From Spirochaetales bacterium Spiro_12 (GTDB lineage Bacteria; Spirochaetota; Spirochaetia; Treponematales; Rectinemataceae), in assembly GCA_001603165.1 (NCBI GenBank), contig LVBN01000065.1, positions 1-64,000 on the forward strand: a stretch of DNA of 64,000 bases, written 5' to 3'. Shown piece by piece: positions 1-64,000 of the stretch. The notes under the pieces are model-generated. The model did no database searches and had not been told where the DNA came from. It saw only the letters and a program-made list of their open reading frames with translations. The stretch's first letter is position 1. Each line of letters opens with the position of its first letter. The position numbers and the translations under genes were made by a program.

Positions 1-112
1 TCCCATATGAATAGGGTACCCCGGGGTCGGAGTCCGGGTCAACCAATATCGTTTATGATAACAATTATCTTAACGTTATACTTTTACAGCTATTTGAAGA
101 AGGCAGAAATAG

Positions 113-171
113 AATATTTTAATAAAAACTAATTTACAAAAATATTTTAAATTTCAACAAATATTTTAAAT
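113..171. repeat. Three copies of AATATTTTAA upstream of the first regulator gene
   Basis: The 10-mer AATATTTTAA occurs at 113-122, 141-150 and 160-169. The last two lie in a perfect 13-nt direct repeat, AAATATTTTAAAT, at 140-152 and 159-171 (period 19 nt). The array ends 24 nt before the regulator's start codon. It may be an operator for the regulator itself. The region is very AT-rich, so chance recurrence is possible. The rest of positions 1-195 holds no gene that I can support. Confidence 0.4.
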
Positions 172-195
172 ATTTCTTGCAACTTAAAGAAACCC

Positions 196-930
196 ATGCT
201 AAACTCGGACCATCAAAGGAAAAGGAGTAGTGTAAGCTTGGACAGCGAATTTTCTGATATCAATCCTGAATTACTTCCCTATGTTCCGTTTGTTAAGGCA
301 ATTGCAGCAATGTTCGGTGAAAACTGCGAAGTGTTGCTCCACGATGTGAGTAAACTGGAACATTCAATCGTCATGATAGAGAACGGCCATGTCACCGGTA
401 GAAAAGTCGGAAGCCCGATGACTGATCTAGGTCTTTATTTTCTCCAATCGGACCAATTCAAAAATACCACATTTCTCGCGAATTATCAGTCCGAAACGAA
501 AAGTGGAGATAAGCTCAAGTCTACTAGTATCTTTTTAAGAAATGAAAAGAAGGAAATAATCGGCTTTCTTTGTATCAATTATGATTTTTCGCATCTGGCT
601 AATCTGGGCCAGAAAATTGCAGATTTCTGTCGAGTCAATTCCAATATACAGGAAGAAAACGGGAACCGTAACGAAGATGAAGTATTTCCGGATTCCCTTG
701 ACGAGCTTTTTAACCGGGTTTTTGACCAGATGCTGAAGAAGATTGGCATTCCTGTGGAAAAAATGAAAAAAGCCGACAAAATAAATCTCGTACGAATGCT
801 TAATAAACGGGGGATTTTCCTCATTACTGGCGCCATAGATGAAGTGGCGCGAAGAATAAATGTAACTAGATATACAATATATAATTACCTTGCAGAAATA
901 AAAAGTTGGAACAGCAAGGAGGTAATGTGA
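196..930 (+). CDS. YheO/DauR-family transcriptional regulator (PAS_6 + C-terminal HTH)
   Basis: A 244-residue cytosolic DNA-binding regulator of the YheO type. The N-terminal PAS-like domain (about residues 27-140) carries the family landmarks GENCEVLLHD (41-50) and VTGRKVG (66-72). The C-terminal HTH (about 195-240) includes RGIFLITGAIDEVARRINVT and ends in YTIYNYL. A characterised relative, DauR of Pseudomonas, represses D-arginine catabolism; the ligand here is unknown. It heads a block of + strand genes including RidA and a PLP enzyme, which it probably controls. The ATG at 196 has a poor ribosome site. A TTG at 238, ten bases after AAGGAG (222-227), is a credible alternative that would give about 230 residues, close to the other two copies in this window (231 and 226). 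Confidence 0.88.
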   Translation: MLNSDHQRKRSSVSLDSEFSDINPELLPYVPFVKAIAAMFGENCEVLLHDVSKLEHSIVMIENGHVTGRKVGSPMTDLGLYFLQSDQFKNTTFLANYQSETKSGDKLKSTSIFLRNEKKEIIGFLCINYDFSHLANLGQKIADFCRVNSNIQEENGNRNEDEVFPDSLDELFNRVFDQMLKKIGIPVEKMKKADKINLVRMLNKRGIFLITGAIDEVARRINVTRYTIYNYLAEIKSWNSKEVM

Positions 931-1051
931 ATAAAGCGCTCCACCCCATCGTGATTGATGGTCAAAATAGAATTTGGTCAAGCGCCTCAATCTAGGGAAA
1001 CCTTCGGTCTTATCAACGGATTTTGAACAAGGGGGAACAGTAAAAACGATC

Positions 1052-1438
1052 ATGAAGAAAATAGTGAAAACAGAAAAAGCTCCTTCTGCGATCGGACCTT
1101 ATTCCCAGGGGATACTGAGCAACGGCGTGCTTTTCACATCCGGGCAGATTGGCATCGATCCTACGACCGGCCAGCTAGTTCAAGGCGGCATAGAAGCTCA
1201 GGTGAGAAAAGTGCTGGAAAACATAAGGGCTTTGTTGAGCACTGCAGGCTGTACGGTGGACGATGTGGTCAAGACAACGGTGTTTCTTCGTAATATGGAG
1301 GATTTCAACACGGTCAATTTGATTTATGCCTCTGTATTCCAGAAAGACTTTCCGGCTAGGAGTTGTGTCGCAGTTGTAGGCTTGCCTAAAGATGCTCTTG
1401 TAGAAATAGAGATCATCGCGATCGCGAAAGGAAATTGA
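1052..1438 (+). CDS. ridA: RidA family reactive imine/enamine deaminase
   Basis: A 128-residue protein matching the YjgF/RidA family over its whole length (IGPYSQG at 14-20, SGQIG at 30-34, FPARSCV at 100-106). R103 corresponds to the catalytic arginine of RidA and E120 to the conserved C-terminal glutamate. RidA proteins hydrolyse 2-aminoacrylate and related imines released by PLP enzymes, in the cytosol as trimers. A PLP enzyme lies two genes downstream, which fits that role. The ATG at 1052 is chosen because it begins the family's usual N-terminus; the frame is open from 974 but that extension has no similarity to RidA. The ribosome site is weak. Confidence 0.92.
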   Translation: MKKIVKTEKAPSAIGPYSQGILSNGVLFTSGQIGIDPTTGQLVQGGIEAQVRKVLENIRALLSTAGCTVDDVVKTTVFLRNMEDFNTVNLIYASVFQKDFPARSCVAVVGLPKDALVEIEIIAIAKGN

Positions 1439-1445
1439 TACGAGT

Positions 1446-1886
1446 ATGGATCCATATGCAGAAGGCAAGATAATCGCGAGTCCCTACTATAAGAAAAGCG
1501 ATATTGAGGGTGTATGCGTGGCAATACTCGATCTTCGCATGCGCAATAGGAATTTGGAATTGATTATTCCCATGTCGCGGGCGTTACGAGAAGGGGAAAT
1601 ACATGAGTTCATTGCTACTGAGCAACATTCCTGCTGTGGGGGAAAGGTCGATGATATTGCGTATGTCGCATTTTATGAAATAGTCAAGGGAGGCATAGTA
1701 TTAAGAGGTGATACGGTGTTTTCGCATGAAAGAGCACTTGGATACATAGCAGGATATGATGAAACCCACATGCCTAATCATCTCAACGTCGTGCTCCATG
1801 TATCCGAGCTGAAAACCGGCAAGGAATTAGGCATTGCTCTTGGGGATAAATTGGTTATCCGACAGAATGGTCATCAAACGTCATAG
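1446..1886 (+). CDS. Unrecognised 146-residue conserved-looking protein
   Basis: I do not recognise this family with confidence. The protein is soluble, with no signal peptide or membrane segment. It has a compact central motif EQHSCCGGKVDD (59-70) with a histidine and adjacent cysteines C63-C64, and a second histidine-containing segment HMPNHLNVVLHV (108-119). These could bind a metal, though that is inference. It begins 7 nt after ridA and ends 16 nt before the PLP enzyme start, so it is clearly in the same operon and probably works in the same reaction sequence. Confidence 0.75.
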   Translation: MDPYAEGKIIASPYYKKSDIEGVCVAILDLRMRNRNLELIIPMSRALREGEIHEFIATEQHSCCGGKVDDIAYVAFYEIVKGGIVLRGDTVFSHERALGYIAGYDETHMPNHLNVVLHVSELKTGKELGIALGDKLVIRQNGHQTS

Positions 1887-1902
1887 AGAGGAGGAAGTGA
1901 TT

Positions 1903-3366
1903 ATGGCGGAGCTAAAGTATCGGTATGAGTTGTATCGCCAGCTTCAGATGAATTTAGGGAAGATTTATGCTGAAGCCAAAGAGGCGGCTGATGAAATCGG
2001 AATACCGGCAGACCTGAGGGGTAAATTCGGTCTTACTGGGGCGATATCCGGGTGTCATGGCATACCACACAAAGAGGTGCGGGAGGCTCTGGAAAAAACT
2101 TCATCGCAGATAATTTCGAATAACAAACTAGATGAGGAACTCAGGGATGTCGTAAAATCAGTCTATGGAGATGAATATGATGGCCTTGCGGTAAACACCT
2201 GCGAGGGTGCACTTTGGGTCTGTTATGACGCCTTGGCCACGCCACCAATGACGGGACGAGGAGATAATTACCGTGCTCGTTATGTGATACCCTATGAAAA
2301 GCATCTACACCATCATGGTGGATATGGCCGCCCATTTCCCGGAAAATACAAAGATATCTTAGCTGATAGGGGAAATACAGCAGGCGAGTTAGGTTTTTAC
2401 GGTAAACGACAGAACAATCTCGATACAATCATAGTCAAACTTTCTGGAGCCGATTATACCTGCCATGGAATCAAATATCATCCCACGGTACTTCTCACTG
2501 ATGTCGATCCTGACGCTTCAATAATTGAGATGCGGAAAGTCGCCGAACGTCATGGCCATCTTATAACGGCCTTTGCATCGCTTGGGTATGATACGGTAGG
2601 GTATGGATATGGAGTAAAAGAAAAAGACGGCTCTCCAAGATTACAGAAGCTGATAGGCGAGTTGGCTTTTGAATATGATGTACCGTACATCGTTGACAAC
2701 GCATGGGGGGCTCCCTTTATCGGTACGGACATAAGAAAAACCGGTGCCGACGTTATGACGTACAGCATGGACAAGGCTGCGGGCTCTGTCACTGCAGGTT
2801 TGATAGTAGGCAAGGAGGAGTGGCTTGTTCAATTGAGAAGAGCTCTCGGGACCCATGGCGACAGGTGGGGAACTGGCACATCCCATGGAAAGGCCGCATA
2901 CGTTACCATCGATCCCGGAAAAGAGGGATTGGTGGGCGTAATTGCGGCATTGAAGGTCTTGAGGGATAAGCCAGAAAAATTCACCAAACCACTGGATGAT
3001 CTTTATAAAATAGCAGTCGAAGAGTTCAATGCGATTGATCCTGCTTTGAAAAATGAATTCACCATTAGTAAATCGCTCAATTCGGGAGCCGTGGAAATAA
3101 ATTATGAAAAAAGCTGGAAAGAAAACGGGAAAAGGATACCAATATTCTCCATAGAGGACATGTATTCCGGTACCAATGTTTTACAGACAGGCATGAGCCA
3201 TATGGGAGTAATCCCCACTATTGCCTACGATGCTAATATTTTTATTTCACCAGGACTGGGAACCACTGACTTGGAGGGGAACCTTATTCATGAGAGAGCC
3301 CGATGGGCGGTCCGCGGTATGGTTAAGTTGATAGAGATAACCTGTAAATATGCGGGAATACTGTAA
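1903..3366 (+). CDS. PLP-dependent fold-type I enzyme (lyase/aminotransferase-like)
   Basis: A 487-residue cytosolic enzyme. PLP signatures are visible: D265 in VDNAWG, which would pair with the pyridine nitrogen, and K291 in YSMDKAAGS, the expected Schiff-base lysine. Conserved glycine/histidine-rich segments (NTCEGALW 98-105, HLHHHGGYGR 134-143) flank the active site. The overall pattern resembles SelA/SepSecS or decarboxylase-like group members rather than standard aminotransferases; I cannot assign the substrate. The ATG at 1903 follows GAGGAGG (1888-1894); the upstream in-frame extension to 1834 overlaps the preceding gene and is rejected. Its position beside ridA suggests a reaction that releases an enamine or imine. 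Confidence 0.8.
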   Translation: MAELKYRYELYRQLQMNLGKIYAEAKEAADEIGIPADLRGKFGLTGAISGCHGIPHKEVREALEKTSSQIISNNKLDEELRDVVKSVYGDEYDGLAVNTCEGALWVCYDALATPPMTGRGDNYRARYVIPYEKHLHHHGGYGRPFPGKYKDILADRGNTAGELGFYGKRQNNLDTIIVKLSGADYTCHGIKYHPTVLLTDVDPDASIIEMRKVAERHGHLITAFASLGYDTVGYGYGVKEKDGSPRLQKLIGELAFEYDVPYIVDNAWGAPFIGTDIRKTGADVMTYSMDKAAGSVTAGLIVGKEEWLVQLRRALGTHGDRWGTGTSHGKAAYVTIDPGKEGLVGVIAALKVLRDKPEKFTKPLDDLYKIAVEEFNAIDPALKNEFTISKSLNSGAVEINYEKSWKENGKRIPIFSIEDMYSGTNVLQTGMSHMGVIPTIAYDANIFISPGLGTTDLEGNLIHERARWAVRGMVKLIEITCKYAGIL

Positions 3367-3475
3367 AGAGATTCATTATTATACGTTGTGCGGTACCGTA
3401 TAATTATTTTGCACTTTAAATCGAAAATGACGGCTTTAGTTGAATGCTGTTCGATTTTTGATAAGGAGGCAAAGG

Positions 3476-4456
3476 ATGTCTGTAAAAGGAACACCAAGAA
3501 GATTGTCGGCGGTCATCGTCCTGCTGCTTGTGACGTTAACTGCGTTCGGACAAGCTTCATATCCGCGAAAAGCGATCGATGCAATCTGTCCTTGGAGCGC
3601 GGGAGGAAGTACGGATATCGCTTTTCGAGGCTACATGAAGTACCTGTCTAAGGAATTGGGGACGGATATCAATGTCCAAAACCTCACGGGCGGTAATGGT
3701 GGCATCGCTTGGTCGAAGGCAGCAGTATCGCCCAAGGATGGGTACACTGCCATTCTCTTAACCTTTGATATCCTGACTAATGAAGCGCAAAAGATGACAA
3801 AGGTTTCATATCGCGATTTCGACATTATCAACATGTTCACTCTGCAGGGAATGATGCTGATCACGCATTCGGATTTTGGGTATAAAAATTTGGAGGCTTT
3901 TATTGCGGCGGCCAAGAAAGCAAAGAGTGAAGGACGTACGCTCAAAATCGGAATTGCGGGGGAATTGGGACTTTGGCATCAGGCGGGTGCGATCATGGCT
4001 GAGAAAACGGGAACTGAGGGCGCTTATACCTATGTTCCCTTCAAAGGATCGGGTGATCAACTGGCTGATATGCTGGGCAAACACATAGATGCCATGGTGA
4101 CTTCGCTCACCGCTTCAATTCAGCATATTAACGCGGGAACCCTTACTGTACTCGCCACAATGACCGATGAGAGGGTGCCGGCCATCCCCAAGGTTCCTAC
4201 ATTCAAAGAACTTGGTTATGATGTTCAGTATACCAGTTGGAGAGCTCTCGCTTTTCCGAAGGGCGTTCCCAAGAATGTGCTCGATATAGTGAGGGCGGCA
4301 GCCAAAAAAGCATATTATGATCCCGAGTTCCAAGAATGGGCGGGAAAGGCCAACATAGATCCATTCTTCCTGGACCACATCGCATCCGAAGAGTACATGA
4401 AAAACCAATACCCCATGGTTGAAGGTGTCATGAAGAAATTCGGCTTAATAAAATAA
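3476..4456 (+). CDS. tctC: TctC/Bug-family tripartite tricarboxylate transporter binding protein
   Basis: A 326-residue periplasmic solute receptor. A basic N-terminus and hydrophobic stretch (about 8-24, RLSAVIVLLLVTLTAFG) form an export signal, followed by the Bug-family start of the mature domain (YPRKAIDAICPWSAGGSTD). These proteins bind carboxylates with a 'Venus flytrap' fold and hand them to TctA. The ATG at 3476 follows ATAAGGAGG (3461-3469); an open extension from 3440 is ignored. Next come TctB and TctA. A strong hairpin at 4476-4509 separates this gene from them and could raise receptor expression relative to permease. Confidence 0.93.
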   Translation: MSVKGTPRRLSAVIVLLLVTLTAFGQASYPRKAIDAICPWSAGGSTDIAFRGYMKYLSKELGTDINVQNLTGGNGGIAWSKAAVSPKDGYTAILLTFDILTNEAQKMTKVSYRDFDIINMFTLQGMMLITHSDFGYKNLEAFIAAAKKAKSEGRTLKIGIAGELGLWHQAGAIMAEKTGTEGAYTYVPFKGSGDQLADMLGKHIDAMVTSLTASIQHINAGTLTVLATMTDERVPAIPKVPTFKELGYDVQYTSWRALAFPKGVPKNVLDIVRAAAKKAYYDPEFQEWAGKANIDPFFLDHIASEEYMKNQYPMVEGVMKKFGLIK

Positions 4457-4475
4457 CAAAGCCGCCTTTTCTGTT

Positions 4476-4509
4476 TGTTGGAGGGGACTAATACTAGTTC
4501 TCTCCAACA
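4476..4509 (+). terminator. Intercistronic hairpin between TctC and TctB
   Basis: TGTTGGAGGGGACTA (4476-4490) pairs with TAGTTCTCTCCAACA (4495-4509) around the loop ATAC: 15 base pairs including two G-U wobbles. There is no clean U-tract after it, so it may act as a partial terminator or as an mRNA 3'-end protector for the receptor gene. Confidence 0.6.
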
Positions 4510-4534
4510 GTTTCCCTAGAGGGAGATACTCACA

Positions 4535-5035
4535 TTGAAAATCAAAGATCTTGTGATCGGGTGCCTGTTTTTATTCATCTCTTGTCTATTTTTTATCGCG
4601 ACCTTTTCTTTCCCAACTCCTCCTGTACAAGCCGCCGGCCCTGCTTTTTGGCCTCAAATTATGAGTATAACTTTGGGTGTTTTCGCATTAGTCTTGATTA
4701 GTAAATCAATTTATGAATTAAAAAAAGAGAAAAAAGCAAGCATAATTAAAATCAAAAAAAATTCTAAAAAAAGAGATACCGTAACAGAGGGAATTAAAAG
4801 GCCGGTTATGGGCATGATGGCAACAGGACTATTCATTTCTTTGCTTCATTATTTTGGATTCATTATAGGAATAGTCACCTATTTTATTATCATTACGATA
4901 ATTTTGAATCCAAAATATAGTTGGAAAAGACTGACTCTAACAATTATTCAGGCATCAATACTCATTATCACAATCTACTTTCTCTTTGGAGAGTTTCTTA
5001 ATATAAATTTGCCAACCGGTATTGTATTTAATTAG
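4535..5035 (+). CDS. tctB: TctB small membrane subunit of tripartite tricarboxylate transporter
   Basis: A 166-residue protein with four hydrophobic segments (about 7-27, 39-57, 91-115 and 125-155) separated by a lysine-rich loop (68-87), as in the TctB subunit that partners TctA. It begins with TTG at 4535, seven to eight bases after GAGGGAG. It ends 9 nt before TctA. Codon use is strikingly AT-rich (many Ile, Lys, Asn), like its neighbours up to about 9.5 kb. Confidence 0.85.
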   Translation: MKIKDLVIGCLFLFISCLFFIATFSFPTPPVQAAGPAFWPQIMSITLGVFALVLISKSIYELKKEKKASIIKIKKNSKKRDTVTEGIKRPVMGMMATGLFISLLHYFGFIIGIVTYFIIITIILNPKYSWKRLTLTIIQASILIITIYFLFGEFLNINLPTGIVFN

Positions 5036-5044
5036 GAGTAGCGA

Positions 5045-6535
5045 ATGGATTTTGGGATGGCGCTATTGACAGTATTAAGGCCTTTGAATTTGTTCTTTAT
5101 TACTATTGGAGTCTTAGGTGGCATTGTAGTTGGGGCAATCCCAGGTCTTACAGCAACATTAGCTATATCGCTCCTCATCCCTTTTACATTTGGGATGGAT
5201 CCTGTACCAGCGCTGATAATGCTTATTGGAATTTACTGTGGAGGCATATATGGCGGTTCAATAACAGCCATCTTGATTCATACACCGGGAACCCCTGGGG
5301 CCGCGGCTACAGTATTGGATGGATATCCGCTCGCACAGCAAGGAAAAGCTGGGAAAGCTTTAGGGATAGCAGTGATAGCTTCTTTTATAGGCGGTACCAT
5401 AAGCGCTGTAATCATGATTTTTCTCTCGCCGATTATTTCTTCTTGGGCATTAAAATTCAGTTCCGCCGAGTATTTTTCTCTTGCATTATTTGGATTAACG
5501 GTCATCTTTTCTATTTCAGAGAAGTCCATATTAAAGGGGACTATTTCTGGCATGTTTGGACTTTTGCTTTCAACTGTCGGGCTGGATTATATCGTACCCT
5601 ATGCTCGATTCACTTTTGGAATTGATAGCCTCATTATTGGATTCCCTATACTTCCGGCAATTATAGGGTTGTTTGCAGTTACAGAAGTATTGAGATTGTT
5701 TGAAAAACCTGACGAAACGATAGAAGTTCCAAAAATCAGACTAAAGGGGGTTATTCCGACATGGGATGAAACTAAAAAACTTATTCCCATTTATTTAAAA
5801 TCGAGCCTTATAGGAACATTTATTGGTGCCCTCCCGGGGACTGGCGCAAATATTGCCTCATTTATTTCCTATGGGGAAGCTAGACGATGTTCGAAGACGC
5901 CGGAAAATTTTGGGACAGGTATGATTGAGGGCGTCGCCGCGTCTGAGGCAGCCAATAATGCAGTAACCGGTGGAGCTCTTATTCCAATGCTGACCCTTGG
6001 GATTCCTGGAGATGCTGTGACAGCTGTTCTTCTCGGTGCGCTTACTATTCAAGGACTTCAACCCGGTCCACTCCTTTTTCGGGAACATATGGATGTCATA
6101 AATCCATTATTCTCTGGACTAATAGTTGCAAATATTATCATGTTACTCGCAGGGCTTTTTGGAGCTATGCTTTTTGCACGTATAGCATCATTAAAGCGCA
6201 GGTTGCTGATCCCGTTAGTTGCGATTTTTTCTTTATTAGGAGCCTTCGCTGCAGAAGGAAGCTTTGCTCATATGCTTATTGCTTTTGGTTTTGGTATTGT
6301 AGGTTATTTTCTTAATCGAAACGGATTCCCTTTGGCTCCTATCGCATTGTCGTTAATACTTGGGCCAATAGCTGAAACTAGCTTTAGAACTGCCTTAATA
6401 CGTTCGCAAGGAAGCATTTCAATTTTCTTCACAAGACCGATTTCATTGGTTTTTATAGCCTTATCCATTTTATCAGTTCTAATAGTTTTAATAAGAAGAA
6501 ATGTAAAGATTTTTAAAAAGAAAAAAAACAACTAG
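5045..6535 (+). CDS. tctA: TctA large permease subunit of tripartite tricarboxylate transporter
   Basis: A 496-residue polytopic inner-membrane protein, the usual length of TctA. The family landmark GGIYGGSITAILIHTPGTPG (about 60-79) is present, with the second conserved proline/glycine segment around TLGIPGDAVTAVLLGAL in the second half. It transports the substrate delivered by the TctC receptor using an ion gradient. It follows TctB by 9 nt with a TAGGAGTAG ribosome site. Neighbouring PLP and ThDP enzymes suggest a 2-oxo-, amino- or sulfo-carboxylate substrate, which is inference only. Confidence 0.95.
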   Translation: MDFGMALLTVLRPLNLFFITIGVLGGIVVGAIPGLTATLAISLLIPFTFGMDPVPALIMLIGIYCGGIYGGSITAILIHTPGTPGAAATVLDGYPLAQQGKAGKALGIAVIASFIGGTISAVIMIFLSPIISSWALKFSSAEYFSLALFGLTVIFSISEKSILKGTISGMFGLLLSTVGLDYIVPYARFTFGIDSLIIGFPILPAIIGLFAVTEVLRLFEKPDETIEVPKIRLKGVIPTWDETKKLIPIYLKSSLIGTFIGALPGTGANIASFISYGEARRCSKTPENFGTGMIEGVAASEAANNAVTGGALIPMLTLGIPGDAVTAVLLGALTIQGLQPGPLLFREHMDVINPLFSGLIVANIIMLLAGLFGAMLFARIASLKRRLLIPLVAIFSLLGAFAAEGSFAHMLIAFGFGIVGYFLNRNGFPLAPIALSLILGPIAETSFRTALIRSQGSISIFFTRPISLVFIALSILSVLIVLIRRNVKIFKKKKNN

Positions 6536-6548
6536 GAGGCATGAAAAA

Positions 6549-6872
6549 ATGGTGACAATGCAACCTATAGAAGTTAAAAATCACAGCCTTATTGGTTTGG
6601 AAATTTCTTTTCCCAAAACAAGACTACTATCAATAACGGTCCCTGACATTGGGTATCTTATGTGTGGGGTTTTGAATATTCAAGCAATTGATACACTTCA
6701 TCGAGAAAGAGGGATTATTGCTGCACGAGTAGTAGGTGTAAAAACCCTTGAAGATCTTTTAACTGCTAAAATCGTCGAGACAACACTAAAGGGCTCTAAA
6801 ATTGGCATTCATTCAGGTATGACGGGCAAAGAAGCTCTTGAATGCATGATTGATTTTATTGATTCAGTTTGA
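6549..6872 (+). CDS. DUF1805 (YunC-like) domain protein
   Basis: A 107-residue soluble protein that matches my memory of the DUF1805/YunC family, notably the segment GYLMCGVLNIQAID (36-49). The biochemical function of the family is not established. It starts 13 nt after tctA behind TAGGAGG and its stop overlaps the region just before the ThDP enzyme, so it is translated with the permease and the enzyme. It may be an accessory to that enzyme, but the sequence does not show how. Confidence 0.75.
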   Translation: MVTMQPIEVKNHSLIGLEISFPKTRLLSITVPDIGYLMCGVLNIQAIDTLHRERGIIAARVVGVKTLEDLLTAKIVETTLKGSKIGIHSGMTGKEALECMIDFIDSV

Positions 6873-6895
6873 TGCTTAGGAAGAAGGATAATAAT

Positions 6896-8614
6896 ATGAA
6901 CGGTTCCGACATAGTAGTTGAATCTCTCGTTGAGAACGGTGTAACACACATATTTGGAGTTCCTGGTGATACGAGCATGAATTTTCATGATGCGTTGTCA
7001 CGGAATGGTAAGATTCAATATATCGTATGCCGTGACGAAAGAAATGCAGCATATATGGCTGATGGGTACGCTCGAGTACTTAATCGGCATGGTGTTGTAG
7101 ATGTGCCGAGTGGAGGAGGGGTTCTTTATTGTATTCCAGGATTAGCCGAGTCGAACGATTCTTCGATACCGCTCGTATGTATCTCTTCTGATATTACAAT
7201 GTCTAGCGAAGAAACGGAGGCTTTGACGGATGTTAGACAGCTTGAGTTGACAGCTCCAGTTACTAAATGGAATTGCAAAATAAAGAGTACAAAGAAAATT
7301 CAACAATACATTCAAAAGGCCTTCCGTATTGCTTTATTGGGAAAGCCGGGCGCTACGCATGTTTCAATTCCTGAAAATATACATGGAGAAGAGATAGTTT
7401 GGGCATACAAGAAAACGGCACGACCCCCTAGCCTTTTTTCGCTTAAAAGCGGGCCTGGAAACTATGATTGCCTTGCCGTTAAAGAAGCAATTCTTAAGGC
7501 TAAATATCCAATAATAATTGCTGGTGGCGGTGTACATTCTTCCGGGGCGTATGACCCCTTGTTGGAGTTTTCTGAGAAGCTAGGAGCATTCGTTGCGACT
7601 TCAATAAACGGAAAGGGCAGTATTAGTGAGGTTCATCCTTTGAGCATTGGGGTTATCGGTGCGAATGGGGGTTCTGAAGAAACAAACAAAATTGTAAGCT
7701 CTGCTGATTTAGTAATTATTTTAGGTTCTAAGATGAATAATGTGACCTCAATGGGAGGGGCAATTTTTAATGAGGAGCAGACAATTATTCAGGTGGACAT
7801 ATCCGAAAAAATTCTTGGGACGAATGTATATACTCATCTCCCAATTCTTGGCGATATAGTTCAATTTTTGAGAAACATGAATAATATATTGAGGGATGAA
7901 CAACAAAATATCTCTAGCAGGCACCAGTGGAAGAGCATGGTTGGAGAAATTTTGCAGCGCAAAAAGAACAGAATTAAAATAGAAGAAAAGAACAATACTA
8001 AATTTGTCAACCCTGCGAAATTTTTTAAAACTCTTATGTCTCTAGTAGATGAAAACACTATATTTATCGCCGATGCTGGAACACCTACACCTTATATTGC
8101 TTCGTATTGCAGAATGCGCTTATCAGGCCGTCATACAGTGATGCCACGTGCCCATGGGAGTCTTGGTTATGCGCTTCCTGCGGCCATAGGTGTCAAAGTG
8201 GCAAAACCTGATACTACAGTAGTTTCAATGTTCGGAGATGGTAGTTTTGGAATGGCATTAGGCGACCTTGAAACAGCTAAACGTGTTGGGTTGCCTATCA
8301 TTTTTGTAAATTTTCAGAACAACAGTTACGGGTGGATAAAGACAATACAAAAGCTTTATTATGATGAAAGATACTATGCGGTTGATTTTGATAAAATAGA
8401 TGCTACCCGCATCTCGGAGGGATTCGGGTTGAAGGCGAAGAAGATAAGTTCTAATGACGAAATTGAATCCGTTCTTCATTGGAGTTTACAACAAAAAAGC
8501 CCAGTTTTACTTGATGTATACATTGAAACACCTACTGAACTGATTCCCCCTGTAGTAAAATGGGAACGGGATAAAACTGTACCGGTAGAAAAAAGAAAAA
8601 AACTGACCTATTAA
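6896..8614 (+). CDS. Thiamine-diphosphate-dependent enzyme, acetolactate synthase-like
   Basis: A 572-residue enzyme with the three-domain ThDP architecture: N-terminal pyrimidine-binding domain with E48 in VCRDERNAAYMADGYAR, a central Rossmann-like domain (about 190-330) and a C-terminal pyrophosphate-binding domain with GDGSFGMAL followed by NNSYGW. These enzymes cleave or join 2-oxoacids. Similarity is to the AHAS/oxalyl-CoA decarboxylase/sulfoacetaldehyde acetyltransferase group, but there is no small regulatory subunit gene nearby, so a catabolic role is likelier than branched-chain synthesis. The ATG at 6896 follows GGAAGAAGG; an in-frame TTG at 6869 would overlap the previous gene. Confidence 0.88.
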   Translation: MNGSDIVVESLVENGVTHIFGVPGDTSMNFHDALSRNGKIQYIVCRDERNAAYMADGYARVLNRHGVVDVPSGGGVLYCIPGLAESNDSSIPLVCISSDITMSSEETEALTDVRQLELTAPVTKWNCKIKSTKKIQQYIQKAFRIALLGKPGATHVSIPENIHGEEIVWAYKKTARPPSLFSLKSGPGNYDCLAVKEAILKAKYPIIIAGGGVHSSGAYDPLLEFSEKLGAFVATSINGKGSISEVHPLSIGVIGANGGSEETNKIVSSADLVIILGSKMNNVTSMGGAIFNEEQTIIQVDISEKILGTNVYTHLPILGDIVQFLRNMNNILRDEQQNISSRHQWKSMVGEILQRKKNRIKIEEKNNTKFVNPAKFFKTLMSLVDENTIFIADAGTPTPYIASYCRMRLSGRHTVMPRAHGSLGYALPAAIGVKVAKPDTTVVSMFGDGSFGMALGDLETAKRVGLPIIFVNFQNNSYGWIKTIQKLYYDERYYAVDFDKIDATRISEGFGLKAKKISSNDEIESVLHWSLQQKSPVLLDVYIETPTELIPPVVKWERDKTVPVEKRKKLTY

Positions 8615-9499
8615 ATGAAACCAAATAAAAGAATATCGATGAAAATATCTCATTATTTGGGAGAGTTATCAATACTTTTTTCCGCCTTATTTTTATCGCT
8701 CGGTGCTGTTTTTGCAAAATTAGTTAATAACTCATCAAATATCCATTCATTGGAAATATCTTTTGTGAGGTTTTTTGTCGGATTATGTATAATCGTCCCG
8801 TATATGTTATCCAAGAAAAAATACCTAAAACCGGTTAAGATGAAATATATATTAGCACGGTCAGTATTAAATACATTTTCAATAGTGTTATTTTTCCTTG
8901 GTATACAATATACAAGTATAACCAAAGCAAATATGCTAAATATGACATCACCTGTTTTTGTGTTCTTCCTTGCTCCTTTCTTAAACAAGGAAAAACAAGG
9001 ATTATCTGGGATAGTCTACCTTTTTTTTGTGATGATAGGAGCATATTTTATTATTGACCCTGATTTTCAAAACTTTCAAATAGGAGATTCTTTCGCTCTG
9101 CTATCAGGGATTGCGGCGGGGATTTCAACCTCAGCACTTAGAGAAGCAAGAAAATACGACAGTACTTCTGTTATTCTTTTTTATCTTTATCTTTTTGCGA
9201 CACTTATCGGTTTTTTTATGACTATTCCTGTTTTTATTGTTCCTTCATTGCACATATTAATCTTAATAGTAATTTCGGGAGTTTTTGGTGTTTTCGGTCA
9301 AATTACTATGAGCTGGGGGTTTTCTAGGGTAGACGCCTGCATGGGATCAGTTATTTCAGCATCCAGAATTCTATTTAGCGGAATAATAGGGATTCTTATC
9401 TTTGCAGATCCGCTGAATATAAAAATTGTGATAGGTGGTCTGTTAATTGTAACTGCGTTAATTGGAGTAAGCGGAATAATTAAAAGGCCAATAAAATAG
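8615..9499 (+). CDS. DMT-superfamily (EamA) metabolite permease
   Basis: A 294-residue membrane protein with about ten hydrophobic segments in two similar halves, typical of EamA-type drug/metabolite transporters. The first half has the family's ALFLSLGAVFAKL start and the second repeat starts near SFALLSGIAAGISTS. It begins immediately after the ThDP enzyme's stop codon, so it is translationally linked; ATG 8639 is an alternative start. It may export an end product or take up a substrate. Very AT-rich codon use. Positions 9500-9709 downstream hold no recognisable gene and mark an abrupt change to GC-rich sequence. Confidence 0.87.
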   Translation: MKPNKRISMKISHYLGELSILFSALFLSLGAVFAKLVNNSSNIHSLEISFVRFFVGLCIIVPYMLSKKKYLKPVKMKYILARSVLNTFSIVLFFLGIQYTSITKANMLNMTSPVFVFFLAPFLNKEKQGLSGIVYLFFVMIGAYFIIDPDFQNFQIGDSFALLSGIAAGISTSALREARKYDSTSVILFYLYLFATLIGFFMTIPVFIVPSLHILILIVISGVFGVFGQITMSWGFSRVDACMGSVISASRILFSGIIGILIFADPLNIKIVIGGLLIVTALIGVSGIIKRPIK

Positions 9500-9709
9500 A
9501 TTTTCTCGCAATACTTTTTTCATGGCCTGCCAACTTTTCACCCATATGTGTGGCTGTATATACTATTATTCTGCGATGATACGATTGTTCACCGATTGGG
9601 GTGCTGGGCGGCGTGGGTCGATTGGCGTGGATTTGGCAAGCCGAGGTTTGACCATTGGCGCGTACGATATGCAGAACAGAACGGACCAACACTAAGAAGG
9701 AGAGGGATT

Positions 9710-10786
9710 ATGCAGGAAAAGGCAAACGGACAGTTTTACGCCCCCAAGGGCAAGGCGGCGCCGGTCTGCGCCAAGGGCGAGTTCAAGGTGGGCGTCATCG
9801 GGCTGGAGCACGGCCATATCTACGGCATGTGCAACGGGCTTTCCGAGGCGGGCGCCGAAATCCTGAGTGTCTGGGATCCCGATCCGGCTAAAGTGGAGGC
9901 CTTCGTAAAGGCCTTTCCCGGGTCCCGGCCGGCATCCTCGGAGAAAGAGGTCCTCGAGGCCGGAGATCTGCATATGATCGCCGGAGCCCCCATCCCCTGC
10001 GAACGGGGAGCCCTGGGCCTGAAGGTCATGGCCCAGGGCAAAGACTACTTCTGCGACAAGCCGCCCCTGACCACCCTGGAGGATGTTGCCGCCTGCCGGA
10101 AGGCTGTGGCCGAGACCGGGCGCAAGTTCGCCGTCTACTATAGCGAGCGGCTTCACGTAGAGGCCGCGGTCTATGCCGAAAAACTGGTCGCCGAGGGAGC
10201 CATCGGCAAGGTGATCCAGATCATCGGCACCGGGCCGCATAGAATCAGTCTGCCCACCAGGCCCGAATGGTTTTTCGACAGGAAAAAGTACGGCGGCATC
10301 CTGGTGGACCTGGGCTGCCACCATATCGAGCAGATTCTTTTCTTCGCCGGGGCGAAGAACGCCCGCATCACCTCATCCAGGGTGACGAGCTACAAGTACA
10401 CCCAATATCCGGATTTCGAGGACTTCGGCGACGCTTCCTTGGTCACCGACAACGGAGTTTCGGCCTACATGACCGTCCACTGGTTCACCCCCGACGGCCT
10501 GGGGGCCTGGGGCGACGGCCGCACCTTCATTCAGGGCACGGAGGGTTACCTGGAGCTACGGAAGTACATCGATGTGGCGGCCGATCCCGAGGGCGATCAC
10601 GTGATCCTGGTCAATAACGAGGGCGAATACCACTACAAAGTGGCGGGCACCGTCGGGTTTCCCTTTTTCGGCCGTCTGGTACGGGATTGCCTGGACCGGA
10701 GCGAGACCTCCATGAGCCAGGAGATTGTCTTCAACGCCATCGAATTGGCCATCAAGGCCCAGGAACAAGCCTGGGCCCGGAATTAG
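9710..10786 (+). CDS. Gfo/Idh/MocA-family oxidoreductase (first copy)
   Basis: A 358-residue NAD(P)-dependent sugar-type dehydrogenase. The Rossmann start reads VGVIGLEHGHIYG (27-39), a variant of the usual glycine motif with histidines. The catalytic-lysine motif is CDKPPLTT (D116-K117-P118) instead of the common EKP, and a histidine pair GCHHIEQ sits in the substrate domain. It opens a seven-gene GC-rich operon. The ATG at 9710 follows AAGGAGAGGG; an upstream open extension from 9548 is AT-rich and unlike the family. Substrate unknown. Confidence 0.9.
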   Translation: MQEKANGQFYAPKGKAAPVCAKGEFKVGVIGLEHGHIYGMCNGLSEAGAEILSVWDPDPAKVEAFVKAFPGSRPASSEKEVLEAGDLHMIAGAPIPCERGALGLKVMAQGKDYFCDKPPLTTLEDVAACRKAVAETGRKFAVYYSERLHVEAAVYAEKLVAEGAIGKVIQIIGTGPHRISLPTRPEWFFDRKKYGGILVDLGCHHIEQILFFAGAKNARITSSRVTSYKYTQYPDFEDFGDASLVTDNGVSAYMTVHWFTPDGLGAWGDGRTFIQGTEGYLELRKYIDVAADPEGDHVILVNNEGEYHYKVAGTVGFPFFGRLVRDCLDRSETSMSQEIVFNAIELAIKAQEQAWARN

Positions 10787-10831
10787 CCTTTCCTTGACAT
10801 AGGGTGAGGATGGAACGTACAAAGGAAGGCG

Positions 10832-11674
10832 ATGAAATATTCGGTCTGCAATGAACTATTCGGCGAGCTGCCGCTGGCCCAGGCCTGCGCGATTATCCGC
10901 CAGGCGGGCTTCGATGGGGTGGAGTTCGCGCCCTATACGGTCTTCGGCGATCTCTCCTCCGGCGGGATAAACAAGGGGGTCCTCGAAGTAAGGCGTGTGC
11001 TGGACGGCGAGGGGCTGGCCTACGCTGGCTTCCACTGGCTCATGGCCAAGCCCGGGGGCTTGCATTTCGCCGCCCTTGATCCGGCCGTTCGCTCTAAGTC
11101 CTTGGATCACCTCAAGCGTCTGATCGATGCCTCGGGCAGGCTGGGCGGGGGAAACCTTATCCTGGGATCGCCCCGGCAGCGGAGCGGCTTTCCCGGCCGC
11201 AGCGCCCGGGACGCCCTCGGGTATTTGGAAGAAGGCCTGGCTTCGGTGGCCGATACGCTTTCGGATTGTTCCTCCTTTCTCTTGATCGAGCAGCTTTCCG
11301 CCGATCAGACCGACGTGGTCACCAGCTTCGAGGAAGCCGCCGCCATGGTGGATCGTATCGGGTCGCCCTGGGTGTCGAGCATGTTCGATTTTCATAACGC
11401 TGCCGGACTTCCTCAGCGCTGGGACGAAATCATAGGACGCTACGCTTCCTACATTCGCCATGTGCACCTGAACGAGGTGGACGGCAGGGCGCCGGGTACC
11501 GGAAGGTCGGATTACGCGACTGCCTGGAAGGCTCTCAAGGATTCGGGTTACTCCGGCTGGGGCAGCATCGAAATATTCGAAATACCGCCGGATCCCAAGA
11601 CGATGCTGGAGCAATCACGGGCGCTCTTCAGGCGTCTGGACGGGGAAGAAGATACACAGGGGAGGGACAAATGA
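10832..11674 (+). CDS. Sugar phosphate isomerase/epimerase-like TIM barrel (first copy)
   Basis: A 280-residue AP-endonuclease-2-type TIM barrel. It starts with MKYSVCNELFGELPLAQACA and contains the typical metal/substrate strands FDGVEFAPY, SFLLIEQLS, SMFDFHNAAG, IRHVHLNEVDGR and GWGSIEIFE, giving the expected E-D-H-E metal site along the barrel. Members isomerise or epimerise keto sugars and inositol derivatives. It overlaps the next gene by 4 nt (ATGA), so the two are co-translated. Confidence 0.88.
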   Translation: MKYSVCNELFGELPLAQACAIIRQAGFDGVEFAPYTVFGDLSSGGINKGVLEVRRVLDGEGLAYAGFHWLMAKPGGLHFAALDPAVRSKSLDHLKRLIDASGRLGGGNLILGSPRQRSGFPGRSARDALGYLEEGLASVADTLSDCSSFLLIEQLSADQTDVVTSFEEAAAMVDRIGSPWVSSMFDFHNAAGLPQRWDEIIGRYASYIRHVHLNEVDGRAPGTGRSDYATAWKALKDSGYSGWGSIEIFEIPPDPKTMLEQSRALFRRLDGEEDTQGRDK

Positions 11675-12714
11675 ACTTCGGGATAGTAGGTACAGGACTT
11701 ATCGCTGAATTCCATGCCAAGGCCTTGAAGGAGATACCGGGCGCCAAGATAGTGGCCTGCCTGGACAAGGTACCCGAGCGGGCCCAGGCTTTCGCCAGGG
11801 CCCATGGCTGCGCCGCCTACGACAACCTGGGGGCCTTTTTGGCGCATAAGGGCCTCCAGACGGTGAACGTCTGCACCCCTTCGGGGCTGCACCTTGACGC
11901 CGCCCTTCCGGCGGCGGCGGCGGGCAAGCACCTGGTCATCGAAAAGCCCCTGGAGACCACCGGGGAGCGTTGCGGCAAAATCGTCGAGGCCTGCCGGGCC
12001 GCCGGCGTCACTCTGGCCGGCATCTTCCCCTCCCGTTTCCACGGCTCCGCCTCGGCCATCAAGGCGGCCCTGGAGGCCGGACGCTTCGGCAAGCTCACCA
12101 TGGGCTCGGCTTACGTCAAATGGTGGCGGGACCAGGAGTATTACAGCAAGGGCGGCTGGAAGGGCACCAAAGCCCTGGACGGCGGCGGGGCGCTGATAAA
12201 TCAGTCCATCCACGCCGTGGACCTGCTGCTCTGGTTCATGGGCGAGGCCGACGAGGTCTGCGCCTGGACAGGCACGATCGGCCACGAAGGCATCGAAGTG
12301 GAGGATAACGCCGTCGCCTCGATCCGTTTCAAAAACGGGGCGCTGGGAGTGATCCAGGGTTCCACGGCGGTCTGGCCGGGCTTTCTCAAGCGCGTGGAAG
12401 TCTCGGGGCTCGCCGGCAGCGCGATCATGGAAGAAGAAAACCTGCTCTTCTGGAAATTCAAGGACGAAAGCCCGGCGGATCAGGAAATACGAAAGCTGTA
12501 CGCCAGCGCCACCTCCTCGGGGGGAGGGGCTTCGGACCCCGCCGCCATCGGTTATCACGGGCACAAGCTCCAGCTCATGGACTTTATCGACGCGGCGGAA
12601 AGAGGCAAGAAGCCCTTGGTGGACGGGATCGAGGCTGCCAAGGCTGTGTGCCTGATCGAGGCAATCTACCGGAGTGCCGAGTCGGGCCGACCGGTAAAGG
12701 TGAAATGTCTGTGA
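11671..12714 (+). CDS. Gfo/Idh/MocA-family oxidoreductase (second copy)
   Basis: A 347-residue protein with a canonical Rossmann motif (FGIVGTGLIAEFHAKAL, 3-19), EKP triad E91-K92-P93 and the C-terminal GGALINQSIHAVDLLLW segment carrying the usual catalytic histidine. Predicted to oxidise or reduce a hydroxyl/keto group of a cyclic sugar or inositol with NAD(P). Overlaps both flanking isomerase genes, which suggests a coupled oxidation-isomerisation. Confidence 0.92.
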   Translation: MNFGIVGTGLIAEFHAKALKEIPGAKIVACLDKVPERAQAFARAHGCAAYDNLGAFLAHKGLQTVNVCTPSGLHLDAALPAAAAGKHLVIEKPLETTGERCGKIVEACRAAGVTLAGIFPSRFHGSASAIKAALEAGRFGKLTMGSAYVKWWRDQEYYSKGGWKGTKALDGGGALINQSIHAVDLLLWFMGEADEVCAWTGTIGHEGIEVEDNAVASIRFKNGALGVIQGSTAVWPGFLKRVEVSGLAGSAIMEEENLLFWKFKDESPADQEIRKLYASATSSGGGASDPAAIGYHGHKLQLMDFIDAAERGKKPLVDGIEAAKAVCLIEAIYRSAESGRPVKVKCL

Positions 12715-13631
12715 TACAATTAAGCGGATTCGCCGACGAAGCGGCCGACGGCATCGCCGGCCAGATAGAAGTGATCAAGGCCCTGGGCTGGAAAGGCATC
12801 GAATTGCGGAGCGTGGATGGAATCAATGCCCACGACCTGTCCGAAAAGGACTTCGGTGCCGTCTGTCGCGCCCTGGACAAGGCAGGTATCCAGGCGAACT
12901 GCCTGGGTTCCACCATCGCCAACTGGGGCAAAAAGGTGGATGAGGACTTCGGCGCCACCATGGCCACCGTGGAGCGGTCGATTGCGCGCATGAAGACCCT
13001 CGGGACGAAGATGGTCCGCATCATGAGCTACGCCATAGACCTGGACGAGCATGGCCGCCCCCTGGCTGACCAACGCTTCGCTGAGCGTGTTTCCAGGCTG
13101 AACACGATCTGCGGGCGTTTCGCCGCCGAAGGCATGACGCCGGTGCACGAAAACTGCCTTAACTACGGCGGCATGAGCTGGGGCCACAGCCTGGAGCTCC
13201 TCGACGCGGTGCCCTCCTTGCGTCTGGTCTTCGATACCGGAAATCCCGGCTTCACCCCTGATTTTTCAAAATCCTATCCTTATCCTAATCAGGATGCCTG
13301 GGAAGCTTGGGAAAAGCTCAAATCCAAGGTGGTCCATCTTCACGTCAAGGATGGCTGGCGCAGCCCTGAAACCGGAGAGGAAACCTACGTCTATCCGGGC
13401 GAGGGGCCTTCGAGGGTCGCCGATATCCTGGCCGACTGCCTGGCTTCGGGCTACTCCGGCTGGCTCACCATCGAGCCCCACATGGCCGTGGTCTTCCACG
13501 ATGCCTCGGTGCAATCCCCCGCGGAGCGACGGAAAGCAATATTCATCGAGTACGGCCGCCGGGTCGAAGCGATGCTCGAAGACCTGGGAGCCAAGGTGGC
13601 CGGCGGAACGGCGACCACCTGCCGGGCCTAA
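12705..13631 (+). CDS. Sugar phosphate isomerase/epimerase-like TIM barrel (second copy)
   Basis: A 308-residue TIM-barrel protein of the xylose-isomerase-like family, with GWKGIELRSVDG, PVHENCLNYGG, LVFDTGNPGF, VVHLHVKDGW and GWLTIEPHM spanning the metal-ligand strands. The ATG at 12705 is preferred because it begins right before the first barrel strand (IQLSGFADEA); it overlaps the previous gene by 10 nt. It differs clearly from the 10.8 kb copy, so the two probably act on different intermediates. Confidence 0.9.
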   Translation: MSVIQLSGFADEAADGIAGQIEVIKALGWKGIELRSVDGINAHDLSEKDFGAVCRALDKAGIQANCLGSTIANWGKKVDEDFGATMATVERSIARMKTLGTKMVRIMSYAIDLDEHGRPLADQRFAERVSRLNTICGRFAAEGMTPVHENCLNYGGMSWGHSLELLDAVPSLRLVFDTGNPGFTPDFSKSYPYPNQDAWEAWEKLKSKVVHLHVKDGWRSPETGEETYVYPGEGPSRVADILADCLASGYSGWLTIEPHMAVVFHDASVQSPAERRKAIFIEYGRRVEAMLEDLGAKVAGGTATTCRA

Positions 13632-13640
13632 GGAGAAGGC

Positions 13641-14888
13641 ATGAGCGACGCGCGATCCTTGGCACTGCTTATCCACAACGGAAGGCTGGTCACTTCGGGG
13701 CGCCAGTACCCCGGCGGAGGTCTCTTCGCAAAAGGCGGCCGTATCGTCAAGATATTGAGGAACGACGACGAAGTTGCGCGATTTAAAAGCTCCTTGAAGC
13801 ACTCTGAAGTCGGCCGGCGCCATGAGTTGCGAATAATCGACGTAGGCGGCGACTATATCGCCCCGGGCTTCGTGGATATCCATTGCCACGGCGGCGGGGG
13901 CTACGATTTCATGGACGGTACGCTTGAGTCCGTGGTGGGGGCGGGCAAAACGCACCTTGCCCACGGCACAACCTGTCTCTTCCCCACCACCCTGGCCAGT
14001 ACCACCGAATCGCTCGATCGGGCGATCCGAAGCTTCCGGGAAGCCAAGCGGGTGGACGAGGGCCTCCCGGATTTCCCCGGACTTCATCTGGAAGGCCCTT
14101 ATTTCTCCATGGCCCAACGGGGCGCCCAGGATCCTAGGCACATACGGAATCCCGATCCCGCCGAATACAGGCCTTTTTTCAAGTACGCCAAGGACATCGC
14201 CCGCTGGACCCTCGCCCCCGAACTTCCCGGAGCCCTGGAAATGGCCCGGGAACTCAAGGCTCGGGGCATTTTGCCGGCCATAGGCCACAGCGACGCCGAC
14301 TACGAACAGGTGCTGGAGGGATGGAAAAACGGCTTCGCCTTGGTGACGCACCTTTACTCGGGCATGTCGATCGTGCATCGTATCAAGGGCTGGCGCCACG
14401 CCGGCGTGGTGGAAAGCGCCTATCTCATCGACGATATGGCGGTGGAAGTCATCGCCGACGGCTGTCATCTGCCGGCGAGCCTCTTGCGGCTTGTCTGCAA
14501 GATCAAGAGGCCCGAAAAAATCTGTCTGGTCACCGACGCGATGCGCGCAGCCGGACTTCCCGAGGGCGAGTATCTCCTGGGCAGCAAGGAGGACGGACAA
14601 AAAGCCATAGTCCGGGACGGCGTGGCCTGGACCGCCTCTGCCGACGCCTTCGCGGGCAGCGTGGCCACCGCCGAGCGCCTGGTGCGCACCATGGTCCAGC
14701 AGGCTGGCGTATCCGTTGAAAAAGCCCTGCAGATGGCCAGCGCCTCGCCCGCCAAGGTTATGGGTGTCCATGCCCGGAAGGGCTCCCTCGCCGCGGGCAA
14801 GGACGCCGATGTCGTCTGCCTCGATGAAACGTTTACCGTAAAGGCGGTCGTCGCCAGGGGGAGAGTAGAATCATGCGCGTATCGGTAA
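13641..14888 (+). CDS. nagA: N-acetylglucosamine-6-phosphate deacetylase-type amidohydrolase
   Basis: A 415-residue amidohydrolase. H81 and H83 (DIHCHGGGGYDFMDG) correspond to the NagA strand-1 metal motif; further landmarks are LHLEGPYFS, IGHSDADYEQ, THLYSGMS and CLVTDAMRAAGLPEG with the catalytic aspartate. NagA removes acetate from GlcNAc-6-phosphate. The classical THLFNAM motif is altered to THLYSGM, so the true substrate may be a related N-acetylated sugar. No glucosamine-6-phosphate deaminase or sugar kinase lies nearby, which makes a standard GlcNAc pathway less certain. Ribosome site TAAGGAGAAGG. Confidence 0.87.
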   Translation: MSDARSLALLIHNGRLVTSGRQYPGGGLFAKGGRIVKILRNDDEVARFKSSLKHSEVGRRHELRIIDVGGDYIAPGFVDIHCHGGGGYDFMDGTLESVVGAGKTHLAHGTTCLFPTTLASTTESLDRAIRSFREAKRVDEGLPDFPGLHLEGPYFSMAQRGAQDPRHIRNPDPAEYRPFFKYAKDIARWTLAPELPGALEMARELKARGILPAIGHSDADYEQVLEGWKNGFALVTHLYSGMSIVHRIKGWRHAGVVESAYLIDDMAVEVIADGCHLPASLLRLVCKIKRPEKICLVTDAMRAAGLPEGEYLLGSKEDGQKAIVRDGVAWTASADAFAGSVATAERLVRTMVQQAGVSVEKALQMASASPAKVMGVHARKGSLAAGKDADVVCLDETFTVKAVVARGRVESCAYR

Positions 14889-15907
14889 AGAACGAAGCGG
14901 AACTTGAAGAATTCATGTCCCGTCCCTCGGCCAGGCTTGTCGACTATGTGGCGGGCTTGGATGGAGACATCGCCATCGTGGGGGCCGCCGGCAAGATCGG
15001 CGTAACCCTGGCCATGATGGCTTCCCGGGCGGTCAAGGCGGCCAGGACGGCGAAGAAGGTTTATGCCGTATCCCGTTTTTCCGATCCTTCGGCCAGGGAG
15101 AGAATAGAAAAGGAAGGGGTGACTGCGATAGCCTGCGACTTGCTGGATCAGGACGCGGTCGCAAAGCTTCCAAAGGCGGCTAACGTACTTTTCCTGGCGG
15201 GGCGTAAGTTCGGCACCCAGGGAGCCCAGGACCTCACCTGGGCCACCAATACCCTGGCCCCCGCCAATGTCGCGCGGCGCTATTCCAAGAGCAGGATCGT
15301 CGCGTACTCCACCGGCTGCGTCTACGATTTTACCAGCGCGGTCTCGGGAGGTTCGGTGGAACGCGACCCGCCGGAAGCCACAGGGGAATACGCGCAATCG
15401 ACCCTGGGCAGGGAGCGGGTCTTCGAATACTACTCCCGGGCATTCGGCACCAAGGTCTGCCAGTTCAGGCTCAACTACGCCATCGATCTCCGCTACGGCG
15501 TGTTGCGCGACATCGCCGATAAAGTCTACGCAGGTCTTCCGGTGGATCTCTCCTCGCCCAGCTACAATTGTATCTGGCAGGGAGACGTGCTGGAACGCAC
15601 AATACTTTCTCTGGCGTTATGCGACTCACCTCCCGTCATCCTCAACATTTCAGGCCCCGAAACCGCCTCGGTGCGCTGGACTGCCGGGGAATTCGCCCTG
15701 CGTTTCGGCAAACCGGCTGTTTTCAAGGGCGAGGAAAGACCCGAGGCGAGGACCTATCTCAACAACGCCGCCAAATCGTTCAAGATCTTCGGCTACCCAA
15801 CGGTGAGCCTTTTGGAAATGATAGACATGACAGCGGAATGGATAGCCTCGGGCGGATCGTCCCTGGGCAAACCCACTCATTTTGAAGTGACCGACGGAAA
15901 ATACTAA
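14873..15907 (+). CDS. NAD-dependent epimerase/dehydratase-like protein with altered active site
   Basis: A 344-residue extended-SDR protein with a nucleotide-binding start (IAIVGAAGKIGVTLAMM, 34-50) and AYSTGCVYD at 144-152. The region that normally carries the YxxxK dyad reads GEYAQSTLGRERVFEYY: Y173 is present but the lysine position is T177. Either the enzyme uses other residues or it is a binding protein. It overlaps nagA by 16 nt and has GGGGAGAG upstream of its ATG. Confidence 0.8.
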   Translation: MRVSVKNEAELEEFMSRPSARLVDYVAGLDGDIAIVGAAGKIGVTLAMMASRAVKAARTAKKVYAVSRFSDPSARERIEKEGVTAIACDLLDQDAVAKLPKAANVLFLAGRKFGTQGAQDLTWATNTLAPANVARRYSKSRIVAYSTGCVYDFTSAVSGGSVERDPPEATGEYAQSTLGRERVFEYYSRAFGTKVCQFRLNYAIDLRYGVLRDIADKVYAGLPVDLSSPSYNCIWQGDVLERTILSLALCDSPPVILNISGPETASVRWTAGEFALRFGKPAVFKGEERPEARTYLNNAAKSFKIFGYPTVSLLEMIDMTAEWIASGGSSLGKPTHFEVTDGKY

Positions 15908-15927
15908 AGACGAAAAGGATGAACCAT

Positions 15928-17022
15928 ATGACCATAGCACAGCTGCCCGAGTTCGTACGCAGGCGTATAAAGGAAGGAACCGTAATCCCCGCCATGCCCT
16001 TGGCTCTCAAGGCCGATCGAAGCTATAACGAAGTCAGGCAACGCGCCCTGGTGCGCTACTATATCGATGCGGGCTCGGGCGGCATAGCCGTGGGCGTCCA
16101 CTCCACCCAGTTCGAAATCCGCGATCCCGAAATAAACCTTTTCGAGAAGGTCTTGTCCGGCGTCTCGACGATGATCGACGAATATTCGGCCGAGCGCTCC
16201 CGGCCTATGATCAAGATCGGCGGCATCTGTGGCCGCACGGAGCAAGCTCTCGCCGAGGCTAAGTTCCTGGTCGGCCAAGGCTACCATGCCGGCCTCATGA
16301 GCATGGCGGCCTTTGGGGGCGATCCTGCGCTCAAGGAAAACTCCATCGAAGCCATGATCGACCATTGCCGCGCCGTAGCCGAAGTGATCCCCCTGGTGGG
16401 CTTCTACCTCCAGCCGGACGTTGGCGGGCGCGTCCTGCCCTACGAATTCTGGAGGGCCTTCGCCATGATCGACAACGTCCTGGCCATTAAAATGGCCCCC
16501 TTCAACCGCTACCGCACCCTCGACGTTGTGCGCGCCGTCTGCGACTCTGGCAAGGAAGATACGATCGCTCTCTACACCGGCAACGACGACCACATCGTCC
16601 TCGACCTGCTCACCGAGTACCGTGTCGTGGGTCCTGGCGGGAGCGAAAAGCGGGTCCGCATCGTCGGCGGTCTTTTGGGGCAGTGGTGCCTCTGGACCAG
16701 GAAGGCCGTGGAGCTCCACGCCGCCCTGCGCGATTACGCAGGCAACGGCAGGGACATTCCCCAGGCGCTCTTAACCTACGCCGAAGAACTCACCGACGCC
16801 AACGCCGCCGTCTTCGACTCGGCCAACCGCTTTGCCGGCTGCATCCCGGGCATTCACGAAGTCCTGCGCCGCCAGGGCCTCCTGGAAGGCACCTGGTGTC
16901 TCAACCCCAAGGAAGTCCTGTCCCCGGGCCAGGCCGAGGAAATAGACCGCGTCTGTCGCTCCTACCCCTTCCTTACCGATGATGCCTTTGTAAAGGAAAA
17001 TCTGGAGGGCTGGCTGGCTTAG
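15928..17022 (+). CDS. Dihydrodipicolinate synthase-family aldolase/lyase-like protein
   Basis: A 364-residue TIM-barrel protein resembling the DHDPS/N-acetylneuraminate lyase superfamily, longer than the usual 290-300 residues. The Schiff-base lysine is probably in LAIKMAPFNRYRT, and the upstream VGFYLQPDVGG would hold the conserved tyrosine. Such enzymes split or form 2-oxoacid aldols; here it could cleave the final sugar-acid intermediate of the operon. ATG 15928 is preferred over 15919 because the AAAAGGA site is 8 nt upstream of it. Confidence 0.8.
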   Translation: MTIAQLPEFVRRRIKEGTVIPAMPLALKADRSYNEVRQRALVRYYIDAGSGGIAVGVHSTQFEIRDPEINLFEKVLSGVSTMIDEYSAERSRPMIKIGGICGRTEQALAEAKFLVGQGYHAGLMSMAAFGGDPALKENSIEAMIDHCRAVAEVIPLVGFYLQPDVGGRVLPYEFWRAFAMIDNVLAIKMAPFNRYRTLDVVRAVCDSGKEDTIALYTGNDDHIVLDLLTEYRVVGPGGSEKRVRIVGGLLGQWCLWTRKAVELHAALRDYAGNGRDIPQALLTYAEELTDANAAVFDSANRFAGCIPGIHEVLRRQGLLEGTWCLNPKEVLSPGQAEEIDRVCRSYPFLTDDAFVKENLEGWLA

Positions 17023-17206
17023 AGGACTATGGTCAATAGACCCCCGGGCCTAAAATTTTTGTGTTATATATCAAAGATAGTGACATTACCTGCCTATTTG
17101 TATTATATTCATACTCGTTGTAGCAGTCGGACCATCATCGAAAAATATACTTTTGGGGGCGCGTGCAATTCGTATAGACCAGGCGCTTAACGAGGCAGAG
17201 GATAGT

Positions 17207-17902
17207 ATGGAAATAAAAACGCATATTGATTTTGAATTTTTCCTGCGATTTGCCGAAGGGCTGCAGAAATTTCTGGGCGATAAGTGTGAAATTGTCATCC
17301 ATGACTTTCGAAAAGGCTTCGAACATACCATCGTGCATATCATCAACGGCCAACTGAGCGGGCGCGATGTGGGCGGACCGCCCCGGGGAGCCATGATTTC
17401 CAATTCCGGAAAGGACATAGAGCCGTTTAAGGAAAGCCGCATATACTTCTACCATGGAACGAATGGCCGTTCGGGACAGATCTTCAAGTCCTGCACGACG
17501 CTTATTTGCGATGAAAACCGAAAAATCATCGGGTCGATATGCCTGAATCTCGAAATGACGGATTTCATCCTTGCGCAAAACGCCCTTCAGAATTTTGTTC
17601 AGTACACTAACCCGGACCTCTCTTCTTTAAAGGAAGAGGATATCGCATTCGAAAACGTTGACGATGTGATGCGATATTATATGGAACAATGTGAGCAAAT
17701 TGTGGGCAAGCCGATGTCTTTGATGAACAAACGGGAAAAGATCAAAGCGCTGGAGTATCTGGAAGGCAAGGGCGTGTTTAAGATAACAAAAGCGAGCGTG
17801 CTTTTGTGTAAAGCCTTTAATGTATCCAAATTTACTCTTTACAATTATCTTGAGGAAGCAAAAAGCCTTCGCGAGCCCCAGGACCCTGAAACAGTCAAAT
17901 AA
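17207..17902 (+). CDS. YheO/DauR-family transcriptional regulator (second copy)
   Basis: A 231-residue regulator homologous to the one at 0.2 kb: PAS-like domain with DKCEIVIHD and LSGRDVGGP, and C-terminal HTH in GVFKITKASVLLCKAFNVSK followed by FTLYNYLEE. The ATG at 17207 is chosen because the family N-terminus starts there; the frame is open to 17153. A plausible promoter (GTGACA, 17 nt, TTATAT at 17080-17108) lies upstream. It precedes the AbgT-to-LarA cluster and probably regulates it. Confidence 0.87.
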   Translation: MEIKTHIDFEFFLRFAEGLQKFLGDKCEIVIHDFRKGFEHTIVHIINGQLSGRDVGGPPRGAMISNSGKDIEPFKESRIYFYHGTNGRSGQIFKSCTTLICDENRKIIGSICLNLEMTDFILAQNALQNFVQYTNPDLSSLKEEDIAFENVDDVMRYYMEQCEQIVGKPMSLMNKREKIKALEYLEGKGVFKITKASVLLCKAFNVSKFTLYNYLEEAKSLREPQDPETVK

Positions 17903-18037
17903 TTCGAAGGGGCAACTTGGCTTTTAAGGGCTTGGATGGTCTTGCCCGGCGGGCCTTCCCTAATCGCAAAATTCCTCGTGGCGCCTTGAAAAAACCGCTC
18001 TTCATTTTCGTCATTTACCTGGCAATTTTGCCAGACC

Positions 18038-18086
18038 TGTCGCAGTATCTTAGTATTTTATTTTGTTAAAATAAATAAGTGCGACA
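18038..18086. repeat. 49-nt interrupted palindrome, candidate operator or RNA hairpin
   Basis: Outer arms TGTCGCA (18038-18044) and TGCGACA (18080-18086) are perfect inverse complements. Inside them CTTA pairs with TAAG, and TATTTTA (18054-18060) pairs with TAAAATA (18067-18073) around the loop TTTTGT. It stands about 50 bp upstream of the AbgT promoter and 135 bp after the regulator gene. Confidence 0.55.
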
Positions 18087-18138
18087 CTCATATCGATCGC
18101 TTTAAAACAACCTCCCTCCTGGAAAACAAAAAAAAGAG

Positions 18139-18167
18139 TTGCGCGGTATGGGAAAGGCGGGTATAAT
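18139..18167 (+). promoter_or_regulatory. Predicted sigma70 promoter of the AbgT operon
   Basis: TTGCGC (18139-18144), a 17-nt spacer and TATAAT (18162-18167), a perfect -10. The -35 is embedded in AAAAGAGTTGCG, which recurs exactly at the -35 of the KorDABC promoter near 25.2 kb. Confidence 0.65.
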
Positions 18168-18283
18168 CACAAAACATACAGTTAGTTTGCATGAATAACT
18201 GGCTGTTCGCATCGCTTTGGGCTCAATAAAAAGCTAAGGGCGCTGGGAGATTTTGAAAGCGCAGCTTCAAAAAGGAGTTGGTT

Positions 18284-19849
18284 ATGGCAAATGCGACAAA
18301 CAAGACAGGGGAAAAGGACGCTAAGTTTGGCCGCTTCTTGAGTGGCGTCGAGAGGGTCGGCAACAAACTGCCGGACACGGTGGTTATTTTTATTGTTCTT
18401 GACTTGGCGATACTTCTTGTTTCCTGGCTGGGCGGGCTTTTCCATTGGTCGACGGTCCATCCGGGCACGGGCAAGACGGTGGAGGTCTTCAATCTTTTGA
18501 GCCCCGCAGGCCTGCAGTACGTATTCAGCAATATGTACCAGAACTTCTCCGCCTTTGCCCCCTTCGCCATCGCCATGCCGCTTTTCCTGGCGGTGGGCGT
18601 GATGAACAAATCGGGGTTGATGGAGACCCTCTTTGTCGGTTTCGGCTCGAAGGTAAAACCGCAGTTCCTGACAATCATAATCGTTTTTATCGGTATCATG
18701 TCCAATCTGATGTCCGATGCCGGTTACGCCATTTTGCCCGCCATGGCGGCCGTACTTTTCATGTCTGTGGGGCGTAATCCCATTCTTGGCATGTGCTGCG
18801 CCTATACCGCCTGCGGAGCCGGCATGGCCGCCAATCTACTCATAGGCATTTCCGACGCCCGTATATCCGCTACTTCCCAAGCCGCCGCCCAGATGTTGGA
18901 CCCGAAAATGGTCGTCTTGCCCACCGCCAACTGGTATTTCATTGCGGCGGCCACCGTGGTTCTGACCATAGCCGCCACCTTCGTGACGGATAAAATCCTG
19001 GAACCCCGCATGTCGCGTACAGGGGATTGGAACTCGGGCGCCGCGGACGTTAAGAAAATCGACTTAGCCACGTATCAGGCCACGGCGCTTCAGAAGAAAG
19101 GCATGCGGGCGGCGGGCATATCCGTTTTGGTGCTCGCGGCGATAATTCTGATCGGCGTCCTTCCCTCCTGGGGATATCTCCGCGGCGCGGATGGCAAATC
19201 GGTATTCGGCACCCAGGCGACGCAACTCGGCTCAATCGTTACAAGCATTATCTTATTTATTGGCATTCCGGGCGCTGTCTACGGTAAGGTCGTCGGTTCA
19301 TTCAAGAATTCTAAGGATATCAGCAGCGCGATGGGCGCCGGGGTTGTGGATATAGCTTCCTTTATCGTTCTTTGTTTTTTTGCCGGGCAGTTCACCGCGT
19401 GGTTCGGCAAAAGTAACGTCGGTATTATTTTTTCCATCGAAGGCGCCAATTTCCTGAAAAGCATTGGGTTCAGCGGCTTGCCGCTTATGATAGTTTTGGC
19501 GCTCATAACAATACTTCTTGATATATTTGTCCCCAGCGCGAACGCGAAATGGGCCATATTGGCGCCGGTTCTCGTCCCTATGTTTATGATGCTCGGCTAT
19601 CATCCCGCCCTGACCCAGATGGTGTATCGTATGGGCGACTCGATTGTGAATTCGCTTACTCCGCTGATGCCGTTCTTTGCTTTGTTGCTCGGCCTGGCTC
19701 AGCAATACGACAAAAAGGCGGGCATCGGAACGGTGATGTCGCTTTTGATGCCATATACCCTTGCGTATTTCATAGGATGGGTTTTCCTGTTTATCGTCTG
19801 GTTCTTGTTTAAACTTCCCATGGGGCCCGGCGGTCCTTTGTTCCTCTAG
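18284..19849 (+). CDS. AbgT-family carrier (p-aminobenzoyl-glutamate transporter type)
   Basis: A 521-residue polytopic membrane protein of AbgT-family length. Family landmarks include GNKLPDTVVIFIVLDLAILL near the N-terminus, FAPFAIAMPLFLAVGVMNKSG, and FVPSANAKWAILAPVLVPMFM near the C-terminus. E. coli AbgT imports p-aminobenzoyl-glutamate; other members export antifolates. Here it is the first gene of an operon with peptidase-type and amidohydrolase-type enzymes, so uptake of an N-acyl amino acid or small peptide is plausible. ATG 18284 has AAAGGAG at 18271-18277. Confidence 0.9.
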   Translation: MANATNKTGEKDAKFGRFLSGVERVGNKLPDTVVIFIVLDLAILLVSWLGGLFHWSTVHPGTGKTVEVFNLLSPAGLQYVFSNMYQNFSAFAPFAIAMPLFLAVGVMNKSGLMETLFVGFGSKVKPQFLTIIIVFIGIMSNLMSDAGYAILPAMAAVLFMSVGRNPILGMCCAYTACGAGMAANLLIGISDARISATSQAAAQMLDPKMVVLPTANWYFIAAATVVLTIAATFVTDKILEPRMSRTGDWNSGAADVKKIDLATYQATALQKKGMRAAGISVLVLAAIILIGVLPSWGYLRGADGKSVFGTQATQLGSIVTSIILFIGIPGAVYGKVVGSFKNSKDISSAMGAGVVDIASFIVLCFFAGQFTAWFGKSNVGIIFSIEGANFLKSIGFSGLPLMIVLALITILLDIFVPSANAKWAILAPVLVPMFMMLGYHPALTQMVYRMGDSIVNSLTPLMPFFALLLGLAQQYDKKAGIGTVMSLLMPYTLAYFIGWVFLFIVWFLFKLPMGPGGPLFL

Positions 19850-19862
19850 TTCGAAGAAGCTG

Positions 19863-19890
19863 GCGGAACGGCGGGAGATCGCCGTTCCGC
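19863..19890 (+). repeat. Perfect 11-bp hairpin between AbgT and the enolase-family gene
   Basis: GCGGAACGGCG (19863-19873) and CGCCGTTCCGC (19880-19890) are perfect inverse complements around the loop GGAGAT. There is no U-tract. The loop holds the only Shine-Dalgarno-like bases before the next gene, so the hairpin could control its translation or protect the upstream mRNA. Confidence 0.6.
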
Positions 19891-19909
19891 AATGGGGTAT
19901 ACTACCTTT

Positions 19910-21028
19910 ATGAAAATCGAAAGCATTGAGTACATACCGATTCGAATTCCAAAGCGCGGCATGAAAGGCGTGCGGGAATGGAAAACCGCCCTTGGCAATA
20001 ACCCCTTCGGCGACGCTGTCGTCGTTGTTCTCCTCGCCGATGGCTGCCAGGGTTTTGGAGAAGTCTCGTCCATATGGGACGGCGGAGCCGGCTGCCTCGC
20101 GGCGGCCTGGGGGAAGAGGGTAGCCGAGGCGGTTGTCGGTGCGGATGTTTTTGCGGTGACCGAAGTTCTGTCACGTATGGACAGGGCGGTGGCCTGGAGC
20201 AAAAACGCGCTCTGTTTAAAAGCCGGGGTCGAAATGGCTCTGTACGACCTGATCGGTAAGCTCAAGGCGATGCCGATCTATCAATTGCTGGGCGGCAAGC
20301 GCCGGGAGAGCATTCCTCTTTCGCATTCCATAGCCATGGGAACAGTGGAAGAGAGGGTGGCTCAAGTGGCCGAACATGTCGCCGCTGGATTCAAGACCGT
20401 TAAGGTAAAGGTCGGGCTCGATTTTGAGAAGGATCTTGAGGCCGTGCGCGCTATCCGCGAACGGTTCGGCCCTGAGCTCGGTATCCGCGTGGACGCGAAT
20501 ATGGGCTGGGGCGATCAAAAAACCCTGCTCAAAGTCGTCGAAAGACTTTCCGAGCTAAACATTCTTTCGATTGAACAACCCTTCGCCCCCCACGAACTGG
20601 ACAAGCTGGCGTTTTTGCGCCGGCACTGTTCCATTCCCATTATGCTCGATGAAAGCATTTGGGATCCCGGCGACGCCCTGGCGGCAATTAAAGCCGATGC
20701 GGGGGATATTTTCAATGTGTATGTCAGCGAGGCAGGAGGACTCAATAAAGCGATGCAGATCGCCAATCTCTGCGAAACGGCGGGGATCGGTTTTTGTATA
20801 GGAAGCATGCCGGAATTCGGCATCGGAACGGCGGCAGAGCTTCATCTGGGCCTGGCCGCGCCGCGGATCGATCATCCGAGCGACGTGATTGGGAATTTGT
20901 ATTTCGAAGACGACATCATTCAAGAAACCTTACCGGTAAAAGACGGCCTCGCCTATGGGCTGGACCGTCCTGGCCTGGGCGTAAGCCTCGACTGGGATAA
21001 GGTGAATAAGTATCGGAGCGACAAATAG
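19910..21028 (+). CDS. Enolase-superfamily enzyme (mandelate racemase/muconate lactonizing group)
   Basis: A 372-residue protein starting with the family's MKIESIEYIPIRIP. Metal ligands are at D195 (VDANMGW), E222 (IEQPF) and D247 (MLDES). The first acid/base lysines are in the KVKVG motif (K165, K167). The lysine expected on the sixth strand (normally NIK) is replaced by tyrosine: FNVYVSEAGGLN (268-279). The fold abstracts a proton alpha to a carboxylate. With one base missing, dehydration or another one-sided reaction is more likely than racemisation. ATG 19892 is an alternative start; neither start has a strong ribosome site outside the preceding hairpin loop. Confidence 0.88.
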   Translation: MKIESIEYIPIRIPKRGMKGVREWKTALGNNPFGDAVVVVLLADGCQGFGEVSSIWDGGAGCLAAAWGKRVAEAVVGADVFAVTEVLSRMDRAVAWSKNALCLKAGVEMALYDLIGKLKAMPIYQLLGGKRRESIPLSHSIAMGTVEERVAQVAEHVAAGFKTVKVKVGLDFEKDLEAVRAIRERFGPELGIRVDANMGWGDQKTLLKVVERLSELNILSIEQPFAPHELDKLAFLRRHCSIPIMLDESIWDPGDALAAIKADAGDIFNVYVSEAGGLNKAMQIANLCETAGIGFCIGSMPEFGIGTAAELHLGLAAPRIDHPSDVIGNLYFEDDIIQETLPVKDGLAYGLDRPGLGVSLDWDKVNKYRSDK

Positions 21029-21077
21029 GGGACGGAAACCACATGGGCCGGCTTATTTAAAACGAAAGGGGACACAA

Positions 21078-21905
21078 TTGATTAGCGATGATTTTTCCAA
21101 GGATATCGCAGAACTCGATTTTCTTGATTTTTCCGTGTGCTTCGGTCGTCCGCCGATTCCCTTTACCGGGACATGGGTGGAAAAAAGCGAATTAGTGGCT
21201 GAAATGAAACGGGTGGGGATCAGACAGGCCGCTCCGTACCACATTTTGAGCAAGTCCTATGATGCGGACTTCGGCAATTCCTTGATACTCGAGGAGCTGA
21301 AAAATACGCCCGAGTTGATTCCCACCTGGGCCTGCGTTCCCAGTGCGGAAGGTATGAACTGCTCCCCGGCGGAGTTCGCGGACAAGATGCAGGAAAGCGG
21401 CGCCAAGGCCATACGGCTTTTCCCTTCGTCCACCGGTAATCCCGCTGTCGCGACGCGTTATGCGTTTGCCAAGTGGTTTTACGGGGAATATCTGGAAGAG
21501 TTCCAGATGCGCAAAATCCCCGTAGTGCTGGAATTTTCCCCCAGCCGGCGGGACGAACCGGCCTGGGATAAACTCTATACGGTGGCAAAGGAGTTCCCCG
21601 ATCTGCCGATCATTCTTTCCGATGGATTTCAGCGGACGACCTGGACGCTTATAAAATTGCTGCGTGCTCATCAGAATCTCCATGTCCAAACCTCCGGTCT
21701 GGACGTGCACCGCCAGCTGGAATATATGGTGCAACAGGTCGGGCCCGAGCGCTTTGTGGCCGGCTCGAAATTCCCTGTCTCTTCTTTCGGAACAATGGTC
21801 GGTCAGGTGCTTTTCTCCCGACTGCCGCCGGAACAAAAAAAACTGATCGCCGGGGGCAATGCCCGGCGACTCATGAAGATTGGTCCTTTAGGCGGGAGGG
21901 ATTAA
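21078..21905 (+). CDS. Amidohydrolase_2-like protein lacking the metal ligands
   Basis: A 275-residue relative of the next gene's product, with the same TIM-barrel order of motifs but each ligand position substituted. The strand-1 HxH is DFS (LDFLDFSVCFG), IKTHP becomes IRLFP, PILVH becomes PVVLEFS, IIAHG becomes ILSDG, and STDSPW becomes GSKFPV. The C-terminal GGNARRLM is typical of the family. It is probably catalytically inactive or metal-independent and may pair with the intact enzyme encoded 1 nt downstream. The start is TTG at 21078 after AAAGGGG. Confidence 0.8.
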   Translation: MISDDFSKDIAELDFLDFSVCFGRPPIPFTGTWVEKSELVAEMKRVGIRQAAPYHILSKSYDADFGNSLILEELKNTPELIPTWACVPSAEGMNCSPAEFADKMQESGAKAIRLFPSSTGNPAVATRYAFAKWFYGEYLEEFQMRKIPVVLEFSPSRRDEPAWDKLYTVAKEFPDLPIILSDGFQRTTWTLIKLLRAHQNLHVQTSGLDVHRQLEYMVQQVGPERFVAGSKFPVSSFGTMVGQVLFSRLPPEQKKLIAGGNARRLMKIGPLGGRD

Positions 21906-21906
21906 T

Positions 21907-22692
21907 ATGAATCACAACACTTACAGGGTTATCGATTATCACGCCCACCTGGGGCCGGTCTGGAATTTTTATTTGCCGTATAACGACGAGATCGGCATGC
22001 TCGGCTGCATGGATCAGATAGGTATAGACACAACGGTCATATCCACCAATTTGGCTGTCACCGCCGATGTGGTGCGCGGCAACCGCTATACTTTGGAAGT
22101 ATGCCGGCGCAACCCCGGGCGCTTTCTGGGGATGTTCACCGTGAACCCCAATTACCCCGACGTGGCGGAAAGAGAAATAGCCCAGTATTTCGCCCATAAG
22201 GAAATAGTTGGAATAAAAACCCATCCCGAGCTTTCGGGGGATTATCCGCTGAACGGGAAAAACTATGAAGGGATGTTTCGCTATGCCAGCGACCACGGGA
22301 TACCTATCCTCGTCCATACCTATTATGGCGGAGACAGGTTGAGCGTTTTCGAACAGATGGCCAGGGAATACCCCGACGCGCCTCTTATAATAGCCCACGG
22401 TGCGTTGGACTTGGGTACGGGAAAAGCGATTGAACTTTGTAACAAATACCCGAATCTCTATTATGATTTATGCAGCCCGGTCAACAAGCGATACGGGGCG
22501 CTATTGCTGGTCGATAGAGAACTCAACCCCGACAAGGCGCTTTTCAGTACCGACAGCCCGTGGAATGATCCGGCGGTCAGCCTGGGCTCGGTGCTTTTCA
22601 GCGGGGCCGCGCCGGAAAAGTTGCGTAAATGGCTGAGCGGGAATTTTTTAAGGTTATTCACAAGGGCGGCGGCGGTGCTCGGATCCGAATGA
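21907..22692 (+). CDS. Amidohydrolase_2-family metal-dependent hydrolase
   Basis: A 261-residue TIM-barrel hydrolase with all expected ligands visible: IDYHAHLGP (strand 1 HxH), GIKTHPE, ILVHTYYGG, LIIAHGALD and FSTDSPWND (aspartate). Members hydrolyse lactones or amides or decarboxylate aromatic/keto acids. It is separated by a single base from the degenerate paralogue, which suggests equal expression and perhaps a shared complex. A GGCGGGAGG site precedes the ATG. Confidence 0.87.
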   Translation: MNHNTYRVIDYHAHLGPVWNFYLPYNDEIGMLGCMDQIGIDTTVISTNLAVTADVVRGNRYTLEVCRRNPGRFLGMFTVNPNYPDVAEREIAQYFAHKEIVGIKTHPELSGDYPLNGKNYEGMFRYASDHGIPILVHTYYGGDRLSVFEQMAREYPDAPLIIAHGALDLGTGKAIELCNKYPNLYYDLCSPVNKRYGALLLVDRELNPDKALFSTDSPWNDPAVSLGSVLFSGAAPEKLRKWLSGNFLRLFTRAAAVLGSE

Positions 22693-22733
22693 TGGCCCAA
22701 GCCCGAAAGCGGTATATGACAAAGAGAGGTACC

Positions 22734-23813
22734 ATGAGTTTGGATCGAAAAGCAATAGGCGACGATTTTAAAAAGGACATTGCCGCACTCTGCGCTACGC
22801 ATGGAGTTTCGGGCTTTGAGGACGAGACGATCGGTCTGATAAAAAACATGATCCGGGACCATGTGGACGAAATGGATGTCGATGTCATGAAAAACCTTAT
22901 CGCCTTCAAAAAAGGAAATGGCAAGGCAAAGGTCATGATCGTGGCGCATACGGATGAAATCGGCCTCATTGTAAAACGGATAGATTCCAAGGGTTTCCTT
23001 TGGTTTGAGGTGCTGGGCGGAGTAAGGGCCCAGGCTTTATTCGGAAAACACGTGGTGGTCAAAACGGCCCTCGGGAAGCTCGACGGCCTTGTCAATTATG
23101 TGAAACCCGGCCGGCCCGACTTTATGGAGCAAATACCCGATCTTCAGGATTTCTTCATCGATGTCGGCGCAAAAAGCCGGGAAGAGGCCGAGGAGATGGG
23201 CGTGGAAGTCGGCAATCCGATCTCGATCGATTATCCGGTCCATTTCCTGGGCAAGGATGGATCGCGCGTGGCCGGCAAGGCCCTGGACAATAGGGCCTGT
23301 GTTTTTCAGCTTGTGGAAGTTCTCAAGCTGCTCAAAAACGAACAAAACAAGCCCGATATCTATGCGGTTTTTTCGTCCCAGGAAGAAGTGGGCTGTCGCG
23401 GCGCGAAAACCGCAGCGTACAATCTCAAGCCGGATATCGCCATTTCCCTGGACATTGCCATAGCCAACGACCTTTCCGATGTGGCGGACCGCAAAATAAT
23501 CACTGCGCTCGATAAGGGCCCGGTTATAAAGATCATGGATCGATCGAAAACTTCCTCGGTCGGCGTGATTTCCACGCCGAGCGTGGTGGACGGGATGAAA
23601 AAGGTGGCCAGGGAGGCGGGCATCCCTTACCAGCTGGAAGTATATACCGCCGGAACCACCGACTCGGCCACGGTGCATTTGGAGAAAGGGGGTATCGCTT
23701 CGGGTGCCATACTCCTTCCTACGCGCTATGTGCATAGTTACGAACTGGCCTCCGTGCATGACCTCGTTGCGGGCATAGAACTCTTATATTTCTACATAAA
23801 GGCGCTATCATGA
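22734..23813 (+). CDS. M42-family metallo-aminopeptidase
   Basis: A 359-residue protein of the M42 (glutamyl aminopeptidase/FrvX) type. The dinuclear metal site is recognisable: VAHTDEIGL (H,D), KALDNRACV (D), SSQEEVGCRGA (E,E), ISLDIAIANDL (D) and the C-terminal RYVHSYE (H). These cytosolic peptidases form large tetrahedral complexes and remove N-terminal residues; some act as deacylases. ATG 22734 is chosen because MSLDRKAIGDDFKKDIAALC is the family start. Its stop overlaps the next start. Confidence 0.9.
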   Translation: MSLDRKAIGDDFKKDIAALCATHGVSGFEDETIGLIKNMIRDHVDEMDVDVMKNLIAFKKGNGKAKVMIVAHTDEIGLIVKRIDSKGFLWFEVLGGVRAQALFGKHVVVKTALGKLDGLVNYVKPGRPDFMEQIPDLQDFFIDVGAKSREEAEEMGVEVGNPISIDYPVHFLGKDGSRVAGKALDNRACVFQLVEVLKLLKNEQNKPDIYAVFSSQEEVGCRGAKTAAYNLKPDIAISLDIAIANDLSDVADRKIITALDKGPVIKIMDRSKTSSVGVISTPSVVDGMKKVAREAGIPYQLEVYTAGTTDSATVHLEKGGIASGAILLPTRYVHSYELASVHDLVAGIELLYFYIKALS

Positions 23814-24313
23814 AAGAATCGCGTGCGGAGAAAAACAACGCTATCTGCATTTATGAAAAGCTCAAACAACTTGCCGTGGAACTGCCGCCGCATACCTCTC
23901 CGAATGGCAGTTACACCATGACCTCGGAATTCGGAGGGCGGTGTTTTTATACCGCCGGCACGGGCTGTGCTTTGAACGGGAAGCCCTTCGCCGTTGGCCG
24001 CCTGGGAAAGGAAGTTTCGGTCAAGCAAGGGAAGCTGGCCGCCCGTCAATGCGTCTTAAATGTGCTGGCCAACCTGCATGCGTGCCTGGGGGACCTCAAT
24101 CGCATCAACAGGGTGATAAAGACGACTGTCTTTGTCGCGAGCGCGGAGGGTTTCGGTGACCAAAGTTCGGTCGCCGAGGGCGCTTCCGAACTTCTTTTGG
24201 CGCTTTTCGGGCCTGCGGGGCACGGGGTTCGAACCGCCATAGGCACCAGCGCCCTTCCCAAAAACCAAGCGGTGGAAATAGAAATGCTTTTTGAATTGAA
24301 GGAGCCATTGTAA
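23810..24313 (+). CDS. RidA/YjgF-like protein, longer variant
   Basis: A 167-residue member of the YjgF superfamily with the long N-terminal form (LKQLAVELPPHTSPNGSY, 22-39) rather than the compact RidA form. The C-terminal VRTAIGTSALPKNQAVEIEM keeps an arginine at the position of the RidA catalytic residue and the final glutamate. Its activity may differ from enamine hydrolysis. Joined to the M42 gene by an ATGA overlap, so it belongs to the same operon. Confidence 0.85.
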   Translation: MKESRAEKNNAICIYEKLKQLAVELPPHTSPNGSYTMTSEFGGRCFYTAGTGCALNGKPFAVGRLGKEVSVKQGKLAARQCVLNVLANLHACLGDLNRINRVIKTTVFVASAEGFGDQSSVAEGASELLLALFGPAGHGVRTAIGTSALPKNQAVEIEMLFELKEPL

Positions 24314-24327
24314 AAGAGGAGAGACCC

Positions 24328-25089
24328 ATGTTGATACGATGGGACGAATTGACCAAAGATCAATTTGAGCAATATCGAGATACGGCCACGGTTGTCGTCA
24401 ACCTCGCCTCCACGGAGCAGCATTCGCGCCATCTTCCGGTCGGCACCGACGCGATCATCGGCAAGGCCGTGGTGGAGACGGCCGCGGGTTTGGCGAAATA
24501 TCCGGTTCTTGTGTTGCCGCAGGTATGCTTTGGCTTTTCTCCTCATCATCGTTTTGCGCCGGGCTATGTGACCATCGCGCAAAACACCCTGATCTCCCAT
24601 GCCGCGGACATCTGTCGCAGCGTCTGCGAAAACGGTTTCAGGCGAATGTTTTTAGTGAATTCCCACGGCGGCAACCAAGCCTATCTTGCCGCTGTTATCA
24701 ATGAAATAGGCGAACAATATGGCGAAAAATTTTCCCTGATGGCGCTGAGGTATTGGGATATCGCCGGCCCGCGGATAATGGAAATCCGGGATTCCGAATT
24801 GGGCGGGGCGGCGCATGCCGGCGAATTCGAAACTTCGGTGATCATGTATTTACGGCCTGAACTGGTGCAAAAGGACAAAATCGCCGAGGGCCCCCCCGTC
24901 CCCGGAAACCCTTGGTTTCAGATGGACCTGTTGGGGTACAAAAAGTACCTTAAGTATTCGAGTTTCAATTTCCATAACCCCGACGGGCATGTCGGCCAGC
25001 CCCATCTGGCGACCGCTGAAAAAGGCAAGCTTTTTTTCGAGGCGGTGAGCGAGGAATTGGCGAAATTTTTCGATTATTTTCATGTGTAG
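24328..25089 (+). CDS. Creatininase-family amidohydrolase
   Basis: A 253-residue protein of the creatininase/formamide hydrolase family. Metal-binding motifs are STEQHSRHLPVGTDA (E,H,D), NSHGGN and HAGEFETS. Family members hydrolyse cyclic or linear amides such as creatinine and formamidopyrimidines. It follows by 14 nt with an AGAGGAGAG site and is the last gene before the second promoter, completing a set of four hydrolase-type genes behind the AbgT carrier. Confidence 0.88.
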   Translation: MLIRWDELTKDQFEQYRDTATVVVNLASTEQHSRHLPVGTDAIIGKAVVETAAGLAKYPVLVLPQVCFGFSPHHRFAPGYVTIAQNTLISHAADICRSVCENGFRRMFLVNSHGGNQAYLAAVINEIGEQYGEKFSLMALRYWDIAGPRIMEIRDSELGGAAHAGEFETSVIMYLRPELVQKDKIAEGPPVPGNPWFQMDLLGYKKYLKYSSFNFHNPDGHVGQPHLATAEKGKLFFEAVSEELAKFFDYFHV

Positions 25090-25193
25090 TTTTAAGCAAT
25101 TGTCATAACTATATACCATTACCATTGCTCGACAAGTCTATGCCGCCTGGATAGGAGACTCCTTTAGCTCGATTTGACGTGGATAGAAAAGAG

Positions 25194-25222
25194 TTGCGTT
25201 TTTTAAAAAATACTATTACAAT
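25194..25222 (+). promoter_or_regulatory. Predicted sigma70 promoter of the KorDABC-AbfD operon
   Basis: TTGCGT (25194-25199), 17-nt spacer, TACAAT (25217-25222). The -35 lies within AAAAGAGTTGCG (25187-25198), identical to the AbgT promoter. The gap 25090-25320 has no gene. The leader would be about 90 nt. Confidence 0.55.
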
Positions 25223-25268
25223 TAGTATGTTATAAAGACAGACTGTAAGTTATTATGCGCAAAGAGAC

Positions 25269-25318
25269 CCTCGCCGCAGGCGGGGCTTCGGCGCTTGGAA
25301 AAACGCGAAGGGGTTTTT
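25269..25318 (+). promoter_or_regulatory. Structured leader of korD
   Basis: Two stem-loops precede korD: CCTCGCC-GCA-GGCGGGG (25269-25285, one G-U pair) and AAAAAC/GTTTTT (25299-25304 and 25313-25318), whose loop contains the AAGGG ribosome-binding bases of korD. It could modulate translation; this is inference. Confidence 0.4.
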
Positions 25319-25320
25319 GT

Positions 25321-25521
25321 ATGTCGAAGTACAGTATCGGGATCAATAAGAAATGGTGCAAGTCTTGCGGCATATGCATAGATTTTTGCCCTAAGAACGT
25401 GTTGGGTTTTGACGAAGACGGCAAGGTCACGCTTGTGAACGAAGAGGATTGTATCGGCTGCGAAATGTGCGAACGCCGATGTCCGGACTACGCAATCAAA
25501 GTAGAAGGAAAGGCCAAATGA
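25321..25521 (+). CDS. korD: 2-oxoacid:ferredoxin oxidoreductase, delta (ferredoxin) subunit
   Basis: A 66-residue ferredoxin-like protein with two complete CxxCxxCxxxC clusters (CKSCGICIDFC and CIGCEMCERRC) that would bind two [4Fe-4S] centres and pass electrons from the ThDP active site to ferredoxin. ATG 25321 gives the usual length; an extension to 25255 has no ribosome site. It overlaps korA by 4 nt. Confidence 0.93.
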   Translation: MSKYSIGINKKWCKSCGICIDFCPKNVLGFDEDGKVTLVNEEDCIGCEMCERRCPDYAIKVEGKAK

Positions 25522-26660
25522 AACATCAAACCGTTAGGCTGCTGCAGGGTAATGAGGCCTGCGCGATGGCGGCCCTGGCAGCTGGAGTGGGGTTTTTCGC
25601 GGGATATCCTATAACGCCGGCGACGGAGATAGCCGAGTTGCTGGCCAAAGAACTGCCGAAACGGGGGGGGATTTTCATTCAGATGGAAGATGAGATCGCC
25701 AGCATGGCGGCGGTTATAGGGGCTTCGATAGGGGGCGTCAAGGCGCTTACCGCGACGAGCGGTCCTGGATTTACGTTAAAGCAGGAAAATTTAGGCTATG
25801 CCGCCATGGTTCAAGTACCCTGCGTCGTTGTCGACGTACAGCGCGGAGGCCCCAGCACGGGAATGCCGACGCTGCCATCACAGATGGACGTTATGCAGTC
25901 CCGCTGGGGAACCCACGGGGACCATCCCTGCGTTGTCCTCTGCCCGTCCACCGTCTACGAGTACTATATGCTCACCATCAAGGCGATAAACCTTTCCGAA
26001 CTATTGCGGACACCCGTCATTCTGCTCTCCGACGCGATCGTGGGGCATCTTAGGGAAAAAGTTCGTATTCCCGATATCTCCGAGCTGAAAATAGTCGATC
26101 GTAAAAGAGCGGCCCTGCCGGCTGAAAATTTCATGCCGTTCAAGCCGGACGAAGACGATGTGCCTCCTTTCATGCCTTACGGCATAGGGTATCGATATCA
26201 CATGACAAGCAACAATTATGACGAGGGAGGGTATCCGGCGACGAACGATCACGAGGTCGCCCGCCTTTTGCTTACGCGATTACACAATAAAATAGAAAGA
26301 CGACGCGGCGAGATCATAATGACCGAGGAAATAATGATGGACGACGCGGAAATAGCTCTGTTCGCCTACGGGTGCGTGGCGCGATCGGCTTATAGCGCGG
26401 TCGAGATGGCGCGCGAACGCGGCCTGAAAGTAGGCTTGATAAAAGCGCTTACCCTGTGGCCTTTCCCGAGGGAAGTCGTCGAGAAATATGGCGATAAAGT
26501 AAAAGCGTTCATCGTTGCCGAAATGAATATGGGGCAGCTTGTTGGAGAAGTTGAGCGATTTCTGAAAAATAAAAGCGCAGTCGTCAGGCAGGTCAATAGA
26601 TTTGACGGAAAAATGATAACGCCCGAGCAAATTCTCGACGCTGTAAAAGAGGTGCTGTAA
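25518..26660 (+). CDS. korA: 2-oxoacid:ferredoxin oxidoreductase, alpha subunit
   Basis: A 380-residue subunit with the KorA/VorB landmarks GNEACAMAALAAGVGFFAGYP near the N-terminus, the YPITPATEIAE motif, EDEIASMAAVIGASIGG and TSGPGFTLKQENLGYA. The C-terminal Rossmann-like domain starts around AEIALFAYGCVARSA. With KorB it forms the ThDP-binding catalytic core that decarboxylates a 2-oxoacid to its acyl-CoA. Its substrate cannot be told from these motifs; 2-oxoglutarate, branched-chain and other acids are all handled by close relatives. Confidence 0.94.
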   Translation: MKHQTVRLLQGNEACAMAALAAGVGFFAGYPITPATEIAELLAKELPKRGGIFIQMEDEIASMAAVIGASIGGVKALTATSGPGFTLKQENLGYAAMVQVPCVVVDVQRGGPSTGMPTLPSQMDVMQSRWGTHGDHPCVVLCPSTVYEYYMLTIKAINLSELLRTPVILLSDAIVGHLREKVRIPDISELKIVDRKRAALPAENFMPFKPDEDDVPPFMPYGIGYRYHMTSNNYDEGGYPATNDHEVARLLLTRLHNKIERRRGEIIMTEEIMMDDAEIALFAYGCVARSAYSAVEMARERGLKVGLIKALTLWPFPREVVEKYGDKVKAFIVAEMNMGQLVGEVERFLKNKSAVVRQVNRFDGKMITPEQILDAVKEVL

Positions 26661-27488
26661 ATGAGCGTGCATGCCCAAGATTATCTGAGAATGAAAAAAA
26701 TGCCCCATATCTGGTGCCCCGGCTGCGGCACGGGGATCGTCCTTGGGGCGATTCTGCGGGCGATAGCCTCGGCGGGATATGAGCGCGATGAGGTCATGGT
26801 CATCACCGGAATCGGCTGCTCGGCGCGGACTAACGCCATAATCGATTTCAATACTTTCCAAACGACGCACGGCCGGGCGCTCAGTTTCGCCACGGGGTTC
26901 AAGCTGGCCAGGCCCGAAATGAAAGTGATAGTCATAACCGGCGACGGCGACGGCTCGGGAATCGGCGGGAATCACTTGATCCAAACATGCCGCCGCAACA
27001 TCGATCTCACGATGATTTTGATAAACAACAGCATCTACGGTATGACCGGAGGGCAGTATTCGCCGCTTACGCCCGCCGGCAAATACGCCACCACCTCCCC
27101 CTACGGGATGATAGAGTCTTCTTTCGACGTCTGCAAACTCGTGGAGGGCGCAGGCGCGACCTATATCGCGCGGGCCACGGCATATCATGTGGTGCTGTTG
27201 GAACAATTGATCGCCAAAGGTCTTAAGCACACAGGTTTTTCCTTTATAGAAGCGATTTCCCAGTGTCCCATCGGTTTCGGGCGGCGCAACAACATGAAAA
27301 CCGCGACGGCGATGCTGCAATGGCAGAAAGACAACGCGGTGAACCTGAAAGCCGCGACGGCGATGAGCCCGGACAAGCTGGCGGGCAGGTTTCTCATCGG
27401 GGAATTCGTCGATAAAAAGGCTCCCGAATTGGTGGAGTCTTACGGCGCGCTGATCAAGACCGCGCAGAAGCGAGGGGCGCAGCAATGA
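26661..27488 (+). CDS. korB: 2-oxoacid:ferredoxin oxidoreductase, beta (ThDP) subunit
   Basis: A 275-residue subunit with WCPGCGTGIVLGAI (14-27 region) and the ThDP/Mg2+ signature GDGDGSGIGGNHLIQTC followed by NNSIYGMTGGQYSP. The ATG immediately follows the korA stop. It overlaps korC by 4 nt, which supports a fixed subunit ratio. Confidence 0.94.
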   Translation: MSVHAQDYLRMKKMPHIWCPGCGTGIVLGAILRAIASAGYERDEVMVITGIGCSARTNAIIDFNTFQTTHGRALSFATGFKLARPEMKVIVITGDGDGSGIGGNHLIQTCRRNIDLTMILINNSIYGMTGGQYSPLTPAGKYATTSPYGMIESSFDVCKLVEGAGATYIARATAYHVVLLEQLIAKGLKHTGFSFIEAISQCPIGFGRRNNMKTATAMLQWQKDNAVNLKAATAMSPDKLAGRFLIGEFVDKKAPELVESYGALIKTAQKRGAQQ

Positions 27489-28039
27489 AAAGAAGCGAGA
27501 TAATCATAAGCGGTTCCGGCGGACAGGGCGTCGTTCTTGGAGGAATAATCCTGGCCGAAGCCGCGGCTATCTACGACGATTTGAACGCGACGCACAACCA
27601 ATCCTACGGGCCGGAAGCCCGCGGCGGGGCAAGTAAATCGGAAGTGATAATCAGCGACAAAACTATTCATTTCCCTGAAATTGAGCATCCCGACATTCTT
27701 GTGGCCTTAACCCAGGAAGCCGCCCGAAAATACGGCGGGGCTGTGAAATCCCGGGGAATCATGATCGTGGACGCCGGGGTCGAAATAGACGAGGCCTTGG
27801 GAAGTTCGATACGCGTATACCGCCTGCCTATAGCGAAAACGGCGACCGAAGTGGTCGGAAAAGAAATGACGATAAATATGGTCACATTGGGCGCCTTGGT
27901 CGCTATCACCGGGATAGTGAGCGAACAAGCCTTGGAAAAGGCGGCGCTGGCCCGGGTCCCCGAGGGTACGGAAGAGCTCAACAAAAAGGCGCTGGCGGAG
28001 GGGTCCACGCTGGCGGGGTCTCATAAGCACAGGGCTTAA
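27485..28039 (+). CDS. korC: 2-oxoacid:ferredoxin oxidoreductase, gamma subunit
   Basis: A 184-residue subunit that starts with the signature SGSGGQGVVLGGIILAEAA and contains SYGPEARGGASKSEVIIS, both typical of the CoA-binding gamma subunit. It completes the four-subunit enzyme. The AbfD-like gene starts only 17 nt downstream, after AAGCGGAGGG, so the two are surely co-transcribed. Confidence 0.94.
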   Translation: MKRSEIIISGSGGQGVVLGGIILAEAAAIYDDLNATHNQSYGPEARGGASKSEVIISDKTIHFPEIEHPDILVALTQEAARKYGGAVKSRGIMIVDAGVEIDEALGSSIRVYRLPIAKTATEVVGKEMTINMVTLGALVAITGIVSEQALEKAALARVPEGTEELNKKALAEGSTLAGSHKHRA

Positions 28040-28056
28040 AACAAGCGGAGGGAAAT

Positions 28057-29493
28057 ATGGCTATCAAAACAAAGGCGGAATACATCGAATCGCTGAGAAA
28101 ACTACAGCCGGTCGTATATATGTTCGGCGAGAGGATCGACAATTTCGTTGACAACCCAAGAATCAGAGCCGGCATAGAAGCCACCGGCGAAACCTACGCG
28201 TTGGCCGAATCTTTCGAACATCGCGACGCGATAACGACCAATAGCCCTCTGATAGGGGAAAAGATCAATCGTTTCACCCTTCCTCCCGCCTCGATCGAGG
28301 ATCTCGTCGCGCGGGTGAAAAACAATCGACTGCTCGGCGGCCGGGTGGGGACCTGCTATCAACGATGCACGGGAATGGACTGTCTCAGCGCGCTGGCGAT
28401 AGTGACCTACGATATCGACCGGAAATACGGAACGACATACAACGCCAGGTTCTTGGAATTTCTCAAGTACGTACAGAAAAACGACCTGACCTGCAACGCC
28501 GGCGTGACCGACGTAAAGGGCGACCGCTCCCTGAATCCCGCCGAACAGGCGGATAAGGACTTGTATCTGAGGGTCGTGGAGGAACGCAAGGACGGAATCG
28601 TCGTCCGCGGAGCGAAAGCCCACCAGACAGGTTCGCTTTCATCGCACGAAATCATTGTCCTGCCGACGCGCGCTCTGCGAAAGGAAGATAAGGAATACGC
28701 GGTCGCCTTCGCCCTGCCGATCGACACGCCGGGGATCATTCATGTGGTGGGAAGGTCCTCTTTGGATATGCGGGAGCTTCAGGGCTGCGACACCGGAAAT
28801 ACCAGATATTCGAAGTACTGTCCCACGGTCATTTTTGACAACGTGTTCGTCCCTTGGGACAGGGTGTTCCTGTACGGCGAAACGGAGTTTGCCGGCGACT
28901 TGGTTATGCGGTTTTCCTCGTTTCACCGGCAGAGCCACGGCGGCTGCAAGGCGGGGAAAATAGATTGCATGATCGGAGCGGCGTTGAACATGATGGACTA
29001 CAACGGTACGACCAAGGCGGGCCATCTGCGGGGAAAGGTCATCGACATGATTCATCGTTCCGAAACCTTATACGGCTGCAGTCTCGCCGCGTCCTATGAA
29101 GGCAAAAAAGAACCGTCGGGGACGTATTTTGTCGATCCTGTTTTGGTCAACGCCTCCAAACTGCACGAAGGCAAGGAGATGGCCGAAGTGAGCAGGCTCC
29201 TCATGGATATCGCCGGCGGCTTTGTCAGCGATTTGCCCTCCGATAAAGATTTTGAAAACCCCACGATAGGTCCTTTGCTGAAAAAGTATCTGAAAGGAAC
29301 GGCCGACACCCCGGTGGAAGACAGGGTGAAGATGCTTCGACTGGTGGAGAAAATCACCCTTGAAAGCGCGGACAGCGTGTCGGACATACACGGAGGCGGA
29401 TCTCCCGAAGCCCATCGGATAACCATAATGCGCGAGTCGAAGGTTGGCGACAAGAAGGCTTTGAGCAAAAGGCTGGCCGGAATAGAAGAATGA
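28057..29493 (+). CDS. abfD: 4-hydroxybutyryl-CoA dehydratase-type [4Fe-4S]/flavin enzyme
   Basis: A 478-residue member of the HpaB/AbfD family. The clostridial AbfD cluster ligands are C99, C103, H292 and C299; here C100 and C104 (GTCYQRCTGMD) and H290 and C297 (FHRQSHGGCKAGK) have identical spacings within each pair, 4 and 7. This separates it from the flavin-only 4-hydroxyphenylacetate hydroxylases. The enzyme dehydrates 4-hydroxybutyryl-CoA to crotonyl-CoA by a ketyl-radical mechanism and is oxygen-sensitive. The thiolase, HADH and crotonase genes that follow fit this reaction. A related 4-hydroxyacyl-CoA substrate remains possible. Confidence 0.88.
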   Translation: MAIKTKAEYIESLRKLQPVVYMFGERIDNFVDNPRIRAGIEATGETYALAESFEHRDAITTNSPLIGEKINRFTLPPASIEDLVARVKNNRLLGGRVGTCYQRCTGMDCLSALAIVTYDIDRKYGTTYNARFLEFLKYVQKNDLTCNAGVTDVKGDRSLNPAEQADKDLYLRVVEERKDGIVVRGAKAHQTGSLSSHEIIVLPTRALRKEDKEYAVAFALPIDTPGIIHVVGRSSLDMRELQGCDTGNTRYSKYCPTVIFDNVFVPWDRVFLYGETEFAGDLVMRFSSFHRQSHGGCKAGKIDCMIGAALNMMDYNGTTKAGHLRGKVIDMIHRSETLYGCSLAASYEGKKEPSGTYFVDPVLVNASKLHEGKEMAEVSRLLMDIAGGFVSDLPSDKDFENPTIGPLLKKYLKGTADTPVEDRVKMLRLVEKITLESADSVSDIHGGGSPEAHRITIMRESKVGDKKALSKRLAGIEE

Positions 29494-29521
29494 TGCCTTA
29501 GGCGATTGAAGGAGACGGTTC

Positions 29522-30703
29522 ATGAACAAAGTGGTGATAGCAAGCGCCGTCAGAACGGCGGGCGGCGGTTTCGGGGGCAGCTTTAAAAATCTCACGGCGG
29601 TGGACCTCGGCGCAGCGGTTATCAAAGAATCGCTGCGGAGGGCGGGCCTGGCTCCCGAAGCGGTGGGGCAGGTTATTTTCGGCAACGGATGGCAGGCCGG
29701 GGTCGGCCCGAACCCGGCGCGGCTCTGTACGGTAAGAAGTGGTCTTCCGGTCAGCTGCCCGGCGTTTACCGTGAATATCCGCTGCGCCTCGAGCCTGCGC
29801 GCCATAGAGCTGGGAGCCCTGAGCATCGCCGCCGGAGAGGAGGAGATTGTCATAGCGGGCGGAACCGAATCGAGCACCAATGTGCCGTACATAATACCCG
29901 GTTTGCGATGGGGGCAGCGGATGGGAGACGGGGCGGCCTACGACGTGCTGCACCGCGACGGGTTTATGTGTTCGCTGGCCGGGATGCTGATGGGAAACAC
30001 GGCGGAACTTCTTGTGGAAAAGTACGGCATATCGCGCAAAGAACAGGACGAATTTTCGGCCGAGAGCCACATAAAAGCCCTAAGGGCGATGGAAGAAGGG
30101 AGCTTCGACGAAGAGGTTTTGGCGCTGGAAGTCAGGGACAGGAAAACCACCAATTGGGTTAAGAACGAAGAAATTCCGCGGAAAGACATTTCCCTGGAAA
30201 AACTCGGGAATCTGCCGCCGGTATTTCTCGGCAACGGCACGATCACGGCTGGAAACAGCTGCGCGTTGTGCGATGCAGCTTCTGCCCTGGTTCTGATGTC
30301 GGAAAGAAGGGCCAAGGAATTGGGAGTTAAGCCATTGGCCGAGATACGGTCTTACTCTTACGTGGCGCTCGACCCAAAGCTCATGGGGCTGGGGCCGACG
30401 CTGGCCATTCCCGCGGCGCTGAAAAAAGCAGGATTAGAGTTGGGCGATATTGATCTTATAGAGCTGAACGAGGCTTTCGCAGCCCAGGTTATCGCCTGCG
30501 ACAGGGAGCTTAAAATGGACATGGGCAAGCTCAACGTGAACGGCGGCGCCATAGCTCTCGGACATCCTGTGGGAGCGACGGGCGCTAAGATATTGACGAC
30601 GCTCCTGTATGCCTTGAAGAAAAGAGACAAAAATTTGGGCCTGGTGAGCCTCTGCATAGGAGGAGGCCAGGGCGTCGCGCTCATCGTGGAACGGGTTAAT
30701 TGA
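29522..30703 (+). CDS. Thiolase (acetyl-CoA C-acetyltransferase type)
   Basis: A 393-residue thiolase of standard length with the acyl-binding C88 (NIRCASSLRA), the H348 in ALGHPVGATGAK and C378 in CIGGGQG. It would cleave acetoacetyl-CoA (or a related 3-oxoacyl-CoA) to acetyl-CoA. It follows the AbfD-like gene by 28 nt with a GAAGGAGACGG site. Confidence 0.94.
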   Translation: MNKVVIASAVRTAGGGFGGSFKNLTAVDLGAAVIKESLRRAGLAPEAVGQVIFGNGWQAGVGPNPARLCTVRSGLPVSCPAFTVNIRCASSLRAIELGALSIAAGEEEIVIAGGTESSTNVPYIIPGLRWGQRMGDGAAYDVLHRDGFMCSLAGMLMGNTAELLVEKYGISRKEQDEFSAESHIKALRAMEEGSFDEEVLALEVRDRKTTNWVKNEEIPRKDISLEKLGNLPPVFLGNGTITAGNSCALCDAASALVLMSERRAKELGVKPLAEIRSYSYVALDPKLMGLGPTLAIPAALKKAGLELGDIDLIELNEAFAAQVIACDRELKMDMGKLNVNGGAIALGHPVGATGAKILTTLLYALKKRDKNLGLVSLCIGGGQGVALIVERVN

Positions 30704-30724
30704 CGCGAAAGGGAGGGGGAGAAG

Positions 30725-31609
30725 ATGAAAACCGTATTTGTGATAGGATCAGGCACGATGGGCAGGGGAATAGCCCAGGTGGCGGCGCAGGCGAAGTACG
30801 AAGTATATCTGTCGGATATACAACTCGATATTGTCAAGAGAAACATGGATATTGTGGAGGCCGGGCTCCAGCGACAGATAGAAAAAGGAAAAATAACCAA
30901 AGGCGAGGTCGGAGACATCCTCGGACGAATCCAGATGGTCCAGAATTTGGAGAACCTGGAAAAAGCCGATTATGTGATCGAAGCGGTGCTGGAGGATGTG
31001 GCGCTGAAGCGGGAAATATTCAAGGAAGCGGACAGAAAGGCGAAACCGGAAGCCATTCTCGCTTCCAATACGACATCCTGTTCTATTACGGAAATCGCTT
31101 CCGCCGTCGCGGCTCCCGAACGCGTGATAGGCATGCATTTCTTCAATCCTCCAGTCGTGATGCAGCTCGTTGAGCTTATGCCGGGCATCCTCTCTTCCCG
31201 AAGGACGGTGGAAAAGGCCAAAGAGTTCGTCGTCAGCTTGGGCAAAGAAACGGTGACGACGAAAAAAGAAGGCCCGGCGGGCGTGACCAGCCGGATATTG
31301 GCCGGACTGCTCAACGAGGCGATATGGGTGTTGCAGGAGGGAATAGCCTCCGTCGAAGCGATCGATCGGGCCATGGTATTGGGGTGTAATCATAAGATGG
31401 GGCCCTTCGCGTTGATTGATTTGATCGGAGTCGATATTCATTTCGCAAAAACGCAGATGTTGTACAAAAAAACCGGCGACGCTCGATACCGACCCTGCTA
31501 CCTGCTTGAGCAAATGATGGCGGCGGGCCTTCTCGGCAAAAAGTCCGGGCGGGGCTTTTACGATTATTCGAAAGACCCTGTCGTTCCCACGGCATTTTTC
31601 GATAAATAG
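30725..31609 (+). CDS. 3-hydroxyacyl-CoA (3-hydroxybutyryl-CoA) dehydrogenase
   Basis: A 294-residue single-domain dehydrogenase. NAD-binding motif VIGSGTMGRGIAQVAA (6-21), catalytic H138 (GMHFFNPPVVM) and partner E150 are in place, with the C-terminal dimerisation domain ending LGKKSGRGFYDYS. It oxidises 3-hydroxyacyl-CoA to 3-oxoacyl-CoA for the thiolase. A GGGAGGGGG site precedes the ATG. Confidence 0.94.
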   Translation: MKTVFVIGSGTMGRGIAQVAAQAKYEVYLSDIQLDIVKRNMDIVEAGLQRQIEKGKITKGEVGDILGRIQMVQNLENLEKADYVIEAVLEDVALKREIFKEADRKAKPEAILASNTTSCSITEIASAVAAPERVIGMHFFNPPVVMQLVELMPGILSSRRTVEKAKEFVVSLGKETVTTKKEGPAGVTSRILAGLLNEAIWVLQEGIASVEAIDRAMVLGCNHKMGPFALIDLIGVDIHFAKTQMLYKKTGDARYRPCYLLEQMMAAGLLGKKSGRGFYDYSKDPVVPTAFFDK

Positions 31610-31636
31610 CCTGAAAACTTGGGAAGGCGGTACGCT

Positions 31637-32416
31637 GTGAAAACCACATATGTTGTTTACGAAAAAAAAGACTCCATCGGGCGGCTGACTATCCAACATC
31701 CTCCCATGAACACGCTCTGCGACGAAATGGTGAGCGAACTCGATCGCCTGCTTTCCACGATGGAAAACGACGGCGATCTGAAAGCGCTGGTAATCACGGG
31801 AGCGGGGGATAGGGCTTTTATGGCAGGCGCCGATATCGGAGAGCTGAAACAGAGGAACTTTAAACTAGGGCGCAGTCAGACAAAACGACGACAAGATGTG
31901 TACAACAGAATTTCGCATCTTCAGGTTCCCACGGTGGCCGCCGTCAACGGCTACGCCCTGGGGGCAGGCTTGGAGCTGGCCCTGTGCTGCAGCATAAGGG
32001 TCGCCTCGGAAAAAGCGAAGTTCGGGGCGCCGGAAATCAACTTGGGAATCATCCCCGGAGACGGCGCCACACAACGTCTGCCAAGAATAGTCGGATTGGG
32101 CAGGGCCATGCATTTGGTGCTTACCGCCGAGATAATAAACGCCGCCGATGCCTTGCAATACGGCCTTGTCACAAAGGTGTTTCCCTCCGGCGATTTGGAG
32201 GCGGAATCGCAAAACCTGGCCAAGACTTTGGCGAAAAGGGCGCCGCTCGCCTTAATGTACGCAAAAGATGCGTTGAACAACGCTTTCGATATGTCGCTTT
32301 CGGCGGGATTGACGATGGAGTCCTATCTCCATGCCTTGGCCTGCGCGAGCGGCGATAAAAACGAAGGAGTTGCGGCTTTCCTGGAAAAACGAGAGCCGGT
32401 ATTTCGAGGGGAATAA
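31637..32416 (+). CDS. Enoyl-CoA hydratase (crotonase)
   Basis: A 259-residue crotonase. Both catalytic glutamates are present: E113 in GAGLELAL and E133 in GAPEINLGIIPGDG; the oxyanion segment is FMAGADIGEL (61-70). It would hydrate crotonyl-CoA to 3-hydroxybutyryl-CoA, linking the dehydratase to the dehydrogenase. The start is GTG at 31637, nine nt after GGAAGG; ORF extension to a TTG at 31619 is less likely. Confidence 0.92.
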   Translation: MKTTYVVYEKKDSIGRLTIQHPPMNTLCDEMVSELDRLLSTMENDGDLKALVITGAGDRAFMAGADIGELKQRNFKLGRSQTKRRQDVYNRISHLQVPTVAAVNGYALGAGLELALCCSIRVASEKAKFGAPEINLGIIPGDGATQRLPRIVGLGRAMHLVLTAEIINAADALQYGLVTKVFPSGDLEAESQNLAKTLAKRAPLALMYAKDALNNAFDMSLSAGLTMESYLHALACASGDKNEGVAAFLEKREPVFRGE

Positions 32417-32476
32417 AATCCGCCGAGGGATGCGCGGGATACGCACGTTTTAAAGGTCAAAAAATGCGGAGGAAGT

Positions 32477-33751
32477 ATGTTTGAATGGAATGGCAAAACG
32501 CAGGCCGGGTTGCCGAGGATCATTTCGGTAAGGCAGGCGTTCAATACATCCTGCACAAACATTGAAACAACAATTCGCTCGGAATTGAACAAACCAGCGA
32601 TAAAAAAACATCTGCACCCCGGCCTCAATGCCGCCCTCGCTGTCGGCAGCCGCGGCATCGGAAGAATCGACGCGATTGTCCGATCCGTCGCTGAAGAACT
32701 CAAAAGCCAGGGGCTCAATGTATTTATCGTTCCCTCGATGGGAAGTCACGGCGGCGCGACGGCGGAAGGCCAGGCCGCCTATTTGGCGGGCTACAATATA
32801 ACCGAAGAGACGATGGGCGTTCCCATTCGATCTTCGATGGAAGTCGTCGAACTCGGCGAGGTCGAAAAGGGAGTGCCGATTTATTTCGACAAACTCGCCT
32901 TTGAAAAGGCCGATTTGATAATTCCCATCAACCGGGTCAAATGCCACACAGCTTTTAGAGGGACCGTGGAAAGCGGATTATACAAGATGCTGGCGATTGG
33001 CATGGGCAACCATATCGGCGCCTCGGCTATCCATAGCTTGGGTTTCGCCCGTTTCAGGGAACTAATCCCCAAGGCGGGGGAATTTATTCTGGAGCGCGTA
33101 TCTTCCGTAAAATTTGGGGTGGCTGTCGTCGAAAACGCCGAAGACTTGCCGTATTTGATCGAGGCGGTCCCCTCCGCCGAATTCAAAACCCGCGAGCCGG
33201 AGCTTTTGAAACTATCCTGGTCCCTCATGCCTCGCTTGGATTTTAAAAAGATAGATCTTCTCGTCGTCGGGGAATTAGGCAAAAATATTTCCGGCGCCGG
33301 CCTCGATCCAAACGTGACGGGGCGGTTTTGGATGACCCACATGGAAGACGGCCCTTTGCTGTGCGAAAGGATCGTCCTGCTCGACCTGACTATGGAATCC
33401 CACGGGAACGCCATGGGAGTGGGAATGGCGGATGCGATAACCAGAAAGCTGCTGGACAAGATTGATTTCCACGCTACCTACACGAACGCGATAACAGCGG
33501 GCAGGATCGAAAAGGCACGCATCCCCATGGTGATGAAAGACGATCGCGACGCCATAAAAATAGCGTTGCAGGCGATAGGGCTGGCGCCGGGACAAAAACC
33601 CCGGGTAGTCATCATAAAAAATACCCTGGAGCTGGAGCACATCTACGTATCCGAAGGATTGGCCGAAGAAGCTCGCATGCACAACAGCTTGGAAATAATG
33701 GGCGATCCGCAAGACATGGTTTTCGACGAGGCGGGGAACCTGATTTTATAA
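32477..33751 (+). CDS. LarA-like (DUF2088) nickel-pincer racemase-family protein
   Basis: A 424-residue protein of the lactate-racemase LarA N-terminal-domain family. Candidate active-site residues are H91 (SMGSHGGAT), H157 (RVKCHTAF), K170 (GLYKMLAIG) and H186 (SAIHSLG). In Lactobacillus LarA they would be H108, H174, K184 and H200, and the 66-residue and 16-residue spacings are the same, but the K is three residues further from the second H. Such enzymes racemise or epimerise 2-hydroxyacids using a Ni pincer nucleotide. No LarB, LarC or LarE gene lies in the window. Ribosome site GCGGAGGAAG. Confidence 0.78.
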   Translation: MFEWNGKTQAGLPRIISVRQAFNTSCTNIETTIRSELNKPAIKKHLHPGLNAALAVGSRGIGRIDAIVRSVAEELKSQGLNVFIVPSMGSHGGATAEGQAAYLAGYNITEETMGVPIRSSMEVVELGEVEKGVPIYFDKLAFEKADLIIPINRVKCHTAFRGTVESGLYKMLAIGMGNHIGASAIHSLGFARFRELIPKAGEFILERVSSVKFGVAVVENAEDLPYLIEAVPSAEFKTREPELLKLSWSLMPRLDFKKIDLLVVGELGKNISGAGLDPNVTGRFWMTHMEDGPLLCERIVLLDLTMESHGNAMGVGMADAITRKLLDKIDFHATYTNAITAGRIEKARIPMVMKDDRDAIKIALQAIGLAPGQKPRVVIIKNTLELEHIYVSEGLAEEARMHNSLEIMGDPQDMVFDEAGNLIL

Positions 33752-33758
33752 ATCCTTT

Positions 33759-33776
33759 TCGACTCCAGTCGATTTT
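33759..33776 (+). terminator. Possible terminator after the LarA-like gene
   Basis: TCGAC (33759-33763) pairs with GTCGA (33768-33772) around the loop TCCA, followed by TTTT. The stem is short. It lies in the convergent gap 33752-33858, where a second small hairpin CGCCC-GTTTT-GGGCG (33798-33812) is visible. Confidence 0.35.
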
Positions 33777-33858
33777 CAGCCCGGCTTTCAAAACGTTCGC
33801 CCGTTTTGGGCGTTATGAAGTGATAATTCTTGCTGGAAAACACCCAATCGCAATGCCC

Positions 33859-35118
33859 CTAGGTCGATTCTACCAGCAGATCGCAAATAACACCTACGTA
33901 TATTTTTGCCGCATTTATTACATCGACTATATCCACATCCTCATTGTATGAATGGATACCTTCCGTATTAGAAGGGCCATATTGCAGGGTAGGTATTCCT
34001 TTTAAGCGATAGTATCTGGCGTCGCTGGATGCCCACTGATATGCGGGAATAACCCGCTTATTCCACACTGACTCCGCATTTTTCACTAGGGTTTTGACGA
34101 TAGGTTCTGATACTTCCGTGAAATTCGCTTCGCTGGTTTCGTATTTATAACCCACCTTGTCGAGGTTTAGTTCATGCAGTAATCCTTCGAAATTGGAAAT
34201 AAGTTCTTCAGAACTCAGACCAATGGGGATTCTGATATCGATGTCCGTTTCGCAAAGATCGGGAACCATATTAACTTTCGTTCCACCCTTTATAATGCCC
34301 GGATTGACAGTCACTGAATCGATCACATTCCCCACCCCCGGCCTAGCAAGCTTTGCTTCGGCCATATCTTTGGAATCGATGAGCACTTGGTGCTGGGTCG
34401 GTGAATAGCTTCCTTTGATTTTTCGAAGTTCATCGATATGGCTTAGAATTTTCATTGTTTTTAAAATTGCATTTTCGCCGACATAGTTTCCTATGCTCCC
34501 GTGAGCTGCCTTGCCCGCTACGCTTAAATGTATCCGTACCTGACCTTTCTGCCCTACTTCGCAGGTATCGGCCCCTGTTGGTTCTGCAACAAGACACACG
34601 AAGGCATTATCTGCGTATCCGTTCTCCACGAGCCATTTTGTCCCGAAAGACCCCCCGGTTTCTTCGTCTGGAACGACATGGATTTCTACTCTGCCGTTTA
34701 ATGGGACTTTTTCGTCATGCACCAGAGCCATCGTAAATAAAGCTGCCCCGAGTCCGCATTTCATGTCTGAGGTGCCTCGGCCCCGTATTGCGGAAGAGGT
34801 TATTTCTCCGCCATATGGATCAAAATTCCATCGTGATTTATCTCCGGCGGGGACGACATCGCAATGACCATTGAAAACAAGTGAAGGCCCTTCGCCTATC
34901 CCTGCGACTATGCTCGGATATTTAGAATCAGGGCCGACAAGCTTATGCTTTATTCCTTTATTGCTCAGATAATTTTGTATAAACAAGACTATATCATCAA
35001 CGTTCCCCGGAGGATTCTCGCTCGGGATTTTCACCATATCGGAGCAAAGCTTGATTAATTCCTCACTTCTTTTGTCGATACTAGCCCAAAGCGTTTCTTT
35101 AATGGATAGTGCTGCCAT
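33859..35118 (-). CDS. M20-family metallopeptidase (ArgE/DapE type)
   Basis: A 419-residue cytosolic metallohydrolase. Active-site motifs: FNGHCDVVPAGD (H,D), GRGTSDMKCG (bridging D), PDEETGGSFG (catalytic E,E) and the C-terminal GIHSYNEDVD (H). Family members deacylate N-acyl amino acids or cleave dipeptides. The ATG at 35118 has an AGGAGAT site; an open extension to 35235 overlaps the ATPase gene. Its position at the end of the opp operon suggests that it processes the imported peptide or acyl-amino acid. Confidence 0.93.
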   Translation of the reverse strand: MAALSIKETLWASIDKRSEELIKLCSDMVKIPSENPPGNVDDIVLFIQNYLSNKGIKHKLVGPDSKYPSIVAGIGEGPSLVFNGHCDVVPAGDKSRWNFDPYGGEITSSAIRGRGTSDMKCGLGAALFTMALVHDEKVPLNGRVEIHVVPDEETGGSFGTKWLVENGYADNAFVCLVAEPTGADTCEVGQKGQVRIHLSVAGKAAHGSIGNYVGENAILKTMKILSHIDELRKIKGSYSPTQHQVLIDSKDMAEAKLARPGVGNVIDSVTVNPGIIKGGTKVNMVPDLCETDIDIRIPIGLSSEELISNFEGLLHELNLDKVGYKYETSEANFTEVSEPIVKTLVKNAESVWNKRVIPAYQWASSDARYYRLKGIPTLQYGPSNTEGIHSYNEDVDIVDVINAAKIYVGVICDLLVEST

Positions 35119-35150
35119 TCTTATCTCCTGAATACTATGATCATATAAAA

Positions 35151-36128
35151 TTATAGGGAAAGCTCTTCCGCCCTCCAGCAGGCTACCGCCCTGCCTGACT
35201 CTATAGTTTTGAAAACTGGAGTATCGGTGAGGCACTTTTCAATACAGTATTCGCAACGCAACGCGAACCTGCAGCCGGGTTTCGGTTCTATTGGCGACCC
35301 GATTTCGCCCTTCAGAATCGTCATTGTCTCGTCGGTCTTGGATTCTATTTTAGGTATTGCAGATATAAGTGCGTGACTGTAGGGGTGATATTGATGGGCA
35401 AATAGGTCCTTAGCCGGCGACAACTCAATGATTTGTCCGAGATACATAACCGCGATTTCATCGGATATATGTTTTACCACCGCCATATCATGGGTAACGA
35501 ACATATAGGTTAGTCCGAGCCTATCTTGCAGGTCTTGCATTAAATTGAGAATCTGGGCTTGAACGGATACGTCAAGCGAAGAAACAGGTTCGTCGCAGAC
35601 AATGAATTGCGGTTCGAGGGCCAATGCTCGTGCAATCCCGATGCGTTGGCGTCTTCCTCCATCGAGTTCATGCGGGTACGATGAGGATAAGCGGTCCTCC
35701 AGCTCGACCATTTCCATTAGTTTTTGAACCTGCTTCAATAATTCTTTTTTTCCTGAAACCCGTTTGTGAATTATCAGCGGTTCTGCGATTATAGAAGCTA
35801 CGGACATTCTAGGATCGAGGGATGAATATGGATCCTGGAAAATAATCTGCATTTTCTCCCGCATGATTCTTAACTTGTTTTTTTCGAGCGAAGTGATATC
35901 AATACCGTTGAATACGACGGAACCGCTTGTCGGCTCGATCAAACGAAGAATTGCCCGACCGGTGGTTGTTTTTCCGCAGCCGGATTCTCCTACTACACCG
36001 AGAGTTTTGCCTTCTTGGATAGCGAAACTGACATCGTCTACTGCGTGAAGCATACCTCTGGGGGTGGTAAAGTATTTTTTGAGGTTTTTCACCTGGAGAA
36101 TTGGTATCATATCGCTGTGATTATTCAT
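35151..36128 (-). CDS. oppF: Oligopeptide ABC transporter ATP-binding protein (OppF/DppF type)
   Basis: A 325-residue ATPase with Walker A GESGCGKTT, Walker B FIVCDEPVSSLD and the oligopeptide-family C-terminal extension with cysteines (CRFALRCEYCIEKC). The ABC signature is LDGGRRQRIGIARAL where most OppF proteins have FSGGQRQR, a mild deviation. Start chosen at 36128, overlapping oppD by 8 nt; ATG 36110 is an alternative. Confidence 0.93.
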   Translation of the reverse strand: MNNHSDMIPILQVKNLKKYFTTPRGMLHAVDDVSFAIQEGKTLGVVGESGCGKTTTGRAILRLIEPTSGSVVFNGIDITSLEKNKLRIMREKMQIIFQDPYSSLDPRMSVASIIAEPLIIHKRVSGKKELLKQVQKLMEMVELEDRLSSSYPHELDGGRRQRIGIARALALEPQFIVCDEPVSSLDVSVQAQILNLMQDLQDRLGLTYMFVTHDMAVVKHISDEIAVMYLGQIIELSPAKDLFAHQYHPYSHALISAIPKIESKTDETMTILKGEIGSPIEPKPGCRFALRCEYCIEKCLTDTPVFKTIESGRAVACWRAEELSL

Positions 36129-37116
36129 TTGCCGCCCCCATCGTATTGGGAATAACACCTTCGTGCATCAGGCACATGACACGTCTATCGGAAATTTTCG
36201 AGACTATCGGAGCTTGCACAGAGCATTCTTCCTTGGCATATGGGCAACGTGGTTTGAAGATGCAACCGCTTGGAACTATGGAAGGATCGGGCATCATCCC
36301 CCGAATGGGAATCAAACGCTCTTTCTCCACCTCTATACGGGGTATGGAGTTTAAAAGACCTTCCGTATACGGATGTAAGGGTTTCGAGAAAACGTCGCGG
36401 AGAGCCCCGAATTCGACAATCCTGCCTGCATACATGATTGCCACATTCTCGCAAACCTGCGCTACGACTCCGAGATTGTGGCTTATCAATATCAGGCTCG
36501 TGTCCAGCTCGTTTTTCAGCTCTTTGATCATTTTGAGCACTTGAGCTTGAATCGTAACGTCCAGCGCGGTAGTTGGCTCGTCGGCGATCAATAATTCCGG
36601 ATTGCATGCCAACGCGATCGCAATAATTACCCGCTGTTTCATGCCGCCCGAGAATTGGTGGGGATATTCATTCATTCGCCCTCTTGGTATTCCTACCATT
36701 TCAAGCATATCCCCGGCTTTTTTCTGTGCTTCGTTCTTATTCGAGGTTCCGTGTATCTCAAGGACCTCCGCGATCTGGTCGCCTACGGTAATTATCGGGT
36801 TCAGCGATGTCATCGGATCCTGGAAAATCATCGATATCTTACTGCCCCTGATGTCTCTCATTTCTTCTTCTGAAAGGAGTGTAAGATCTTTTCCTTCGAA
36901 TAAAATACTCCCTTTAATTATCTTCCCGGTAAGTTTCGGCAATAACCCCATTATTGAATAGGCGGTCGTTGTTTTGCCGGCGCCTGATTCCCCAACAAGT
37001 CCTATACTGCCTCCGCGCGCGAGTTCGAGGCTAATGCCATTGACAGCATGAATGATATTATTGTCGGTGATGTATTGCGTCGTGAGATTATTTATTGAAA
37101 GCAATAGTGATTCCAT
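36121..37116 (-). CDS. oppD: Oligopeptide ABC transporter ATP-binding protein (OppD type)
   Basis: A 331-residue ATPase: Walker A GESGAGKTT, signature FSGGMKQRVIIAIAL, Walker B LLIADEPTTALD, and the C-terminal cysteine-containing peptide-transporter domain (CIFKPRCPYAKEEC). It forms a heterodimer with the OppF-type subunit to power the OppBC channel. It starts 9 nt after the end of oppC. Confidence 0.94.
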   Translation of the reverse strand: MESLLLSINNLTTQYITDNNIIHAVNGISLELARGGSIGLVGESGAGKTTTAYSIMGLLPKLTGKIIKGSILFEGKDLTLLSEEEMRDIRGSKISMIFQDPMTSLNPIITVGDQIAEVLEIHGTSNKNEAQKKAGDMLEMVGIPRGRMNEYPHQFSGGMKQRVIIAIALACNPELLIADEPTTALDVTIQAQVLKMIKELKNELDTSLILISHNLGVVAQVCENVAIMYAGRIVEFGALRDVFSKPLHPYTEGLLNSIPRIEVEKERLIPIRGMMPDPSIVPSGCIFKPRCPYAKEECSVQAPIVSKISDRRVMCLMHEGVIPNTMGAANE

Positions 37117-37125
37117 GGTTGCACC

Positions 37126-38055
37126 TTAACGCTTGAGCTTTGGATCCAGGGCGTCTCTTAAACCGTCGCCGATCAAATTGTAGGCAAGTATTACCGTCAT
37201 GATCGCCAACCCAGGGAAAAGTAGTGTATGGGGAGCATAACTTATGTAAGAACGCGCGTCTGAAAGCATATTTCCCCATTCCGGTGATGGAGGCTGAATT
37301 CCAAGCCCCAAGAAGGACAACGATGTCGCAGAGAGGATGGATTGGGCAATTCCTAGGGTAGCTTGTACAATAATCGGTGCCATGCAATTCGGCATTATAT
37401 GTCTGGCAATGATGCGAAAATCCCTTGCTCCCAGGGCTTTGGCGGCTTCAATGAATTCTTGGTTCTTTACTGTCAATACGGACGCTCTCATCAGCCTTAC
37501 GAAAGCGGGGATGGATGTTATCCCGATGGCCAATAGAAGGTTTTGAAAACTCGGACCAAGAGCAGCGACAATAGCCAGAGCGAATAGTATGTTCGGTATA
37601 GCTAAAAGGATATCGGTACTCCTCATGATGATCGATTCAACCCTGCCTCCGTAATACCCAGCGATCGCTCCAAGTGCGGAGCCGACAACGCATGCAAACG
37701 CAATTGTCGAAAAGCCGATAATCATGGAAATACGGGCACCGTGTATGATTCTTCCCAGAATATCCCTGCCGAAGTTATCAGCGCCAAGGACGTAGAAGTG
37801 GTTGGTGAAGTTGTCCTTGTATTCTATTTCCGCACTGGTAAAAGGTTCGGCGAACGCATTTGATATTTGATTTTGTGTTATAAAGTCGTACGAAAAGAAA
37901 ACATCGGCAAAAATCGCCATTAAAATGTAAAGCACCACTATGAGTAATCCGGCGACGGCGAGCTTATTCTTTCTGTATCTTCTCCAAAACTCTTCGAAGG
38001 CGGTTTTCCTTTTGCCAGTGCTCGCTATTTGTGATATAAAATTATTATTGTCCAT
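37126..38055 (-). CDS. oppC: Oligopeptide ABC transporter permease (OppC type)
   Basis: A 309-residue inner-membrane permease with an N-terminal transmembrane helix (KLAVAGLLIVVLYILMAIFA), a periplasmic loop and the conserved permease core ending EAAKALGARDFRIIARHIMPN, the ATPase-coupling EAA loop. Start at 38055 has GGAG six bases upstream; an in-frame ATG at 38070 overlapping oppB is the alternative. Confidence 0.92.
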   Translation of the reverse strand: MDNNNFISQIASTGKRKTAFEEFWRRYRKNKLAVAGLLIVVLYILMAIFADVFFSYDFITQNQISNAFAEPFTSAEIEYKDNFTNHFYVLGADNFGRDILGRIIHGARISMIIGFSTIAFACVVGSALGAIAGYYGGRVESIIMRSTDILLAIPNILFALAIVAALGPSFQNLLLAIGITSIPAFVRLMRASVLTVKNQEFIEAAKALGARDFRIIARHIMPNCMAPIIVQATLGIAQSILSATSLSFLGLGIQPPSPEWGNMLSDARSYISYAPHTLLFPGLAIMTVILAYNLIGDGLRDALDPKLKR

Positions 38056-38071
38056 GTTTTTCTCCGCCATA

Positions 38072-39088
38072 TCACTTGCTCTTTCCCAACGAATTATTGA
38101 TCTTGATTTTCGCAATGCCTTCATATTGAGCTCTGATACGAGGGTCGATAAATGCATACACTATATCGACTACCAAATTAACCAAGGCAAAAACGATTGC
38201 GACGAAAACAACAGAAGCGAGTATTTGCGGAGTATCCTTTCTCTGGATGGCATCGACCATTATCGTGCCGATTCCAGGATATGAAAAAACTGTTTCTGTA
38301 AGCACTGCTCCGACCAACAATTGTCCGACCTGAAGTCCGATTACGGTTACAACCGGAATAAGGGCGTTGTTCAATGCGTGTCTTCTTATTACTTTTTTTT
38401 CTTCGAGCCCCTTCGCCCTGGCCGTACGAATATAATCCTGGCGAATGATTTCAAGCATCGATGATCGTGTCATCCGGGCTTGTACCGCTGTATTCATTGT
38501 CGCCAGGGTAATTACCGGCAATACGAGGGATTTTAAATTGTTGGGATTGGCCAATGATGGAAATATCTTTAATTGCACCGAGAATATCCATATTAAGATC
38601 ATGCCAAGCCAGAATGCCGGCATCGAAAGACCCAGGAGAGACAGGATCGAAACTATCATATCCGGCACCGAATACTGATGGGTCGCAGAAATTATCCCAG
38701 CAGGAATCGACAACAGGACGGATAGGAGTAAGGCAAATAAAGACAATAATGCGGTATTCGGGAATCGTTCCAATATTGTTCGGAATACCGGCCTGTTTGA
38801 AACGTAAGATCTACCGAGATCAAGCGCGAGCAGGCCTTTGTAACTAAAAGAAGAATCATCGCTCGGGCTTTTGAACCCGAATAGAAAGTGGAAATATTGC
38901 TTTATAAAGGGCTCGTCAAGTCCCATGAAATGGCGCATCTGGGCGATGTCCGCCTCTGTGGCATCCTGGGGGAGAATCATGCGCGCAGGATCTCCTGGAG
39001 CTATATAAGTTAGGGAAAAGACGATAAATGTAACGCCAAGGAGTACTGGAATTATCATTAAAAGGCGTCTGAGAATATACTTGACCAT
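38072..39088 (-). CDS. oppB: Oligopeptide ABC transporter permease (OppB type)
   Basis: A 338-residue permease starting with the OppB signature MVKYILRRLLMIIPVLLGVT and containing the EAA coupling loop (IRTARAKGLEEKKVIRRHAL). About six transmembrane helices. It lies 81 nt after oppA, with a strong hairpin between the two genes. Confidence 0.94.
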   Translation of the reverse strand: MVKYILRRLLMIIPVLLGVTFIVFSLTYIAPGDPARMILPQDATEADIAQMRHFMGLDEPFIKQYFHFLFGFKSPSDDSSFSYKGLLALDLGRSYVSNRPVFRTILERFPNTALLSLFALLLSVLLSIPAGIISATHQYSVPDMIVSILSLLGLSMPAFWLGMILIWIFSVQLKIFPSLANPNNLKSLVLPVITLATMNTAVQARMTRSSMLEIIRQDYIRTARAKGLEEKKVIRRHALNNALIPVVTVIGLQVGQLLVGAVLTETVFSYPGIGTIMVDAIQRKDTPQILASVVFVAIVFALVNLVVDIVYAFIDPRIRAQYEGIAKIKINNSLGKSK

Positions 39089-39108
39089 GTGAGATCCTTT
39101 TAAGATAT

Positions 39109-39144
39109 CTCCCGGGCGGCTTATGTTTATTTGCCGCCCGAGAG
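39109..39144 (-). terminator. Intercistronic hairpin between OppA and OppB
   Basis: CTCCCGGGCGGC (39109-39120, + strand) and GCCGCCCGAGAG (39133-39144) form a 12-bp stem with one mismatch around a 12-nt loop. No clean U-tract follows on the - strand. Likely a partial terminator or mRNA stabiliser that favours the receptor gene. Confidence 0.6.
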
Positions 39145-39169
39145 TGGTTTCAGCGAAAAAGTGCTCGGA

Positions 39170-40885
39170 TCATTTCTTTACGACATCATCAAGCTGGAAT
39201 GATCCTGAAGGTGAAAGGAAAACGCCGGAAATATTCTGCTGCGAAGCGGAAATGCCCATGATCGCCACGAGCGGAACTCTGGGAAGCGCTTTGAGGATAG
39301 CTTTTTGAGCATTCTGATATGCTACGTTGCGTTCTGGACCATTTGGAAGCGAGTTGCCTTTTTCAATCCAGGTTTGAGCGTCTTTGGAATAGAACTTTGT
39401 ATCATGAAGAAGGGACGTATTAAAACCATCGAAGGCTACAAAGATATAATAGGAGTCATCGGTCTGAGTCCAGTTTACAATTAAGTCCCATACATCGGGG
39501 TCCGTCTTTGATCTGCGGGTGGCCAGTTCAGTTAAGGCAACCTGCTCGATATTGATCAAGTCAACACCGAGTACTCTCTTGACTTGGTCTTTTACTACCA
39601 GGGCTTCCTTTACGTATACGCTTCCTGACAAGGCTGTGCATTTTAAAATTCCCGGCTTTTTTAGGGAATCGGGCAAGGAAGCAAAAATTTCTCTTGCCTT
39701 TGCTGTGTTGTAGTATCCAGTCTTGGTATTGCCTTCTTCGATGCGCGTGCCTTTTGGATCATCGATATGACCAAAGGGGAGGCTCTCCACATATTGCAAT
39801 GTGACTTTCCCGCGGCGATCCATAATATCGGGCGAGTTTACAATATCGGCAGGGTTGATCGAATAGAGAATCGCGAGCCTCAGGCGCGCGCCGGGTGAAT
39901 TTAGGTCATATTCTCCATCCAAATCCGGAGAACCATCCGCATTAGTCTGGCCGACCCGTGGAGACTTCATATTGAAGCCCAGATAATGATACCCGAAGTA
40001 TCCGTTGGTCAGAAGAATTTTGCCTCCCGCCGATTCTATTTCTCTTGCATCCAGAGGAGCCACATTCATGATCAAGTCGACTTCTTTGTTTAAAAAGGCT
40101 GATTTTAAAGCTGACGGGTCTCGAATAGTTTTAAAAACGATTTTATCGACATTTGTTTTGATCATCGAATCATGATAGTCCTTGTTTCTTACAAGAGTAA
40201 TGCTGTCTCCTTGCTTCCATGAATCGAACTTAAAAGGCCCGGAGCCTATCGCCCATGTTACACCGTAGTCCTTTATTGAACCGTCTTGCTGTGCCTTTTC
40301 GAGAGTTGCCTTGCTAACAATTGAAGCGCCAAGCCACGTAAGCTGGTTCAATTGCGAACCGAAAGCAGCCGGTTTATAGTATTTTGCCCGGTCTTCGAAG
40401 GATTTGAGGCTGCCGTCATTGATATCGGCAGGAGCTTTGGATTTGTCGAAGAAGCCCGTTCTGAACTGAATGGTTACGGTATCAACTTTTTTAACATCAT
40501 ACATCATCGCAAAAATGGATTTCATCTGTGACTTGTCGTTGAATGCGCCACGTTGAAACGAATAGATGACATCATCGATAGTCAAGGCCTGCCCATTGTG
40601 AAACCTAACACCGTTTTTAATTTTGATAGTGTATTTTGTACCGTTCTCTTCGATTTTCGGCAAATCTACCGCTAGCCCCGGGACTACTTTCCCGTCACTA
40701 GACAGGTTATACAACCTATCATATACGAGAAGATTTACGTTGTGCGTGGGAGTATCCGAATACATCGGCGGATCGAGGATGATCGGATCGGTCGCTTGAC
40801 CGACCACCAGAATATTTTGCGCCGCCAGAGCAGTAACGGAAATCATCAATAGCGTTACCACCGCTCCCCATTTCTTCAGAAACAT
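39170..40885 (-). CDS. oppA: Peptide ABC transporter substrate-binding protein (SBP family 5)
   Basis: A 571-residue exported receptor. Signal peptide MFLKKWGAVVTLLMISVTALAA precedes a mature start QNILVVGQATDPIILDP. The family-5 landmark around YTIKIKNGVRFHNGQALTIDDVIYSFQR is present. It captures di/oligopeptides or similar solutes for OppBCDF. The ATG at 40885 has a near-perfect AAAGGAGGTAG site; it has its own predicted promoter just upstream. Confidence 0.94.
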   Translation of the reverse strand: MFLKKWGAVVTLLMISVTALAAQNILVVGQATDPIILDPPMYSDTPTHNVNLLVYDRLYNLSSDGKVVPGLAVDLPKIEENGTKYTIKIKNGVRFHNGQALTIDDVIYSFQRGAFNDKSQMKSIFAMMYDVKKVDTVTIQFRTGFFDKSKAPADINDGSLKSFEDRAKYYKPAAFGSQLNQLTWLGASIVSKATLEKAQQDGSIKDYGVTWAIGSGPFKFDSWKQGDSITLVRNKDYHDSMIKTNVDKIVFKTIRDPSALKSAFLNKEVDLIMNVAPLDAREIESAGGKILLTNGYFGYHYLGFNMKSPRVGQTNADGSPDLDGEYDLNSPGARLRLAILYSINPADIVNSPDIMDRRGKVTLQYVESLPFGHIDDPKGTRIEEGNTKTGYYNTAKAREIFASLPDSLKKPGILKCTALSGSVYVKEALVVKDQVKRVLGVDLINIEQVALTELATRRSKTDPDVWDLIVNWTQTDDSYYIFVAFDGFNTSLLHDTKFYSKDAQTWIEKGNSLPNGPERNVAYQNAQKAILKALPRVPLVAIMGISASQQNISGVFLSPSGSFQLDDVVKK

Positions 40886-40928
40886 AAAGCTACCTCCTTT
40901 CCTGGTACTTCCATCGAATTGTATACTG

Positions 40929-40957
40929 ATTATCTTAAAGCATTTATAAAGAAACAA
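40929..40957 (-). promoter_or_regulatory. Predicted opp promoter
   Basis: On the - strand TTGTTT (40957-40952), a 17-nt spacer and GATAAT (40934-40929). The octamer GATTATCT (+ strand) is repeated at 40928-40935 and 40962-40969, so one copy overlaps the -10 and the other sits just upstream of the -35. It could be a binding site for the adjacent response regulator. Confidence 0.45.
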
Positions 40958-41108
40958 TTAAGATTATCTGAAGTTTGGATGCAAAATATTAAACAGCCCT
41001 TGTTTTTATGAACAGGTCTTAGTTCAATGGAAATTAGCGGCAGCAAAGAACGAATGACAATGAGGATTTACAATACGAGGAGTTGTCTTCTGCGATGGCG
41101 ACGAAAAG

Positions 41109-42347
41109 TTATCTCTCTGGAAATCTGATCGTGAATTGGCAACCGGACCCAGGAGTACTTTGCAGATCGATCGAAAAGCCGTATTCTTCGGAAAACCTCT
41201 TTATAATGGAAAGGCCTATTCCTGCTCCTTCGCTCTGTCCATCTTCTTCCGGGAATTTCGGGACACCATCGAAGGCAGCGTCCGGTTTGGCCATGCCTCT
41301 GCCGAAATCTCTTATAATCAACTCGTTTTCATTTAGCGCTATTTCGATTCTTCCACCCTCGGCGCCGTGGCGAACAGCATTATCGAGGAGGATATTTTCG
41401 ATACGTTCGAAATCCATGGCTTCTATAGGAAGGCGAACAGCTTTTTTGACCGAGGCATCAAAATGAATGTTGGTGTAAAGGGTGCGATAAAATGCCATAT
41501 TCCGCATGGTTATCTCGGAGGCGTCGGCGAATTCAACCCTGCGCCGCTTTTCCACCAGGAAAGCGGCTTTGAGGGAGGTGGTCATCTCTTTAAGCCTATA
41601 GAGTTGTATTTTCGAAACATCGAGATACTCGTCTATAATCATCTCATTTTTGCCATGCCGTTCGATGAGCTGCCTATATCCTTCAAGAATCTGTACCGGT
41701 GTCACTATGTCATGGGTCATATCATCAACGAAGGTTTTAAGTCGTGTATAACTGCCTTCTATATCGTCAAGCATGGAATCGAAAGTTTTTATAAGCTGGC
41801 TGATTTCATCCTTTCTTTTCGGTATCGGAATACGCTCTCGGAGATTATGAGAGGTAATTTTCGCCATGCTCTTTGCCAGACAGGAGATCGGCTCCACCAC
41901 GGAGTTTATGAACAAAATGCCCGCAACGGCAAATATGAAAGCGAATACAGCGGCAATCGTGATGATGATTCGTTTAAAAGGTGCGATATAGATTCCAGTT
42001 TCGGCTTCAAGATCAACATTAAGAGTAAAGTTGTAACCGCCTTTTGTCGCTTTTATCACTGTGACTTTTTGAGATTCCTCGTCCAGTCTGGAAGTCCCGT
42101 ATTGGAAAACCGAAAAGGAATCTTTTGTTATAGATATGCTTTCATGGGAGAAGTTAATATAGGAGTAAATATCAATGTCGTTGGCGATGTTGCTGAATCC
42201 CTGGACAATCATGGAAAGACGTGTATTGGCTCTTTCCAGAATGAGCTGTTCGATACTTTCCTTGGCAGCGATGTACGACAATGCAAACGTTGCTATACTC
42301 ATAAGGCATATGACGATAGTAAGTATTATAAGGAATCTTTTTCTCAT
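41109..42347 (-). CDS. Membrane sensor histidine kinase (HAMP-HisKA-HATPase)
   Basis: A 412-residue sensor. Transmembrane segments at about 6-27 and 127-148 enclose a ~95-residue extracytoplasmic sensing domain. HAMP follows (about 150-203), then H212 in DDMTHDIVTPVQ as the phospho-acceptor, and an ATPase domain with LLDNAVRHG, DFGRGM and GAGIGLSI. It partners the response regulator encoded 75 nt upstream and lies next to the opp operon, so it may sense the transported peptide or a related signal. Confidence 0.93.
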   Translation of the reverse strand: MRKRFLIILTIVICLMSIATFALSYIAAKESIEQLILERANTRLSMIVQGFSNIANDIDIYSYINFSHESISITKDSFSVFQYGTSRLDEESQKVTVIKATKGGYNFTLNVDLEAETGIYIAPFKRIIITIAAVFAFIFAVAGILFINSVVEPISCLAKSMAKITSHNLRERIPIPKRKDEISQLIKTFDSMLDDIEGSYTRLKTFVDDMTHDIVTPVQILEGYRQLIERHGKNEMIIDEYLDVSKIQLYRLKEMTTSLKAAFLVEKRRRVEFADASEITMRNMAFYRTLYTNIHFDASVKKAVRLPIEAMDFERIENILLDNAVRHGAEGGRIEIALNENELIIRDFGRGMAKPDAAFDGVPKFPEEDGQSEGAGIGLSIIKRFSEEYGFSIDLQSTPGSGCQFTIRFPER

Positions 42348-42422
42348 CTTGATGAAAGCTCCGTTATTTTACAATCGATTGCTTCGATAATGGGCGAAGA
42401 ACCAGATGGACAAGTCAACGCC

Positions 42423-43103
42423 CTAATTATCGATTCCAGCTTCGTTTCCAATCATGTATCCAATTCCCCAAACAGTCTCGATTCTAAGTCCTTTGATTTT
42501 ATCACGGATGGCTTTTATATGAACCGCTATAGCCCCCTCTTCGATATAGACGTCTTTCCCCCATACGGCCGAGTAGATTTCTTCTTTGGTTACTACATTT
42601 CCTCTATTCGAGATGAGAAGGACAAGAATTTCAAATTCCTTTTTTGTTATATGAATCCGAGAGCCTCGCTCGTAAACCGCTCTTGTCGCTGGGTCGATGA
42701 CCACAGTATTTATTACGGTTTTTTGCATAGTACCTTTTTTTGCTTGAGTACGTCGCAGAACCGCGGTGATACGTGCAACGAGCTGTCCGATGTCGAAAGG
42801 TTTTACAATGAAATCATCCGCTCCTTCTGTGAGCCCTCGAACCTCGTACGCGACTTCTTGGCGTGCTGTAATCATGATAATCGGCGTCTGAATACCCTTG
42901 TTCCTGAGAATTCGGCACACATCAATACCTTCGATATCGGGGAGTATCCAATCCAGGATGATGATATCGAAGTGTTTCTCAAGGGCATGCAAAAGTCCAG
43001 ACTTGCCTGTATAACATACTGCAACGTCCATTTTCTGCAGGAGAAGCTCTACTTTAATCACTCTGGCGAGCGAGTGCTCATCTTCAATAACCAAGACGTT
43101 CAT
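42423..43103 (-). CDS. OmpR/PhoB-family response regulator
   Basis: A 226-residue regulator: receiver domain with acidic pair E7-D8 and phospho-acceptor D51 (IIILDWILPDIEG), then a winged-helix DNA-binding domain (TKKEFEILVLLISNRGNVVT, YMIGNE near the C-terminus). ATG 43103 is the family start; an in-frame upstream start at 43130 adds residues unlike the receiver N-terminus. Cognate to the kinase downstream and candidate regulator of opp and of the divergent DUF1177-aroM pair. Confidence 0.94.
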   Translation of the reverse strand: MNVLVIEDEHSLARVIKVELLLQKMDVAVCYTGKSGLLHALEKHFDIIILDWILPDIEGIDVCRILRNKGIQTPIIMITARQEVAYEVRGLTEGADDFIVKPFDIGQLVARITAVLRRTQAKKGTMQKTVINTVVIDPATRAVYERGSRIHITKKEFEILVLLISNRGNVVTKEEIYSAVWGKDVYIEEGAIAVHIKAIRDKIKGLRIETVWGIGYMIGNEAGIDN

Positions 43104-43134
43104 TATTCTGCATTTTTCTCCAGGGATCAAAATA

Positions 43135-43150
43135 GAAAACCTAAGTTTTC
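43135..43150. repeat. Small palindrome in the divergent regulator/DUF1177 gap
   Basis: GAAAAC-CTAA-GTTTTC is a perfect 6-bp inverted repeat in the 70-bp gap between the response regulator and the DUF1177 gene. Possible operator; short enough to be chance. Confidence 0.3.
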
Positions 43151-43173
43151 GGTTTTATAGTAGGAGGTTTGAT

Positions 43174-44109
43174 ATGTTGAAACAAGTGATTGAAATCTAC
43201 GATTTGCTGGACAGCGCGGAGATTTCCGGCAAAAGTGTGGCTAAGTTTTTAAATGAAAAAGGATTAGATCGGATCGAGGTCAGTGAAATCAAGGGCGATA
43301 AAGGCAAAACGGACTTTATCAAGATACTCATTCCTGGTTTTTCTGGAAAGTCTAAGGGAGGAGAGAGTCCGACATTAGGCATAATTGGCAGATTAGGGGG
43401 TATCGGCGCTCGGCCTGAAAGGATAGGGCTTGTATCTGACGCCGACGGCGCGATAGCTGCTCTTGCGTGTGCTAGCAAGCTGGCTGAAATGAAGACCAAA
43501 AAGGATAATCTCGACGGTGATGTCATCATTACCACACATATTTGTCCCAATGCTCCGACCCAGCCGCATAGCCCGGTACCGTTTATGGGCTCGCCTGTGG
43601 ATATGAAAACCATGAATTTTTATGAAGTTGATCCTACTATGGATGCCATTTTGTCCATAGATACGACAAAAGGGAATCGTGTGGTCAATCATCGAGGTTT
43701 TGCTGTATCGCCGACCGTTAAAGAGGGGTGGATTCTTAAGGTAAGCGATGAAGTTTTGAATATTGTTGAATGGAGCTCCGGAAATGCCCCGTTCGTACTT
43801 CCAATCACCATGCAAGATATTACTCCCTACGGCAATGGTGTATTTCACATTAACAGCATCCTTCAGCCATGTACCGCAACAAAAGCTCCGGTTATCGGTG
43901 TCGCGATTACTACGGTCAGTCCCGTGCCCGGTTGCGGGACAGGAGCAAGCAGGGAAATAGACATAGAAGAGGCAGCTCGCTTCTGCATTGAGGTTGCTAA
44001 GGCGTTTACGGCAGGCGGTTGTTCTTTTTATTCGAGTCAAGAATATGAACAACTCGTTCGTTTATATGGCGCCATGAACCACCTGCAGACTGAAGGAATT
44101 TCCCGATGA
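43174..44109 (+). CDS. DUF1177 family protein
   Basis: A 311-residue soluble protein that matches the DUF1177 family as I recall it, with conserved stretches GIIGRLGGIGARPERIGLVSD, TTHICPNAPTQPH and VSPVPGCGTGASREID. Function not established; the pattern of H, D and E in the N-terminal half recalls metallohydrolases but this is inference. It shares a divergent promoter region with the response regulator and overlaps aroM by 4 nt. DUF1177 and AroM genes beside peptide importers suggest a role in handling the imported compound. Confidence 0.82.
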   Translation: MLKQVIEIYDLLDSAEISGKSVAKFLNEKGLDRIEVSEIKGDKGKTDFIKILIPGFSGKSKGGESPTLGIIGRLGGIGARPERIGLVSDADGAIAALACASKLAEMKTKKDNLDGDVIITTHICPNAPTQPHSPVPFMGSPVDMKTMNFYEVDPTMDAILSIDTTKGNRVVNHRGFAVSPTVKEGWILKVSDEVLNIVEWSSGNAPFVLPITMQDITPYGNGVFHINSILQPCTATKAPVIGVAITTVSPVPGCGTGASREIDIEEAARFCIEVAKAFTAGGCSFYSSQEYEQLVRLYGAMNHLQTEGISR

Positions 44110-44804
44110 AGAGAGATATAAGGCTCGGTCTAATTACGATCGGACAGTCCCCGCGTAACGATATCCTTCCGGAGTTTATAGAAACTTTAGGTTTTTCCCC
44201 TCAAATAATTCAAAGAGGACTTCTTGATGGCCTTACAAAAGAAAGAATTGCATCTTTATCTCCTGATACTGCCGGTGAGGCATTGCTGGTCAGCAGATTA
44301 AATGACGGCAGCGAAGTAAAATTGTCGGAATATAAGGTATTTGCTCTTATTCCGGAGGCTATTGAAGCCTTGGAAAAACAAGAAGCAACGATAATCGCCT
44401 TGTTTTGCACAGGGAAGTTTCCCCTTTTTCGATCCAAGATTCCAATAGTATATCCATCTGAAATCATGAGTTCTCTCATTCATGCAGTATTCTGTGCCTC
44501 AAAAGATGCTCCAATAAGAATGGGTATAGTGGGGCCAGCCTTGGAACAGAAACGCATGGTGATCGAAAAATGGGGAAAAGGGAACAATTCGGTATGCTTT
44601 GAGGCTCTCTCCCCCTATACTGCAGACGATTCTGAAATGCTTAGATGCGCTCAGAAAATGGCGGGACACAATTGTGATGTGATCATTTTAGATTGCATGG
44701 GATTCACTGGGAAAGCTAAAGAAGTGTTCGCCGCTATCACCCATAGGCCAATTATTCTGCCGAGGTCCCTCCTGGCGAGAATTATTGCGGAAATTTCAAG
44801 TTAG
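44106..44804 (+). CDS. aroM: AroM family protein (Asp/Glu racemase-like)
   Basis: A 232-residue protein with the AroM start RLGLITIGQSPRNDILPE. Two cysteines stand where Asp/Glu racemases keep their acid/base pair: C101 (ALFCTGKFP) and C197 (ILDCMGFTG). E. coli AroM has no confirmed function. The cysteine pair, the overlap with DUF1177 and the neighbouring peptide importer and M20 peptidase favour an amino-acid racemase or related lyase over any role in aromatic synthesis. Confidence 0.85.
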   Translation: MKRDIRLGLITIGQSPRNDILPEFIETLGFSPQIIQRGLLDGLTKERIASLSPDTAGEALLVSRLNDGSEVKLSEYKVFALIPEAIEALEKQEATIIALFCTGKFPLFRSKIPIVYPSEIMSSLIHAVFCASKDAPIRMGIVGPALEQKRMVIEKWGKGNNSVCFEALSPYTADDSEMLRCAQKMAGHNCDVIILDCMGFTGKAKEVFAAITHRPIILPRSLLARIIAEISS

Positions 44805-44944
44805 GAACACGCAAAGCGAAACCATATTATTCAACGATTTGAATTTTCCTGGTTCGGCGCTGCCTGGAATGTATGGGTCGCGGCGTTGTACGCGTAAACG
44901 GAATTTTTGCTGGGCAGGCGGGCTTGTCAAAACATTTATAGAAA

Positions 44945-44980
44945 CGGAAGGCGCCGTAAAGGCGCTTTCCGCTTTATTGT
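44945..44980. terminator. Bidirectional terminator between aroM and the second tctA
   Basis: CGGAAGGCGCC (44945-44955) pairs with GGCGCTTTCCG (44961-44971) around GTAAA: 11 bp with one G-U. It is followed by CTTTATTGT on the + strand and by TTTCTATAAAT on the - strand, so it can serve both convergent units. The remainder of 44805-45035 holds no gene. Confidence 0.65.
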
Positions 44981-45035
44981 AAACTTACTATCGCGCAACG
45001 CGTTCGCGTTGGCTGATACTGTCGACTTCGGGCCT

Positions 45036-46553
45036 TTAGGCGGCGGCTTTCTTTTTGAAGACCTTCCCCAGCATCGATTTTACCCACTTTGATCTCGAGA
45101 GCACGACGAGCATGGTGACGATGAAGAGCGCCAGACAAATGGGACGGGTAAAGAAGGGAGCGATGTTGCCGTCGGAAAGGATCAGGGAACGGCGCAGATT
45201 CTTGTCCAACATGTCGCCCAGGATAATGCCGAGCACCAGGGGCGCCATGGGATAGTCCATTTCCCTCAGGATAAATCCGACAACGCCGAAGAACATCATG
45301 ATGCCCACATCGAAAAGCCTGGACTGCAACGCGAAGGCTCCCACCACGCAGAGTATGAAGACGATAGGCATGAGCTTCTGCCTGGGCACCTGGAGAATCT
45401 TGACCATGGGGCGGACCATGGTGAGGCCTAGAAGGAACATGGCTATGGTGGCGTAGAAGACCATGGCGATCACTTCGTAGATGAAGGAGGGCGACTCTAT
45501 GGTGATCAGCGGCCCGGGCCTGACGCCATGGATGAGCATGGCGCCCAGCAGTACCGCGGCCGGGGCCGAGCCGGGGATGGCCAGGGTGAGTACGGGAATG
45601 ATGGCGCCGGGTACGCAGGCGTTGTTCCCCGTTTCCGAGGCGATAAGGCCTTCTATGGAGCCCTTGCCGAATTTTTCCCGTTCCTCGGGCTTGGCGGAGC
45701 GCTTGGCCATATCGTAGGAAACCCAGGCGGCTATGTCCTCGCCGACACCCGGTACCGCGCCGATTATGGTGCCGATTATTCCCGAACGGATGATGGTCTT
45801 CCAATATTTCGCCACTTCCCGCAGCTTGGGCAGGATTCGTTCAATTTTGGTGTTGACCACCTCGACCTTCGAATGGCGCATGACCGATATGATCTCGGCG
45901 AAGCCGAAGGCGCCCACCATGGCGGGCAGCAGGGAAATGCCGCCGGAGAGGTTATGGCTGCCAAAGGAAAAGCGGATGTAGGCATGGATGCCTTCCATGC
46001 CGATCATGGCGACGAAGAGGCCGATAAAACCAGCTATCCAGCCCTTGAGGGGGTCCTTGGGGGCGGTCAGGTTGCCGCATATTATGATGCCGAAAATGGC
46101 GAACCAGACAAACTCGAAAGACTGGAAGGACAGAGCCACATTGCCGATCATGGGGGTGAAGATAGACATGGCGATCATCGCTATGACCGAGCCCAGGAAA
46201 GAGCCGGTGGTGGCTATACCGATCGCCCTTCCGGCCTGACCTGCCTTGGCGAGAGGAAAACCGTCCAGCGTGGTGGAAGCGGAAGCCGGGGTGCCCGGAA
46301 TGTTGAGAAGAATAGCGCTTCGGCTCCCTCCGTAGATGGAGCCGATGTACATGCAGATGAGTATGAGTATGGCATCGTTGGCCTGCATGGTGTAGGTGAG
46401 GGTCGTGAGCAGGGCGACGCCCATGGTGGCGGTGAGGCCAGGGAGCATGCCGATTATGATGCCCAGTTCCGTCGCCCAAATTACGTTGAAAAGCGATCGA
46501 AAGTTTAAAAAGGAGAGGAGCGCCCCTCCGAAGAGTTCTAATCCTTGGAACAT
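45036..46553 (-). CDS. tctA: TctA large permease subunit (second TTT system)
   Basis: A 505-residue polytopic membrane protein with the TctA motif MYIGSIYGGSRSAILLNIPGTP in the first half and LTLAIPGSAPAAVLLGAM in the second. It is more GC-rich and of a different lineage from the copy at 5 kb. It ends the - strand tctCBA operon and starts 10 nt after tctB behind GAGGAGACC. Adjacent divergent genes for unsaturated-uronide breakdown suggest a sugar-acid substrate. Confidence 0.94.
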   Translation of the reverse strand: MFQGLELFGGALLSFLNFRSLFNVIWATELGIIIGMLPGLTATMGVALLTTLTYTMQANDAILILICMYIGSIYGGSRSAILLNIPGTPASASTTLDGFPLAKAGQAGRAIGIATTGSFLGSVIAMIAMSIFTPMIGNVALSFQSFEFVWFAIFGIIICGNLTAPKDPLKGWIAGFIGLFVAMIGMEGIHAYIRFSFGSHNLSGGISLLPAMVGAFGFAEIISVMRHSKVEVVNTKIERILPKLREVAKYWKTIIRSGIIGTIIGAVPGVGEDIAAWVSYDMAKRSAKPEEREKFGKGSIEGLIASETGNNACVPGAIIPVLTLAIPGSAPAAVLLGAMLIHGVRPGPLITIESPSFIYEVIAMVFYATIAMFLLGLTMVRPMVKILQVPRQKLMPIVFILCVVGAFALQSRLFDVGIMMFFGVVGFILREMDYPMAPLVLGIILGDMLDKNLRRSLILSDGNIAPFFTRPICLALFIVTMLVVLSRSKWVKSMLGKVFKKKAAA

Positions 46554-46563
46554 CGAGGTCTCC

Positions 46564-47076
46564 TCATGGTAGGTTGACGAGGAAAAGTTTCTGGAAGACG
46601 AGCATAACCGCCGCGGTGGTGATAACCGCTATGAGGGCAGCGATAAGCAGTTTCTTGACTTGAGTGGAAAGCGGTTTTTTGCGGTCGTACTCGAAGATGA
46701 TAATGAAGACGAAAATAAAGGCGAAGGTCGGAATGCCGAACCAGAGCTTGCCGAGAAAGAACGCGTAGAGAAGACACAACACGATCGTTGTGAGGATTCG
46801 CTTCGTGGATTCCTGACCCAAGCTTCCCTTAGGTATTATTCCTTCCCGGAATTCGGCCAACGCTTTCTTCTTGAGGGAACGAAGCAGCATCGCAAAGCTG
46901 AGGATGGTGATCATCAGCCCGATAAAACCCGGGACAACGCCGGGCGCCGAATAGACGCTCTGATTCCTGTCGGCCATGGTGGGCATCTGGATGGATAGAA
47001 CCAGAATGGCGATGCCCATGGCTATGAGAATCACCGAGGTGACGAAGTCCGCCTTGACCATCGATTTTTCTGTCAT
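46564..47076 (-). CDS. tctB: TctB small membrane subunit (second TTT system)
   Basis: A 170-residue protein with about four hydrophobic segments (around 9-27, 39-58, 80-115 split by a short loop, and 135-160). ATG 47076 has a GGAGAA site; the upstream open extension to 47139 runs through the intercistronic hairpin and is rejected. Confidence 0.85.
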   Translation of the reverse strand: MTEKSMVKADFVTSVILIAMGIAILVLSIQMPTMADRNQSVYSAPGVVPGFIGLMITILSFAMLLRSLKKKALAEFREGIIPKGSLGQESTKRILTTIVLCLLYAFFLGKLWFGIPTFAFIFVFIIIFEYDRKKPLSTQVKKLLIAALIAVITTAAVMLVFQKLFLVNLP

Positions 47077-47107
47077 CGAATTCTCCGTGAAAATCGGTAT
47101 AAAGGCA

Positions 47108-47137
47108 GGAGGCCACGCCGAGGTTCGGGTGGCCTCC
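47108..47137 (-). terminator. Intercistronic hairpin between second TctC and TctB
   Basis: GGAGGCCAC (47108-47116) pairs with GTGGCCTCC (47129-47137), and inside it CCGA pairs with TCGG around GGT, making a 13-bp stem with one bulged G. No U-tract follows on the - strand. Third example of the receptor/permease hairpin in the window. Confidence 0.6.
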
Positions 47138-47160
47138 ATAAATTCTTTTAAATGCTAATC

Positions 47161-48171
47161 TTAAGGCTTGGGAATGCCGAGGGTGTCCGGCGAAACCTTG
47201 GCCTTGCCGGCTTCCCAGTACAGCCAGGCGACAGGCTGGTAGTAAGCGAATGCCTTGTCCTGGGCATCCTGTCCGAAGGAGGGCGCGAATACGGCGCCAC
47301 GGGATACCGCGTATTCCTGGATCTTCTTGGATTTACCGATAACCTCAGGCCAGATCTTGTTCATGGTGTCTATGACTTCCTGGGGTACTCCCTTGGGGAT
47401 AAAGATACCGAAATAGTTGGGGCCGGATTCGAATTCGGGAATCCACTTGGTGATGGGGGGAATGGTTCCGTATCCCTGGAGGGTGAGGGGTTTGTCCGAA
47501 AGGACGGCCAGCGGGCGGAGCTTCTTGCCGCGGATCATATCGGCCTGCTCGACCGCGAGCTGGGTGGTGACCTGGGCTTCGCCGGAGATGGTACCGATTA
47601 CCGCGGGGTTGCCGCCGTCATAGGTGACGTGTTTGTAGTCGATGCCGGTGTAGCGCTTGATCAGCTCGGCGCCGATGTGGCCGGCGGAACTCATTCCGGC
47701 GGTGGCGATGGAGATCTTGCCGGGATTCTTTTTGAACGCGGCCAGAAGTTCGTCGAAGGTCTTGTAGGGGGTGGAGGCGTTGACGCTGACGACCATGACG
47801 TTAGCGATGGAGAGATAGACGTGCCAATCTTTCCTGATGTCGGTGTCGAGCATTCCCTGCACACCATAGGTGGCCAGGTCGGCGGCGGCGCCGGAAGCCC
47901 AGGTGTAGCCATCCCGGGGAGCATCGAGAACCGACTTGGTGCCCACGGAACCCGAGGCGCCGGGCTGGTTGACGATGACGAGCTTGGTGCCGAGGGCAGC
48001 CTCAAGTTCGCCCGCGGCAAGCCGGGTGATCTGATCGGTGGAGCCGCCGGCTCCCCAGGGTACGATCACGTTGATAGGCTTGGTGGGCTTCCAGGTCGCC
48101 TGGGCCGAGACACCAGCCACGAGTGCGAAAAGCACAAAGAGTGCGAACGCGTTTAATGCAATCCTTTTCAT
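47161..48171 (-). CDS. tctC: TctC/Bug-family binding protein (second TTT system)
   Basis: A 336-residue periplasmic receptor. Signal peptide MKRIALNAFALFVLFALVAG is followed by ATWKPTKPINVIVPWGAGGSTDQ, the Bug-family mature start. ATG 48171 has an AAGGAGTG site. Its promoter must lie in the 103-bp divergent gap shared with the SDR gene, which suggests common control with the GH88 cluster. Confidence 0.94.
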   Translation of the reverse strand: MKRIALNAFALFVLFALVAGVSAQATWKPTKPINVIVPWGAGGSTDQITRLAAGELEAALGTKLVIVNQPGASGSVGTKSVLDAPRDGYTWASGAAADLATYGVQGMLDTDIRKDWHVYLSIANVMVVSVNASTPYKTFDELLAAFKKNPGKISIATAGMSSAGHIGAELIKRYTGIDYKHVTYDGGNPAVIGTISGEAQVTTQLAVEQADMIRGKKLRPLAVLSDKPLTLQGYGTIPPITKWIPEFESGPNYFGIFIPKGVPQEVIDTMNKIWPEVIGKSKKIQEYAVSRGAVFAPSFGQDAQDKAFAYYQPVAWLYWEAGKAKVSPDTLGIPKP

Positions 48172-48274
48172 CAATACACTCCTTCCGTGGAGAGATAAGG
48201 GATTTTGAAAGTATGGAGCGTATCAACAGCGATGTCAAGAAATATATCCTCGATTTTATGGCCTGAAGGACTCG

Positions 48275-49231
48275 ATGAAGTTTTTAAGCCCGGGACAAGC
48301 TGCTTGCGGCGGAGGTGATCGCCTTGACAAAGCGCCTTGCCCACGGGATTCTTTGACCATGTCAGCGAACGAAAATAACAATACCCCGGCTTCCGCGGGC
48401 ACCCCCGCTGCTATGGATACCCCAGGCGCCGTGAAGACGCCGGAAGCGACTCCCGTGGTGCTGGTGACCGGATCGAGCAGGGGCCTGGGTAGGGGTATAG
48501 CCCTGGAGCTGGCCGCCAAGGGCTGCTCGGTGGCGATCCACTATTCATCCAATCAAGGGGCGGCGGAAAAAACGCTCATACACTGCCGGAACCTGGCGGT
48601 ATCGGAGGCGCAGCGATTCGCCGCCTTCCACTGCGACATAGCCGATCCGGTTCAACGCGCCGCCCTGGTTGAGGAGCTTTTCGACCATTTCGGGCGACTG
48701 GATGCCCTGGTGAACAATGCGGGTATGGGTCCCCGGGTGAGGGCCGATATTCTAACGGCGAGCGAAGAGTCCTTCGAAGAGCTGATAAGGACGAATCTCC
48801 AGGGCCCCTATTTTCTTACCCAGGCGGTGGCGCGGCGCTGGCTGGCCGATAAAAGCCCTACGCCGCTTCCCCAGGGCAGGACTATCGTATTCGTAACCTC
48901 GGTTTCCGCCGATACCGCGTCGATCGGTCGGGGGGAGTACTGTGTTTCCAAGGCCGGACTCTCCATGGCGGTAAAACTCTGGGCGGCCAGGTTGGCGGGG
49001 GAGGGGATTGTGGTTTACGAGCTGAGGCCGGGCATCATGGAAACGGATATGACCTCGGGTGTAAAGGCTAAATACGACGCTCTCATCGCCCAGGGAATAG
49101 TACCCCAAGGGCGTTGGGGATACCCGGAGGATGTGGGCAGGGCGGTTCGATCCCTTCTGGCGGGAGATTTCGCCTTCTCCACCGGCTCGGTCATCGACAT
49201 CGATGGCGGATTCCATATTTCGAGATTGTAG
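48275..49231 (+). CDS. Short-chain dehydrogenase/reductase (FabG-like)
   Basis: A 318-residue classical SDR with VVLVTGSSRGLGRGIALELA (NAD(P) motif), VNNAGMG, and the catalytic S...YCVSK (GEYCVSKAGLSMAVKLWA). The C-terminal VIDIDGGFHI is typical. The first ~60 residues are a proline/alanine/asparagine-rich tail not found in most relatives. Start 48275 has AAGGA six bases upstream; ATG 48359 is an alternative giving 290 residues. Next to GH88 it may reduce the keto-sugar acid from unsaturated uronate (as KduD does), by inference. Confidence 0.88.
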   Translation: MKFLSPGQAACGGGDRLDKAPCPRDSLTMSANENNNTPASAGTPAAMDTPGAVKTPEATPVVLVTGSSRGLGRGIALELAAKGCSVAIHYSSNQGAAEKTLIHCRNLAVSEAQRFAAFHCDIADPVQRAALVEELFDHFGRLDALVNNAGMGPRVRADILTASEESFEELIRTNLQGPYFLTQAVARRWLADKSPTPLPQGRTIVFVTSVSADTASIGRGEYCVSKAGLSMAVKLWAARLAGEGIVVYELRPGIMETDMTSGVKAKYDALIAQGIVPQGRWGYPEDVGRAVRSLLAGDFAFSTGSVIDIDGGFHISRL

Positions 49232-49243
49232 GAGGATGGTCGG

Positions 49244-50653
49244 ATGATCGATCTGAGCAATGTTCCCGAAACTGTGTCGTTAGCCGCTCCCGCTAGGCGG
49301 ACCTTCACCATGGCCGCTTCCAAGACAAAGAAGCTCGCCGAGCGATGGGAACCTGTGTCCGGAGCTCCTGTCTTCACCGTGGAGGGCAAGTACACCCAGC
49401 GCGGGTGGACGGAATGGACCCAGGGGTTTCAGTTCGGGAACGCTCTCTTGATATACGAAGCCCTGGGCGAATCCTGGTTTCTGGACTATGGAAGAAGAAA
49501 AACCACCGAACTGATGGCTCCCCATCTTTCTCATACCGGGGTTCATGACCATGGATTTAACAATATAAGCACTTATGGAAACCTCCTGCGCATGAGCGCC
49601 GAGGGAAAGATCGAAGCCGAATCCTGGGAGAAGGAGTTCTATCGGCTGGCCCTGAAGGTTTCGGGGGCGGTCCAGGCTTCGCGCTGGACCGCTTTGCCGG
49701 GGGAGTTGGGCTATATCCCCTCCTTCAACGGGGCTCATTCCCTCTTCGCCGATACGATACGTTCCCTGAGGGTGCTGGCGGTTTCCCACAAATTAGGCCA
49801 TGTCCTGATGGGCGAGCAGGATCAGAAAATCAGTTTGCTGAAGCGTCTTCTGCAGCACGCCGAGACGACAGCCCGGTGGAATGTCTACTTGGGCAAGGGC
49901 CGGGACCGCTGGGACCTCCGAGGAAGGGTGGCCCACGAATCCATCTTCAATCTGGCGAGCGGGGCCTATCGCTGCCCATCCAGTCAGCAGGGCTATTCGC
50001 CCTTCAGCACCTGGACCAGGGGCCTGGCGTGGATAATTCTGGGCTTCGCCGAGCAGTTGGAGTTTTTGGCCAGCCTTCCCGAGGCCGAATTCGACGGTTT
50101 GGGCCTGCCTTATTTCCCTGACAAGGCTTCGGCTTTGGAACGCTTCGAGGAAGTCGCCCGGGCGACCTGCGATTTTTATATCGAAAATACCCCACCCGAC
50201 GGAATTCCCTACTGGGACACCGGCGCGCCCAATCTGTACAAAATCGAACGTTATCTAGAACGGCCGGCGGATCCCTTCAATCCGCACGAGTCGGTGGACT
50301 CCTCGGCGGCGGCGATCGCGGCGCAGGGATTTTTGCGGCTGGGCAGGCACCTCGGGGCCGCCAAGGACGGCAATCCGGCTCGCCAGGCGGCGGCCTTAAG
50401 CTACGAGCGCGCCGGTCGCGCGATCGCCGCCGCCCTCATGAAAGCCCCCTACCTTTCCGACGATGCCTCCCACGAGGGCCTGCTTTTGCACGCGGTCTAC
50501 CACCTGCCCAACGGCTGGGACGCTTCCAGCGACGGCAGCGGGCTGCCCAGGGGAGAATCCTGCATGTGGGGCGATTATCATCTTCTGGAGCTTGCCCTTT
50601 ACCTGTTGCGGCTTTCCGAGGGCCGGGCTCCTCAACGCTTCGATCTCATCTAG
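49244..50653 (+). CDS. GH88 unsaturated glucuronyl/galacturonyl hydrolase
   Basis: A 469-residue protein with the six-hairpin barrel pattern of GH88. D102 in VHDHGFNN corresponds to the first catalytic aspartate; the second conserved region includes STWTRGLAWIILGFAEQ and DSSAAAIAAQGFLRL. These enzymes hydrate the 4,5-double bond of uronic acids left by polysaccharide lyases, releasing a keto sugar acid. No signal peptide is seen, so it acts on imported oligosaccharides. Longer than typical UGL (about 375-400), mostly by C-terminal insertions. Confidence 0.88.
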   Translation: MIDLSNVPETVSLAAPARRTFTMAASKTKKLAERWEPVSGAPVFTVEGKYTQRGWTEWTQGFQFGNALLIYEALGESWFLDYGRRKTTELMAPHLSHTGVHDHGFNNISTYGNLLRMSAEGKIEAESWEKEFYRLALKVSGAVQASRWTALPGELGYIPSFNGAHSLFADTIRSLRVLAVSHKLGHVLMGEQDQKISLLKRLLQHAETTARWNVYLGKGRDRWDLRGRVAHESIFNLASGAYRCPSSQQGYSPFSTWTRGLAWIILGFAEQLEFLASLPEAEFDGLGLPYFPDKASALERFEEVARATCDFYIENTPPDGIPYWDTGAPNLYKIERYLERPADPFNPHESVDSSAAAIAAQGFLRLGRHLGAAKDGNPARQAAALSYERAGRAIAAALMKAPYLSDDASHEGLLLHAVYHLPNGWDASSDGSGLPRGESCMWGDYHLLELALYLLRLSEGRAPQRFDLI

Positions 50654-50662
50654 GGAGGGGGC

Positions 50663-51481
50663 ATGAAAGAGTATTCCCGTTTCGCTATCCACAGCTACAC
50701 CAACAAACCCTGGCCCCTGGCCACCATGGTGGAACGCTACGCCAAAGCCGGGGTTTCGGGCATTTCGGTCTGGAAGGAAACCATGGAGGGAATGAAGCCC
50801 AAGGATGCGGCCGCGCTTATCGGCGCGGCGGGGCTCAAGGTCGTGTCCATGGTGAGGGGGGGATTTTTCCCCGCGTCGAGCGCGGACGAGCGGAAGCGAA
50901 AAATCCAGGACAACATCGAACTCATTCGGGCCAGCGCCGAGCTGGGCGCTCCGCTCATCGTGCTCGTCTGCGGCGCCGATCCCAAAGTGGGGCTTGTCCA
51001 AGCCAGGGAGCAGGTGAAGGCGGGCATCGAAGCCATTCTCCCCGAAGCCGAGCGCCAGGGCGTGAAGCTGGCGATCGAGCCGCTCCATCCCCTCTACGCC
51101 GACCTCCGTTCGGTGGTGAACACCATGGAACAGGCCAACGACCTCTGCCAGGCCATCGCCCACCCTGGCCTGGGCGTGGCTGTCGATGTCTATCATGTGT
51201 GGTGGGATCCTAAGCTGGAGGAAGAGATAAAGCGTTGCGGCAGCCTGGGAAAGCTGTTCGCATTCCATGTCTGCGACTGGAAGACTCCCCCGGAGGATTT
51301 TTTAAACGATCGGGGCCTCATGGGAGAGGGCTGCGTCGATATTCCCCTTATCCAGACCTGGGTCGAGAAGACAGGCTTCCGCGGTTTCGTGGAAGTGGAA
51401 ATATTTTCCAAACACTACTGGGCGATGGATCAGGACGTCTATCTGGGAATGATCAAAAAAGCCTGGGAGGAGAAGGTATGA
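50663..51481 (+). CDS. Sugar phosphate isomerase/epimerase-like TIM barrel (third copy)
   Basis: A 272-residue xylose-isomerase-like TIM barrel. Metal-ligand strands include KLAIEPLHPLY, GVAVDVYHVWWDP, LFAFHVCDWKTP and FRGFVEVEIFS. It overlaps the next Gfo/Idh gene by 4 nt, the same pairing as at 10.8-11.7 kb. Ribosome site TAGGGAGGGGG. Confidence 0.9.
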   Translation: MKEYSRFAIHSYTNKPWPLATMVERYAKAGVSGISVWKETMEGMKPKDAAALIGAAGLKVVSMVRGGFFPASSADERKRKIQDNIELIRASAELGAPLIVLVCGADPKVGLVQAREQVKAGIEAILPEAERQGVKLAIEPLHPLYADLRSVVNTMEQANDLCQAIAHPGLGVAVDVYHVWWDPKLEEEIKRCGSLGKLFAFHVCDWKTPPEDFLNDRGLMGEGCVDIPLIQTWVEKTGFRGFVEVEIFSKHYWAMDQDVYLGMIKKAWEEKV

Positions 51482-52626
51482 GCGATAGGACGATCGGCAT
51501 AATAATGAACGGGGTGACCGGGCGCATGGGGACGAACCAGCATCTGGCGCGCTCCATTCTCGCCATACGCGATTCCGGCGGGGTCAGGCTCAGGGACGGC
51601 AGCAGGCTCGTACCCAAGCCCGTGCTTGTAGGCAGGGATGAGCGCAAGCTGGCGACATTAGCCAAAATTTATTCCGTGGCCGACTATACGACCGACCTGG
51701 ACGCGGCCTTGGCGGATCAGTCGAACGAGATTTACTTCGATTCCCAAACGACCCTGCAGCGTTCCATCGGTATCGCCAGGGCGGTGGAGGCCGGAAAGGC
51801 TATCTACTGCGAAAAACCCACGGCGACGACCACCGCCGAGGCGCTGCGCCTCTACAAGTTGGCCGAGGCCGCGGGGGTGAAGCACGGCGTCGTCCAGGAC
51901 AAGCTCTGGCTGCCCGGACTGCTCAAGCTCAAATATCTCATCGATACGGGCTTCTTCGGCCGCATCCTCTCGGTGCGGGGCGAGTTCGGCTACTGGGTTT
52001 TCGACGGCTATTCCCAGCCCTGCCAGAGACCTTCCTGGAATTACCGTTCCGAGGAGGGCGGCGGCATCATGATCGATATGTTCTGTCACTGGCGCTATGT
52101 GATCGACAATCTCTTCGGCGACATCAAGGCGCTTTCCGCCATCGGCGCCACTCACGTCGACAAGCGACTGGACGAACAGGGCAGGGAATATGTCTGCACC
52201 GCCGAGGACGCCGCCTACGGTACCTTCGAGCTGGAAAACGGCATAATCTGCCACTTCAACTCCTCCTGGGCCGTACGGGTTCGCAGGGACGATCTCTTCG
52301 TCATGCAGGTGGACGGTACCGAAGGCTCGGCCGTGGCGGGCTTGCGGGAATGCTACGTTCAGGACGAGGCCATGACGCCCAAACCGATCTGGAATCCCGA
52401 TATCGCCAGCCCCATCGATTACTACGACAACTGGGCCAAAATGCCCACCCGCGACATCGCCGACAACGCGTTCAAGGTGCAGTGGGAAAAGTTCCTCCTC
52501 CATGTCGCCCAGGACGACCCCTTCCGCTGGGGCCTGCTGGAAGGAGCCAAGGGAGTCCAATTGGCGGAGCTCGGCCTTGAAAGTTGGAAAAAGCGCCGCT
52601 GGGTGGAGGTGCCAAGGCTGTCTTAA
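51478..52626 (+). CDS. Gfo/Idh/MocA-family oxidoreductase (third copy)
   Basis: A 382-residue dehydrogenase with Rossmann start IIMNGVTGRMGTNQHL (8-23) and E112-K113-P114 (CEKPTATTTA). The substrate-domain segment GGGIMIDMFCHWRYVIDNLFG carries the usual histidine. The open frame extends back to 51235 but ATG 51478, behind GGAGGAGAAGG, matches the family start. Last gene of the GH88 operon. Confidence 0.91.
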   Translation: MSDRTIGIIMNGVTGRMGTNQHLARSILAIRDSGGVRLRDGSRLVPKPVLVGRDERKLATLAKIYSVADYTTDLDAALADQSNEIYFDSQTTLQRSIGIARAVEAGKAIYCEKPTATTTAEALRLYKLAEAAGVKHGVVQDKLWLPGLLKLKYLIDTGFFGRILSVRGEFGYWVFDGYSQPCQRPSWNYRSEEGGGIMIDMFCHWRYVIDNLFGDIKALSAIGATHVDKRLDEQGREYVCTAEDAAYGTFELENGIICHFNSSWAVRVRRDDLFVMQVDGTEGSAVAGLRECYVQDEAMTPKPIWNPDIASPIDYYDNWAKMPTRDIADNAFKVQWEKFLLHVAQDDPFRWGLLEGAKGVQLAELGLESWKKRRWVEVPRLS

Positions 52627-52668
52627 TTATTTGTAAAGTAAATAAGATAATACCGTTTGTTTGATTGA

Positions 52669-52692
52669 GGCGCGGGGACCGGTCCCCGCGCC
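52669..52692. repeat. 24-nt perfect GC palindrome in convergent gap
   Basis: GGCGCGGGGACC (52669-52680) is directly followed by its inverse complement (52681-52692). A further GGTCCCCG copy follows at about 52695. It lies between the Gfo/Idh gene and crcB, which converge on it; as RNA it would form a very stable hairpin with a 4-nt loop. No U-tract on either strand. Confidence 0.55.
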
Positions 52693-52754
52693 CCGGTCCC
52701 CGCCAGATTGCCGACCACACGGATCATCATCGAACCGCAGAGAAGTTCCCTTGC

Positions 52755-53153
52755 TTATGGCCGCTGCCCTCTTGCGACAGAGAGCAGGAAGGATGCGAAT
52801 GCCATGCCCAGGCCTATCGCTGCCCATGAAGCGGTATTGTTGGAAAAAAAGTTCCAGAACGCCGGACCGTAGGCCCGCCTTTGCAGCAGCGCGACGGTTT
52901 CGAAGGCGTAGGTCGAGAAGGTGGTGAAGGCGCCAATGAAGCCTACCGCGGCGAAAACCCTCCAGGAAGGGTTAAGGAGGGCGGCGTCCGCGAGAACGAG
53001 CACCAGGCCCATCAAAAAAGAGCCGATGACGTTGACAAAAAGGGTTCCCCAGGGCAGTTGGGCCGGCAGAAGACCATTGATCGCCCGGGAAAGCGCAAAA
53101 CGCGCCAGGGCGCCCAAGCCTCCGCCCGCGAAAATAAGAAGTGTCGTCGCCAT
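52755..53153 (-). CDS. crcB: CrcB/Fluc fluoride channel
   Basis: A 132-residue membrane protein with four hydrophobic segments, of the dual-topology fluoride channel family. Landmarks are GGGLGALARF (10-19), NVIGSFLMG and GFIGAFTTFSTYAFE with the TTFST motif of the pore. It expels fluoride. The gene is single, so it would form an antiparallel homodimer. No fluoride riboswitch is visible in the 48 bp before its start. Confidence 0.93.
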   Translation of the reverse strand: MATTLLIFAGGGLGALARFALSRAINGLLPAQLPWGTLFVNVIGSFLMGLVLVLADAALLNPSWRVFAAVGFIGAFTTFSTYAFETVALLQRRAYGPAFWNFFSNNTASWAAIGLGMAFASFLLSVARGQRP

Positions 53154-53201
53154 GGCGCCATACTACCCCGGACAGGGCCGCAGCGCATATACTGAAAACC
53201 T

Positions 53202-54554
53202 ATGAAACCTTCCATACATGAAGATGAGGCCATCTACCAAATCTATCTTCGCAATTTCACCGACCAGGGAACCTTCGCCGCCGCGATCCCCCGCTTGTCC
53301 GGGATCGCCGGCCTGGGCTTCCGGTGGATACTCCTTACGCCCATTCACCCCATAGGCCGGACGGCTCGCAAGGGCGGCGCGGGCTCGCCCTACGCGGTTT
53401 CCGATTACCGGGCCGTCAATCCCGGGCTGGGCTCCATCGGGGATTTTCTCGATTTCTTGGCCGAAGCCCATGCCCTGGGCTTGAAAGTGTTGATGGACGT
53501 GGTGTTCAACCACTGCGCACCGGACTCGGTCTTGGCCGGGGAGCACCCCGAGTATTTCATGCTGGAAGGCCAGGAGCCGGCGGCCCGGCGGGGCGAGCTG
53601 GAAACCCCCGCGCCTGGGGCCCGGTTCGGCCGAAAGTGCCAGGATTGGTCCGATGTGGTGGACTTGGATTTTAGCTCCTCTCCCGCCCTGTGGATGGAGC
53701 TGGTCTCGGTGCTCCAGTTCTGGCGCGACAAAGGAATCGACGGCTTCCGCTGCGACGTGGCCTCCCTGGTGCCCGTCGAGTTTTGGAAATATGCCCGGCA
53801 GAAACTGAATCAGTATGATCCGGGGTTGCACAAAGAAAAGTACCCGCTTTTGTGGGTGGCCGAGTCGGTACGGCCTTCCTTTTTGCGGAACCTGAGGCGG
53901 AAGGGCTTCGGCGCCTGGTCCGAGCCCGAACTGCATTCGGTCTTCGATGTCAGCTACGATTACGACGGTTGGGAAAGGCTGGAGAAAGTCTGGGCCGGTT
54001 CGCTCCCCGCCTCGACCTATCTGGACTATCTCTATGTCCAGGAGACGCTCTATCCCGCCGGCGCGCTGAAGCTGCGCTTCATGGAAAACCACGATCTGGA
54101 ACGGGCGGCCGCGCGCTTTGTCACCGCCGCCCGCTTGCGAGCCTGGACCCTGACCATGTTTTTCCTTCCAGGCATCGGTATGGCCTACATGGGGCAGGAA
54201 TCCGCCCTGGAGCGCAGGCCGTCGCTCTTCGATAAAGATCCGCTGGACTGGGCCGCTGGAAACGAAGAGTTCAGGCTGTGGTTTGAAGCTTTGATGAAGG
54301 GTTTGAAAGGAATCAAGGGCAGGGCCCCCTTTTTCAGCTATCGGGAGCTTGCCCGGGGCGTCTATAGCCTGGAGCGCAGGATTCTGCCGGATGATGCCCG
54401 CCCGAAGTACCTGGCCCTGGTGAATCTCGAGGGCTGGAACAGGCCGGTCGGCCTTCCCGAGCCGCTTGCCGGCAAGGAGCTTTTGAGCGGCGATTCGGTT
54501 GAACTGGGCAAAGAACCTTTGCTATTCGAAGAACCGGTGATCGTGGAACTTTAA
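53202..54554 (+). CDS. GH13 alpha-amylase-family glycosidase
   Basis: A 450-residue cytosolic (no signal peptide) GH13 enzyme. The four family regions are visible: DVVFNH (I), GFRCDVAS with the nucleophile Asp (II), WVAESV with the acid Glu (III) and MENHD (IV). The short C-terminal domain fits a small oligosaccharide hydrolase or maltogenic-type enzyme. Divergent from crcB with only 48 bp between. The exact substrate is not evident. Confidence 0.9.
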   Translation: MKPSIHEDEAIYQIYLRNFTDQGTFAAAIPRLSGIAGLGFRWILLTPIHPIGRTARKGGAGSPYAVSDYRAVNPGLGSIGDFLDFLAEAHALGLKVLMDVVFNHCAPDSVLAGEHPEYFMLEGQEPAARRGELETPAPGARFGRKCQDWSDVVDLDFSSSPALWMELVSVLQFWRDKGIDGFRCDVASLVPVEFWKYARQKLNQYDPGLHKEKYPLLWVAESVRPSFLRNLRRKGFGAWSEPELHSVFDVSYDYDGWERLEKVWAGSLPASTYLDYLYVQETLYPAGALKLRFMENHDLERAAARFVTAARLRAWTLTMFFLPGIGMAYMGQESALERRPSLFDKDPLDWAAGNEEFRLWFEALMKGLKGIKGRAPFFSYRELARGVYSLERRILPDDARPKYLALVNLEGWNRPVGLPEPLAGKELLSGDSVELGKEPLLFEEPVIVEL

Positions 54555-54574
54555 TCTTCCGCAAAGATGAAAAT

Positions 54575-54650
54575 GGCGGCCGCCGGAATCCGGCGGAAAT
54601 CCCCTGAATCCGTCCGGATCCGCCCGAATCCGCCGCCGGCCGCCCTTTTC
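54575..54650. terminator. Structured convergent gap with bidirectional terminator
   Basis: An inner perfect hairpin CCGCCGG-AAT-CCGGCGG (54580-54596) and an outer pairing GGCGGCC (54575-54581) with GGCCGCC (54638-54644), followed by CTTTTC on the + strand and ATTTTC on the - strand. GAATCCG is repeated three times inside. It likely ends both the GH13 and the LUD transcripts. Confidence 0.5.
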
Positions 54651-54662
54651 TGGGAGGATCCG

Positions 54663-55286
54663 TCAGAAACCAGCATCCTCGTTCATCAGAATAACCTTGA
54701 CCCTGCCAGGCTGAACCTCCTTATTGAGTATGAGAACCTTGGAGGGATAGGTGGCGAAGCTTTCGGGAAGACCGTAGGCTGTTCTGGCCCGTACGCTTTC
54801 CTGGGGCACCACGTGCTGGACCAGGCGATCCCAGGCTTCATCCAGGCCGGGGACGATTTTCTTTGTACTGACGACAAAGACCACGGTTCCCGCGCCGTAG
54901 GTATAGGCGGAAAGCTGGCTTCCTGTGAGGGAGGCGACCAGGAGCTTGCCGCTCTGGGTTACCGCATGGACCGAGCCGATAGCCACGTCAGGGCTGGCGC
55001 CGAGCTTGCGCATCTTTCGTCCTTGGGTTTTTCCGTCCATGGCGCCGAGTTTCCCGCGCACCGATTCGTAGAGGCCCGACCTGTCGATCGCTTCGGCCAG
55101 GCCGATGGATTCCACGGTCACCGAGGTCATAACGAAGACCTCCGACTTCTCGGGAATCAGCCCCAACGCCGTTTCCTTCGCTTCCTTGGCGCCGGAAACG
55201 ACGAAAACTTCAAACCCATTCTCCCTCAGCGAGTCTGCGGTCTTTTCCACTATTTCTTTTGCAGGCAGTGTATTCCATTCGCTCAC
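54663..55286 (-). CDS. LUD-domain protein (LutC/YkgG-like)
   Basis: A 207-residue protein of the LUD (DUF162) family, with SEVFVMTSVTVESIGLAEAID and DVAIGSVHAVTQSGKLLVAS typical of the nucleotide/CoA-transferase-like fold. LUD proteins include LutB/LutC of lactate utilisation; no iron-sulfur partner gene is adjacent. The start is GTG 55286 after AAGGAGTT. Alone, its role is unclear. Confidence 0.85.
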   Translation of the reverse strand: MSEWNTLPAKEIVEKTADSLRENGFEVFVVSGAKEAKETALGLIPEKSEVFVMTSVTVESIGLAEAIDRSGLYESVRGKLGAMDGKTQGRKMRKLGASPDVAIGSVHAVTQSGKLLVASLTGSQLSAYTYGAGTVVFVVSTKKIVPGLDEAWDRLVQHVVPQESVRARTAYGLPESFATYPSKVLILNKEVQPGRVKVILMNEDAGF

Positions 55287-55498
55287 GATGAACTCCTTGA
55301 TAATTCGTAATATTAATATATAAAAAATTTAATATAATAGGAAATAGAAATATGGATATAAAGATGCGACCATATGATGAAGCAGTAGGTATGGTTTCAT
55401 CCTTTCCAATATGAGGAAACGGGAAATCAAACTTGAAAGGCGTCATGCGCGCACATATACTGTATGACGAGGTGGAATTGAAAAACCGGAGACTGTCC

Positions 55499-56476
55499 AT
55501 GCGGAACCGATTTGCCTTGATGCCTTCGCTCGCTGCGGCATTCTTCTTTCTCGCTACGATCATGGGGGGCGCGGAGACGAATACCGCCGCTTCGGACCTT
55601 CCCGCATTTCTCGATACCATGACCGCCGATTACTACAAACCTTCGATGACCGTCGCGATGGGAAGCTTTACCTATGCCGATACCCAATTGCCGACACCTT
55701 TTTCCCGCTGGTTCGAGGACGAGCTGCGCAAGGCGCTTGCGAAAACGTCGAAAATGAAGTTCTTTGACAAGCGGGTAGCCGCCGCGATGGACCCATCCAT
55801 ACGTGCCAAGTACGAAGAGTTTTTCGGCGCCGAGCCGGTGGATTCCCTTGTCTATGGAAGATACAAAAGCGACGGCGGCTCGATTCTTGTAACGATTTCG
55901 ATCACCGACCTGGCTACGGGGCAGCTCGTCGCCGAAAGGAATTTAGCCTATGCCGGGTCCCTGCTTCCCCAGGGTTTGAGGGTGGAGCCGACGCTGCAGA
56001 CGATTCAGGCGGTCTCGAGCCTCGCATCTCTCGCCGACGGAGCCCAGGCGGATTCGAGCTTTACGCTGTCCATGGCGACCGATCGCGGCATTGGGGCTAG
56101 CTATCGCGACGGAGAAAGCCTTAGCCTTCTCATAACGTGCAGCAAGGACGCCTATCTCAAAATATATCATGTGGACGTTAACGGTGTCGCGCAACTAATC
56201 TGGCCCAATCGTTTCGGAGGCTCGGGAAAAATCGCCAAGGACCAGGCCATGCGGTTTCCCGACGAAAGCGACCGTTTCAAATACAAGCTCGGCGCTCCTT
56301 ATGGAACCGAATATATCAAGGCGATCGCTTCTTTGGCTCCCTTCAAGACGAGGGAGCCGGATTTTTCCGATCTGGAGGGGCCCGCCACCCTCGCCATCGC
56401 CCGCGGCCTGACCGTGGAATCGGCCGAGGCGACGAATCGCGCTGAAGCGATGGCGGTGTATGAGATTCTGCCTTGA
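55499..56476 (+). CDS. DUF4384-domain exported protein
   Basis: A 325-residue protein. An N-terminal signal (MRNRFALMPSLAAAFFFLAT, 1-20) is followed by an AMIN/CsgG-like region (SMTVAMGSFTYADTQLPTPF, LATGQLVAERNLAY) and a C-terminal DUF4384 domain (about 195-300) with SLSLLITCSKDAYLKIYHVD and LIWPNRFGG. It probably acts outside the cytoplasmic membrane. The start 55499 has GGAG upstream; in-frame starts at 55433 and 55445 would bury the signal. The gap 55287-55498 is AT-rich and must hold the promoters of both divergent genes. Confidence 0.8.
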   Translation: MRNRFALMPSLAAAFFFLATIMGGAETNTAASDLPAFLDTMTADYYKPSMTVAMGSFTYADTQLPTPFSRWFEDELRKALAKTSKMKFFDKRVAAAMDPSIRAKYEEFFGAEPVDSLVYGRYKSDGGSILVTISITDLATGQLVAERNLAYAGSLLPQGLRVEPTLQTIQAVSSLASLADGAQADSSFTLSMATDRGIGASYRDGESLSLLITCSKDAYLKIYHVDVNGVAQLIWPNRFGGSGKIAKDQAMRFPDESDRFKYKLGAPYGTEYIKAIASLAPFKTREPDFSDLEGPATLAIARGLTVESAEATNRAEAMAVYEILP

Positions 56477-56481
56477 ATGAA

Positions 56482-56691
56482 CTATGGACTAGACTCGGGA
56501 ACAATATCGCAACATATCCTAAAGCGTTTGATTATGTTTGGCGCCACCTTGAGTTCTTCCGAAAGGTTCGTGTAGCTCAAGGGCCAGGCCTGACGACGGA
56601 CAGTCTTCCTATCCTGTCCACTCCTGCCCACCGTTCCAGTTGAGAGCGGGCTGGCCTGATTTTGATCTCCCGGAGAGGCGTTGGAAGCCAT
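56482..56691 (-). pseudogene. Possible remnant of an AAA+/DUF4143 ATPase gene
   Basis: A 69-codon reading frame on the - strand contains LSYTNLSEELKVAPNIIKRF, which resembles the start of the DUF4143 region of common AAA+ ATPases. No Walker motifs or remainder of the gene are nearby, and a neighbouring frame (56577-56774) overlaps. The whole gap 56477-56812 holds nothing else that I can support. Confidence is low. Confidence 0.3.
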
Positions 56692-56812
56692 GGCCGGCTT
56701 TCGTTATCCCATCCCGGGGCCTGAGCCCCAATTGGAGGAATGCGTCCAATAAAAGGCGGAAAAGGGGCTTCCATACCTTCGCCGCATCTTCATCCTCCTG
56801 CCGGGCTTCGTC

Positions 56813-57610
56813 TTAATCGGGTATCTCGAAGACTCCCTCCAGCACATGCCGGGGAGCGTAGGGAAAGCGGGGAAGGTCGGCGAGGGCGGTGACGCCGGAG
56901 AGGACCAGGACGGTTTCCATATCGGATTCGATGCCGGCGATGATGTCGGTGTCCATGCGGTCGCCGACAATGGCGGTTTCCTCCCGGGTGACGCCGAGCT
57001 TACGGATGGCGTGGCGCATCATGAGAGGATTGGGCTTGCCCACGAAGTAGGCTTTGCGTCCCGTGGCGAGCTCGATCGGGGCCAGGAGGGAACCGCAGCC
57101 GGGGACCAGGCCTTTTTCGCCGGGGCCGGTGAGGTCGGGGTTGGTCCCGATAAGCTTGGCACCCGCAAGCACGAGGCCGATCGCTTTTTCTATGGTGTCG
57201 AAGGTGTAGGACCGCGCCTCGCCGACCACCACATAGTCGGGATTTACATTGTTCATGGTATAGCCCATTTCATAAAGGGCGTGAATAAGGCCCGGTTCGC
57301 CGATCACATAGGCCGAGCCGCCGGGCAGCTGGTTGGAGAGAAAGCTCGCCGTGGCCAGCGCACTGGTATAGAAGTGGCTGGCGTCGACGACGATACCCAG
57401 GCGGCCTAGTTTTTGAGAGAGTTCCGCCGGGCTTCGTTCGCTGGAATTGGTCAGGAAAAGAAAGCGTTTATTGTTTTTTTTAAGCCAGGCGACGAATTCG
57501 GCGGCGCCCTGGAGCAGACGGTTGCCGTGGTAGATCACCCCGTCCATGTCGATGATGAAGGCGTTCTTTGCACGGATTATCGAGAGATCGGCTTTTTTTG
57601 ACGTATCCAC
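56813..57610 (-). CDS. HAD-IIA phosphatase (NagD-type)
   Basis: A 265-residue HAD hydrolase: nucleophile D21 and D23 in IIDMDGVIYHG, FLTNSSERSP (motif II), and the metal-binding AIVGDRMDTDI (motif IV); cap type IIA inferred from motif spacing. NagD-like enzymes dephosphorylate nucleoside or sugar phosphates. Monocistronic, followed upstream by a 252-bp gap. Confidence 0.92.
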   Translation of the reverse strand: MDTSKKADLSIIRAKNAFIIDMDGVIYHGNRLLQGAAEFVAWLKKNNKRFLFLTNSSERSPAELSQKLGRLGIVVDASHFYTSALATASFLSNQLPGGSAYVIGEPGLIHALYEMGYTMNNVNPDYVVVGEARSYTFDTIEKAIGLVLAGAKLIGTNPDLTGPGEKGLVPGCGSLLAPIELATGRKAYFVGKPNPLMMRHAIRKLGVTREETAIVGDRMDTDIIAGIESDMETVLVLSGVTALADLPRFPYAPRHVLEGVFEIPD

Positions 57611-57744
57611 CAGCGACTCCTATGATACTGCGAAAGATGATAAATTATGATAGGCATAGCCACAGCCTCGGGTCAATTATCTGCATCGCTCGCTCCTCCC
57701 TGTCCGGGGCTGGTTGATATCGCGGTACTTTGTCTTTACTTATT

Positions 57745-57764
57745 CTCGCCGGGCCTCCGGCGAG
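57745..57764. repeat. Perfect 8-bp hairpin in the gap before the third regulator
   Basis: CTCGCCGG (57745-57752) and CCGGCGAG (57757-57764) around GCCT. There is no U-tract. It lies between divergent genes (NagD-type and YheO-type). Confidence 0.4.
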
Positions 57765-57824
57765 CTTGCCACAGGAGGGAAAATGTAACACTTTAGAGAA
57801 GGGTTTTGGACAAAAAATACCTAC

Positions 57825-57853
57825 TTGACAGAATAATTTCGTCACAATATATT
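57825..57853 (+). promoter_or_regulatory. Promoter-like sequence directly before the third regulator
   Basis: TTGACA (57825-57830), 17 nt, TATATT (57848-57853). The match is good, but the start site would be only about 4 nt before the ATG at 57864 and downstream of the GGAGG ribosome site, so transcription from here would give a nearly leaderless mRNA. The true promoter may be elsewhere. Confidence 0.35.
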
Positions 57854-57863
57854 GGAGGAAATT

Positions 57864-58544
57864 ATGGACAACCATGCGGTCAACGATTCCGACTCTCTCA
57901 TTCTGGAGACGTTGGTCACCGTCGCCAGGGGTATAGCGAATACCTTCGGTCCTTCCAGCGAGGTGGTCGTACACGATCTTTCAAAACCGAAGACTTCGGT
58001 AATAGCGGTTTTCAACAACACCGTCACCGGGAGGAAGGTAGGGGAGGGCATCCGCGATCTCATACTTACGGTCCTCAGATCGCCGGATTTCAAGGATGAT
58101 ATGCTGTTCAACTATCAGTCGGTGACCCCCGAAGGGAAAAGCATAAAATGCACGACGATAGTCATAAGGAACAATGAGAAAAATGTGGTCGGCGCTCTGT
58201 GCATTAATACCGATTTGTCAGCTTTTGTTTCCACGAAAAAATTCTTCGATGACTTCACTAAAACGCATAACCTGACACCCCCGGAAGACAAGGTCGTTGA
58301 TATTAAGAATGCCGATGTGCTGGATATTCTGGATCATCTCATCCAGAGCACGATCAAGGAAACCGGTAAACTTGTGGAGCAGATGAGCAAGGAAGATAAG
58401 GTGCAGGTGATCAAATACCTGGACGAAAAGGGGACTTTCCTCGTGCGGGGCTCGGTGAACTGGGTCGCCAGCAAGCTTGGGATGTCGAGAAACACCGTGT
58501 ACAGCTATCTGGAGCAACATCGCTTGTCAAAGAATATCAAGTAG
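57864..58544 (+). CDS. YheO/DauR-family transcriptional regulator (third copy)
   Basis: A 226-residue regulator: PAS-like domain with SSEVVVHDL (35-43) and VTGRKVGEGIRD, and a C-terminal HTH in TFLVRGSVNWVASKLGMSRN followed by TVYSYLEQH. ATG 57864 has GGAGG at 57854-57858. It is followed 41 nt later by a ridA gene and then a D-glutamate-cyclase-like gene, the closest parallel here to D-amino-acid regulation by DauR. Confidence 0.9.
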   Translation: MDNHAVNDSDSLILETLVTVARGIANTFGPSSEVVVHDLSKPKTSVIAVFNNTVTGRKVGEGIRDLILTVLRSPDFKDDMLFNYQSVTPEGKSIKCTTIVIRNNEKNVVGALCINTDLSAFVSTKKFFDDFTKTHNLTPPEDKVVDIKNADVLDILDHLIQSTIKETGKLVEQMSKEDKVQVIKYLDEKGTFLVRGSVNWVASKLGMSRNTVYSYLEQHRLSKNIK

Positions 58545-58585
58545 GTCCTAGGTTCTGCAACAAAAGGAGGCTGGCGAAGGCCATT

Positions 58586-58969
58586 ATGGAAAGGCGAGAA
58601 ATCATCTGCGACAGCATAGCGAAATCGGCGAATCCGCTCTCCCAGGGAATCAAATTCGGGAATCTTCTGTTTCTTTCCGGACAGCTCGGCAGGAACCCCG
58701 ATACGGGAAAGCTAGAGACAGGGGCTTACGAGCAGACTCGCAGGGTCCTGAGCAACCTAAGGGAACTCTTGAAAACCGAGGACCTGTCCATGGACGACGT
58801 ACTCAAGACGACGATCTTCATCGTGGATATTTCCAAGGTCGCCGAGATGAACAGGGCGTATAACGAGTTTTTTTCCGCCCCCTTCCCTGCCAGATCCTGC
58901 GTCGAAGTCTCCACGCTCGGCGGGGGGGCGGAGGTCGAAATAGAGCTTATAGCCGGCAAGGCAATGTGA
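58586..58969 (+). CDS. ridA: RidA family reactive imine/enamine deaminase (second compact copy)
   Basis: A 127-residue RidA homologue. SGQLG (31-35), FPARSCV with R103 and E120 (VEIELIAG) match the catalytic positions. The N-terminal IGPYSQG motif is altered to SANPLSQG, which may reflect another substrate. AAGGAGG precedes it. Confidence 0.9.
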   Translation: MERREIICDSIAKSANPLSQGIKFGNLLFLSGQLGRNPDTGKLETGAYEQTRRVLSNLRELLKTEDLSMDDVLKTTIFIVDISKVAEMNRAYNEFFSAPFPARSCVEVSTLGGGAEVEIELIAGKAM

Positions 58970-58986
58970 CCCAGGGAGGTGGGACT

Positions 58987-60009
58987 GTGGCGAAGATAAT
59001 GGCTGAGTATGTCGACAGACTGATTAACATCGAGATGCGCCAGATGGGCGGCTTGCCGAGAGGAGTAACGCACGCCCTCTACGAAGCGGCGAGGAAATTC
59101 CACAAGGAACCTTTAACCTATCTTGCCGCGAGCGGACTGATCGAGGCGGTCAAGCCGAAGGATCATGTGATCATCGCCACTGGAGCGGGTGTCGCGCCCT
59201 GGCTGCCGAAAGGGGAAACCGACGGGCCTTTAGGCGCGGCGGCCCTGGCGAGAACCATTGATCTGGGCTTGGGAGGCAAGCCCGTATTGGTCGGCGAAGC
59301 GCGATGCCTGCCGCCGATAGCGGCCACCGTGGAGGCGGCCGGTCTTCTCGTGGCCGATGATGAGTTGTTCGGTCAGCGTGACCACGTCGCCCAAGTGAGA
59401 GAGTATCCCCTGGGCGAGGCCCGAGGGGAAGCGTTCGCGAGCGAACTTTTGGAGAAATACAATCCTAAGGCGATAATCACGGTGGAGAAACACGGTCCGA
59501 GCGCGAGCGGAAAATATCACAGCATCATGGGCGTTGGCAGAAGTCCGGAGAGCGTCGCGAACGTGAAGTTCCTCGTGGAAGCGGCGATGGCGAAGGGGAT
59601 CCTGACGATAGGGATCGGCGACGGCGGCAATGAAATAGGATTCGGAAATATCCACGAGGACGTTAGGCGAATTCAAAAGTTCGGAAGCAAGTGCCAATGC
59701 CCCTGTGGGGCAGGGATCGCCACAGTGACGAAGGCTGATGTCCTGGTTGCGGCCGCGATTTCCAATTGGGGTGCGTATGGAATCGCCGCGATGCTCGCTT
59801 TCATGCTCAAAAATCCTAGATTGCTGCACGATAAAGACACCGAGTACAGAATGCTCGAAGCCTCGATCCGGGCAGGGGCGATGGACGGCCTCTATACGAA
59901 CCTCTCCATGTATGTCGACGGCACTTCTTGCGAGACCCAGCTCTCGCTGATCACCATGTTGCACGAAATCGTGACCAACGGCCTCTCCGAACAACCGAGG
60001 CATTGGTGA
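58987..60009 (+). CDS. D-glutamate cyclase-like (DUF4392) protein
   Basis: A 340-residue protein with the DUF4392 landmarks KGETDGPLGAAALARTID and GIGDGGNEIGFGNI. Human and bacterial members dehydrate D-glutamate to 5-oxo-D-proline; other members may act on related acids. It starts with GTG 58987 after GGAGG (58975-58979), 17 nt after ridA. Its position behind a DauR-type regulator and a RidA protein makes D-amino-acid catabolism a good working hypothesis. Confidence 0.84.
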   Translation: MAKIMAEYVDRLINIEMRQMGGLPRGVTHALYEAARKFHKEPLTYLAASGLIEAVKPKDHVIIATGAGVAPWLPKGETDGPLGAAALARTIDLGLGGKPVLVGEARCLPPIAATVEAAGLLVADDELFGQRDHVAQVREYPLGEARGEAFASELLEKYNPKAIITVEKHGPSASGKYHSIMGVGRSPESVANVKFLVEAAMAKGILTIGIGDGGNEIGFGNIHEDVRRIQKFGSKCQCPCGAGIATVTKADVLVAAAISNWGAYGIAAMLAFMLKNPRLLHDKDTEYRMLEASIRAGAMDGLYTNLSMYVDGTSCETQLSLITMLHEIVTNGLSEQPRHW

Positions 60010-60043
60010 TGGAGTCTTACGCTTTTAGAAAAGGAGGTTTTCT

Positions 60044-61012
60044 ATGAAAGCGATCAAAGTGACGGCTATGTTGGTGCTCCTCGGCCTTCTGGCCGCCCCG
60101 ACACTCGCCGCAGCGCCCTGGAATTTCAGCATTGGGACGAGTACGCTCGGCGGCAGTTTCTACATAATGGGGACCCCGTTCGCGAAGGTGATCACGGAAA
60201 AAGTCCCCAACGTCGTCGCCACCGTCCAGGCGACTAATGGGCCGTCGGCCAACATCCAGCTCATGGAAAGAGGGGAGATGAAACTGGCGTACGTTTCTTC
60301 CGCGGCGGCGTACGAAGGTTGGAATGGGCTGAGTTGGGCGAAGGGGGTAAAGCACCAGCGAATGCGGACGATGTTCACGACCTATTCGAGTTATTTCGAA
60401 ATGGTGACCCTCTCCAAAATACCCATAAAGACCATCAGGGATCTGGAGGGGAAAAGAGTGCACATGACTATGCCTAATGGCACCCCCGATATCGCGATCA
60501 GGTATTGTCTCGAAACGCTCAAGATCACGCCCAAGGAGAAGCTGTATATGCAGACCGAGCAGGCGCTCGATCAGCTGAAGGACGGCAAGCTCGATGTCGT
60601 GCTGTTCGCCATGGGTCTGCCTACGTCGATGATCCTGGATCTTCAGGCTACCCACGATATCAGAATGGTCGACATCAGCCTCGAGGATCAAAAAGCGATC
60701 ATCGAGAAGTATCCTTACTTCGCCAAAGCGGTGATCCCGGCCGGAACATATGAGAATATGCCCAAGGATATCAACACGTTCGCGTTCTGGAACTATGCCG
60801 TGTGCGACAAGGATCTGCCCGACGACCTCGTTTACCAGATGACGAAGGCGGTTTTCGAGAACAAGAAGGATTTCGAGGCCACTTCCGCGTATGGCAAGGA
60901 GCTGTTCGCCAAGAACATCGTGAACGCCGTCGTTCCCTTGCATCCGGGCGCCGCGAGGTACTACAAGGAAATGGGCATCGAGGTCCCCGCGCATTTGTTG
61001 CCCACCGAATAA
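60044..61012 (+). CDS. TAXI-family TRAP transporter binding protein
   Basis: A 322-residue exported receptor. The signal peptide MKAIKVTAMLVLLGLLAAP is followed by a TAXI-type start WNFSIGTSTLGGSFYIMGTPFA. TAXI receptors deliver organic acids such as glutamate or 2-oxoglutarate-like compounds to fused TRAP permeases. AAAGGAGG precedes the ATG. A 12-bp hairpin (61028-61063) separates it from the permease gene. Confidence 0.93.
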   Translation: MKAIKVTAMLVLLGLLAAPTLAAAPWNFSIGTSTLGGSFYIMGTPFAKVITEKVPNVVATVQATNGPSANIQLMERGEMKLAYVSSAAAYEGWNGLSWAKGVKHQRMRTMFTTYSSYFEMVTLSKIPIKTIRDLEGKRVHMTMPNGTPDIAIRYCLETLKITPKEKLYMQTEQALDQLKDGKLDVVLFAMGLPTSMILDLQATHDIRMVDISLEDQKAIIEKYPYFAKAVIPAGTYENMPKDINTFAFWNYAVCDKDLPDDLVYQMTKAVFENKKDFEATSAYGKELFAKNIVNAVVPLHPGAARYYKEMGIEVPAHLLPTE

Positions 61013-61027
61013 CAACAAGCCTTATCC

Positions 61028-61063
61028 GCATGTCGCGCCCTGTTCGGCAAAGGCGCGGCATGC
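61028..61063 (+). terminator. Intercistronic hairpin between TAXI receptor and TRAP permease
   Basis: GCATGTCGCGCC (61028-61039) pairs with GGCGCGGCATGC (61052-61063), 12 bp with one G-U, around a 12-nt loop. No U-tract. Fourth receptor/permease hairpin in the window. Confidence 0.6.
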
Positions 61064-61083
61064 CATAGGCGAGAGGAGTATCT

Positions 61084-63012
61084 ATGGCGCATAGAATGTC
61101 CGATATTGTCGATGACGTGGAGACATCGGGGAAACGTAAGCTGAGCCCCGGAACCTCGAAGCTTGTCTTCGTGCTTGGCATTTGTTACGCAGCCTTTAAC
61201 TTGACCCATCTTCTGATACATTCTTTTGGGCCATGGATACATCTGCCGATCAATCTCTGCTTCGCGTCCGTGCTGACGCTGTTATGCTACAACAGCCTTT
61301 TTGAGAAACGACGCAGACTCGCCGTGGCGATCGACGGACTGCTTATAGCGATGACGATATCCAGCACCTTGTATTATGCCCTGGAATATCAGGAGATGAT
61401 TTTCAGGCAAGGCTCCTTCTCGACGCCGCTGGATATCCTTTTCGCAACCTTCATCATAATCGTCAGTTTCGAGATCACGAGGAGAGCAAGCGGCGCGGCG
61501 CTCACGATCGTCGCCGCGGTCTTTCTGCTCTACGCGATTTTCGGCAAGTATATCCCCGGCTATCTCGGGCACAGTGGTTTCTCCTATGAGCGGGTAATGG
61601 CATACCTCTACAGCGATGTGGGTATATTCGGCTCCGCGCTTTCCGCGGCCGCGTCGTATGTCTTTCTATTCATATTGTTCGGCTCCTTCCTGGAAAAGTT
61701 GGGCGGGGGGCAGGTATTCATCGACCTGGCGACCGGAGTCGCCGGCCATAGGCGGGGCGGACCGGCCAAGGTGGCGGTGATCGCCAGCGCCCTTTTCGGC
61801 ACTATCTCGGGGAGTTCGGTGGCAAATGTGGCGGGAACGGGCACATTCACGATTCCGCTGATGAAAAAGCTGGGGTATAAGCCGCATTTCGCCGGCGCGG
61901 TGGAGGCGGCCGCTTCCACCGGGGGGCAGATCATGCCGCCGGTCATGGGTTCCACCGCCTTCATTCTCGCGGAAATAGTGGGCGTCACCTACTCCACGCT
62001 GGCGCTGAAGGCAGTCGTCCCCGCCGCGATGTACTTTTTGGCCGTTTTCATAATGGTGGACCTGGAGGCGGTCAGAACAAATCTGACCGGCGTCCCCAAG
62101 GATCAGCTTCCCAATGCCCGGAAAATCATGAAGGAAAAGTGGGCCTTCTTCCTTCCGATCATCGTCATCTTCTTCACCCTCCTGGTATTGAAAACGAGCA
62201 CATCGCGGGCCGCCGTGCTCGGCATCGCCGCGACCTTCATCGGACCGGTGTTTTTCTCCAGAGGTACGAGGCTCGGCGCCAAAAAGGTTCTCGATTCCGT
62301 TCACGGCGGGTCGATGGGGGTGCTCAACATTATCGCGGCGTGCACGTCCGCCGGGGTGATCATAGGCGTTCTGGCCATGACGGGCCTCGGCCTGAAGATC
62401 GGCACCCTTCTGGTGAAACTCTCCCAAGGCAACACCTTTTTCATGCTGATAGCCGCCATGGTGCTGACCGTCATTCTGGGCATGGGGCTCCCCACCGCGG
62501 CGGCGTACATAATAGCCGCGTCGGTTGTCGGACCTGCCCTAACGCAGGCGGGAATACCGATGCTCACCGCCCATTTGTTCATCCTCTATTTCGCCGTCAC
62601 CGCCATGGTGACGCCTCCCGTGGCTTTGGCTTCCTACACCGCGGCGGGCATAGCCGGCAGCAGCGCGTCGAAGGTCGGCTGGGCGGGGCTGAAGTTGAGC
62701 ATAGCCGGCTTCATCGTGCCTTTCATGTTCGTATATGGCCCCGGAATGATATTGGATGGCGGGGCGTACAACATCGTGTATTCGATAACCTGTTCGGTGA
62801 TTGGAATAATTCTGTTGGCGTTGGCGAGCGAAGGCTACGCATACTTCATCGGAAATCTTAATGTCGCGCAAAGAGTAATCGTTTTTGCGGCCGCCATTTG
62901 CATAATGCTGCCGGGCTTCATGACGGATGCGATGGGCATGGCCGCTGCCATCCTGGTCTTTTTCTGGAAGTACCTGGCCAACAGGATGAGCGGCAAACAT
63001 AAATCGGCATAA
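61084..63012 (+). CDS. Fused TRAP transporter permease (small + large subunits)
   Basis: A 642-residue polytopic protein in which the four-helix small subunit (about 25-160) is joined to the large ~12-helix subunit, the form that accompanies TAXI receptors. Landmarks are GTISGSSVANVAGTGTFTIP and GMGLPTAAAYIIAASVVGPAL. It couples uptake to an ion gradient. A GAGAGGAG site precedes it. Confidence 0.94.
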   Translation: MAHRMSDIVDDVETSGKRKLSPGTSKLVFVLGICYAAFNLTHLLIHSFGPWIHLPINLCFASVLTLLCYNSLFEKRRRLAVAIDGLLIAMTISSTLYYALEYQEMIFRQGSFSTPLDILFATFIIIVSFEITRRASGAALTIVAAVFLLYAIFGKYIPGYLGHSGFSYERVMAYLYSDVGIFGSALSAAASYVFLFILFGSFLEKLGGGQVFIDLATGVAGHRRGGPAKVAVIASALFGTISGSSVANVAGTGTFTIPLMKKLGYKPHFAGAVEAAASTGGQIMPPVMGSTAFILAEIVGVTYSTLALKAVVPAAMYFLAVFIMVDLEAVRTNLTGVPKDQLPNARKIMKEKWAFFLPIIVIFFTLLVLKTSTSRAAVLGIAATFIGPVFFSRGTRLGAKKVLDSVHGGSMGVLNIIAACTSAGVIIGVLAMTGLGLKIGTLLVKLSQGNTFFMLIAAMVLTVILGMGLPTAAAYIIAASVVGPALTQAGIPMLTAHLFILYFAVTAMVTPPVALASYTAAGIAGSSASKVGWAGLKLSIAGFIVPFMFVYGPGMILDGGAYNIVYSITCSVIGIILLALASEGYAYFIGNLNVAQRVIVFAAAICIMLPGFMTDAMGMAAAILVFFWKYLANRMSGKHKSA

Positions 63013-63032
63013 ATAAATAAAGGGGTGACAAT

Positions 63033-64000
63033 ATGCTGTTGAACAGAGCTCGGCTCACGGACCTGATGAAGAAAGCTGGTATCCCGGTGCTGATCAGCGC
63101 AAAACCGGAAAATGCCATTTATCTGACTTCGTATCATCCCATGGGTTCCAGGACGATCAAGGACAGGCTGACCTACGTGCTGTATTTCGCCGATGAGGCT
63201 AAGGCGCCTCTTGCCCTGTGCCCTTCGGTGGACCTCAGGCAAATGAGGGAGCTGTCATGGCTCCCCGAAGACCAGGTCATGCCCTTTGTGGAGTTCAAGA
63301 CCGGCAAAGACCAGGGGCTGGTGACGGACAAGTTCGGTTTTCTGGCGGAGCAGATCCGCGGCGCGGGCTACGCGACCGATCAGGTGGGCGTCGAGACGAG
63401 CTTCCTGCCTGAGAACATCCTGAATAGTTTCAGGGCAGCACTGCCCGACGCGAAATTTGTCAACAGCGATCCGGTCATCAAGAGGGCCAGGGCTGTCAAG
63501 ACGCCGGAAGAGATCGAGCGTTTGCGGAAGGCCTGCCGGGCCACCGAGGCGGGCTGCAAGAAGCTCATCGAGTGCGCATCCCGTCTTTGGTTCGAGGACG
63601 AGGCCGCCGCGGCCGCCAGGGCTGCGTCGATGATGCAGGGGGCGGAGACGATCGGTTTCTGCGCGGTGGGCTCCGCGCTCAGATCGGCGAATGTCCACAA
63701 CAATCCTCGGCATGAGCCGATAACCACGGGCTCCGTATTCAGATTCGACTACGGGGCGATCTATGACGGATACTGGGGAGACCTGGCGAGAACCTTTGTG
63801 ATGGGAAAACCGAATCCGGCGCAACAAAAATATCACGACGCCGTTAAGGCCGCCCAGGAAGCAGGTTTGAGCGCGGTAAGGCCCGGCGTTACGGCCGACT
63901 ACATTTATAAAGAAGCGCTCAAGGGCGGCCAGGTCTATGATCCGGAGTTGCGGAGAGAGCATGTCGGCCATGGGCTCGGCCTGGAAGTGCACGAAGAACC
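63033..64000 (+). CDS. M24-family metallopeptidase (Xaa-Pro dipeptidase/creatinase type), cut by window end
   Basis: About 322 residues are visible, ending within the metal site. N-terminal creatinase domain (ISAKPENAIYLTSYHPMG), linker ARAVKTPEEIERLRKACRATE, then metal ligands in FDYGAIYDGYWGDLART (D,D) and HVGHGLGLEVHEE (H, later E). It would cleave Xaa-Pro or similar imino bonds. It follows the TRAP permease by 20 nt with AGGGGTGA. The missing C-terminus contains the last ligands. Confidence 0.9.
   Translation, partial: MLLNRARLTDLMKKAGIPVLISAKPENAIYLTSYHPMGSRTIKDRLTYVLYFADEAKAPLALCPSVDLRQMRELSWLPEDQVMPFVEFKTGKDQGLVTDKFGFLAEQIRGAGYATDQVGVETSFLPENILNSFRAALPDAKFVNSDPVIKRARAVKTPEEIERLRKACRATEAGCKKLIECASRLWFEDEAAAAARAASMMQGAETIGFCAVGSALRSANVHNNPRHEPITTGSVFRFDYGAIYDGYWGDLARTFVMGKPNPAQQKYHDAVKAAQEAGLSAVRPGVTADYIYKEALKGGQVYDPELRREHVGHGLGLEVHEE

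Follow-up and report, generated by a model that had tools for sequence, protein, structure and literature searches.

4-Hydroxybutyryl-CoA dehydratase (4HBD) is regarded as a key marker for GHB fermentation and for the autotrophic hydroxybutyrate cycles. The described enzymes include AbfD from C. aminobutyricum (PDB 1u8v) and the archaeal protein from N. maritimus (PDB 6vjr). Mutagenesis of the enzyme from C. aminobutyricum is reported to show that AbfD residues E257, Y296, and E455 are essential for catalysis. The stretch of a Spirochaetales bacterium Spiro_12 contig that was analyzed here (64,000 nucleotides, referred to as the window) encodes an AbfD-like protein that a preliminary description regarded as a 4HBD feeding a complete route from 4-hydroxybutyryl-CoA to acetyl-CoA in one operon. 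The genes and codons of interest are as follows:

25321..25521, + strand: korD, 66-aa 2x[4Fe-4S] ferredoxin subunit (Fer4 domains; 4-bp overlap with korA)
25518..26660, + strand: korA, 2-oxoacid:ferredoxin oxidoreductase (KOR) alpha subunit (NCBIfam PRK08659, 538 bits, above cut-off)
26661..27488, + strand: korB, 2-oxoglutarate-type ferredoxin oxidoreductase beta subunit (NCBIfam PRK09628, 307 bits, below the equivalog cut-off of 364)
27485..28039, + strand: korC, 2-oxoacid:ferredoxin oxidoreductase gamma subunit (NCBIfam PRK08537, 207 bits, below the equivalog cut-off)
28057..29493, + strand: AbfD-like flavin/[4Fe-4S] protein of the clade with His in place of Y296, 478 aa (sequence search, alignment, tree, fold)
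28819..28821, + strand: C255 codon, at the position of AbfD E257 (ungapped local alignment)
28936..28938, + strand: H294 codon, aligned with AbfD Y296 and flanked by ligands H290 and C297
29380..29382, + strand: S442 codon, at the position of AbfD E455; D443 is next, and the 3 preceding residues are deleted relative to AbfD
29522..30703, + strand: thiolase, acetyl-CoA C-acyltransferase family (TIGR01930, 458 bits; catalytic motifs intact)
30725..31609, + strand: 3-hydroxybutyryl-CoA dehydrogenase (HBD) family protein (PRK05808, 336 bits; GSGTMG and HFFNP intact)
31619..32416, + strand: crotonase, short-chain enoyl-CoA hydratase family (PRK05809, 254 bits; both catalytic Glu contexts present)
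32477..33751, + strand: nickel-pincer-cofactor isomerase group 22, LarA superfamily (NF052515, 507 bits, cut-off 400)

The four genes from the AbfD-like gene to the crotonase gene, on which the preliminary description was built, are all present in the same direction as one transcription unit, with intergenic gaps of 28, 21, and 9 bp. The operon drawn there omitted korDABC upstream, which encodes all four subunits (alpha, beta, gamma, and the ferredoxin-like delta) and is separated from the AbfD-like gene by 17 bp, and the LarA-type gene, which begins 60 bp past the crotonase gene. It is fairly probable that a single operon for converting an organic (hydroxy)acid to acetyl-CoA extends from korDABC through the AbfD-like, thiolase, HBD, and crotonase genes to the LarA-type gene. 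The korA start is likely ATG 25518, while the listed open reading frame begins upstream at TTG 25449, and an alternative GTG start at 31637 is possible for crotonase. The active sites of the thiolase (CxS, GHP, and CxGGG), HBD, and crotonase are intact, as had been claimed, and the annotated genes between 21.9 and 33.8 kb include no acyl-CoA dehydrogenase. The operon contains no 4-hydroxybutyrate CoA-transferase or ligase; a single AbfT-like gene is encoded elsewhere, on a different contig.

The assignment of the AbfD-like protein to the AbfD lineage rather than to HpaB is borne out by phmmer, the tree, and the predicted fold. The phmmer E-values are 1e-139 for AbfD (1u8v) and 1.5e-133 for the archaeal 4HBD (6vjr), versus 2.7e-42 for HpaB. 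The AlphaFold model (pLDDT 86.7) has 1u8v as its top PDB match with TM scores of 0.95/0.92 and an rmsd of 2.3, versus a TM score of about 0.83 for HpaB. The proposed cluster ligands C100, C104, H290, and C297 are intact and correspond to AbfD C99, C103, H292, and C299 in a gap-free alignment, and the alignment columns of T190 and K300 of AbfD are also retained. However, three of the four residues known as essential for 4HBD catalysis are replaced in the AbfD-like protein, which the preliminary description did not mention, and the same positions distinguish the whole clade to which it belongs. The E257 position is C or A in this clade, with S in one deep member, and E in every canonical member. 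The Y296 position is always H in the clade members that cover the site and always Y in the canonical clade, and the E455 position is S in the clade members that cover it and E in the canonical clade. Canonical proteins never vary at these E/Y/E positions, even at 41-46% identity to the window protein. Judged from these alignments, ligand conservation is insufficient for calling a protein a 4HBD, as the sister clade demonstrates.

In a tree rooted with HpaB, this His clade is monophyletic (59 tips, support 1.0) and its sister is the canonical E/Y/E clade (49 tips, support 0.997). The window protein is placed outside the canonical 4HBD clade with supports of 1.0, 0.997, and 0.999. His-clade hosts comprise syntrophs and sulfate reducers along with a few Firmicutes, and their genomes often encode a canonical AbfD too. 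The closest relative of the window protein (81% identity) comes from a Peptococcaceae MAG that has a canonical AbfD as well, whose operon further contains genes for a CoA-transferase, thiolase, HBD, and crotonase. A search of the window genome for a second AbfD homologue found none, so that any use of 4-hydroxybutyrate would rely on the AbfD-like protein.

The contig outside the operon matches the tetranucleotide profile of the genome (about 0.87-0.97), and on this profile a chance or mis-binned contig was rejected. The operon itself is slightly atypical (0.888), yet its similarity to the nearest relative, L007, is only 0.379; by this compositional measure, an older horizontal transfer of the operon is likelier than contamination. 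The protein encoded at 61084-63009, which was tried for assigning the contig to the genome, belongs to a family with many paralogues.

The gene partners also differ between the two clades. KOR or a SucCD-like ligase lies beside the His-clade gene at 46 of about 60 loci, compared with 2 of 18 loci for canonical genes (Fisher p = 8e-7). SucCD-like ligases occur at 27 and KOR at 20 of the about 60 His-clade loci (L062 has both), versus 0/18 and 2/18 canonical loci (p = 1.6e-4 for SucCD and 0.08 for KOR alone). KOR and SucCD alternate over the His-clade tree, which would be the pattern if the two enzymes fed or drew on a single acyl-CoA. The KOR loci feature recurrent 2-hydroxyacid enzymes (D-2-hydroxyacid dehydrogenase, Ldh_2, two LarA types, and GlcD-like proteins), and the LarA group 22 family is also found near the AbfD-like gene in L008, L019, L020, L024, and L041. 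L096, a deep clade member from the window's own phylum, combines the AbfD-like gene with GntR, SucC, SucD, and aldehyde:ferredoxin oxidoreductase. The window is the only locus whose operon includes the thiolase, HBD, and crotonase genes; in L007, the AbfD-like gene is followed by a partial thiolase gene that is 79% identical to the window thiolase. Overall the neighbor sets are heterogeneous, being sugar-acid-like, 2-hydroxyacid-like, or SucCD-like, and structure searches of the transporters and unknown neighbors indicated no substrate.

These observations point to a pathway in which a 2-hydroxyacid, possibly epimerized by the LarA-type protein, would be oxidized to a 2-oxoacid, a step for which the operon has no dehydrogenase. 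By family, KorDABC would convert the 2-oxoacid to an acyl-CoA by oxidative decarboxylation, and the AbfD-like protein may then catalyze an elimination or isomerization at C2-C4 of this acyl-CoA. The product would join the crotonyl-, 3-hydroxybutyryl-, or acetoacetyl-CoA level, from which crotonase, HBD, and thiolase, given their intact active sites, could carry it to acetyl-CoA. Rather than 4-hydroxybutyryl-CoA, the AbfD-like protein most likely uses a related short acyl-CoA, probably supplied by the neighboring 2-oxoacid-oxidizing enzyme. The substrate probably bears an extra polar or charged group, given that the active site has lost two acids and acquired H294. Of the route first proposed, the flow to acetyl-CoA remains probable, but 4-hydroxybutyryl-CoA as its start is not supported. 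It is rather probable that the AbfD-like protein is a neofunctionalized sister of 4HBD. The broader reading is given a probability of roughly 0.5: a widespread clade in anaerobes would have a flavin/[4Fe-4S] enzyme that is of common ancestry with 4HBD, lacks the proposed Tyr/Glu radical-starting residues, and performs an undescribed reaction on a different, KOR- or ADP-forming-CoA-ligase-linked acyl-CoA, forming a new route from hydroxyacid to acetyl-CoA. Literature searches on the His clade and on LarA group 22 found nothing direct; a paper on benzene activation mentions the chemistry of 4HBD just by citation.

The original proposal, that this is a true 4HBD in a complete 4-hydroxybutyryl-CoA to acetyl-CoA operon, would require that D443 and H294 substitute for the lost Y296, E455, and E257 and that KOR makes 4-hydroxybutyryl-CoA from 5-hydroxy-2-oxopentanoate. 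It is unlikely, even with about 47% structural identity to AbfD, the retained ligands, T190 and K300, the thiolase, HBD, and crotonase genes directly downstream, and the status of the protein as the only AbfD homologue in its genome. Additionally, the canonical AbfD of L143 likewise follows a TRAP-SDR-korABC arrangement, so KOR linkage alone does not exclude 4-hydroxybutyryl-CoA. However, E/Y/E is replaced in every clade member sequenced there and invariant in canonical proteins, the SucCD linkage is absent from the 18 canonical loci, and His-clade genomes often keep a canonical AbfD besides, as in G436, where the canonical copy lies in a CoA-transferase/thiolase/HBD/crotonase operon; this close relative would run the textbook route with that separate enzyme.

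A dicarboxylic acyl-CoA substrate is quite improbable. Glutaryl-CoA, from 2-oxoadipate via KOR or glutarate via SucCD, would be converted to glutaconyl- or crotonyl-CoA, or 2-hydroxyglutaryl-5-CoA to glutaconyl-CoA. The 2-oxoglutarate-type KOR, the succinyl-CoA synthetase catalytic motifs retained in the SucCD-like ligases, a DAO neighbor resembling L-2-hydroxyglutarate/glycerol-3-phosphate oxidases, and a BKACE neighbor resembling 3-oxoadipate-cleaving enzymes are consistent with it; the loss of active-site acids and gain of His would suit an additional carboxylate, and crotonyl-CoA would match the downstream genes. The operon, however, has no glutaconyl-CoA decarboxylase or ETF, and sugar-acid-type neighbors (IlvD, UxaA-like, GntP, and 2-oxoacid aldolases) are left unaccounted for. 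These neighbors would fit the dehydration of 3,4-dihydroxybutyryl-CoA, made by KOR from 2-keto-3-deoxypentonate, to acetoacetyl-CoA for the thiolase in an anaerobic sugar-acid route. L007 has IlvD, a galactarate-dehydratase-like UxaA, D-2-hydroxyacid dehydrogenase, and LarA ahead of kor-AbfD-thiolase, IlvD is also found in L019 and a GntP permease in L008, and DHDPS- and HpcH/HpaI-type 2-oxoacid aldolases occur in L033, L051, L064, and L066. This route is nevertheless very doubtful, since most clade members are from Syntrophus-like or sulfate-reducing bacteria, which to our knowledge are not known as sugar-acid users, and dehydratases of this kind are absent from the annotated genes of the SucCD loci. 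A sulfonate route from sulfolactate to sulfoacetyl-CoA, prompted by the best score of Ldh_2 against L-sulfolactate dehydrogenase, was rejected because it offers no explanation for the C4 genes. An oxygen-dependent HpaB-type flavin hydroxylase, suggested by the Pfam HpaB_N/HpaB domains and weak, sub-cut-off TIGR02309/TIGR02310 matches, has next to no probability and was ruled out: the top structure and sequence matches are 4HBDs, the cluster ligands are present, the hosts are anaerobic, and the tree, where placement among HpaB had been named beforehand as refuting the 4HBD proposal, puts the protein inside the ligand-bearing lineage with HpaB outside.

If the His clade is a neofunctionalized sister of 4HBD, annotators relying solely on homology and cluster ligands would credit dozens of syntrophs and sulfate reducers with a 4HBD pathway. 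The clade also offers a natural active-site variant for testing whether the proposed tyrosine/glutamate-driven flavin radical is required. In addition, it points to an uncharacterized acyl-CoA step in anaerobic carbon turnover.

Compared with the described systems, the AbfD-like protein shares with AbfD and the N. maritimus enzyme the fold, the [4Fe-4S] ligands, the T190/K300 positions, the HGxGS motif, and about 47% identity along the full length, but E257, Y296, and E455 are C, H, and S, with the 3-residue deletion ahead of E455, and its clade stands apart with 43 clade-defining substitutions or gaps and other gene partners. HpaB-type 4-hydroxyphenylacetate 3-monooxygenase (PDB 2yyg) has the superfamily fold and Pfam domains in common, but it is the tree outgroup, has 24-25% identity, and lacks the cluster ligands. 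The KOR resembles 2-oxoglutarate-type OorDABC/KorDABC in its four-subunit layout with a ferredoxin-like delta subunit and in its NCBIfam matches, although two window subunits score below equivalog cut-offs and its substrate is putative. The LarA-type protein scores above the group 22 cut-off, but in the window genome (92% complete) LarC had no match and the LarB and LarE models, also for NPN cofactor genes, stayed below cut-off. The closest counterpart is the GHB-to-acetyl-CoA operon of the Peptococcaceae MAG (L144), which encodes AbfD, CoA-transferase, an SSF symporter, thiolase, HBD, and crotonase. The last three follow the AbfD-family gene in identical order in both operons; however, L144 has an E/Y/E AbfD and its own CoA-transferase without KOR, whereas the operon in the window lacks a CoA-transferase and includes KOR and a LarA-type gene.

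The four ORFs placed at 28057-32416 in the preliminary description are present, run in the same direction and lie almost end to end, separated by 28, 21 and 9 bp, and the thiolase, 3-hydroxyacyl-CoA dehydrogenase and crotonase retain their catalytic motifs. The operon extends beyond these genes, with kor genes upstream and a LarA-superfamily gene downstream.

Genes of the extended operon in the window

25321-25521: korD, a 66-residue double-[4Fe-4S] ferredoxin from reading of the sequence; its stop overlaps the korA start
Directly upstream of the AbfD-like gene: korA, korB and korC; the last ends 17 bp before the AbfD-like start
28057-29493: AbfD-like gene (478 aa)
From there to 32416: thiolase, 3-hydroxyacyl-CoA dehydrogenase and crotonase genes
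32477-33751: nickel-pincer isomerase group 22 (LarA superfamily), 60 bp past the crotonase; scores 507 bits, above the cut-off of 400

KorD and KorABC together form a 2-oxoglutarate-type 2-oxoacid:ferredoxin oxidoreductase (KOR). The AbfD-like protein matches the 4-hydroxybutyryl-CoA dehydratases (4HBD) of C. aminobutyricum (AbfD, PDB 1u8v; E = 1e-139) and of an archaeon (6vjr; 1.5e-133), and the match to HpaB is far weaker (2.7e-42). Its AlphaFold model (pLDDT 86.7) is likewise nearest to 1u8v (TM 0.95, rmsd 2.3 Å) and more remote from HpaB (TM about 0.83), and the [4Fe-4S] cluster ligands are C100, C104, H290 and C297, as first described.

The remainder of the active site has been rebuilt. 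Mutagenesis of the C. aminobutyricum enzyme (Zhang et al., AEM 2015) reportedly found E257, Y296, E455 and T190 to be catalytically essential, with Y296 and E455 as the proposed starters of the flavin radical. The window protein retains T190, and alignment to AbfD shows that E257 is replaced by C255, Y296 by H294 and E455 by S442. Alignment error is unlikely because all three replacements lie in locally ungapped stretches beside invariant motifs. A scan of genome contigs recovered 61 loci (59 with 67-81% identity) in Syntrophus-like, Syntrophorhabdus and other Desulfobacterota, Peptococcaceae/Syntrophomonadaceae and a few other MAGs; Desulfonema magnum is among the sources. All loci with sequence at these sites feature His at 296 and Ser at 455, with Cys or Ala at 257; one deep member (L068/L096, 52% identity), which comes from the same phylum as the window, has Ser, His and Ser.

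In a tree of 124 proteins rooted on HpaB, these proteins form a His clade (59 tips, support 1.0) that is sister (0.999) to a canonical clade with E257, Y296 and E455 (49 tips, 0.997), so the view of the window protein as a canonical 4HBD is not borne out. The canonical proteins keep all three residues without exception, even at 41-46% identity to the query, which indicates that they are tightly held where 4HBD function is presumed. The two clades are separated at 43 alignment positions, including L336R, N372H, G255K and a deletion preceding E455. AbfD-family paralogues are present in multiple copies in many genomes, with up to nine per genome in those of L044, L008 and L061 (G444, G437, G447), and some (e.g. 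at L131 and L135) keep the four cluster ligands and differ in catalytic residues; these paralogues represent a largely uncharacterised superfamily expansion. The window gene is the only AbfD homologue in its genome, and relatives in the same order have none, canonical forms or more distant members; the gene therefore looks horizontally acquired. Its closest relatives are in a Peptococcaceae MAG (L007) and a Desulfovirgula MAG (L008). The contig composition fits the rest of the genome.

Of about 60 His-clade loci, 27 have a succinyl-CoA-synthetase-like ligase (SucCD) and 20 have korABC, L062 having both; the corresponding counts among canonical loci are 0/18 and 2/18. The Fisher p-values (SucCD 1.6e-4, kor alone 0.08, either 8e-7) are optimistic because the loci are related. 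The two partners alternate over the His-clade tree, the pattern expected if both feed, or draw on, one and the same acyl-CoA, which KOR would form from a 2-oxoacid and SucCD from the free acid. The kor loci also hold D-2-hydroxyacid and Ldh_2-type dehydrogenases, two kinds of LarA, GlcD-like and IlvD/UxaA-like enzymes and 2-oxoacid aldolases; the SucCD loci hold a GntR/FCD regulator and a DAO/Pyr_redox/DUF1667 trio, and L096 encodes the AbfD-like protein, GntR, SucC, SucD and an aldehyde:ferredoxin oxidoreductase. The trio, whose FAD-dependent oxidase-like protein is of the glycerol-3-phosphate/L-2-hydroxyglutarate type, comes after the AbfD-like gene in L016, L025, L009, L058, L047, L037 and L049; in L016 it begins a few bases from the end of that gene.

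Most economically, the His clade can be read as a sister of 4HBD that was neofunctionalised and uses an acyl-CoA from KOR or the SucCD-like ligase. That two active-site acids are lost and a histidine is gained suggests a substrate more polar or charged than 4-hydroxybutyryl-CoA; the candidates are CoA esters of the glutaryl or 2-hydroxyglutaryl type and 3,4-dihydroxybutyryl-CoA, with none strongly favoured. In the window, the product would pass through crotonase, dehydrogenase and thiolase to acetyl-CoA. These three genes follow a His-clade gene in the window only; in L007 the beginning of a thiolase with 79% identity is present. The rival reading, a true 4HBD that KOR supplies with 4-hydroxybutyryl-CoA itself, is unlikely and keeps some weight because of L143 (2660-7896), where TRAP transporter, SDR and korABC genes precede a canonical AbfD gene, suggesting that KOR could supply 4HBD straight from a 2-oxoacid. 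KOR feeding an AbfD-type enzyme is thus a recurrent arrangement.

The family model names no substrate for LarA group 22, and none was found in the LarA papers PMC7583248, PMC11770544 and PMC12611868. LarC was not found in the window genome, and the LarB and LarE models score only below cut-off. Of the other genomes with this LarA group near an AbfD-like gene, two lack LarC and three have it; the genomes in which group 22 genes (32477-33751 in the window) occur without detectable LarC are G000, G449 and G450. The pattern reflects either gaps in the MAGs or independence of group 22 from the usual cofactor. Near the group 22 gene, a protein of some 287 aa recurs (L020 12853-13713, L008 2803-3609) that matches nothing in Pfam or NCBIfam and has no relative in the PDB.

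Elsewhere in the window, 10832-25089 holds co-directional genes for xylose-isomerase-like proteins, a GFO/IDH/MocA oxidoreductase, a NagA-like deacetylase, an AbgT transporter, an enolase-superfamily enzyme, two amidohydrolases, an M42 peptidase, and Rid-like and creatininase-like proteins, possibly separate catabolic clusters. A putative M20-type peptidase and oligopeptide/nickel-type ABC transporter were seen by eye on the minus strand (33859-40957). The 90-nt tRNA-Lys called by ARAGORN at 53849-53938 lies within a same-strand 450-aa ORF (53202-54554) and may be a false positive.

An instructive control is genome G436, a Peptococcaceae MAG that carries both forms. One operon (L007) combines LarA, UxaA-like, D-2-hydroxyacid dehydrogenase, IlvD, korABC, His-clade AbfD-like and thiolase genes. 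On a separate contig (L144 16-8089), a canonical AbfD gene accompanies a CoA-transferase of the AcetylCoA hydrolase/transferase family, an SSF symporter, thiolase, 3-hydroxybutyryl-CoA dehydrogenase and crotonase. In the window genome, an AbfT-like CoA-transferase (40% identity) is encoded only on another contig. The complete route from 4-hydroxybutyryl-CoA to acetyl-CoA first assigned to the window operon is thus served in G436 by the L144 operon, which resembles the textbook system and features canonical AbfD in place of the His-clade enzyme.
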